From a virus, in IMG/VR virus record IMGVR_UViG_3300029267_000085, positions 1 through 29,363 of that record: a stretch of DNA of 29,363 bases; one strand, written 5' to 3'. Of this stretch, positions 1 through 29,363 are shown one piece after another (positions within the stretch are counted from its first letter, which is position 1; the number at the start of each line of letters is the position of its first letter). The notes below the pieces were generated by a model, which searched no databases, had not been told where the DNA came from, and saw only the letters and a program-made list of their open reading frames with translations. A program made the position numbers and the translations under genes.

Positions 1-69
1 ATTCTGATTGATGTCGAGGACTTGTCCACAATCGAACGGTTTGGTTTTACCAAGGCTGATTTTTCATAA
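1..69 (+). CDS. C-terminal end of an upstream gene (partial)
   Basis: An open frame enters from the left edge and stops at TAA (67-69), giving 22 residues that end in FTKADFS. The stop lies just before the AAGGA ribosome site of the next gene, which suggests the same operon. The fragment is too short to assign. By position it could be a tail-fibre or lysis gene, but that is only a guess. Confidence 0.5.
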   Translation: MLIDVEDLSTIERFGFTKADFS

Positions 70-79
70 GGAATGAGCG

Positions 80-346
80 ATGGAACCTCAGGTCGCATTC
101 AACTGGATCGTAGGTGTTGCCGGAACTCTTGGCGGCTGGACGCTGAAGGTGATCTGGGATTCCATTCAATCGCTGAGATCGGATGTGAAGAACCTAGACA
201 CCAAGATGCACGAGGATTTTGTCCGCAGGGATGACTTCAAAGAAGCTGTGACGGATCTGCGTACCGACATGAAGGAAGGCTTCAAGGAAACCAAGGACAT
301 GATTGGCCTGCTGTTCAAAAAGATTGAAGGCAAGGCAGACAAATGA
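80..346 (+). CDS. Small membrane-anchored coiled-coil protein, possible lysis-cassette component
   Basis: This 88-residue protein has a glycine-rich hydrophobic N-terminal helix (about residues 8-27) followed by a charged amphipathic segment (about 30-80) rich in D, K and E that should form a coiled coil. The ATG at 80 is preceded by AAGGA at 68-72. The stop overlaps the next start as ATGA (343-346), so translation is probably coupled. One N-terminal membrane span with a cytoplasmic or periplasmic coil resembles small holin, antiholin or spanin-like phage proteins, but no diagnostic motif is visible. The gene itself looks real from its ribosome site and coupling. The function is unknown. Confidence 0.75.
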   Translation: MEPQVAFNWIVGVAGTLGGWTLKVIWDSIQSLRSDVKNLDTKMHEDFVRRDDFKEAVTDLRTDMKEGFKETKDMIGLLFKKIEGKADK

Positions 347-900
347 AAGTCTTTGCGCAGCTCGGTTGGCTAACAGTGGGGCTGCTCTTGGGTGGCCTCA
401 TTGCTTATTCGGCGAATACTTTTGCCGCTGATCCCATCGTTTCTGAGCAGACCGTCACCACCAACGGCACTCAAACCACCACCGTCAAATCGCCTCCACC
501 ATCCGCTATTGCGCCACAATTTTCCGCAGGCAATGGCAATGACCTGTGTACTGTAGGTGCGTCTGGGGCTGTACAGACACAAATCCTCGGCATCTCAGTC
601 GGCAGTACCTTCACCGAGGAAAACTGCATTCGGCTCAAGAACGCCAAAACCCTGTACGACATGGGCATGAAGGTCGCAGCCGTATCGGTGATGTGTCAAG
701 ACCAGAAAGTATTTGATGCCATGATGATGGCAGGCACGCCTTGTCCTTACGATGGGCTGATTGGCGAACAAGCAAAGCTGGCATGGGCTACCCATACCGA
801 TTCCACACCAGAGCAGGAGAATGCAGATGATGTCGAAAGTAAAAGGCTCAAGGCTCTTGGCATTATTGGCGGCGTATTCGGCAGCCTCTTGTTCTTCTGA
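343..900 (+). CDS. Secreted or membrane-anchored cysteine-containing phage protein of unknown function
   Basis: This is a 185-residue protein. Residues 1-29 form a Sec-type signal peptide or signal anchor with a plausible cleavage after the AxA at about 27-29. A Thr/Pro-rich linker (35-58) follows, then a core with cysteines at 69, 95, 118 and 134 and the segment AVSVMCQDQKVFDAM. A short hydrophobic tail lies at about 170-185. Four cysteines behind an export signal fit an oxidised periplasmic fold. From memory, proteins with a similar NCxRxxxAxxLxDxGMKVAAVS core occur in marine phage genomes without an assigned function; this was not checked. The gene is coupled to the previous one by ATGA, and the next gene starts inside it. 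Confidence 0.75.
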   Translation: MKVFAQLGWLTVGLLLGGLIAYSANTFAADPIVSEQTVTTNGTQTTTVKSPPPSAIAPQFSAGNGNDLCTVGASGAVQTQILGISVGSTFTEENCIRLKNAKTLYDMGMKVAAVSVMCQDQKVFDAMMMAGTPCPYDGLIGEQAKLAWATHTDSTPEQENADDVESKRLKALGIIGGVFGSLLFF

Positions 901-1648
901 TCCCATTTATGGCTATAGTAATAACGCTGCTGCTGGGGGTAGTGCTTGGTCTATGTCTGAGCCTGTACTGGGCGTGGCTCCAGTTTCGGGACTCGACATC
1001 TCAGGGGTCTTGTACCGATACACCGCAGTCAAAGAACGCCCAGACGACTTCACCGTCACCATCCAAAACGCCAACGCGATTGATGGCGGATATGTATTTC
1101 GAGAAACAGATGATTGGTCAGGCAGAACTGGTCAGACAATCGTCAAACAGATTCCGGTTGGATATGTACCGATCCGATTCTGGGGAGATGGCGAGATCGT
1201 CACGACAGGAGTGGGAAGCGTAGAAGATCCTGCCGTTGTTTATACCTACCGCTACATCGAGCCGGAGCCAGAACTTCCCGATCTGCCGGTCTATTCCTAC
1301 AACGCTCTCGAAGATCCTGCTGTCATAACCGCGACAGAGGCCACAGAACGCCCTGAAACGGACGAGGATAAGGCCAAGAAGGATGACGAGGACGAGGAGA
1401 AGAAGGACATGGAGAAAGCTTTAGCGGCTCTCCAAAGCGGCCTGGAAATGGCAAAGGGCCAAGACGGTCTGCTTCGGGCAATGAATCTTGTCACAATGAC
1501 TCAATATTATGCAGCCACAATCCCAGGCGGAGCGTATCAGGAAACCGTAATGTTGGACGGCGGTGAGATTAAGGACAACAAGCGGGCTTTCCGCAGCATG
1601 GCGAACGATCGCCTACACAACCAAATGGTTGAGGAGCAATACCAATGA
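827..1648 (+). CDS. Predicted phage lipoprotein starting inside the preceding gene
   Basis: The frame is open from further upstream, but the ATG at 827 is the best start. AGGAG at 815-819 is 7 bases away, and the product then begins with a basic, hydrophobic signal ending in AASC (Cys22), an acceptable lipobox. The 273-residue product has a beta-type domain (about 45-145) with conserved-looking FRETDDWSG and RFWGDGEI stretches, a Pro/Glu linker, a very acidic Lys/Glu helix (about 172-200) and a helical C-terminus. The 74-base overlap with the upstream gene is in another frame. I recall similar domains in marine phages next to curli-like (type VIII secretion) proteins, but no curlin repeats are present here, so the role is open: surface protein, secretion accessory or spanin-like. 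Confidence 0.7.
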   Translation: MMSKVKGSRLLALLAAYSAASCSSDPIYGYSNNAAAGGSAWSMSEPVLGVAPVSGLDISGVLYRYTAVKERPDDFTVTIQNANAIDGGYVFRETDDWSGRTGQTIVKQIPVGYVPIRFWGDGEIVTTGVGSVEDPAVVYTYRYIEPEPELPDLPVYSYNALEDPAVITATEATERPETDEDKAKKDDEDEEKKDMEKALAALQSGLEMAKGQDGLLRAMNLVTMTQYYAATIPGGAYQETVMLDGGEIKDNKRAFRSMANDRLHNQMVEEQYQ

Positions 1649-2139
1649 AAAAGATTCTATTGGCCTGCCTGATTGCAGGCACAGCACAAGCGGCTGAGAT
1701 CCCAATCGAAGGCACAGTCCAAAGCCGCTGTCTCATCAACACCGATGTGGCTGGCGTGTATGGCAACCCGAACGCCTACACCCTGACGACTACGCCTGCC
1801 GATGGCGGGGTTCTGCCGGTGGTTCGCTACGATGTTTCGCTGGCGGATGCGTACAAGGCGAAGATCACTTACCCGACTGAATTTAGCACCAGCCCCAGCC
1901 TGAGCGACATGGTGACATGGACTGGCTCCGTCACGGTGCTGGAAGTGTCGGATGTGGCAATGGCTGACTATGACACCGATGCTGTTGAATACGACCAGAC
2001 GAAGGAATACGACCTGACTGCCACAGGCACGACTTGGTTCAAGGTTGCATCGACCGCGACTTATGGCGGTGGCGGCAACAAAGCATTTCCTGGCGGCACT
2101 TATCGATCCGTGGTGGTGGCGGAGTGTATCGCGCAGTAA
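1645..2139 (+). CDS. Small secreted beta-rich protein
   Basis: This 164-residue protein has a classic signal peptide (MKKILLACLIAGTAQA, cleaved near residue 16 or 17). The mature part is beta-strand rich, with many Thr, Val and Tyr residues, and resembles a small immunoglobulin-like or pilin-like sandwich. Its two mature cysteines lie near residue 29 and near the C-terminus (about 161) and could form a staple. The start overlaps the preceding stop as ATGA. The product should reach the periplasm or cell surface. No enzyme motif is visible, and a role in adhesion or as a secreted structural subunit is only inferred from composition. Confidence 0.7.
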   Translation: MKKILLACLIAGTAQAAEIPIEGTVQSRCLINTDVAGVYGNPNAYTLTTTPADGGVLPVVRYDVSLADAYKAKITYPTEFSTSPSLSDMVTWTGSVTVLEVSDVAMADYDTDAVEYDQTKEYDLTATGTTWFKVASTATYGGGGNKAFPGGTYRSVVVAECIAQ

Positions 2140-2492
2140 TCCTTTTTCTGCTGGCCCTGCCAGCCTACGCGCATGAGATGGTTCCGACTTACCCAAAGCT
2201 GAAACCGTCCCATGTGGAGGGCGTGTCGAAGGTGGAGATGGAATTGTTCAACAAGCGCAAGGATGTCGAGTTTTACGAGATCGGCGTATTTACCGAGGAC
2301 TGGCAACCCATCCCATTTGTCAGTGCATATCGCATGGCCCATGTGCGCTATCTTGGACACCTCAAATTTGATGTGTATATCCGCAAGGCGGATGCTGATC
2401 GAGCGACCTATGTTTGCTCTCAGTCCAAGCTGCGCGGTGACGGTTCAGGCACTTTATTGGCGAGCCGGATATGCTCAAAATTCCAGCAATAG
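2124..2492 (+). CDS. Small secreted protein with GTG start
   Basis: The most credible start is the GTG at 2124, inside the end of the preceding gene, because it gives a compact signal peptide (about 15 residues, cleavage after AYA). Upstream in-frame sequence lacks signal-peptide character. The 122-residue product has a mature domain of alternating strands, reminiscent of a PapD-chaperone-like or fibronectin-like fold. Segments MELFNKRKDVEFYEIGVF and LGHLKFDVYIRKAD stand out, and two cysteines lie near the C-terminus. It overlaps both neighbours (16 and 22 bases). I recall similar proteins in marine phages next to other secreted proteins, of unknown function. Confidence 0.65.
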   Translation: MYRAVILFLLALPAYAHEMVPTYPKLKPSHVEGVSKVEMELFNKRKDVEFYEIGVFTEDWQPIPFVSAYRMAHVRYLGHLKFDVYIRKADADRATYVCSQSKLRGDGSGTLLASRICSKFQQ

Positions 2493-2878
2493 CACTGATG
2501 TTTTGTGGGATGTCGATGGCTGACAATTCCTCGCTTAACCTGCAACTGCCGAATGCTGGCAGCAGCTACGGCACAGACAAGATTCGTGCTGGTGACATGG
2601 AATGCTCCTCCAGTATTGGCGGGGCAACCAATTTTGAGATTGGTGCGACTGGGATCGTCAACAATGCGACCAGCCCATTCAGCAGTCAAGATCCGGACAA
2701 TCCGACCACAAAAGACATTGGCCTGTATGCCCGCATCGTGATCCCTCTGGATGCACCAAGGGAAAGGGTGAACTGCAATACGCTGTATCAGCTAGAACTT
2801 CAGGCTCGGCGTTTAGAAGTGCAGAAACTCCAGCAGGAATTGGAGAATCTGCGCAAGCTGGGAGGCTTTGATGGCTGA
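2471..2878 (+). CDS. Small secreted protein with C-terminal coiled coil
   Basis: The 135-residue protein starts with a signal peptide (residues 1-17, cleavage after SMA). The mature N-terminus has a NLQLPNAGSSYGTDKIRAGD segment. Cysteines at 45 and 102 could form a disulphide, and a predicted coiled coil covers about residues 105-130. The gene begins 22 bases inside the previous one and overlaps the next start by 8 bases. The ribosome site is weak, in keeping with translational coupling. A secreted domain with a trailing coiled coil suggests assembly with a partner, perhaps the neighbouring secreted or lipid-anchored proteins. The function is unknown. Confidence 0.65.
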   Translation: MLKIPAIALMFCGMSMADNSSLNLQLPNAGSSYGTDKIRAGDMECSSSIGGATNFEIGATGIVNNATSPFSSQDPDNPTTKDIGLYARIVIPLDAPRERVNCNTLYQLELQARRLEVQKLQQELENLRKLGGFDG

Positions 2879-3320
2879 CCTAGATGACAAACTCGACAAG
2901 CTAGAGGAAGCAAAAGATGCACTGGCGCAAAAGAAATTCACCGTCTTGGGGTTTAGTTTTAATTGGACTGGGCTGGTGGTTGCTGGCGGTGTGGTCAGTA
3001 GCGCACTTGGTGCTTTATATGCAGGGTTTCTGACCTATCAAAAGGTCGAGGAGATCGCCAGTCTGGATCTGGGAGCTTATGCCGCTCAGATGGAGCAGAC
3101 CAGCAACAAGATCGAAACCCAGGAACGCCTGCTGGAATCCATTGAGCAGAATCTCAGGGATGCCAAACAACTGACCTACGACATCGAAAAGCGGGTCAAC
3201 GACAAGATTATTCGGTTCGAGGATAAAATGGATAAATTCGAGGCGAAGGTGGATGACACTAAAGCTGAGTTAGAGGACAAATTACAGAAGGCATTGGACA
3301 ATCCATTGTCGGGGAACTGA
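2871..3320 (+). CDS. Single-span membrane protein with long coiled coil
   Basis: The ATG at 2871 is chosen over the in-frame TTG at 2868 because GGAGG (2861-2865) fits it. The 149-residue protein has a charged N-terminal stretch (1-22), one clear membrane helix (about 33-55, rich in Val, Gly and Ala) and then a long acidic/basic coiled coil to the C-terminus (about 70-145). The arrangement resembles inner-membrane spanins or membrane-tethered phage accessory proteins, but it is longer on the coil side than usual and has no signature. A partner with a lipid anchor is available downstream (4127-4276 or 4559-4723). Confidence 0.7.
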   Translation: MADLDDKLDKLEEAKDALAQKKFTVLGFSFNWTGLVVAGGVVSSALGALYAGFLTYQKVEEIASLDLGAYAAQMEQTSNKIETQERLLESIEQNLRDAKQLTYDIEKRVNDKIIRFEDKMDKFEAKVDDTKAELEDKLQKALDNPLSGN

Positions 3321-3321
3321 T

Positions 3322-3675
3322 ATGGCGATTCTGACAAAAGAAGAAGTGGACGCATTAAAAGGCGCAGACTTAAATGGAGATGGCGTTGTTAGCAATGAAG
3401 AACACGCAATATACATTGAAAAAATCCGCAGAGAAATGGAGGACGAAGATGCCAAGCGTGACCAGCAGCGTAAGATGGTCTGGTTTGCGTTGTTCGGCAT
3501 GCTTGGATACCCATTGTTTGTGTTCGCCAGCGGCGCGCTCGGATTTGATAATGAATCCAAGATCATCGGCGATATGTCTGGCGTATATTTCATGTCCGTA
3601 GGTTTAGTGGTGTCTGCCTTCTTCGGAGCAGATGCCTATGTCAAGGGCAAGTCCAAGAAGGAGGACGACAAATGA
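3322..3675 (+). CDS. EF-hand containing small membrane protein
   Basis: The 117-residue protein starts with a canonical 12-residue EF-hand loop (D16-x-N18-x-D20-G-x-V-x-x-x-E27), which is expected to bind calcium. A charged helix (about 29-48) and two predicted membrane spans (about 50-72 and 88-107) follow, with a lysine-rich tail. Calcium sensing joined to two membrane helices is unusual for a phage lysis-position protein. It could be a regulated holin or pinholin-like channel, or a calcium-dependent membrane adaptor; neither is shown. Codon use in the first third is more A/T-rich than in the packaging genes. The stop overlaps the next ATG. Confidence 0.7.
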   Translation: MAILTKEEVDALKGADLNGDGVVSNEEHAIYIEKIRREMEDEDAKRDQQRKMVWFALFGMLGYPLFVFASGALGFDNESKIIGDMSGVYFMSVGLVVSAFFGADAYVKGKSKKEDDK

Positions 3676-4130
3676 TCCCTGTAGAACTACTAACAATGGC
3701 TGGCGGCGCTGCAATGGGCGGCGTGTTCAAGATGATCGACAAAGCCCAGGAAGCCAAGGCCAAGCAGAACGAAATGATGATGCAGATGATGAAGGCTAAG
3801 ACCGAGCAGGCCGATGCTGACACTAATCGCTCCATCAAAGCAGCCGACGCAGCAGCAGCACGAGTAGGCAATGATCCATTTGCCAAGATGACTCGCCGTA
3901 TCTTTGTGCTGTCCATGATCGGTCTGGGTGCGTGGGCAATGATGGGCGGCCTGACCGGACTGGACATTGTGGTTCCGGTTGAGCAAGAAACAGGCTTCAA
4001 CTTCTTGGGTCTGATCGACACGACCAAGACCGTGACTGAGTTTGTTCGCCTTGAGAATGCCATCGTGCATTTTGAATGGCTGAAAATCTCAATCCTCGCT
4101 GCCGGCAGTTTCTACCTCGGCAAGTCGTGA
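3672..4130 (+). CDS. Possible holin of the three-transmembrane gene-transfer-release type
   Basis: The 152-residue protein has a small-residue hydrophobic N-terminus (about 6-20), a long Met/Lys/Gln-rich amphipathic helix (22-60), an NDPFAKMTRR segment, a strong membrane span (about 77-96) and a final hydrophobic segment (about 133-150). This layout recalls the GTA_holin_3TM family as I know it, in which the helix-rich linker precedes an R-R-I-x-x-L span. If so, it forms inner-membrane lesions that release a muralytic enzyme. No endolysin is visible nearby, so the lysis role is inferred. It is coupled to both neighbours (ATGA upstream, GTGA downstream). Confidence 0.55.
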   Translation: MIPVELLTMAGGAAMGGVFKMIDKAQEAKAKQNEMMMQMMKAKTEQADADTNRSIKAADAAAARVGNDPFAKMTRRIFVLSMIGLGAWAMMGGLTGLDIVVPVEQETGFNFLGLIDTTKTVTEFVRLENAIVHFEWLKISILAAGSFYLGKS

Positions 4131-4276
4131 ACACCAAATCCTTCCTGCAATGGTCGCTGGTCTGCCTGATCCTGCTGTTTTTGATCGGGCTGACCGGCTG
4201 TTCAAATTATGGATTCAGATTCGGAAATGTTCCGCAAGATTCTGAATATGAAGTTTTGATCATACTGGACGAGTAA
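4127..4276 (+). CDS. Tiny lipoprotein (49 aa), GTG start
   Basis: The GTG at 4127 overlaps the TGA of the preceding gene as GTGA. The product begins with a basic/hydrophobic signal ending in LTGC, a strong lipobox (Cys at about residue 25), so a mature lipoprotein of about 25 residues would be outer-membrane anchored. Size and position directly behind a holin-like gene fit an outer-membrane spanin-like subunit. The mature part is, however, not proline-rich and no embedded two-component spanin pair is obvious. The longer upstream ATG version (4076) is rejected because it buries the signal peptide. Confidence 0.6.
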   Translation: MNTKSFLQWSLVCLILLFLIGLTGCSNYGFRFGNVPQDSEYEVLIILDE

Positions 4277-4277
4277 C

Positions 4278-4562
4278 ATGCCAGCCAAAAAACAATCCCT
4301 CCTGGATCGCATTGGTGTCTCCGGGTACAACAAACCGAAACGCACGCCAGGACATCCAACGAAGTCTCATGTCGTTGTGGCTAAGTCTGGCGACCAGGTC
4401 AAGACAATTCGCTTCGGGCAGCAAGGTGTCAGTGGCGCCGGCAAGAATCCGAAGACAGACAAGCAGAAGGCGCGCCGCAAATCCTTCAAAGCCAGGCACG
4501 CGAAGAACATCGCGAAGGGCAAGATGTCCGCAGCTTATTGGGCTGACAAGGTGAAGTGGTGA
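4278..4562 (+). CDS. Small basic phage protein, DUF6321-like
   Basis: The 94-residue, strongly basic protein has a C-terminal half containing VKTIRFGQQGVSGAG and RRKSFKARHAKNIAKGKMSA, which I recognise as the widespread phage family named DUF6321 (recalled, not searched). The charge pattern suggests nucleic-acid binding or association with packaged DNA, but the function is unknown. The gene follows the tiny lipoprotein after one base and overlaps the next GTG start as GTGA. Together with the DUF6496-like gene it forms a pair often seen near structural genes in phages. Confidence 0.8.
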   Translation: MPAKKQSLLDRIGVSGYNKPKRTPGHPTKSHVVVAKSGDQVKTIRFGQQGVSGAGKNPKTDKQKARRKSFKARHAKNIAKGKMSAAYWADKVKW

Positions 4563-4723
4563 GGAAATCGACGACTTGGGCGCTTGCCGTAATTTTGGTC
4601 TTGGTGTCAACTGGTTGCGCAGACTTGCGTCGCCTAACAATGACCAAGGAGGAGATTCACTGGTACAAAAGCCTGGCCTTCCGCCAATGTTTAGATCCGG
4701 ACGTCGTGTGCATAAGGGAGTAG
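4559..4723 (+). CDS. Tiny lipoprotein (54 aa), GTG start, easily missed
   Basis: The GTG at 4559 overlaps the preceding stop (GTGA). The product has a basic N-terminus, a hydrophobic core and a VSTGC lipobox with Cys at residue 20, followed by 34 mature residues with cysteines at 44 and 51. It uses the same GTGA coupling and lipobox design as the 4127-4276 gene, so the operon carries two tiny lipoproteins. AAGGGAG near its end (4714-4720) serves as ribosome site for the next gene. The function is unknown; a spanin-like or exclusion lipoprotein is possible. Confidence 0.6.
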   Translation: MRKSTTWALAVILVLVSTGCADLRRLTMTKEEIHWYKSLAFRQCLDPDVVCIRE

Positions 4724-4726
4724 AAC

Positions 4727-4864
4727 ATGCCACTAAAAAAGGGATTCAGCAGCAAGACGATCTCGCAGAACATCAAGACTGAAATGGCTGCAGGGAGATC
4801 TCAAAAGCAGGCGATAGCGATTGCCCTGGACATCGCGCGCAAATCACGCAAGAAAAAGGGGTAA
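4727..4864 (+). CDS. Very small basic phage protein, DUF6496-like
   Basis: The 45-residue protein starts MPLKKGFSSKTISQNIK and continues with an amphipathic GRSQKQAIAIALDIARKS segment and a lysine-rich tail. This pattern is the phage family I know as DUF6496 (recalled). It has a good ribosome site (AAGGGAG, 4714-4720) and closes 3 bases before the next gene. It is probably a small helical nucleic-acid or protein binder. The function is not known. Confidence 0.75.
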   Translation: MPLKKGFSSKTISQNIKTEMAAGRSQKQAIAIALDIARKSRKKKG

Positions 4865-4867
4865 AGC

Positions 4868-5602
4868 ATGCCGGTCGAATACTTCAACAAAATCCCAAGC
4901 AAGAACAGCTATCCGATCAATCGGGGCGATTACCTGGACATTTCCAGGAATATCCGGCCGGACTCGAAAGCCATCAACTTGTTCGGGTTCAACCGCACGA
5001 TCGATACAACCTACGAGACTGTAATGAATGACGGCGGTGGTCTGTATTCATTCCCTGGTAGCGCGCTGACAATGAGCGCTGTATCTGACAGCGCATCGGA
5101 TACGATGCAGCTGTATATCGAAGGGCTCGATGCCAGCTATGCGCCGATCAATGACACGATCACGCTGACTGGCACAAGCGCAGTCACGACCAACGTTGAT
5201 TTCTTCCGGATCAATGACGCCAGGATTTTGTCTGGATCGAATGTCGGAAACATCACGATCAGCAACGGCGGCACGACGTATGCCTATATCGAAGCGGGTG
5301 CCGGCGTTCACCAGGCGCTGGTGTACACGACGCAAGCCGGCGTTTCTTTGTATGTAACTCAGGTTGATTTCACGTCCGGCACGATCAATTCAAACAAGTA
5401 CATGATCACGCGGGCCAGAATGATCAGCGGTGGCACGACGATTGTATTTTTCGAGAGCAGCTTCGTGACATCGCAGCTGTCGTATGACATGCAGGTACCA
5501 TTCAGGATTCCCGAAAAGACAGACTTCACACTGGAGGCGAAGTCGTCTTCCGGGTCGAACGAGTTGTCGATCTTCCTGAATGGAATCCTGATTGAAGACT
5601 AG
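4868..5602 (+). CDS. Beta-rich virion-type structural protein
   Basis: The 244-residue protein has no signal peptide and is rich in Ser, Thr, Gly, Asn and Ile. Alternating strands (for example DTMQLYIEGLDASY, NITISNGGTTYAYIEAGAG, TTIVFFESSF) and a closing LSIFLNGILIED are typical of phage decoration or fibre-associated beta-sandwich proteins. I recall related proteins in environmental podoviruses annotated as structural. It is the last gene of the plus-strand operon. Its TAG (5600-5602) interlocks with the minus-strand stop of the opposing operon. Whether it sits on head or tail is not decidable here. Confidence 0.65.
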   Translation: MPVEYFNKIPSKNSYPINRGDYLDISRNIRPDSKAINLFGFNRTIDTTYETVMNDGGGLYSFPGSALTMSAVSDSASDTMQLYIEGLDASYAPINDTITLTGTSAVTTNVDFFRINDARILSGSNVGNITISNGGTTYAYIEAGAGVHQALVYTTQAGVSLYVTQVDFTSGTINSNKYMITRARMISGGTTIVFFESSFVTSQLSYDMQVPFRIPEKTDFTLEAKSSSGSNELSIFLNGILIED

Positions 5603-5797
5603 GCTTCCAGGACAAACAGCCCAATCACCAGCAGAATCGCCAGGGTCAGGATGATGGCTGCAGCAGCACCGCTGCGGCTTTGGGGGCGGTGCCTTGCCTA
5701 GTGCCTGGGCCTCGCTCCATCCCTTCGCGCGACGCGCATAGGCGGTCCCTTCTTTGATGCCCGCCTCGCGGGCCTTCTGTGCAAATGATTTTTTCAT
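5599..5797 (-). CDS. Small HTH-plus-membrane protein broken by a +1 frameshift at a G5/C5 run
   Basis: The frame starting at 5797 gives a credible N-terminal helix-turn-helix-like segment (AREAGIKEGTAYARRAKGWS, then EAQALGK). After about residue 38 it turns into antisense sequence of the opposing gene. In the +1 frame from the homopolymer at 5682-5686 (CCCCC on this strand), the protein continues through a perfect membrane span (AIILTLAILLVIGLFVL) and stops at 5599-5601, interlocked with the plus-strand stop. The joined product would be 65 residues: cytoplasmic DNA-binding-like head, C-terminal tail anchor. Programmed frameshifting or a one-base assembly error are both possible. The start is coupled (ATGA) to the upstream 34-residue gene and preceded by AAGGA. 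Confidence 0.6.
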
Positions 5798-5898
5798 AAC
5801 GGTGTTCCTTGTGAAAATGTTTCATACATGGCGTATGCGATCAGCAACCACATACCCAATCCTGAAAAACCCATGAGATACCAGAGAAAGCGGTCCAT
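5794..5898 (-). CDS. 34-residue single-span membrane peptide
   Basis: The ATG at 5898 overlaps the upstream stop (TAATG) and the TGA at 5794-5796 overlaps the next ATG (ATGA), so it is coupled on both sides. GGAG lies about 12 bases upstream. The product is one hydrophobic helix rich in Leu, Trp, Met and Gly (LWYLMGFSGLGMWLLIAYAM) with a short polar tail. It is too small for ordinary gene callers. A role beside the following membrane-tail protein is plausible but unproven. Confidence 0.55.
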   Translation of the reverse strand: MDRFLWYLMGFSGLGMWLLIAYAMYETFSQGTPL

Positions 5899-6104
5899 TA
5901 TTTGTAGTTTCTCCGCCAGGATGATGCTCTGCCACCAGTGCGTCCGGCCTCCTTGGACGTAAGAACAGGTGACGTCAGCGCCTCCTCCAGGTCACGACCG
6001 CGTACCAGGCGGCAGCGGACCGTGTCTGCAGAAATATGCGTGATGCCACGTTCTTCTAAGATCTTCTTGATTTCCTTCCTGGAAAGTACGTCAGCCAATT
6101 TCAT
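5898..6104 (-). CDS. Small helix-turn-helix-like protein
   Basis: The 68-residue basic protein contains ERGITHISADTVRCRLVRGR followed by DLEEALTSP. It resembles the phage HTH pattern in which a G-I-x-x-x-T-x-x-x-R core is followed by a G-x-x-x-x-E-A-L helix. The same pattern appears in the 5599-5797 product, so the two may be diverged paralogues. It overlaps the upstream gene by 14 bases. Its probable role is DNA binding or small-scale regulation at the end of the early operon; the target is unknown. Confidence 0.6.
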   Translation of the reverse strand: MKLADVLSRKEIKKILEERGITHISADTVRCRLVRGRDLEEALTSPVLTSKEAGRTGGRASSWRRNYK

Positions 6105-6435
6105 CCTCCAGTACGTCGATAAGCCAGGGGCGGCCGTATTTGATCAGCAGCTCGCCCAGGGCTTTCGCGTCGTTGTTGAAAATATGCGTCGCTAGTCGCT
6201 CCGCCATAAGTGGGTAGTTGATCTCGTCCGGCCAGGCGTCAGCACTGATCGAGGAAAAGATCGCGTCCTGGTAATCGAATGCCAAGCTCGAACCTGGCTT
6301 CTCTCGCAATCGACGCAGGAAAACATCCATCTTGTCGTCCAGGGTCAGCGCGTCCGGATCTCTCCGGAGCACGCTTTCTGGATCGGCGAACGTTGGACTC
6401 ATATCCCTACTCGGAAAGTCGAATACGTTGCTCAT
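6091..6435 (-). CDS. Early-operon protein of unknown function
   Basis: The 114-residue, acidic, soluble, mostly helical protein has no motif I recognise. It begins MSNVFDFPSRD and carries a Leu/Arg-rich segment (about 33-48) and a hydrophobic C-terminal helix (KALGELLIKYGRPWLIDVL). Its ribosome site overlaps the stop of the SSB-like gene (TAAGGATC just before the start), another stop-to-start fusion like those at the head of this operon. Position after the SSB-like gene suggests a replication or recombination accessory role, by context only. Confidence 0.65.
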   Translation of the reverse strand: MSNVFDFPSRDMSPTFADPESVLRRDPDALTLDDKMDVFLRRLREKPGSSLAFDYQDAIFSSISADAWPDEINYPLMAERLATHIFNNDAKALGELLIKYGRPWLIDVLEDEIG

Positions 6436-6443
6436 GTCGATCC

Positions 6444-6773
6444 TTAGAATGGAATGTCGTCTTCAACAAAATCGTCCTTCGGCTGCGGCGCGTAACCGTT
6501 TGCCTTGGCGCGATTGTGTGCGTCCTGGCGCGGCGGCGGAGCAGCCTGATCATCATCGCCACCACCTGACTTGAACATCGAAACCAGAATGCTGTCACGA
6601 ATCTCCGCATCAGGTACGCCAGCTGGATTGAAATACTTGTTCATCAGCATGAAGAACTTGCCTTCATCGTTCCGCATGATCTTACCGACTGGAGCCCAGC
6701 GCGGCTTCTCTACTCCATCCTTCATATAGGTGCCAACTTTTGCGGACAGGTCATAAATTACTTGTGATGCCAT
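6444..6773 (-). CDS. Single-stranded-DNA-binding-like protein with acidic DDIPF tail
   Basis: The 109-residue protein has an N-terminal beta-rich domain (about 1-68; YDLSAKVGTYMKDGVEKPRW), a flexible Gly/Pro/Gln linker (70-98) and the C-terminal tail DDFVEDDIPF. A disordered linker ending in D-D-I-P-F is the hallmark of bacterial-type SSB proteins, where it docks partner enzymes. The body is shorter than a standard OB domain, so I call it SSB-like. It lies in the RecT and exonuclease operon, where SSB is a normal partner. The start overlaps the upstream stop (TGATG). Confidence 0.7.
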   Translation of the reverse strand: MASQVIYDLSAKVGTYMKDGVEKPRWAPVGKIMRNDEGKFFMLMNKYFNPAGVPDAEIRDSILVSMFKSGGGDDDQAAPPPRQDAHNRAKANGYAPQPKDDFVEDDIPF

Positions 6774-6982
6774 CAGATTTCCTTCATTAAAAAGTAGCGG
6801 GCATGTCTGCCCTTGTTGTCTGCATTCTTCTCCAGGCTCGTCAGAATCTGGTAGCCACGGCTACGCAGCTCTGCAATCCTGGAGCGCAATGCAAATCCGG
6901 ATGGGAAGTCCCAATGCGTGATTCCCTTGTTCTTGTTTCGCTTGAGCTTCGAGAGCACGCGGTCATTGTTGGTCTTCAACAT
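6773..6982 (-). CDS. Small winged-helix (HTH_39-like) protein
   Basis: The start at 6982 is chosen because AGGAGG lies 7 bases upstream, although the frame is open 33 bases further. The 69-residue product begins MLKTNNDRVLSKL. It reads as a winged helix with recognition segment SGFALRSRIAELRSRGYQI and a wing ending in GRHARYFL. This matches my memory of the phage HTH_39-type family, where an S-x-x-A-x-x-R-I-x-x-L-R-x-x-G-Y pattern is characteristic. It is probably a DNA-binding regulator or recombination accessory. It overlaps the end of recT by 20 bases. Confidence 0.65.
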   Translation of the reverse strand: MLKTNNDRVLSKLKRNKNKGITHWDFPSGFALRSRIAELRSRGYQILTSLEKNADNKGRHARYFLMKEI

Positions 6983-7616
6983 TCTCGACCTCCTGCATGA
7001 TCTCGCCAGTCTCAACGTCGATCACTTCTTCCTGCTGCACCAGGCGTGCCTTCATGCCGGCGACGCCTTTGCCCTGGTCTTGCACGACTTCGGCCTTGAT
7101 CGATCCCTGCTGCATGCGGGCAGCTTCATCTGGATCGTAGATGCCTGAGAATCCGAAAGCATAACGCGCGGCCTGGATCGCTGCCTTGTGACGCAGCATG
7201 CGCGCTGGCCATTGTTTCCAGGTCGGCGTCTCGCGACGGCACTCAGACATATACTCAGTCACTTCGACCGGGTGCGCGCGGTCCTTGCGGTACATGCGCG
7301 CGGTGATGGCCACCAGCTTGCCATTGTCCAGGATGTCGGTGAACTCCAGGCCATCGAAGTCGGGGTGACTGTTGATCATCTTCATCCATCCATCGATCGA
7401 CACAATCGGCTGGATGCCGCCCTTGTTCGGGAATGCGTAGATCTCTTTGGTCAGCGGATTCAGGTCGTATTCCTTGGCCACCATTAGGAAGCCAGCAAAC
7501 TGCTCATTGCTGACGTTTCCTGGCATGACGGTTGCCTTGAGCGTATTGGCAAACGCGGCCGGCTCCATTTCATACTTGTTGGCCATGGTAGCCAATAGGG
7601 ATTTCTTCTCGGACAT
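6963..7616 (-). CDS. RecT/Bet-type single-strand annealing protein
   Basis: The 217-residue protein has hallmark segments of the phage Bet/RecT family: FLMVAKEYDLNPLTKEIYAF, then IVSIDGWMKMIN, a basic beta region, and WPARMLRHKAAIQAARYAFG followed by GIYDPDEA. It should anneal complementary single strands during recombination-dependent replication or repair. The upstream YqaJ-type exonuclease is its usual partner and the SSB-like protein its usual companion. The length is slightly below lambda Bet (about 260) and the tail is variable and acidic. The start ATG at 7616 follows TAGGAGACTGAT, a variant of the GGAGACC leader used in this operon. Confidence 0.9.
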   Translation of the reverse strand: MSEKKSLLATMANKYEMEPAAFANTLKATVMPGNVSNEQFAGFLMVAKEYDLNPLTKEIYAFPNKGGIQPIVSIDGWMKMINSHPDFDGLEFTDILDNGKLVAITARMYRKDRAHPVEVTEYMSECRRETPTWKQWPARMLRHKAAIQAARYAFGFSGIYDPDEAARMQQGSIKAEVVQDQGKGVAGMKARLVQQEEVIDVETGEIMQEVENVEDQQ

Positions 7617-7625
7617 ATCAGTCTC

Positions 7626-8519
7626 CTATTTCAGCAGGAAAAATCTGCTGGTTGATTCGACCGTGTACTGGTCGGCAAGGTCGGCATGGTCTTCGCGGAA
7701 CTTCTTGGTATCGAAGCGCTTTGATTGCCGGGCTTTCCAGGTAGCAAGGCGCCTGCCTTGACTATCCAGGATCTCAGACATGTCTGCCATTTCTTCTTTG
7801 ATGGCAAACTCCAGGGCTTTCTTCTGTTTCTGGATTTCTTTCTCTTGATCGCGCAGTGCGCGCAGGGTCTCGATCTTCTGTTCGAGCTCGACGCTGGCCA
7901 TGACAGCTGCGCCATTGTCTATGCGCCAGCGGTTGTTCAGATCGTTCATGGTCTGCGGATCTGGCGGCACCAGGCGATAGACGTGGTTGTTCCAGAAATC
8001 GCTCTCGACGTTGATCATGAGTTCGATCAGCTGGTCGTCACGCTTCACGGTATAGACGCCGAACTTGCGCCCAGCGATCAGGACTGCGACATCGGCATAC
8101 TGCGCGCCGGTCACGGCCATATAGTGCATCACCTGGGCCAGGTAGGATTCTGGCACTTCGTCGGTACCAGGCTCTCCCCAATCATCAGCACGCGCAGCGG
8201 TCTTGACTTCCAGGATGCCAGGCTCGCCGACGATCTCGCGGTCCAGGTTGGCCAGCATGAACTTGTGTTCCGGGTGTACCAGGATCGAATTATTGCGGCG
8301 GACTTTCTTGCCGGTCTGCTTCGCGTACTCGTAGGCAACGATGTCTTCCAGGGCGCGGCCCCAATACATGGCGTCGTTGTCCTCGACCTCCGGTGCCTGG
8401 CCAGTCTTGTCCAGGTACACGTCGAGCGGGGTCCGATATTTATTGACGCCCAACAGGGCGCCAGCGTCAGAGCCGCCGATACCACGGCGGCGGGCTTCTA
8501 GCCATTCCTCACGATTCAT
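7626..8519 (-). CDS. YqaJ-type (lambda-exonuclease-like) recombination nuclease
   Basis: The start is set at ATG 8519 because the protein then begins MNREEWLEARRRGIGGSDAG, the standard YqaJ N-terminus; the longer open frame is non-conserved. The 297 residues contain GIGGSDAGALLG (13-24), D93, the catalytic E-x-K motif (E104-V-K106 in LEVKTA) and a conserved Gln in YLAQVMHYM (Q129). A helical C-terminal region rich in Lys and Glu follows. It should degrade one strand of duplex DNA from ends to load the RecT partner 10 bases downstream. Its ATG overlaps the stop of a 28-residue gene. Confidence 0.9.
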   Translation of the reverse strand: MNREEWLEARRRGIGGSDAGALLGVNKYRTPLDVYLDKTGQAPEVEDNDAMYWGRALEDIVAYEYAKQTGKKVRRNNSILVHPEHKFMLANLDREIVGEPGILEVKTAARADDWGEPGTDEVPESYLAQVMHYMAVTGAQYADVAVLIAGRKFGVYTVKRDDQLIELMINVESDFWNNHVYRLVPPDPQTMNDLNNRWRIDNGAAVMASVELEQKIETLRALRDQEKEIQKQKKALEFAIKEEMADMSEILDSQGRRLATWKARQSKRFDTKKFREDHADLADQYTVESTSRFFLLK

Positions 8520-8602
8520 AGCATCGCCCCCAGGAAAGGCGCACTTAGAACTAGCGCACCAGCCAGGACATAGACAGTGAAGTCGAATAGATCTTTTAAC
8601 AT
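8516..8602 (-). CDS. 28-residue membrane peptide upstream of the exonuclease
   Basis: The ATG at 8602 has an excellent AAAGGAGACC leader, the same as used elsewhere in this operon. The TGA at 8516-8518 overlaps the exonuclease ATG as ATGA. The peptide is one hydrophobic helix (YVLAGALVLSAPFLGAML). It may be a leader peptide that couples exonuclease translation, or a membrane peptide in its own right. The good ribosome site and perfect coupling are what support it. Confidence 0.5.
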   Translation of the reverse strand: MLKDLFDFTVYVLAGALVLSAPFLGAML

Positions 8603-8621
8603 TTTGGTCTCCTTTGAAAGC

Positions 8622-8639
8622 GGCCCGGCGGACCGGGCC
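8622..8639 (-). terminator. GC-rich hairpin, weak terminator or attenuator
   Basis: A perfect 7-bp inverted repeat GGCCCGG/CCGGGCC with a 4-base loop lies 7 bases beyond the stop of the 8647-9006 gene and just ahead of the exonuclease leader peptide. On the minus strand it is followed only by GCTTT, so it is not a strong intrinsic terminator. It could partly attenuate transcription or protect an mRNA end. Confidence 0.5.
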
Positions 8640-8646
8640 TTCATCT

Positions 8647-9006
8647 TTATGCAGCGTCAACGTCTTTCGCCAAGTAGAACGACATCGCGTCATTCTTGAT
8701 CAGCTTCAACATATCCAGGGCAGCAGCCTGCTGGGCAGCGATCGCCTTCGCAGTCGCCCTGCCTGGGTTTCTCATTACGGTCTTGAAGTAGTCCCCGTAC
8801 ACCGTGAACGTGATGCCGTATTCAGTCGGATAAACGACCTGGGCAATAGTGATGATGTCCTTGTTGGACTTCATGGTGGTGATGATAAGCACCTTGTCAT
8901 CATCGGGAACGTTGTCGAACAGCTTGAAGTTGTTGACGGCGCTGAGTTTGCCGTACAGATCACGCTTGGTGGTGACGGCGGTAGAGTTGAGATTCTGAAT
9001 TTTCAT
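8647..9006 (-). CDS. Early protein of unknown function
   Basis: The 119-residue soluble protein begins MKIQNLNSTAVTTKRDLYGK, with an alternating-strand first half and an alanine-rich helix at about 84-105. I recognise no family. It is the first gene behind the second minus-strand promoter (9057-9085) and has a GGGAGACC leader before its ATG. A hairpin follows its stop, so it could be expressed more strongly than the genes downstream. Confidence 0.65.
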   Translation of the reverse strand: MKIQNLNSTAVTTKRDLYGKLSAVNNFKLFDNVPDDDKVLIITTMKSNKDIITIAQVVYPTEYGITFTVYGDYFKTVMRNPGRATAKAIAAQQAAALDMLKLIKNDAMSFYLAKDVDAA

Positions 9007-9056
9007 GGTTGGTCTCCCAGGTTGATTGCCCGGCCAAACGCCGAGCAGGTAGTCAC

Positions 9057-9085
9057 AGTATCGGATAACAGGATTACCCTGTCAA
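9057..9085 (-). promoter_or_regulatory. Second early promoter on the minus strand
   Basis: On the minus strand TTGACA (9080-9085) and GATACT (9057-9062) are separated by exactly 17 bases, a good sigma-70-type promoter. The -35 box overlaps the stop codon of the upstream gene. The spacer begins GGGTAATCC, close to the GGATAATTT that follows the same TTGACA at the first early promoter (10081-10109), which suggests shared regulation. Confidence 0.65.
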
Positions 9086-9294
9086 CAATTCTCTGCAAAA
9101 TAAATTCCGATCTTTCCAGGCGTCCCGAACATCAGGTCGCCCACCTTGTAAAAACCTTTGACCGGAGCGTCATCCTGGTCAGTCTCGTCCCAGGCAACGA
9201 CGAACTCCAAAGTCTTCTCGTCGTAGCTGACCACGGTGCCGTAGCTGTAGGGGAACATCGCGCCCCAATTTCCAATGATCTTCTGTCCAATCAT
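9082..9294 (-). CDS. Tiny beta-barrel-like early protein
   Basis: The 70-residue protein begins MIGQKIIGNWGAMFPYSYG. Its pattern of short strands (GTVVSYDEKTLEFVVAWDE, then GFYKVGDLMFG) suggests an SH3-like barrel. It ends with a cysteine and carries no known catalytic motif. The leader TAAGGAGACCGACATG fuses the stop of the previous gene, ribosome site and start. Such small early proteins often inhibit or redirect host enzymes, but nothing here shows a target. Confidence 0.65.
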   Translation of the reverse strand: MIGQKIIGNWGAMFPYSYGTVVSYDEKTLEFVVAWDETDQDDAPVKGFYKVGDLMFGTPGKIGIYFAENC

Positions 9295-9304
9295 GTCGGT
9301 CTCC

Positions 9305-9640
9305 TTACTGGCTTAACAATTCGTACATTTCCGGGCTCTCGAAACGGTCGTGAATCGCGACCGCACCGTAGAAACCGACTGCCTTACGGAACCGGCCGTC
9401 GCTGCTGGCCGCGTAGTTGCCGCCGAACATTGGACCGACTGTGCCTTCTGGCTTGAAGACCGGCACGATCTTCATACTGCCCATGGCTCCATTTTCGAGC
9501 ACTGCAGCTGGCGCGTCTGGCGTCGGGTCGAATGGACCAGGCACGTTGATCAACGTCAGCTGGGTGAACTTGGAACTGATGCCGCCAGCAGTGCTGTCGT
9601 AGCCGTCGGAATCGCGAAGAACTGAAACGATTAAACCCAT
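9305..9640 (-). CDS. Early protein of unknown function
   Basis: The 111-residue protein has a Pro-rich middle (GPFDPTPDAPAAV) and a Gly/Phe-rich stretch (PMFGGNYAASSDGRFRKAVG) followed by FYGAVAIHDRFES. I have an impression of similar hypothetical phage proteins but cannot name a family. It has no membrane span or signal peptide. It is bounded on both sides by TAAGGAGACC-type junctions. Confidence 0.65.
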   Translation of the reverse strand: MGLIVSVLRDSDGYDSTAGGISSKFTQLTLINVPGPFDPTPDAPAAVLENGAMGSMKIVPVFKPEGTVGPMFGGNYAASSDGRFRKAVGFYGAVAIHDRFESPEMYELLSQ

Positions 9641-9650
9641 GATGGTCTCC

Positions 9651-9842
9651 TTAATTGAAGTAGTCGCCTTCGACCCAGACGAAGGTGTTGAACTTGGGCG
9701 ATGGGAACCAGGACCCAGGGAACGCTGCGTTGATCTCAGCTTTCACCAGCGGATTGTCCATTGCCTTCTGGAGCGCCAGGTCAGGCGAACCTGCCTTGGC
9801 GACGAAAGTGATGGGGCCTGCGATGAATTCGTAATTTTCCAT
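9651..9842 (-). CDS. Tiny early protein of unknown function
   Basis: The 63-residue protein starts MENYEFIAGPITFVAKAGSP and has a two-strand plus helix plus strand pattern (VAKAGSPDLALQKAMD, then FVWVEGDYF). Its start junction is identical over 17 bases to that of the next gene. No family is recognised. Confidence 0.6.
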   Translation of the reverse strand: MENYEFIAGPITFVAKAGSPDLALQKAMDNPLVKAEINAAFPGSWFPSPKFNTFVWVEGDYFN

Positions 9843-9852
9843 GATGGTCTCC

Positions 9853-10038
9853 TTATGCTGCCGGCTTGTAGATCTTGAGCTGCTTGATTACCGCAGAAGC
9901 AGCGGCCGCGTCCTTGGCCAGCTTGTCGAGCTTGTCGGTCACAGCGAACAAGTCTGGCCCTGTCCAAATCGCGTCATAGATCAGGACCGCCTCGTAAGGC
10001 AGGTTTTGCAGGAATTTGTTGGCTTCGTCTTTGGTCAT
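9853..10038 (-). CDS. Tiny first gene of the minus-strand operon
   Basis: The start is set at the ATG at 10038, preceded by AAAGGAGACC; the longer open frame runs back through the promoter and is rejected. The 61-residue helical protein begins MTKDEANKFLQNLPYEAV and ends in a Lys/Ala helix. It is the promoter-proximal early gene and is probably the most highly expressed. No family is recognised. Confidence 0.65.
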   Translation of the reverse strand: MTKDEANKFLQNLPYEAVLIYDAIWTGPDLFAVTDKLDKLAKDAAAASAVIKQLKIYKPAA

Positions 10039-10080
10039 GTCGGTCTCCTTTTTGGCGTCCCCAACAACAGGGACACTTGA

Positions 10081-10109
10081 AGCATAGGCTAACGAAATTA
10101 TCCTGTCAA
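10081..10109 (-). promoter_or_regulatory. First early promoter on the minus strand
   Basis: TTGACA (10104-10109, minus strand) and TATGCT (10081-10086) are separated by exactly 17 bases, placing a transcription start about 40 bases ahead of the 10038 ATG. The spacer starts with GGATAA. This should drive the 14-gene minus-strand operon. Confidence 0.7.
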
Positions 10110-10170
10110 CACCCAAAGATGAAAAAAAGGATAAAAAAGTTAGTTGACCCAGCCAGACCAAAAAGGATAA
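10098..10170. promoter_or_regulatory. Three AGGATAA elements in the divergent control region
   Basis: AGGATAA occurs on the minus strand at 10098-10104 and on the plus strand at 10128-10134 and 10164-10170. The first overlaps the spacer of the minus-strand promoter and the last overlaps the -10 of the plus-strand promoter. The starts lie 30 and 36 bases apart, near three helical turns. They are candidate operator half-sites for the YdaS/Cro-like protein encoded immediately downstream. Confidence 0.4.
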
Positions 10171-10171
10171 C
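10144..10171 (+). promoter_or_regulatory. Early promoter on the plus strand
   Basis: TTGACC (10144-10149) and GATAAC (10166-10171) are 16 bases apart, a moderate sigma-70-type promoter ahead of the 10210 gene. It is divergent from the minus-strand promoter at 10081-10109. Confidence 0.5.
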
Positions 10172-10209
10172 CTTCGAGGATCAACTCACGAAAAAGAACG
10201 GAGACCAGA

Positions 10210-10449
10210 ATGACGTTGATCGAGTACGGCCGGCAGCAGAAAGCAGCTGGTGAAACACCTTCGCTTGACCAGCTCTGGCGTGACCTGGCTGGCGAGCTCT
10301 CAGTGCATCCTTCCCTGGTGAAGATCTGGGCTTATAACATCAAACCGATCGCAGCGCATCACGTTCTGCCCCTGGAGAAATTGACCCAGGGCGCAGTGTC
10401 GAGACATGACCTGCGCGCGGATTTGTACCCAATCGAAAGCCGGGGTTGA
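10210..10449 (+). CDS. YdaS/Cro-like small DNA-binding regulator
   Basis: The 79-residue protein has a helix-turn-helix-like centre and the diagnostic end LEKLTQGAVSRHDLRADLYP. The pattern (T-x-G-A-V-x-R-x-x-L-R-x-D-x-x-P) is the hallmark of YdaS/Cro-type prophage regulators. Its ATG has a GGAGACC leader like the minus-strand genes. It lies right beside the divergent promoter pair, so it probably represses one or both early operons. No CI-type partner is seen in the window. Confidence 0.75.
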   Translation: MTLIEYGRQQKAAGETPSLDQLWRDLAGELSVHPSLVKIWAYNIKPIAAHHVLPLEKLTQGAVSRHDLRADLYPIESRG

Positions 10450-10451
10450 GC

Positions 10452-11099
10452 ATGAACTACTACCCATTTCACGTTGGCGATTACATCAGCCACACACAGC
10501 ACCTGACCTTCGAGGAAGACATCATTTACCGTCGTCTCCTGGACCAGTATTACCTGCACGAACAGCCGTTGAACGGACGTTCAACAGACATTGCACGATT
10601 GATCAACATGCGCGATCACGTTGACGTTGTTGACACCATCTTGCGTGAGTTTTTTGACTTCGACGAAGACTTAGGCTGGACAAACGCGCGAGCAGACGAA
10701 GAAATAAAACGCTTCCAAAACAAGCGCTTACAAGCGTCGAAAGCAGGGAAAATATCTGGTGAACGACGGTTGAACAAACGTTCAACGGACGTGCAACCAA
10801 CCAGAACCAGAACCATAACCAATGTAAAGAAAAAGATTCCTTCGGAATCTACAAAGAAATTTCAGAAGCCAACACTGCAGCAGGTCGCTGACTACTGCAG
10901 CGATCGCAACAACGGAATCGACCCGCAGCAATTCATGGATCACTACGAGGCGAACGGATGGAAAGTCGGAAGAAACAGCATGAAGGATTGGCAAGCGTCG
11001 GTGCGCACCTGGGAGAAGACCCAGCGCGAGCGCTCGAAAAGCTCCAGCAGCAAACCCAGACAACCCGGCCTGGACCTGCTGAAAGAGATCGCAAGATAG
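10452..11099 (+). CDS. DUF1376 replication initiator-like protein
   Basis: The ATG at 10452 is preferred to the in-frame TTG at 10446. The 215 residues begin MNYYPFHVGDYISHTQHLTF and continue with EDIIYRRLLDQYYLHE, a typical DUF1376 domain (1-85). A basic linker (90-135) and a C-terminal segment YEANGWKVGRNSMKDWQASV (about 168-187) follow; the latter resembles the helicase-recruiting ends of phage replisome organisers and DnaT-like proteins. It probably marks the origin and recruits the loader encoded next. Its coding sequence carries two perfect GTTGAAC palindromes. Confidence 0.8.
   Translation: MNYYPFHVGDYISHTQHLTFEEDIIYRRLLDQYYLHEQPLNGRSTDIARLINMRDHVDVVDTILREFFDFDEDLGWTNARADEEIKRFQNKRLQASKAGKISGERRLNKRSTDVQPTRTRTITNVKKKIPSESTKKFQKPTLQQVADYCSDRNNGIDPQQFMDHYEANGWKVGRNSMKDWQASVRTWEKTQRERSKSSSSKPRQPGLDLLKEIAR
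10568..10585. repeat. Perfect 7-bp inverted repeat inside the replication gene (copy 1)
   Basis: GTTGAAC, a 4-base spacer GGAC and GTTCAAC form an 18-base palindrome. It lies in the DUF1376-coding part and encodes residues LNGRSTD. It is a candidate origin repeat or operator. Confidence 0.6.
10770..10787. repeat. Perfect 7-bp inverted repeat inside the replication gene (copy 2)
   Basis: GTTGAAC, spacer AAAC and GTTCAAC repeat the palindrome 202 bases downstream of copy 1, now encoding LNKRSTD in the protein linker. Degenerate half copies flank it (GTGAAC just before, ACGTGCAAC just after). The first 14 bases recur at 17217-17230. Confidence 0.6.
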
Positions 11100-11425
11100 C
11101 CGCTCGCGTGCTCGCTCGATTCAAGGCCATGTTTCCGAGCTTCGGTGTACAGCTGACGCACGACGAGGAAATGATGATGCTCACGATCGACGAATGGGCG
11201 CGCGCCCTGGCTGGCATCGATGTCAACCGGATCGGCCAGGCGATCGAGCAGCTGACCAAGTCCAGCGCCAAGTGGCCACCATCGTTGCCGGAGTTTGTGA
11301 GCATGTGCCAGGGCGGTAACGATCCAGCGCACAAGCACTTCCTGCCGGCACCACCTCCGAAGCCTGCTGACCCTGAGATTGCCAGGAAAGGCTTGGAGGC
11401 TCTGAGACGGCTTGTAAGGCGATGA
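10958..11425 (+). CDS. Helicase-loader-like replication protein
   Basis: The ATG at 10958 has a GAGG 7 bases upstream, but this makes a 142-base overlap with the initiator gene. GTG 11108 or ATG 11129 are alternatives. The conserved core is AARVLARFKAMFPSF, then DEWARALAGIDVNRIGQAIE and SSAKWPPSLPEFVSMC. The W-P-P-S-L-x-E-F motif is typical of lambda P-like and related helicase loaders. It is therefore likely to deliver the host replicative helicase to the phage origin, working with the upstream DUF1376 protein. A Pro-rich region and a basic C-terminus follow. Confidence 0.7.
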   Translation: MESRKKQHEGLASVGAHLGEDPARALEKLQQQTQTTRPGPAERDRKIAARVLARFKAMFPSFGVQLTHDEEMMMLTIDEWARALAGIDVNRIGQAIEQLTKSSAKWPPSLPEFVSMCQGGNDPAHKHFLPAPPPKPADPEIARKGLEALRRLVRR

Positions 11426-11598
11426 ATCGCTGGCCAGGTGGTAAGGCCCCAAGATGGTACGCATCGTCGATCCTGGGGCTTCCCAGGCGGCTTCACGATG
11501 CCGCATACGCGAGGGTGCCGACCGAAATTCGGGAGATTGTGAAAAAACACGTCGAACATACACTGCAACTGAGGGAACACAGACATGAACATCGATGA
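11422..11598 (+). CDS. Small basic protein of unknown function in the replication operon
   Basis: The ATG at 11422 overlaps the preceding stop (ATGA). The 58 residues begin MNRWPGGKAPRWYASSILGL and end in a His/Arg-rich helix (VKKHVEHTLQLREHRHEHR). The sequence has coherent amphipathic character and is coupled on both sides (14-base overlap with the next gene). It probably assists replication or regulation, by position only. Confidence 0.6.
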   Translation: MNRWPGGKAPRWYASSILGLPRRLHDAAYARVPTEIREIVKKHVEHTLQLREHRHEHR

Positions 11599-11743
11599 AC
11601 TATTCAAGGAAATCATTGAGCGCATTGACCGCCTGGAAATGCAAACCGGCACACCGCGCAAACCCTGGCCAGAACTGACCAAGCCAGCACCCGCTGCAAA
11701 GAAACCAAGCCGACCGAAGAAAGAAGAACCGAATGAAGATTGA
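11585..11743 (+). CDS. 52-residue acidic-helix, proline-tail protein
   Basis: The ATG at 11585 is preceded by GAGGG at about 8 bases. The product has an N-terminal helix (MNIDELFKEIIERIDRLEM) likely to form a short coiled coil, then a Lys/Pro/Ala tail. It overlaps the rusA start by 11 bases. The function is unknown, and the gene is small enough to be overlooked. Confidence 0.55.
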   Translation: MNIDELFKEIIERIDRLEMQTGTPRKPWPELTKPAPAAKKPSRPKKEEPNED

Positions 11744-12089
11744 TCTGCCCTGGCCGCCGCAAGAAACGCATCCGAACTGCCGCAAGCATTGGGCAGTGAA
11801 AATGCGCGCGGTCCGCAACTATCGACGCAACTGCCACGTCGCAACGATGGTCCAGCTGCAGTCGAAGTCGCATGCAGTGCCAGCCGGAGATCTCCAACTC
11901 ACGCTGACGTTTCACCCAAAAACAAACCGCAAGCGCGACATCGATAACCTGATCGCTCAGATGAAAGCCGGCCTCGACGGCGTGGCCGACGCACTGAAAA
12001 TCGATGACTCCAGGTTTCGCAAGGTCGCCGGCACCATCGGCGAACAACTATCACCAGGCAAAGTGGAGGTGGAAATTGAATCCCTTTGA
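11733..12089 (+). CDS. rusA: RusA-type Holliday-junction resolvase
   Basis: The 118-residue protein begins with the conserved IDLPWPPQETHPNCRKHW, corresponding to the P-P-x-x-x-N start of RusA. It carries KRDIDNLIAQMKAGLDGVAD followed by DD (about 69-93), in which aspartates D70, D72 and the later D-D pair form the metal site of this family. It should cut four-way junctions created by the RecT-mediated recombination pathway, resolving branched DNA before packaging. The length matches the family (about 120). The next small gene starts in its last codons. Confidence 0.88.
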   Translation: MKIDLPWPPQETHPNCRKHWAVKMRAVRNYRRNCHVATMVQLQSKSHAVPAGDLQLTLTFHPKTNRKRDIDNLIAQMKAGLDGVADALKIDDSRFRKVAGTIGEQLSPGKVEVEIESL

Positions 12090-12252
12090 ACGCATCAAGC
12101 AGAAAATCAGCTGCATGAATCGCAAGCTCACGCTCCTCCGCGCACAAATGACGTCGAAAGAACTGCAGCACGAAATCGATTTACTCATCCAGGAATGCAA
12201 CTATGTCCGAGCAGAAACCGAAAAAGAAGCAAGTCCACAAGCTGACGCCTAA
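12076..12252 (+). CDS. Small helical protein, TTG start likely
   Basis: GGAGG at 12065-12069 is 6 bases ahead of a TTG at 12076 that opens a 58-residue frame (LNPFERIKQKISCMNRKLTL...). An ATG at 12115 would give a shorter version. The product is an amphipathic coiled-coil-like helix with an acidic tail. It overlaps rusA by 14 bases and the terminase small subunit by 50. The function is unknown. Confidence 0.45.
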   Translation: MNPFERIKQKISCMNRKLTLLRAQMTSKELQHEIDLLIQECNYVRAETEKEASPQADA

Positions 12253-12628
12253 GCAGGAAGGATTCGCCCAGGACTACATCCTGACCGGGTCCGCTTCCGA
12301 GGCGTATCGCCGGAATTACAACGCAGAATCCATGAAAATCGACACGATTCACAGGGCTGCGCATGACCTCATGGTCAACTCCAAGGTCGCTACAAGGATT
12401 CAAGAATTACAGCAAAAGATCGAACGCAAGTACGAAGTAACCGCTGAAAGCATCGCGAAAGAAGCAGACGAAGATCGCGCTCTAGCCAGGGAATTGGGCC
12501 AGCCATCAGCTGCAGTCGCAGCGCTCAACCTCAAGGCCAGACTGTTCGGCCTGGACAAGCAGGTGGTGAGCAATGATCCGGACAATCCGATGCCGACGCT
12601 GATCAACGTGGAGATCGTTCGCAAGTGA
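12203..12628 (+). CDS. terS: Terminase small subunit
   Basis: The 141-residue protein has a basic start, then [20 protein letters not shown] and [10 protein letters not shown], the N-terminal helix-turn-helix of terminase_2-type small subunits. A central helical oligomerisation region (about 50-80) and a C-terminal [14 protein letters not shown] segment follow. It should recognise the packaging site and recruit the large subunit, which follows with a GTGA overlap. The start overlaps the preceding small gene, with a weak ribosome site. Confidence 0.88.
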
Positions 12629-13896
12629 GCGCGCTAAAGATTCAGATCACCGAAGACTTCGCGCCATTCCTGGAGCCCAGGCGTTACAAAATCGCCTACG
12701 GTGGCCGTGGTTCAGGCAAATCCTGGGCAATCGCGCAGCTGCTGATCATGCTGGCGTACAAGCAGAAGACCAGGGTGCTCTGCGCTCGTGAGATCCAACG
12801 CTCGATCGGCGACTCAGTGATCCAGCTGCTATCCGACACCATCGATCGCATGGGCCTGACATCATTCTTCGACGTGCAGAAGACGCAGATCCTGGCGCGC
12901 AATGGGTCCAGGTTCATCTTCGAGGGGCTGCGGGCCAACATCACCAAGATCAAATCGATGGAAGGCATCGATCGGGTCTGGGTCGAGGAAGCCGAGAGCG
13001 TGACGTCAACGTCCTGGGACACGCTGATCCCGACGATCCGCAAAGCCGGGTCCGAGATCTGGGTGAGCTTCAACCCCAGGGACGAGCTCGACGCCACATA
13101 CCAGCGTTTCGTGCTCAATCCGCCGCCAGAATCCTACGTCGTCAAGGTCAACTACTCAGACAATCCCTGGTTTCCGGAAGAGCTGGAGAAGGAACGGCTG
13201 CACCTGCAGTCCCTGGACACCGACCTGTACAAACATATCTGGGAAGGCGAATGCCTGGTCAATCACCAGGGCGCGTACTACGCCAAGCAGATCGAGAATG
13301 CCAGGGCCGACGGCCGCATTGGCCGCATCCCGCTCGAATCGACGCTGCCGGTTCACACGTTCTGGGACCTGGGCATTGCAGATGCCACCGCAATCTGGCT
13401 GGTGCAGCAGGCTGGCCAGGAGCTGCGCGTCGTCGGGTACTACGAAAACCACAACGAAGGGCTGCAGCACTACGTCAACTGGCTGCACGACTTCCGTGAC
13501 CGGCACTCGATCACGTTCGGTGATCATTGGGCGCCGCATGACATCCAGGTGCGCGAGCTCACGACCGGCAAAACCCGAAAGGACCAGGCGCGAGCGATGG
13601 GCATCATCTTCCGCGTGACGCCGAACATCCCGCTGGCCGATGGCATCGAGGCGTCCAGGCGCATCATCCCGCGCTGCTGGTTCGACCAGGAACGCTGCGC
13701 CGATGGTCTGCGCGCGCTGTCGTACTACCGCACCGAGTACGACGAGGAAAAGCGCGTGTTCAAAGACCGGCCGCTGCATGACTGGAGCTCGCATGGCGCT
13801 GACGCATTCCGCTATTTCGCCGTTGCCTGGCGTGACAAGCGAGACGAAAGCCTCAAGAAACCGCTACGCATGCAGCAAGATTGGGCAGTGTTCTAG
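12625..13896 (+). CDS. terL: Terminase large subunit (PBSX/terminase_3 type)
   Basis: The 423-residue packaging motor begins with GTG overlapping the TerS stop. It has Walker A GGRGSGKS (26-33), Walker B-like VWVEEAE with the catalytic Glu at 121 or 122, a coupling-type VSFNPRDE (147-154), and the RNase-H-like nuclease start FWDLGIAD (D248, D253) with a later HGADAFRYF. It should translocate DNA into the prohead and cut the concatemer. The length is normal for the family. All six AGG arginine codons follow an NCC codon, part of a genome-scale CCWGG bias. Confidence 0.95.
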
Positions 13897-14363
13897 TGGC
13901 CTGGCTGAAACGCAAGCCACCAGAATCCCTGCTGGATCATTGGGACCTGGTGCCGATCGACTGGTTTATCGTGTTCGTGCATGGCGACATGCCCTGGCGT
14001 TTGGCCAAGCTACTCAAGCCTGGCTACCGTCATTGCTACGCGCTGCGTTGGGATGGCTTCAACTGGATTGGCTTCTATCCGCACCTGGGTTACACCGAGA
14101 TCGAGATCTTGCCGCATCAAACGCTAAATGTTTTTGATGTTGTCGCCGGGGAATATAGTGCTATTATCCACGCCAATGCCTGGCAGAAGGTGGGGAAAAT
14201 ACGCCAGCCCTGGCCGACTTTCTTCACCTGCGTCGAGCAGATAAAAGCGTTGCTGGGGATCAAGGCGTCGTTCGTCTTCACGCCCTGGCAACTGTTCAAA
14301 CGCCTAAGAGGAAAGCATCATGGGTGGAGTATTCTCAAAGCCGAAGCCGCCGCAAAAGTCTGA
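13896..14363 (+). CDS. Possible permuted papain-fold (NlpC/P60-like) protein between terminase and portal
   Basis: The GTG at 13896 shares a base with the terminase stop (TAGTG) and gives 155 residues. PGYRHCYALRWDGFNWI puts His46 at the start of a strand, and FFTCVEQIKALLG puts Cys112 at the start of a helix, followed by VFTPWQLFKRL. His before Cys is the order of circularly permuted NlpC/P60 and LRAT/YiiX-like enzymes, and the spacing fits. If active it would cleave an amide or ester in peptidoglycan or lipid. No endolysin is otherwise visible in the window. The catalytic assignment is inference. Confidence 0.55.
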   Translation: MAWLKRKPPESLLDHWDLVPIDWFIVFVHGDMPWRLAKLLKPGYRHCYALRWDGFNWIGFYPHLGYTEIEILPHQTLNVFDVVAGEYSAIIHANAWQKVGKIRQPWPTFFTCVEQIKALLGIKASFVFTPWQLFKRLRGKHHGWSILKAEAAAKV

Positions 14364-14520
14364 GGCTCAGGTCCGCGCCGAAGAAGCACAGGTTCAAGAA
14401 TTGGACCGTCTGACCAAGAAAGAAGACGCAATGAAAGCCGCAGCATCACGCAAGCGTCGTGGTCGCGCGTCATTGATCTCTGGCGAAGAAACTGGTGTAC
14501 GTTCTGGCACCTTGGGCTAA
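14320..14520 (+). CDS. Small basic phage protein directly ahead of the portal
   Basis: The 66-residue protein begins MGGVFSKPKPP, continues with a Glu/Gln/Lys helix (about 12-45) and ends in RRGRASLISGEETG and SGTLG. This shape is common just upstream of podovirus portals and is usually called a virion-associated or hypothetical protein. The ribosome site AGAGGAA lies inside the preceding gene, which it overlaps by 44 bases. Confidence 0.7.
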   Translation: MGGVFSKPKPPQKSEAQVRAEEAQVQELDRLTKKEDAMKAAASRKRRGRASLISGEETGVRSGTLG

Positions 14521-14523
14521 ACC

Positions 14524-16080
14524 ATGAAGTACAAAATCCCGGACGAGCTGGGTAACGTTGATGAGCTGATTCGCCGGTTCGACGTTGCGAAGCAAAAGAA
14601 AGATCCCTGGATCACGCACCTCCGGGAATGTTACGAGTATGCCCTGCCGCAGCGTGAGATCTTCAACCTGTATTCACCAGGTCAGAAGAAGAACATCGAC
14701 ATCTTCGATTCGACTGCGGTTATCGGTGCTCAGAAGTTTGCCAGCCGACTGCAGGCAACCCTGGTTCCGCCCTGGCGCAACTTCTCGATCCTGACACCAG
14801 GCTCTGAGATCCCTGAGAAAGAGCGCGACGGCATCCAGAAAGAGCTCGATAAGGTCAACGACGTCCTGTTCGACCACATTAACCACTCGAATTTCGCGAC
14901 CCAGGCGCACGAAGCGTTCCTGGATCTGTCGGTTTCGACTGGTGTGCTGACGCTGGAAGAATCAGACAGCGACGAATCGCTGCTCGACTTCAATGCAGCG
15001 CCGCTGGCCGAGGTATATCCAGAAGAAGGTCCGCGCGGCACGATCGAAACCGTCTGGCGTGAGCATTCAGTGCCGGCGCGTCACGTCGATCGTCTCTGGC
15101 CAGGCTCTGAAATGTCAGCGATGACGAAGAAGAAAGCGGTCGAGAGCCCCGATTCCAAGATCACGCTGCTCGAAGGCACCGTTTATGCGCCGAAGTCTGG
15201 CGTGTATTACCAGTGCGTCATTGAGCGCGACGCAAAACACGTCGTTTTCACCCAGACTTACGAGGTTTCGCCCTGGATTGTCTTCCGTGAAATGGTTGTG
15301 CCAGGCGAAGTGCTCGGTCGCGGCCGCATCATGCAGGTGCTGCCGGACATCAAGACCTGCAACAAGGTCGTCGAGTTCGTATTGCGCAACGCTGCCCTGG
15401 CTATCGGTGGCGTGTACACCGCCCAGGACGATGGCGTGATCAACCCATACACCTTGCAGATCGCACCTGGCGTCGTGATCCCGGTCGGGTCCAACGACAG
15501 CAGCAATCCGACGCTGCGCGCCCTGGATCGTGCTGGTGATTTCAACGTGAGCGAGCTGATCCTGACTGATCTGCGCGATCGCATCAACAAAGTGCTGTTC
15601 TCTGAGCCGTTCGGTGACATGAGCCAGCCGGTCAAGAGCGCGACTGAAATGTCGCTGCGTGGCCAAGAGCTGGTGATGGACGCCGGTTCAGCGTTTGCTC
15701 GACTGCAGACTGAGTTCATCGAGAAAGTGGTCAAGCGCTCGATCGATATTCTCAAGCGCAACGGCAAGGTGCCGGACATCCGCGTCGATGGCAAGGAAGT
15801 CACGATCAAGCACACCTCACCGTTGGCGCGCGCTCAAGATCAATCAGATCTCCTGGCGGTACAGCAGTTCATTCAGATGGGCGCTGCGTTTGGTCCGGAA
15901 ATGTTTGGCCTGGGCGCCAAGGTCGAGGACATGGTCGCCTACATTGGCAAAAAGCTGGGCATCAAGTCCGAGCTTTTGCGTACTCAAGACGAGCGCAAGC
16001 AACTCCAAGAGCAGGCAGCACAGGCTGCAGCAGCTCAACAGCAACAAGTGCAAATGGCGCAGCAACAACAGGAACAGTAA
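14524..16080 (+). CDS. Portal (head-to-tail connector), T7 gp8-like
   Basis: The 518-residue protein has the typical opening (ELIRRFDVAKQKKDPWITHLRECYEYALP, shown here only to mark residues 14-42). It then has FDSTAVIGAQKFASRL (about 62-77), a LVPPWRNFSIL motif, and an extended alpha/beta body. A long helix near SEPFGDMSQPVKSATEMSLR (about 358-377) and a Gln/Ala-rich coiled tail complete it. This matches the podovirus head-to-tail connecting protein family. It forms the dodecameric DNA gateway and binds the terminase during packaging and the tail tubular protein afterwards. The Gln-rich end is low complexity. Confidence 0.93.
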   Translation: MKYKIPDELGNVDELIRRFDVAKQKKDPWITHLRECYEYALPQREIFNLYSPGQKKNIDIFDSTAVIGAQKFASRLQATLVPPWRNFSILTPGSEIPEKERDGIQKELDKVNDVLFDHINHSNFATQAHEAFLDLSVSTGVLTLEESDSDESLLDFNAAPLAEVYPEEGPRGTIETVWREHSVPARHVDRLWPGSEMSAMTKKKAVESPDSKITLLEGTVYAPKSGVYYQCVIERDAKHVVFTQTYEVSPWIVFREMVVPGEVLGRGRIMQVLPDIKTCNKVVEFVLRNAALAIGGVYTAQDDGVINPYTLQIAPGVVIPVGSNDSSNPTLRALDRAGDFNVSELILTDLRDRINKVLFSEPFGDMSQPVKSATEMSLRGQELVMDAGSAFARLQTEFIEKVVKRSIDILKRNGKVPDIRVDGKEVTIKHTSPLARAQDQSDLLAVQQFIQMGAAFGPEMFGLGAKVEDMVAYIGKKLGIKSELLRTQDERKQLQEQAAQAAAAQQQQVQMAQQQQEQ

Positions 16081-16356
16081 ATGGCAGACGGTTGGAATGG
16101 TCTGGACCTTGAAGGCGAACACCTCAAGACACTCCAGGCCGAAAACGAAGCCAAGGCCCGCGAAATAGCAAGCCGATTTCACGAATGCTTCCGAAGCGAG
16201 GCGGGACAGTACGTTCTGCAGCGGTTGCGGGAAGTGACCCTGGACAAGCCGGTCCTTAACGGCAATTCAACCCAATTCAGCGCTGGCATCCGGGAAGGAC
16301 AGAACAACATCGTCCGTCAGATCCTGGAACAAATTGCCATGGCTGAAAAAATCTAA
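16081..16356 (+). CDS. Small virion-region protein, Bbp19-like
   Basis: The 91-residue protein starts directly after the portal stop. It contains FHECFRSEAGQYVLQRLRE and AGIREGQNNIVRQILEQI. I recognise this pattern (F-x-x-x-F-x-x-x-x-G-x-x-V-L then R-E-G-x-x-x-I-V) from a family typified by Bbp19 of a Bordetella phage. Its role in head assembly is unknown. Confidence 0.65.
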   Translation: MADGWNGLDLEGEHLKTLQAENEAKAREIASRFHECFRSEAGQYVLQRLREVTLDKPVLNGNSTQFSAGIREGQNNIVRQILEQIAMAEKI

Positions 16357-16367
16357 GAGAGGATGAC

Positions 16368-17120
16368 ATGAGCGAAGCAGCAGAGAGCTTGATTGACGAC
16401 ACCCCAACATCAGAAGTTTCTGATACTGGCGAATCGGTAACAAATGAATCCGAAGCACCAGCTGGGCCGTCCTGGTTCCTGGCAGAAAACATGCCTGGCG
16501 ATGGCGACCGTCCGGAATGGTTCAAGGATAAATACAAGTCGGTGGCTGACCAAGCCAAGGCCTACGCAGATCTCGAAAAGCGGTTTGGTGGTTTCACTGG
16601 CGCACCGGAAAGCTACGAGTTGACCCTGCCCGAAGGCGTCGAAGGCCAGTTCGACATGGAAGATCCGCGCCTGGCAGCGTTCCAGGAAGCAGCACGCGAA
16701 TCGAATATGTCCCAGGAAACATTCACCAAGTTCCTGCACCAGTACATTGAAGGCGAAGTCGCGGGCGAAACGATCAATGTCGAAGCTGAGCTCAAGGCGC
16801 TCGGCCCGAATGCTCAGTCACGCCTGGCCAGCCTCCGCGATTGGGGCAAAGCAAACCTGGATGATGCACAGTTCCAGGCAATGCGCGTCCTGGCGAGCAC
16901 TGCCGAAGGCGTCGGCGTACTCGAAGCGATGATTTCCAAGACCCGCGAGGCCAAAATGCCGACCGGCAATGAGGTCGTGAAGACCGGACCGAGCGAACAA
17001 GAGCTGCAAGAAATGGTTGCGGACCCGCGTTATCAGTCTTCGGCGGCATACCGGAAAGAAGTCGAGCGCAAATTTGAGGAATTTTATGGCAAACAACCGT
17101 ACCAAAATGTGGTTCAATAG
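16368..17120 (+). CDS. Scaffolding / capsid assembly protein
   Basis: The 250-residue acidic protein has a disordered Ser/Thr/Glu N-terminus, then PESYELTLPEGVEGQFDMED (about 83-102). A helical middle with MSQETFTKFLHQYIEGEVAG and a basic C-terminal helix (AAYRKEVERKFEEFYGK) follow. The domain order matches T7 gp9-like scaffolds, which line the prohead and bind the capsid protein through the basic end. It stands between portal and capsid as usual. A terminator follows 66 bases later. Confidence 0.85.
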   Translation: MSEAAESLIDDTPTSEVSDTGESVTNESEAPAGPSWFLAENMPGDGDRPEWFKDKYKSVADQAKAYADLEKRFGGFTGAPESYELTLPEGVEGQFDMEDPRLAAFQEAARESNMSQETFTKFLHQYIEGEVAGETINVEAELKALGPNAQSRLASLRDWGKANLDDAQFQAMRVLASTAEGVGVLEAMISKTREAKMPTGNEVVKTGPSEQELQEMVADPRYQSSAAYRKEVERKFEEFYGKQPYQNVVQ

Positions 17121-17186
17121 CGCTGATCACATCCATGGTGGTCCTATACCGGTCTAATTGGTCTCCTCCAGCAGCCGGTCTTCGCT

Positions 17187-17211
17187 CCCCCGCTTCGGCG
17201 GGGGTTTTTTT
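17187..17211 (+). terminator. Strong intrinsic terminator after the scaffold gene
   Basis: A perfect 7-bp stem CCCCCGC/GCGGGGG closes a TTCG tetraloop (17194-17197) and is followed by seven T residues. It separates the packaging/scaffold transcript from the capsid unit. Confidence 0.9.
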
Positions 17212-17216
17212 ATTCC

Positions 17217-17230
17217 GTTGAACAAACGTT
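17217..17230. repeat. Half copy of the replication-gene palindrome at the capsid promoter
   Basis: These 14 bases, GTTGAACAAACGTT, are identical to 10770-10783. The second arm diverges because it becomes the TTGACA box of the capsid promoter. Confidence 0.5.
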
Positions 17231-17256
17231 GACAGAGCGTTGCCTGGTGGTAATAT
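17229..17256 (+). promoter_or_regulatory. Capsid-gene promoter with extended -10
   Basis: TTGACA (17229-17234), a 16-base spacer and TAATAT (17251-17256), preceded by TG one base upstream, form a strong sigma-70-type promoter with extended -10. It lies directly behind the terminator and leaves an untranslated leader of about 115 bases. Confidence 0.75.
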
Positions 17257-17263
17257 CCAGGCA
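17241..17263. promoter_or_regulatory. Symmetric operator-like repeat around the capsid -10 box
   Basis: TGCCTGG (17241-17247) and its exact reverse complement CCAGGCA (17257-17263) flank the nine bases that contain the extended -10. A dimeric regulator binding here would block or remodel the promoter. Confidence 0.5.
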
Positions 17264-17377
17264 ATCCAGCCTCCTGGACACCTTCCGCATGGAAGCCCAA
17301 TACAAGGCGGGGAAGTCGGCCCGAAAGTCGGATACCCGAAAAGAACCTTAATTGGAACCTTAACTAGGAGGACTGAT

Positions 17378-18205
17378 ATGTCCATTTCACTTTCTGCAGC
17401 TGCGCAGCAGCTATTTGATTCGGAAGTGAAGCACGCCTTCCAGACTGCTGGCTCGCTTCGCAACACCGTAACTATCCGCAATGGCGTCAATGCTGACGTT
17501 TATAAGTTCCGTAAGATGGGTAAGGGCCTTGCAAACCAGAAGGCATCCCAGGCTGACGTAACTCCGATGAACGTCGCTCACTCGCTGATCTCTTGCACGC
17601 TCCAAAACTGGAACGCGCCGGAATACAGCGACATTTTCGACCAGGCAGAAGTCAACTTCGACGAGCGTCGTGAGCTGGCTACCACCATCGCAGGCGCCCT
17701 GGGCCGTCGTCTTGATCAGCTGATCATCGACGCACTGGCAGCAGAAGCCTCTCCGGCTGGTACCATTGCACACGGCTCTGCAGGTCTGACCCTGACCAAG
17801 CTGATCCAGGCTTCAAAGTACCTGAACGACAAGGGCGTACCGTCCACTGGTCGTCACTTTGCAGTATCTGCAGCCGGTCTCGAAGATCTGCTCGGCGACA
17901 CCACCATCACTAGCGTTGATTACAACAACATCAAGGCTCTGATGATGGGTGACATCGATACCTTCATGGGCTTCAAGTTCCATGTTGTTGAAACTCGCAG
18001 CGAAGGTGGCTTGCCGCTGGTATCTACCACTCGCGAAGGTTTCGCATGGCACGAAACTGCTGTTGGCCTGGCCATCGGCATGGACGTGAAGACCGAAGTC
18101 AACTACGTTCCGCAGAAGACTTCTTGGCTCTGCAACGGCATGATGAAGGCTGGCGCTGTTTCCCGTGATGGTGACGGCATCGTTTCCGTTTCCTGGTCTG
18201 AATAA
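17378..18205 (+). CDS. Major capsid protein
   Basis: The ATG at 17378 follows AGGAGG (17366-17371) by 6 bases; a longer open frame crosses the promoter and is rejected. The 275-residue protein has a helical N-terminus, an early strand-rich arm (RNTVTIRNGVNADVYKFRKM), and a spine-helix region around FDERRELATTIAGALGRRLD. The later domain contains HFAVSAAGLEDLLGDTT and GDIDTFMGFKFHVVE, a layout consistent with an HK97-fold podovirus coat of the phage_capsid type. Its own promoter and flanking terminators fit the need for high copy number. Confidence 0.88.
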   Translation: MSISLSAAAQQLFDSEVKHAFQTAGSLRNTVTIRNGVNADVYKFRKMGKGLANQKASQADVTPMNVAHSLISCTLQNWNAPEYSDIFDQAEVNFDERRELATTIAGALGRRLDQLIIDALAAEASPAGTIAHGSAGLTLTKLIQASKYLNDKGVPSTGRHFAVSAAGLEDLLGDTTITSVDYNNIKALMMGDIDTFMGFKFHVVETRSEGGLPLVSTTREGFAWHETAVGLAIGMDVKTEVNYVPQKTSWLCNGMMKAGAVSRDGDGIVSVSWSE

Positions 18206-18216
18206 GGGGAATAATC

Positions 18217-18468
18217 ATGGCATTTACTGCAGATAACTTCGTGCGTCTTAGCGGCGCAAACACCAATGGCGGCGTTGTATGGACGTACTCCGAAGCTGAA
18301 ACCCTGGCAAATATGCGTGCAGCAAATTATTTCGATAATGCTGTAGCTACCTACGGTTTGGCTGATGGTGATGTCATCATGCTGATTGGCTCTGACGGCT
18401 TCGGCTTCACTCAGATGTCAGTCACTGCTGGCGCTGCGACTGTTGGCGAAAGCGTAAGCTCGGCCTGA
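18217..18468 (+). CDS. Small beta-rich capsid-linked protein (decoration-type)
   Basis: The 83-residue protein has the sequence pattern MAFTADNFVRLSGANTNGGV, a WTYSEAETLANMRAANYFDN segment and a strand-rich rest. Proteins of this pattern occur directly behind capsid genes in podoviruses and are usually structural, possibly decoration or head-fibre base proteins. It shares the capsid transcript and ends just before a terminator. Confidence 0.75.
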   Translation: MAFTADNFVRLSGANTNGGVVWTYSEAETLANMRAANYFDNAVATYGLADGDVIMLIGSDGFGFTQMSVTAGAATVGESVSSA

Positions 18469-18498
18469 TAGGCTAGGCCAAATGAGCTAACCTGGGTT

Positions 18499-18530
18499 GG
18501 GGCAGCGGTCTTCGGGCTGCTGCCCCTTTT
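18499..18530 (+). terminator. Intrinsic terminator after the capsid unit
   Basis: An 8-bp stem GGGGCAGC/GCTGCCCC extends by four further pairs (two of them G-U wobbles) to a TTCG tetraloop (18511-18514), followed by TTTT. It closes the capsid and decoration transcript. Confidence 0.85.
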
Positions 18531-18546
18531 ACTTTGAGGAATTCGG

Positions 18547-19098
18547 ATGGCTACTGATATTTCAATGTGCTCGAATGCGCTGCTGTTGATCGGCCATTCG
18601 ACGATCTCTAGTTTTACTGACCCTGGTGCAGGGCCGGAAGTAGCGTCAAATCTGTACGAAACGACCTACGAAAACATGCTGACTATGCACCGCTGGCGCT
18701 TTGCGACCGGTAAGGCAAGCCTATCTCGCCTGACCGCGACCCCGCTCAACGAATGGGACTACGCATTCACGCTGCCGGCAAATTACCTGATGACGATCCG
18801 CGTTTATCCGGATGCCGATTACGAGCTGTACGAAAACAAGCTCTACTCGAATCAGCAAGAAGTCGATATTGACTACATTTTCAAGCCTGATGAATCACGT
18901 CTCCCGGCGTATTTCGTCAAGCTGATGGAGTTTCACCTGGCGTCGCAGTTTGCGATCCCGGTCACTGACAATACTGCGAAGGCCGAAGCCTACCGCGTCA
19001 TGTACGAAAACCAGCTGCGCAAGGCAAAATTCATCGATTCGCAGTCTCGTCCGAGCGATGCAATCGTAGATTCACCGTTCCTGGAAGCGAGGGCATAA
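18547..19098 (+). CDS. Tail tubular protein A-like (gatekeeper/adaptor)
   Basis: The 183-residue protein starts ATDISMCSNALLLIGHSTIS, with NLYETTYENMLTMHRWRFA (about 36-54), LNEWDYAFTLPANYL and FVKLMEFHLASQFA. These are the hallmarks of the T7 gp11-like family that forms the ring below the portal. The helical bundle is the expected fold. A GAGGA site lies 10 bases ahead of the start. It begins the tail transcript after the terminator; no separate promoter is clear, so read-through or an unseen promoter must drive it. Confidence 0.85.
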   Translation: MATDISMCSNALLLIGHSTISSFTDPGAGPEVASNLYETTYENMLTMHRWRFATGKASLSRLTATPLNEWDYAFTLPANYLMTIRVYPDADYELYENKLYSNQQEVDIDYIFKPDESRLPAYFVKLMEFHLASQFAIPVTDNTAKAEAYRVMYENQLRKAKFIDSQSRPSDAIVDSPFLEARA

Positions 19099-19099
19099 C

Positions 19100-20779
19100 A
19101 TGCCGCGCACGCTGAACCTGCAGACCAACTTCAACAGCGGGATCTTGGACCCGCGTCTGCAAGCACGCACCGACATCAAGCACTATTACCAGGGCGCAGC
19201 AACTGCGACCAACATGGTCACGACCCCGCAAGGCGGGATGAAGCGTCGCCCAGGCATGATGTTTGTGGATGATTTGCCGGGTGAAGCGCGCCTGGCTGCG
19301 TTTGCGTTCAACGTCGAACAGACCTATCTGATCGTTTTCACCAACAACAAGATCTCGATTTACAAAGATGACGTCAAACAAGCCGACGTTGTGACTACCT
19401 ACACGACCAGCGAGCTGTTTGAGCTGCAATGGACGCAGTCCGCAGACACCATGATTATCGTCCATGAAGATCATGCGCCGGCAAAGTTGGTCCGTGGTGG
19501 CTCTCACACGTCCTGGACGCTGTCGAATATCTCGCTGACTAACATCCCCACCTATGACTTCGGAAGCGGCGCAGAAGCCGTCTGGAGCGTATCTAGAGGC
19601 TGGCCAAAAAGCGTGACATTCCATGAGGGCCGCATGTGGTTTGGCGGATCTCGGTCCAGACCGCAGACTTTGTGGGGCTCCAAGACCAACGATTTCTACA
19701 ATTTCGACATTGGCACCGGTCTGGATGATGAAGCCATCGACGTCACGATGGACACTGATCAGGTCAACGCCGTCACTGCGCTGTTCGCCGGTCGTCACCT
19801 GCAGGTAATGACTACAGGCGGCGAGTTTTACATGCCGGATTCGCCAATTACGCCGGAAAAAAGCGCGGTCAAACGTCAGACTTTGTTCGGATCGAAGCCG
19901 ATTCCGCCGAAATCCATCGATGGCGCGACGTTTTTCGTGGACCGCACCGGTAAGGCAGTGCGCGAATATATCTACACCTACACCGAAGAAGCCTATACGT
20001 CAGGCACCGTGTCGCTTCTGGCGTCGCATATTCTGAATGCGCCGGTCGATATGGACGTGCTGCGTGGCACGCCGGACGATGATTCAAATTATCTGTACCT
20101 GGTGAACGGTGACGGCACGCTCGCAGTGTTTAACACGCTGCGCTCCCAGGAAGTCGGGGGCTGGACGCTATGGCAAACCAACGGCACAATCGAATCGGTC
20201 GCGGTTGTCGTTGATGAAGTATATTTTGTCGTCAAGCGCACGATAGACGGCACTGATTACCGATTCATTGAAGAACTGAACAAACTGCACTACACCGATT
20301 GCTCGGTGCTGCAGACTTACGGCACCGCGACCGCCACCATTTCTAACCTGGATCACCTTGATGGCGAAGAATGTCGCGTCAAGGCGGATGGCGCAATCAT
20401 GCCGAATGCGACGCCTTCGAGCGGAAGCATTACCTTGAGCCGTACTGCCAGCGAAGTCGAAGTCGGTCTTGATTTCGACACTGAAATCACAACGATGCCG
20501 CTGAATGTGGACTTCCAGGACGGTCCGATCCTGACGCGCAAGAAACGCCTGGTCCGCGTGGTGCTCGATTTGTACGAATCCTTGGGTGTTTTTGTGAACG
20601 GCCAGCGCATTCCTGACCGCCAATTCGGCGCGAGCATTCTGGATACCCAGCCGCAGCCGTACACTGGCATCGTTGAGATATACCTGAATGGCTGGGATCG
20701 TCTGGCACAGGTCACAATTTCACAACAAGATCCATTGCCGATGATGGTTATCGGCCTAGCAATCGAAGTCGAGGCATAA
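19100..20779 (+). CDS. Tail tubular protein B-like / stabilisation protein
   Basis: The 559-residue protein begins MPRTLNLQTNFNSGILDPRL, followed by GAATATNMVTTPQGGMKRRPG (near residues 32-52). This opening is characteristic of podovirus tail-nozzle and stabilisation proteins. Beta-propeller-like repeats follow, with F-N-V-E-Q-T-Y-L-I-V-F (about 69-79), W-x-Q-x-A-D-T-M-I-I-V-H-like and D-x-I-A-V-Y-type strands. A V-E-I-Y-L-N-G-W-like strand and a short end close it. It forms the tail nozzle below the adaptor ring. Confidence 0.85.
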   Translation: MPRTLNLQTNFNSGILDPRLQARTDIKHYYQGAATATNMVTTPQGGMKRRPGMMFVDDLPGEARLAAFAFNVEQTYLIVFTNNKISIYKDDVKQADVVTTYTTSELFELQWTQSADTMIIVHEDHAPAKLVRGGSHTSWTLSNISLTNIPTYDFGSGAEAVWSVSRGWPKSVTFHEGRMWFGGSRSRPQTLWGSKTNDFYNFDIGTGLDDEAIDVTMDTDQVNAVTALFAGRHLQVMTTGGEFYMPDSPITPEKSAVKRQTLFGSKPIPPKSIDGATFFVDRTGKAVREYIYTYTEEAYTSGTVSLLASHILNAPVDMDVLRGTPDDDSNYLYLVNGDGTLAVFNTLRSQEVGGWTLWQTNGTIESVAVVVDEVYFVVKRTIDGTDYRFIEELNKLHYTDCSVLQTYGTATATISNLDHLDGEECRVKADGAIMPNATPSSGSITLSRTASEVEVGLDFDTEITTMPLNVDFQDGPILTRKKRLVRVVLDLYESLGVFVNGQRIPDRQFGASILDTQPQPYTGIVEIYLNGWDRLAQVTISQQDPLPMMVIGLAIEVEA

Positions 20780-20780
20780 G

Positions 20781-21263
20781 ATGGGCGCATTTGTACCAGC
20801 ATTAGCAGCAGCAGCTCCCGCAGCAGGAGCAACAGCAGCAGCAGCAGCTCCAACTTTTCTTGGAATGACTGCTGCAGGATGGGCCGCCGCAGGAACAGCC
20901 ATGACTGTTTTGACATCAGTCCGAGCCGGCCAGGCAACGCAGGTCCAGATGGACATCGCTGCAGACCAGGAGAAGCAAGCTGCGATCTCTCGCGAAGTCG
21001 CGCGCAAGCGTCGCTTGGTTTCCTCCCTGGCAACCCAGAACGCAATGCGTGGCGCCCAGGGCGTGCAGCTGACTGGATCACCGGCATCGATGATGCTATC
21101 CGACATCGCTGCAGCCGAGTACGATACGACAATCGCTGCAGGCACAACGGCATCGCGCATTTCTGCGCTGCAGACCGAAGGCAAGTACGCAATGCAAGCT
21201 GGCGTGGCCAGCGCCGGCAGCTCTCTCCTGGACTTTGGCACGAGGATGGCAGAACGTGGCTGA
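20781..21263 (+). CDS. Internal virion (ejection) protein with Ala-rich hydrophobic start
   Basis: The 160-residue protein has an Ala/Pro/Gly/Thr-rich, hydrophobic N-terminus (1-47) encoded largely by GCA repeats. A helical region with ARKRRLVSSLATQNAMRGAQ (about 73-92), GVQLTGSPASMMLSDIAAAE and a Gly/Ala tail follow. The R-x-L-x-x-x-x-x-Q-x-A-x-x-x-x-G-V-x-x-x-G-S-P pattern is common in small podovirus ejection proteins analogous to T7 gp14, which inserts in the outer membrane. The next gene starts inside its last codons. Confidence 0.7.
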   Translation: MGAFVPALAAAAPAAGATAAAAAPTFLGMTAAGWAAAGTAMTVLTSVRAGQATQVQMDIAADQEKQAAISREVARKRRLVSSLATQNAMRGAQGVQLTGSPASMMLSDIAAAEYDTTIAAGTTASRISALQTEGKYAMQAGVASAGSSLLDFGTRMAERG

Positions 21264-23382
21264 ACTACCTAGATACCAGCAGACTGAGCTCTACGAACCA
21301 GCCCAGCCATCCGGCGCCCAGGCACGCAGCCTGCAGTCGCTGTCGCAAAAGCTCGCTGCATTTACCGAAGGTCAACAACGCCAGGCAGACATTTACGCTG
21401 CCCAGGAAGGCGAGCGCGCAGGTCAAGCTGCTGCAGCTGGCAAGAAAGGCGGCGTGGAAATGGCCAGCACTGCAACGATTCGTGGTAAGGCATTCAATAA
21501 AGGGGCTTTGATGGCCCATGCTGCGGCGATCCAGACCGACATCCGCGAGACAACGGCACGTCTGGAAACAACATTTGCGACCAATATGGAAGGATTCCAA
21601 CAGGCAATGGAATCCTACAAGGACGGTTTGTTCGCCGAAATCGATCCGATGCTGCGTCCCTACGCAGAAACCGACATCAATGACTACGCGAGCCGGTCGC
21701 GCACCCGCATTTTTAACGCGACATTTGAGCAGATGCAGGCCGAAAACCTGGCTGAGATCAACAAAGCAGCAACAGGCCTGGCCGAAGACGCCATGCGTTT
21801 CTACCGTGAAGGCGATCTTGAAGGCGCTGCAACTGCCCAGGAAAAGCTGTTCTTCACCTGGCAGCAGGGCGTAGAAGAAGGAATCCTGGACCAAGGCGAA
21901 GTCGATCGAGCTCGCAAGGCATTCGATGACGAGGCCGATTCCAACTGGATTCTGGGCGAATTCGATCGCGTGTTGCGCAATGAAGGCCTGCAAGCAGCGA
22001 ATGATGCGTTTGAGAAGTACCGCGCAGCCGAAGAAAAAGACCTGTCACCTGAAAAGAAGGATCAGATCCTGACCAGGATGCAGACACTGATCAGTGCTGA
22101 GTACACCCGCCAAGGCCGTGAAGCTGCGGTTGCCAAAGCCCAGCAGGAAGCCAAGGAAAAAGCCATCGCTGACCAGGTCACGATTACCAAGAAAGCCTTG
22201 CAGTCTGGCGTCATTCCGGATGGTGTGGACCAGCTGATCGTGCAGGCAGAAGGCACCAAGTATTACAACGAGCTCAAGACTGAACTGGCTTATGCCAGGG
22301 TGACGTCTGAGTTTGCGTTGCGGAAACCTGCAGACCAGGCTGCTGAGATCTCTCAGATCCGCGCCAAGAAAAATCCAACGACGCAGGAGCTTGAGCTGCT
22401 GTCCCGCTACGAATCGATCAACAAAGAGATCACTACCCGCCTGAACGAAGATCCGCTAACCCTGGCGATGGAGCAGCAGATTGTTCAGATGACTGCATTC
22501 GACCCGGCAGATCCGGAATCGATGCGCACCAGGCTGATGAATGCCGAAGTCGCCAGCGCGCACTACGGTGTCGCGGTTGCGCCGATCACCAGGGCAGAAG
22601 CTGGCCAGCTCAACAATACGATTGCCAATGCTAGGGGCGAACAAAAGATCGCACTGCTCAATAGCATGGTGACTGGATTCGGTGAACGCTCGATCGATGT
22701 CCTGGACATCATGTTCAAGGAAGGCGGCGGAAACTACGCAATCGCTGGCGCTCTGTTGAAAGACGGCCGTCTCGGCCCGGCACAGAACGTCTTGCGTGGC
22801 ATGGACACCCTTGCCAACAACAAAGGAATCATCCCGAAAGACTTTGATGAAATGATTGGTCAATCAATCGGCCCGGTTTATGGCGACATGCCGGCACAGA
22901 TGAAAGCCATCAAAAACTCAGTCATGGCCGTCTATGCTCAAAAAGCAGTCAATGATGGCATTCTGGTGGGTGGTGATACGGTCGATTCTGCATTACTGGA
23001 AGAATCAATCCGCGAGATCACTGGCGGAATCATTACGCTGGACGTCAATGCGACTGGTTTTTTCAGCGACGACACCTATCAGATCGAAGCGCCGTATTGG
23101 GGCGCAACTGCGTCAGATACCGAATCCTGGATGGAAAGCATTACAGAATCGGACATCAACGAAATGGGCGGCACCAAAGGTATTTCTGCAAGCAACGTGG
23201 CCGAAATGATCAATGGCGGTTTGGTGCGTTTGATCAGCATGGGCAGCGGCGAGTATGAGGTCTATACCCGGTCTGGCCATGCGGTGATTGCCGAAGACGG
23301 CGATTCATTTATTTTGAAATACGGCGTCAGAGGTCCCAGGGCCGAAGTGGTCGTCGAAACTCCAGTGGTTGAGGGCGAATAA
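21256..23382 (+). CDS. Large internal virion protein (ejection component)
   Basis: The GTG at 21256 is chosen because the conserved-looking sequence begins AELPRYQQTELYEPAQPSG and the stop of the previous gene overlaps it. GAGGA lies 9 bases upstream. The 708-residue protein is mostly helical with long coiled-coil stretches (about 60-350, many EAxxxAQ patterns), no membrane span, and an acidic, strand-rich end. Its place among ejection proteins and its composition match T7 gp15-like proteins that line the periplasmic conduit. No enzyme motif is seen. Confidence 0.75.
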   Translation: MAELPRYQQTELYEPAQPSGAQARSLQSLSQKLAAFTEGQQRQADIYAAQEGERAGQAAAAGKKGGVEMASTATIRGKAFNKGALMAHAAAIQTDIRETTARLETTFATNMEGFQQAMESYKDGLFAEIDPMLRPYAETDINDYASRSRTRIFNATFEQMQAENLAEINKAATGLAEDAMRFYREGDLEGAATAQEKLFFTWQQGVEEGILDQGEVDRARKAFDDEADSNWILGEFDRVLRNEGLQAANDAFEKYRAAEEKDLSPEKKDQILTRMQTLISAEYTRQGREAAVAKAQQEAKEKAIADQVTITKKALQSGVIPDGVDQLIVQAEGTKYYNELKTELAYARVTSEFALRKPADQAAEISQIRAKKNPTTQELELLSRYESINKEITTRLNEDPLTLAMEQQIVQMTAFDPADPESMRTRLMNAEVASAHYGVAVAPITRAEAGQLNNTIANARGEQKIALLNSMVTGFGERSIDVLDIMFKEGGGNYAIAGALLKDGRLGPAQNVLRGMDTLANNKGIIPKDFDEMIGQSIGPVYGDMPAQMKAIKNSVMAVYAQKAVNDGILVGGDTVDSALLEESIREITGGIITLDVNATGFFSDDTYQIEAPYWGATASDTESWMESITESDINEMGGTKGISASNVAEMINGGLVRLISMGSGEYEVYTRSGHAVIAEDGDSFILKYGVRGPRAEVVVETPVVEGE

Positions 23383-23384
23383 CC

Positions 23385-26300
23385 ATGATGAACTTCGACC
23401 GCATGGGCAAACGCGACCTGCGCGACGAGTCTATCCGCAACCCAGCGACTGACGAACAAGACACCCCGGCCGGATTTTTCGAGTACACCAAGGCTGCGTT
23501 GAACGCGACCTTCTCGGAAAACCTGCCTGGCGCAATCGACGAAACCAGGGAAGACTTTGTCGCCCAGGAAATTCAGCGCATTTATGATCTGACGCAAGAT
23601 CGTGAGATCTTGAATGACACCGACTTTGCGCTCAAAGGCATTCACAGCACCGCGCTGGTTGAGGGCTATCAGACAGAAAAAATGACGCAGCGCATTAAGC
23701 AGCTGCAGGAACAATACCCGGACCAGGGTTTTCTCACCTGGGACGAGCTCAATCAACAGAAGATCATTCCGCATTTTGCCAAGATCCGTGAGGAACTTGC
23801 GATCGTTTCAGCAAATGCTGGACCTTTTGATCGTCTCCTGGGCGACTTGGTTGCCAGCACTGTAGAACTCGGCGGATCAGAATTCGGTCCGTTGGCTTTT
23901 CTAGGGCCACAGGGTCGCGTAGCTGGATCAGTCAAAGAAGCATTGAGCATGCTCCCAGGCTTGTTTGCCAAGGAAGCAGCTGTTGCAACTGCTGTCGAAA
24001 TCCCGATCCAGGCTCGCAAAATGTACGAGAAGCCGAAGATCGAGAGCCCATACGGTCTAAAAGACGCAGTCTATAACACCCTGATGGCTGCAGGCGGCGC
24101 AGGGATCATTCGCACTGGCGGATCACTGAGCTTCGACCTGGTTTATTTACGCAAGCTGGCAGCGCAAAAGCGCGCGACTGGCAAGCCGCAAGACACCGCA
24201 GAAGCCGAAGTCCTGGAAACCTATGCCGACACAATGGACCAGGCAAATGCTGTTCGCCCAGGCGAGCCAGCACCCGAAGCCAAAGTAAGCCAGGAACAGC
24301 ACGTCGAAGTGCTAGAACGCGCAACCAGGGCGCTGGATGAAGAAGGCCGGGTCCTTACGCAAGAAGAAGTCAATGAGGTGATCCCGGTCGAGCCATCACC
24401 GCTCTCGACCTTGGAAACGTTCAATCCCCAAGACATCCTAGTCGATGCCAAGACGTTCCAGTTTAAGGCCGGCGGTGACGTTGCTGGCGTCACTGAGCGC
24501 CTAAAAGGTGTGCAGAAATGGGACCCAGAACTGGCCGGCATGGTCATGGTCTGGGAAAACAACGCAGGCCAGCGCTTCATTGTCGATGGCCACCAGCGTC
24601 TGGCTTTGGCCAAGCGTGCCATTGCCGGCGGTCAGCCGATCGATGAAGTCACCCTGAACGGTTTTTTGCTGCGTGAAGCGGATGGCGTAACAGCTGGCGA
24701 CGCACGTCAGCGCGCCGCGATGAAGAATATCGCCGAAGATACCGGCACCGCGATCGACATCGCCAAGGTGCTGCGCGAAATCGGTGGCGAAGAAGGCCTG
24801 GCAAAAATGCCGCAGATCCCGCTGACATCGGCCAAGGTCCGTGACGCGCGTGGTCTGACAAACCTGGAAGACGAATCTTTTATGATGGTGGTCAACGACC
24901 TGGTCGATTCCAGGTTTGCGGCCGTCGTCGGTGATCTCATCACTGATCCAGCGCAGCAGCGCGCAATCATGCGTGGTTTGATGCAAAACCCGCCTGGTAA
25001 TCTTAACCAGGCGCGGATCATGGTCGGCGCTATGCGTGACGCAGGATTTGAGAAGCGCGAGACGATGGACCTTTTCGGCGGCCAGGAACTGACTGAGACC
25101 CTGTTCAAGGAGCGCGCCCAGGTCATTGATCACATGATGCGCCAGGTCAAGCAGGACAAGCAGGTCTTTTCTGGCCTGGAACGCAATGCGGACCGGATCG
25201 TCGGCGCAGGTAACATCCTCGATCGCGAGGCCAACATTCAGAGGTTCACCCAAGATGAAAGAACGCTCGCAGCGCTCACGTCCCTTGCTAACACTAAAGG
25301 GCCGATCTCAGACGCAATCAACGAAGCAGCCCGCAGAGTCAAAGCCGGCGAATCCATCACCAAAGCAAGCGCCGATATTCTCCCCGCCATTAGACAACAG
25401 GCAGCTGCAGAATATGCTCCTCGGCCTAGAGATGGCGGCCGCAGACCTGCAGAGCAAGAAGCAGCCGGAGTAATTGACGAAACTGCGCCGAACTTTGGCA
25501 TGCAAGAAGTGCCAAAGGTCCTGGATGCCAATGACAAGCTGTTGAAGCCAACCGACACAATCAAGACCAAAGCGCGCGAAAAGCAGCGCCAGAAATGGGT
25601 CAATGATGTTTTGAAGGAAGGCACGCCGGTTGTTGGCCGTAAGCCAGTCGCGTATGTCATGGGCGGCGGCGGCGCCAGCGGCAAAGGAACGGTTCTCAGA
25701 GAATTACAGAAAATGGGCGCGATCCCGGATAAGGGCGTCGTCCGCATCGATCCGGATAGCATTAAAGAGCTGATCCCTGAGTATAAAAAGATCATCGAAG
25801 CAGGCGACGGTCGCGCAGCCAGTGTGGTTCACGAAGAAAGCTCGATGCTGGCCAAGCAGGTCCAGGCACAAGCTGCAGAGCGCAAGATGGACATCATCCT
25901 GGACGTCACGCTAGGCAATGCCGAAAAAGGCGCAGCAAAACTTAAAGAGCTAGTGGATTCTGGTTATGAGGTGCAGCTGATCGGTGTTACCGTTGACGTT
26001 GCAGAAGCTGCCAGACGTGCTGTTTTGCGTGCGCAAGGCGAAGGGCGTTATGTCCCGATGCCTGAATTGGTCAAGGCTCACAAGGGTTTCAGCGAAGGCT
26101 GGGATGATTATGTGAAGCTGTCGGACAGAGCGACGCTATTTGATAACAATGGCGAAGCGCCGAGAGTAATCGCAGAAGGCGAGACAGGCAGGATAGACAT
26201 ATTATCCGAAGAAGAATATAATGCTTTTGTAAGGAAGGCCGTAATCAATGAAAAAGCCAACACCATCGCAGAACTCCGTGTCCCCGAAGGGGGGCGTCCC

Positions 26301-26654
26301 GGTCGGCCAGGGATTTCAGATCGACCCAGAGTCGTTCAAGAAGACACGCGAGGAATACGCCAAGAGCCAGAAGCTGCCGATACCGGTCGAATTTCCGGTG
26401 AAAGACTAGCCAGCGATCTTCCTGATCTCGGTGACGCCGAGCTCAAAAACCTCTACCAGGATGAACTTCTCGAAGCCCGCCGTCTTCTCGACGAGCTGGG
26501 CGACGTAGAAATACCTGGCGCAAGCCGCCTCGACGGCGAAACCGGTGACATCGTTACCGAAGCTCAATCCCTACGCCAAGCACTAGACGACCTCGATGTT
26601 GAAGATCGGATGATCGACGATATGTTTGGCTGCATCGGAGGCCGTAATGCCTAA
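23385..26654 (+). CDS. Giant internal virion protein with ParB-like fold and zeta-toxin-type kinase
   Basis: The 1089-residue protein lies in the ejection-protein row. Residues 1-330 are helical. Residues 347-470 look like a ParB/Srx-type fold (FNPQDILV; IVDGHQRLALAKRA with the D-G-H-Q-R motif at 401-405). Residues 730-955 carry all zeta-toxin kinase landmarks: Walker A GGGASGKGT (761-769), IDPDSIKELIPEY (788-800, catalytic Asp 791), HEESS (816-820), ILDVTLGN (838-845) and RRAVLRAQGEGRYVP (877-891). The tail is acidic. Zeta kinases phosphorylate UDP-GlcNAc precursors or other nucleotides. No antitoxin gene is visible. Ejection with the genome is inferred from position. An A/T-rich patch with rare codons covers about 26150-26260. 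Confidence 0.8.
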   Translation: MMNFDRMGKRDLRDESIRNPATDEQDTPAGFFEYTKAALNATFSENLPGAIDETREDFVAQEIQRIYDLTQDREILNDTDFALKGIHSTALVEGYQTEKMTQRIKQLQEQYPDQGFLTWDELNQQKIIPHFAKIREELAIVSANAGPFDRLLGDLVASTVELGGSEFGPLAFLGPQGRVAGSVKEALSMLPGLFAKEAAVATAVEIPIQARKMYEKPKIESPYGLKDAVYNTLMAAGGAGIIRTGGSLSFDLVYLRKLAAQKRATGKPQDTAEAEVLETYADTMDQANAVRPGEPAPEAKVSQEQHVEVLERATRALDEEGRVLTQEEVNEVIPVEPSPLSTLETFNPQDILVDAKTFQFKAGGDVAGVTERLKGVQKWDPELAGMVMVWENNAGQRFIVDGHQRLALAKRAIAGGQPIDEVTLNGFLLREADGVTAGDARQRAAMKNIAEDTGTAIDIAKVLREIGGEEGLAKMPQIPLTSAKVRDARGLTNLEDESFMMVVNDLVDSRFAAVVGDLITDPAQQRAIMRGLMQNPPGNLNQARIMVGAMRDAGFEKRETMDLFGGQELTETLFKERAQVIDHMMRQVKQDKQVFSGLERNADRIVGAGNILDREANIQRFTQDERTLAALTSLANTKGPISDAINEAARRVKAGESITKASADILPAIRQQAAAEYAPRPRDGGRRPAEQEAAGVIDETAPNFGMQEVPKVLDANDKLLKPTDTIKTKAREKQRQKWVNDVLKEGTPVVGRKPVAYVMGGGGASGKGTVLRELQKMGAIPDKGVVRIDPDSIKELIPEYKKIIEAGDGRAASVVHEESSMLAKQVQAQAAERKMDIILDVTLGNAEKGAAKLKELVDSGYEVQLIGVTVDVAEAARRAVLRAQGEGRYVPMPELVKAHKGFSEGWDDYVKLSDRATLFDNNGEAPRVIAEGETGRIDILSEEEYNAFVRKAVINEKANTIAELRVPEGGRPGRPGISDRPRVVQEDTRGIRQEPEAADTGRISGERLASDLPDLGDAELKNLYQDELLEARRLLDELGDVEIPGASRLDGETGDIVTEAQSLRQALDDLDVEDRMIDDMFGCIGGRNA
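26248..26409 (+). CDS. Possible nested 53-residue gene inside the zeta protein gene
   Basis: In another frame, ATG 26248 follows AAGGAAGG by 9 bases and opens 53 residues ending at TAG 26407-26409. The product looks like a compact basic/acidic peptide (QGFQIDPESFKKTREEYAKS, then QKLPIPVEFPVKD), while the main frame there is a Gly/Pro/Arg-rich linker. It could be a small regulator of the kinase domain that ends just upstream, or a chance frame. Confidence 0.3.
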   Translation: MKKPTPSQNSVSPKGGVPVGQGFQIDPESFKKTREEYAKSQKLPIPVEFPVKD

Positions 26655-29088
26655 TCTTGACCAATGTATCCGGACCGCAGTCGAGAATGGCGATCTGACA
26701 GAACAGCTCGGAATTGAGCTGCAGCATCGCGTCGATGGATTCACGCGAGCACTGACGATCAAGGGGCAGATGTCGCCCGATGCGGCGCGTCGCGCTGCGC
26801 AGCGGCAGGCCCTGGAATCACAAAAAGCCGAGATCGCGCTCAGAAAGCGCCAGGCCGGGCTGCAGGCAATCGCGCTACACAAGGCTATCCAGAACGCTCA
26901 ACGTCACCCAGAAGGCTTTGCAGCCGGCGTGATGTCGCTCCTGGTCAAGGACCTGGGTCGTAGAGCGCCCTACTCGAATATCGACAACCGCGCCAAAGCG
27001 ATCCTGGCTGAATTGCATGCCAGTTTTTCGGAAGCGATGAATCAATACCGCACGAAATTGGCAGGATTAACGCAAGACAAAGAAGGTCTGCGCAACATGG
27101 TGCGCGAGCTGTTTGGTACCGATACCGGCGATCAAATGGCCAAGATCTACTCGAAGACCTGGTCAGAAACGGCCGAAATGGCGCGCAAGATGTTTAACCG
27201 CGCGGGTGGCGCAATCCCGAAACGTGAAGATTGGGGCATGCCGCAGTTTCACGATCCGATGCGCGTAGCCAGAGTCAGCAAGGAAGAATGGACCAAGACG
27301 ATCACGCCGATGCTGGATCGCAATCGCATGCTGACGCCAGAAGGCATCCCGATGACCGAAATGGAATTCAGGCTGTTCCTGGATCATGCGTATGACACCA
27401 TCAGCAGCAATGGTCTGGTGGACCTTATGCCAGGTCGCATGGGTGGCACAAAACTGGCGAATCGTCGCCGTGATCACCGTGTCCTGGCATTCAAGGACGC
27501 TGATTCCTGGCTGGAATATCACGACAAGTTTGGTCACGCAGACATTTACACCACCATGACCGATCACTTGTCTGGCATGGCCCAAGACATCGCCAAGCTC
27601 GAAATCATGGGGCCAAACCCAGAAACCAGTTTCCGCTATTTGCGTGATATGGCCAGGAAAGAAGGCCTGGACAATATGGGCCTTGGCATGCTGGATTCGG
27701 TCTGGGGTACGGTTACTGGCAAGGTCAACACGACCGAATCGGTCCGCCTGGCAGACTTCATGCAGGCAGTGCGTCATTACTTGGTCAGCGCCAAATTGGG
27801 CGGCGCATTTCTCTCGTCGATCTCAGACTTTGGATTTACGCGCCAGACTGCTGCATTCAACGGCCTTTCTTCGACCAAGATCTTCAATTCGTATTTGTCG
27901 CTGATGAATCCAGCCAACGCTGCAGATCGTTTGATGGCGGTCAAAATGCAGCTGACTGCAGACGCCTGGACAACACGCGCTTTGGCAGCAAACCGCTACA
28001 CCGAAGTCACTGGCGCAGGATTTTCGGCCAAGGCCGCAGATTTCACGATGCGTGCGTCATTCCTATCGGCGCACACCGATGCCATGCGTAAGGCCTTCGG
28101 GATGGAATTCCAGGCAGCACTGGCGACGCAGATGGGCAAGTCCCTGGACAAGGTCCAGCCGGAGCTCCAGAAGGCGCTGCGTGAGTATGGGATTACTGAT
28201 GCGGAATGGGAGATCATCCGCCAGACACCTAAGCTCAAGCATCCAAAGCACAAGGATGTTGAGTATTTTTCGCCTGAAAACATGATGCAGCGGACCGATC
28301 TTCCGGAATCGCAACGTCGCGCGCTCAATTTGAAAATCCAGGAAATGATCCTGACCGAGACTGATTTTGCGGTCCCGACGCCAGACGCCAGGGTCCGCGC
28401 GATCACCAGTGCCGGCGCCAAGCGCGGATCGGTGATGGGCGAATTCTCCCGCAGCATTTTCCTGTTCAAGTCATTCCCGGTCACGATCGTTGCGACGCAC
28501 TTGTATCGTGGTGCGTTACAGAATGGCCTGGGCAGCAAGGCGAAATACTTGTCCAGCATTGCCGTATCGACGACAGTCCTGGGCGCGATTGCAATCCAGG
28601 CAAAGGAAATGTCGCGCGGCAAAGATCCTCGCGACATGACCGATCCGAAATTCTGGGCGGCAGCATTTATCCAGGGTGGCGGCGCCGGCATTTACGGCGA
28701 TTTCCTGTTCTCTGACGCAAACCGTTTCGGCGGCGGCGTAGTGCAGAGCTTCCTGGGTCCAGTGCCTGGTTTTGCCAATGATGTCGCACAGCTGACGCTC
28801 GGAAACATCCAGGAATTCTTGCAAGGAAAAGATACCAATATCGGGGCAGACTTGGTACGATTCGCTCGTGGCTACACCCCAGGTGGCTCGCTTTGGTACA
28901 CCAGACTTGCGTTTGAACGTGGAGTTTTGGACCAGTTACAGCTCATGGCCGATCCAAAGGCCAAGAGCAAACTTCGCCGCTACGAAAGTAAGCGTCGAAA
29001 GGATTATGGGCAGAAGTTTTGGTGGCGCCCTGGCGAAACTACGCCGCGCCGCGGCCCAAACATTGAAGCAGCAACCGGGGGTCGATAG
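26647..29088 (+). CDS. Large internal virion protein with C-terminal membrane-active region
   Basis: The ATG at 26647 has GGAGG 5 bases upstream and overlaps the previous stop; a longer TTG frame is rejected. The 813-residue protein is helical, with a basic N-terminal coil (about 35-85). Near residues 595-690 it has hydrophobic and glycine-rich stretches (FLFKSFPVTIVATHLYRGAL, VSTTVLGAIAIQ, AAFIQGGGAGIYGDFLF), and the end is strongly basic. This C-terminal pattern recurs in large podovirus ejection proteins and suits insertion into the host inner membrane during genome entry. No lysozyme domain is evident. Confidence 0.75.
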   Translation: MPNLDQCIRTAVENGDLTEQLGIELQHRVDGFTRALTIKGQMSPDAARRAAQRQALESQKAEIALRKRQAGLQAIALHKAIQNAQRHPEGFAAGVMSLLVKDLGRRAPYSNIDNRAKAILAELHASFSEAMNQYRTKLAGLTQDKEGLRNMVRELFGTDTGDQMAKIYSKTWSETAEMARKMFNRAGGAIPKREDWGMPQFHDPMRVARVSKEEWTKTITPMLDRNRMLTPEGIPMTEMEFRLFLDHAYDTISSNGLVDLMPGRMGGTKLANRRRDHRVLAFKDADSWLEYHDKFGHADIYTTMTDHLSGMAQDIAKLEIMGPNPETSFRYLRDMARKEGLDNMGLGMLDSVWGTVTGKVNTTESVRLADFMQAVRHYLVSAKLGGAFLSSISDFGFTRQTAAFNGLSSTKIFNSYLSLMNPANAADRLMAVKMQLTADAWTTRALAANRYTEVTGAGFSAKAADFTMRASFLSAHTDAMRKAFGMEFQAALATQMGKSLDKVQPELQKALREYGITDAEWEIIRQTPKLKHPKHKDVEYFSPENMMQRTDLPESQRRALNLKIQEMILTETDFAVPTPDARVRAITSAGAKRGSVMGEFSRSIFLFKSFPVTIVATHLYRGALQNGLGSKAKYLSSIAVSTTVLGAIAIQAKEMSRGKDPRDMTDPKFWAAAFIQGGGAGIYGDFLFSDANRFGGGVVQSFLGPVPGFANDVAQLTLGNIQEFLQGKDTNIGADLVRFARGYTPGGSLWYTRLAFERGVLDQLQLMADPKAKSKLRRYESKRRKDYGQKFWWRPGETTPRRGPNIEAATGGR

Positions 29089-29363
29089 ATGGCTACTCTT
29101 ACCGTTGGCGATCTGACGCCGCGCGTCCAGTACACCGCAAGTAGCGGTCAGACTGCATTTACCTACAATTTCCCGATCTTTGAGAATACTGATCTCAAGG
29201 TTTATGTTGGCGACACCCTCCAGACGCTGACCACTGATTACACTGTTTCCGGCGCTGGTACGAGCAGCGGCGGGACCGTAACGTTTGGCTCCGGCCAGAC
29301 CGCTGGCGACATCATCACAATCTATCGAGATCTTCCGGTATCGCGCAGCACCGATTACCAGGC
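29089..29363 (+). CDS. Tail fibre or tailspike N-terminus (partial)
   Basis: The frame begins MATLTVGDLTPRVQYTASSG, directly after the preceding stop (TAGATG). It continues with FTYNFPIFENTDLKVYVGDT, a strand-rich adaptor pattern typical of T7-like tail-fibre N-terminal domains that bind the tail nozzle. It has 91 residues and is cut by the window end. The receptor-binding part is missing, so host specificity cannot be judged. Confidence 0.8.
   Translation, partial: MATLTVGDLTPRVQYTASSGQTAFTYNFPIFENTDLKVYVGDTLQTLTTDYTVSGAGTSSGGTVTFGSGQTAGDIITIYRDLPVSRSTDYQ

What the first reader, a model, noticed from the sequence alone, without database searches (positions are those of the whole stretch)
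23385..26654. Virion ejection protein carrying a complete zeta-toxin kinase and a ParB-like fold
In one unbroken 1089-residue frame, set between two ejection-type proteins, I see every landmark of a zeta kinase (Walker A, D-P-D, H-E-E, D-V-T, the paired arginines) plus a D-G-H-Q-R ParB/Srx-like motif. Zeta toxins are normally small toxins neutralised by an antitoxin. Here the kinase would be carried in the particle and injected with the DNA. It might stall cell-wall precursor synthesis, kill competitors, or modify nucleotides or DNA at entry. The kinase is not N-terminal and no antitoxin is near, so it could be masked in the virion.
Basis: partly seen in the sequence, partly recalled or inferred. 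Interest (0 to 1): 0.8.

Follow-up and report, generated by a model that had tools for sequence, protein, structure and literature searches.

The report
Phage entry protein with swappable kinase
A large protein that this short-tailed phage probably injects with its DNA carries a real zeta-type kinase next to a ParB-like fold; in close relatives the kinase is cleanly swapped for an unrelated ATP-using enzyme (Tas1-like), so the gene looks like a carrier for interchangeable enzymes that hit host nucleotides at entry.

Summary
The 1089-aa ORF (23385-26654) has a bona fide Pfam Zeta_toxin domain (E=1.7e-38, aa 751-922) and a ParB-like region (Foldseek: Noc/ParB, E=2e-4), set between ejection-module genes. 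Catalytic residues K767, D791, K794, R882 and R888 are nearly invariant in 58 non-redundant phage homologues, under purifying selection. The injection idea fits gene context but is untested. The wall-synthesis idea is weakened: four of the five residues that bind UDP-GlcNAc in zeta are absent, and HxESS and R..H motifs are shared instead with AvrRxo1, an NAD 3'-kinase. This is a polyvalent protein, a class described in 2017 (zeta kinases included); halovirus HCTV-5 already carries an annotated zeta+ParB protein. New here: in related phages the N-terminal+ParB part and the C-terminal tail are constant, while the slot between them holds a zeta kinase (two subclasses), a Tas1-like (p)ppApp synthetase (E=2e-20) or nothing. 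One pair shares 96-99% DNA identity on both sides of completely different slots. No antitoxin or immunity gene is adjacent in any case. Best reading: a virion-delivered polymorphic effector whose slot carries ATP-using enzymes acting on nucleotides; substrate unknown.

The parts
23385..26654 (+). 1089-aa polyvalent protein: constant N-terminus + ParB-like region + swappable slot (zeta kinase here) + constant C-terminal tail
23385..24410 (+). aa 1-342: mostly helical N-terminal constant region, probably for packaging/ejection (inferred)
   Evidence: helical in the model; conserved in orthologues with different slots
24411..25424 (+). aa 343-680: ParB-like domain plus conserved helical extension (phrog_10691 region)
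   Evidence: phrog_10691 E=6e-56; Foldseek Noc/ParB E=2e-4; 34-57% identical in the more distant relatives of A3; dN=0 over aa 343-475 against two close relatives
24585..24599 (+). DGHQR motif of the ParB-like domain (aa 401-405), invariant in the ten sequences of A3
25635..26150 (+). Zeta_toxin (PF06414) kinase domain, aa 751-922; fills the swappable slot
25662..25691 (+). Walker A GGGGASGKGT (aa 760-769); K767 = zeta K46; G768 in place of zeta T47
25749..25757 (+). DPD (aa 789-791); D791 = catalytic base (zeta D67 / PezT D66), 58/58
   Evidence: PMC3062530
25830..25844 (+). HEESS (aa 816-820), shared by both phage subclasses and AvrRxo1, not by zeta/PezT
25902..25910 (+). DVT (aa 840-842); T842 = zeta T118; P-x-V in subclass 2
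26028..26048 (+). invariant arginines R882 (zeta R158) and R888
26424..26639 (+). aa 1014-1085: C-terminal constant tail, retained when the slot is exchanged
20781..21263 (+). 160-aa small Ala-rich protein in the place of a gp14-like ejection protein (by size and order)
   Evidence: order described in PMC8954989
21235..23382 (+). 715-aa upstream neighbour (phrog_9153), gp15-like by size and place
26626..29088 (+). 820-aa downstream neighbour (ATG probably at 26647), phrog_684 'virion structural protein'; homologue of phiV10 p20
18547..20779 (+). tail (phrog_394) and nozzle/tail (phrog_376, Phage_nozzle) genes upstream
12625..18205 (+). terminase large subunit, T7-type portal (Head-tail_con), head assembly gene and major capsid gene of the same virus

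Best explanation
A polyvalent, probably virion-packaged and injected, effector protein of a podovirus. The constant N-terminal helical region and C-terminal tail fit it into the ejection machinery (inferred); a ParB-like nucleotide/DNA-binding fold sits in the middle (fold shown, function inferred); and a slot near the C-terminus carries one of several interchangeable ATP-using enzymes that modify small nucleotides. In this phage the enzyme is a zeta-family kinase with an intact catalytic core that would phosphorylate a host nucleotide (NAD or another adenine nucleotide more likely than UDP-GlcNAc) soon after entry, to weaken defence or host metabolism. Shown: the domain, the conservation, the purifying selection, the slot exchange and the gene context. 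Inferred: packaging, injection, substrate and benefit.
For: Zeta_toxin E=1.7e-38; structure match to AvrRxo1, zeta and PezT; K767, D791, K794, R882, R888 almost invariant in 58 non-redundant domains; dN/dS 0.09 and 0.06 over the zeta region. ParB-like fold: Foldseek Noc E=2e-4. Ejection-module synteny without exception where testable, with a neighbour annotated as virion structural protein. Slot exchange: relatives 82-96% identical over the first 660-800 aa and similar again over the last 55-100 aa differ completely in between; L136/L134 share 97.8% DNA identity over 7.7 kb before and 98.7% over 4.2 kb after the slot. The alternative module is a Tas1-like (p)ppApp synthetase (E=2.4e-20; Foldseek E=2e-8, target TM 0.73). 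UDP-GlcNAc contacts absent, AvrRxo1-like motifs present. No adjacent antitoxin. Polyvalent proteins with zeta, ParB-like and RelA/SpoT domains predicted to be injected: PMC5512222.
Against: No virion proteomics for this phage or a close relative; no biochemical data for any member; the NAD suggestion rests on shared motifs and a fold match only, and Pfam still files the domain as zeta toxin; module C, the one in the 98%-identity pair, matches Tas1 only through its relationship to module B; no processing protease was seen by Pfam scan of this protein.
Confidence: 0.66

Rival explanations
1. The kinase phosphorylates UDP-GlcNAc (or UDP-MurNAc) as the zeta/PezT toxins do, and blocks peptidoglycan precursor synthesis at entry or before lysis.
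For: Pfam Zeta_toxin; the catalytic base and T118 equivalent are kept in this subclass; Iyer et al. proposed wall weakening for zeta domains in polyvalent proteins.
Against: E100, R120, T121 and T128 of zeta are not conserved in window or family; subclass 2 in the same slot has P-x-V in place of D-x-T, and the equivalent T-to-V change made PezT non-toxic. The exchange partner in the slot is a nucleotide pyrophosphokinase, not a wall enzyme.
Confidence: 0.15
2. The domain acts on nucleic-acid ends (polynucleotide-kinase-like): it phosphorylates DNA or RNA ends during genome entry or repair, with the ParB-like fold binding DNA.
For: The zeta fold belongs with T4 PNK-type kinases (PMC5491322); weak hits of sister proteins to phrog_505 polynucleotide kinase; ParB-like DNA-binding fold next to it.
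Against: Best matches are small-molecule kinases (zeta, AvrRxo1), not PNK; the domain is replaced by an alarmone synthetase in sister phages, which would not do that job.
Confidence: 0.1
3. The protein is not packaged; it is made late in the infected cell and acts there (superinfection exclusion, lysis timing, or competition between phages).
For: Late-gene position alone does not prove packaging; no virion data exist.
Against: Gene order matches the gp14-gp15-gp16 type ejection cluster (PMC8954989), the downstream homologue is annotated as virion structural protein, and related polyvalent and MuF proteins are placed in phage heads (PMC5512222, PMC12226406).
Confidence: 0.12
4. The zeta domain is a decayed leftover without activity.
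For: G768 replaces the usual Walker A Thr/Ser.
Against: GKG[T] is the form found in adenylate kinases (general knowledge), and GKG occurs in 47 of 55 covered phage homologues; catalytic residues are invariant and dN/dS is 0.06-0.09.
Confidence: 0.03

Closest known systems
Polyvalent proteins of phages (Iyer et al. 2017, PMC5512222)
   Same: Large multidomain protein in the late virion gene block; ParB-like, zeta-like and RelA/SpoT-like domains all listed there; predicted to be injected with the DNA.
   Different: No MPTase/zincin seen by Pfam; the ParB-like domain is not the DdrB family by profile; here the enzyme domain is exchanged within one orthologous podovirus gene.
Halovirus HCTV-5 gp114 (annotated 'zeta toxin and ParB nuclease domain protein')
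   Same: Zeta and ParB-like domains in one 1293-aa protein, a few genes downstream of a MuF-type gene.
   Different: Archaeal tailed virus; only the kinase part matches at sequence level (25% identity to a subclass-2 relative).
MuF polymorphic phage toxins, including Apk2 (PMC5576092, PMC12226406)
   Same: Head-associated phage protein with a constant carrier part and a variable enzyme; Apk2 carries a (p)ppApp synthetase.
   Different: No MuF domain found; slot is internal with a constant tail after it; no immunity gene behind it (89% of MuF toxins have a small ORF there).
Epsilon/zeta and PezAT toxin-antitoxin kinases
   Same: Fold, Walker A lysine, catalytic Asp, K70 and R158 equivalents.
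   Different: UDP-GlcNAc contacts missing; fused in a large phage protein; no antitoxin.
AvrRxo1 (NAD 3'-kinase, PMC5491322, PMC4938570)
   Same: Top fold match; shares R-x-K-L-H-like and H-x-E-S-S motifs; also lacks the UDP-GlcNAc contacts.
   Different: Bacterial type III effector with its own partner Arc1; lower profile score than zeta (29 against 56 bits).
Tas1 (T6SS (p)ppApp synthetase)
   Same: Relative of the alternative slot module in sister phages.
   Different: Not present in the window itself.

Membership tests
Zeta_toxin (PF06414) | Profile match above the curated cut-off | tested here: met
   132.5 bits against 22.3
Zeta_toxin (PF06414) | Catalytic K46, D67, K70, R158 | tested here: met
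   K767, D791, K794, R882 at 95-100% in 58 homologues; mapping
Zeta_toxin (PF06414) | Walker A Thr (T47) | tested here: not met
   G768; Ser in most of subclass 2
Zeta/PezT UDP-GlcNAc kinases | Substrate contacts E100, T118, R120, T121, T128 | tested here: not met
   only T118 (T842) kept; K824, G844, N845, K852
Zeta/PezT UDP-GlcNAc kinases | Adjacent antitoxin gene | tested here: not met
   gene abuts neighbours, gaps at most 11 nt
Polyvalent proteins | Large protein joining unrelated enzymatic/binding domains | tested here: met
   ParB-like fold + zeta kinase in 1089 aa
Polyvalent proteins | Located among virion/late genes | tested here: met
Polyvalent proteins | Packaged and injected | not testable with these tools
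   needs virion mass spectrometry and infection assays
Polyvalent proteins | MPTase processing domain (frequent, not obligatory) | tested here: not met
   no Pfam match
DdrB-like ParB (PF18763) | Profile match | tested here: not met
   no hit at E<=0.01; hhalign probability 0.1 against family members from related loci
ParB/Srx superfamily fold | Structural match to ParB/Noc N-terminal domain | tested here: met
   Foldseek Noc 7nfu E=2e-4, prob 1.0
ParB/Srx superfamily fold | NTP or DNA binding/cleavage activity | not testable with these tools
   needs biochemistry
MuF polymorphic toxins | N-terminal MuF domain | tested here: not met
   no MuF match in Pfam or PHROGs
MuF polymorphic toxins | Constant carrier with exchangeable enzyme | tested here: met
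MuF polymorphic toxins | Downstream immunity ORF | tested here: not met
AvrRxo1-type NAD kinase | NAD 3'-kinase activity | not testable with these tools
   only shared motifs and top fold match

The most novel reading that the evidence does not exclude
These podoviruses carry a polymorphic effector slot in an ejection protein, filled with interchangeable enzymes that move (pyro)phosphate from ATP onto nucleotide 3'-hydroxyls (zeta/AvrRxo1-like kinases or Tas1-like adenosine pyrophosphokinases), injected at entry to disable nucleotide-based (NAD or second-messenger) antiphage defence or host energy metabolism.
Probability: 0.3. Interest if true: 0.82.

Novelty: new variant of a known kind. Interest (0 to 1): 0.62.

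Why it matters
Zeta kinases and (p)ppApp synthetases are known as toxins that come with an antidote. Here phages appear to load one or the other, with no antidote gene beside it, into a protein that probably enters the cell with the DNA. The near-identical phage pairs that differ only in the slot are a natural experiment: they make it directly testable what the injected enzyme buys the phage. The substrate question (UDP-sugar, NAD or another nucleotide) also bears on how phages beat nucleotide-based immunity.

Tried and rejected
Chance or spurious ORF: rejected (Pfam E 1e-38, near-identical homologues, dN/dS below 0.1). DdrB-ParB membership: rejected by profile, though the fold is ParB-like. 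MuF fusion: no match. Dead kinase: rejected by conservation. PADLOC scan of this protein and its relatives: no hits. PDB sequence search with the ParB alignment: nothing significant; only the fold search showed it. Profile comparison of the zeta module with the alternative module: unrelated. Module C alone has no PDB hit; it joins the Tas1-like group only through module B. tRNA scan: none. Promoter/terminator scan: promoters no more than shuffles. No paper found that describes exchange of enzymes in podoviral ejection proteins, but literature searches were few and limited to open papers.

Full report
Observation. The ORF at 23385-26654 (+) is 1089 aa long and open throughout. The window is an IMG/VR virus record of 29,363 bases, possibly a fragment. 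Pfam finds one domain above cut-off in the ORF, Zeta_toxin, at aa 751-922 (E=1.7e-38). PHROGs matches the middle (aa 351-683) to phrog_10691 (E=6e-56) and the kinase part to 'minor head protein' phrog_16619. Two close relatives in IMG/VR are 98% and 94% identical over the full length. Between window and L003 dN/dS is 0.086 over the zeta region and 0 over the ParB region (dN = 0); against L002 it is 0.060 and 0.

Structure. AlphaFold2 with 42 family members gives pLDDT 92-97 over most of the kinase and about 80-93 over the ParB region; the N-terminus is mostly helical and of mixed confidence. Foldseek against the PDB returns AvrRxo1 (2e-7), zeta bound to its substrate (4e-7) and PezT, then Noc and ParB for the middle region (2e-4, prob 1.0). 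The ParB reading is thus supported by fold, not by sequence: the Pfam DdrB-ParB family does not match, and a profile comparison with DdrB-ParB members found at the same gene position in related phages gives probability 0.1.

Kinase residues. In 58 non-redundant phage domains (under 80% identity) the Walker lysine K767, D791, K794, H816, E818, S819, D840, R882 and R888 are 95-100% conserved and T842 is 93%. The loci were found with patterns covering Walker A and HEES, so those two motifs are partly ascertained; D791, K794, D840, T842, R882 and R888 are not. D791 lines up with zeta D67 / PezT D66, the catalytic base. Of the published UDP-GlcNAc contacts (E100, T118, R120, T121, T128), only T118 is present. 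This is the same pattern described for AvrRxo1, which does not use UDP-GlcNAc but phosphorylates NAD. The profile alignment also shows an R-x-K-L-H-like motif before the P-loop and H-x-E-S-S shared with AvrRxo1 but not with zeta or PezT. Profile scores still favour zeta (56 against 29 bits), so the substrate stays open.

Context. The gene lies after tail, nozzle, a 160-aa and a 715-aa gene and before an 820-aa gene of phrog_684, homologous to a phiV10 gene annotated as virion structural protein. Small, middle, large is the order described for podovirus ejection clusters (PMC8954989). Every related protein with the N-terminal+ParB architecture that has at least 900 bp of downstream sequence is followed by the 820-aa homologue, and the kinase-bearing ones abut their neighbours with gaps of at most 11 nt, leaving no room for an antitoxin.

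Polymorphic slot. Across relatives the N-terminal+ParB region and the C-terminal tail are constant while the part between them is exchanged. Of 66 slots long enough to cluster, 35 hold a zeta kinase, 21 a second module, 5 a third, and 5 others; nine more proteins had too little sequence left in the slot to cluster, as if empty. The zeta kinases fall into two subclasses: the window's (GKG..., D-x-T) and one with GKS... and P-x-V, still a Zeta_toxin by Pfam (E=5.6e-18). The second module is a Tas1-like (p)ppApp synthetase: E=2.4e-20 to Tas1 with the combined alignment, 3.9e-19 with module B alone, and Foldseek Tas1 2e-8, target TM 0.73, followed by small alarmone synthetases. The third is a divergent relative of the second (hhalign 99%) without a PDB hit of its own. 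Exchange is recent and clean: L134 (zeta) and L136 (module C) share 97.8% DNA identity over 7.7 kb and 95.9% over 1.2 kb before the slot, no match in the slot (L134 aa 731-1057), and 98.7% over 4.2 kb after it; L162/L164, L145/L148, L134/L137 and L012/L013 show the same at 74-90%. Proportions are not unbiased, since loci were fetched by ParB, zeta or neighbour patterns, but the ParB search was blind to the slot.

Reading. The protein is a polyvalent protein in the sense of Iyer et al. (PMC5512222), who already listed zeta-like kinases, ParB-like domains and RelA/SpoT domains and proposed injection; HCTV-5 already carries an annotated zeta+ParB protein. MuF toxins are the known example of phage head proteins with exchangeable enzymes, including a (p)ppApp synthetase. 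What I did not find described is an ejection-cluster protein of podoviruses with an internal slot, constant on both sides, that alternates a zeta kinase with a Tas1-like enzyme and has no immunity gene. That both enzymes spend ATP on nucleotides suggests a common target class; this is inference. Packaging, injection, substrate and benefit are all untested.

Scores. I rate the finding a new variant of a known kind, interest 0.62.

Noticed in passing
L134 vs L136; L162 vs L164; L145 vs L148; L012 vs L013: Phage pairs nearly identical except for a completely different enzyme module in this one gene.
   Followed up: yes
L012, L137, L014, L016, L153 and others (slot region): Tas1-like (p)ppApp synthetase module in the same slot of sister phages; some (L137, L153, L018, L182) seem to carry an extra ParB/Noc-like piece before it.
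   Followed up: partly
L067, L070, L072, L063, L060, L065, L090: Large phage proteins of the PSS2 'minor head protein' type with two tandem zeta kinase domains.
   Followed up: no
L005 (Ruegeria phage 45A6), L007 (P-SCSP1a), L040, L043, L047: Very large proteins (2,500 to more than 4,000 aa) carrying the same ParB-like region or a zeta domain.
   Followed up: no
L023, L024, L025, L026: In more distant phages the gene at the same position carries the Pfam DdrB-ParB domain; L026 also matches an endolysin family.
   Followed up: partly
L014:8538-8654 (aa 473-511): Partial ART-PolyVal (ADP-ribosyltransferase) match, E=2e-4, in an orthologue without the ParB region.
   Followed up: no
window 6963-8693 (-): RecT/Bet-like annealing protein and RecE-like exonuclease genes.
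   Followed up: no
H127-H150 (Pseudomonas phages H66, F116 and relatives): Part of the L012 slot stretch (residues 307-433 of the query) is 46-48% identical to large proteins of these phages, outside the Tas1-like domain.
   Followed up: no
(BFVD): Zeta-like kinases also occur in giant viruses of eukaryotes (Tupanvirus, Harvfovirus and others) by fold search.
   Followed up: no
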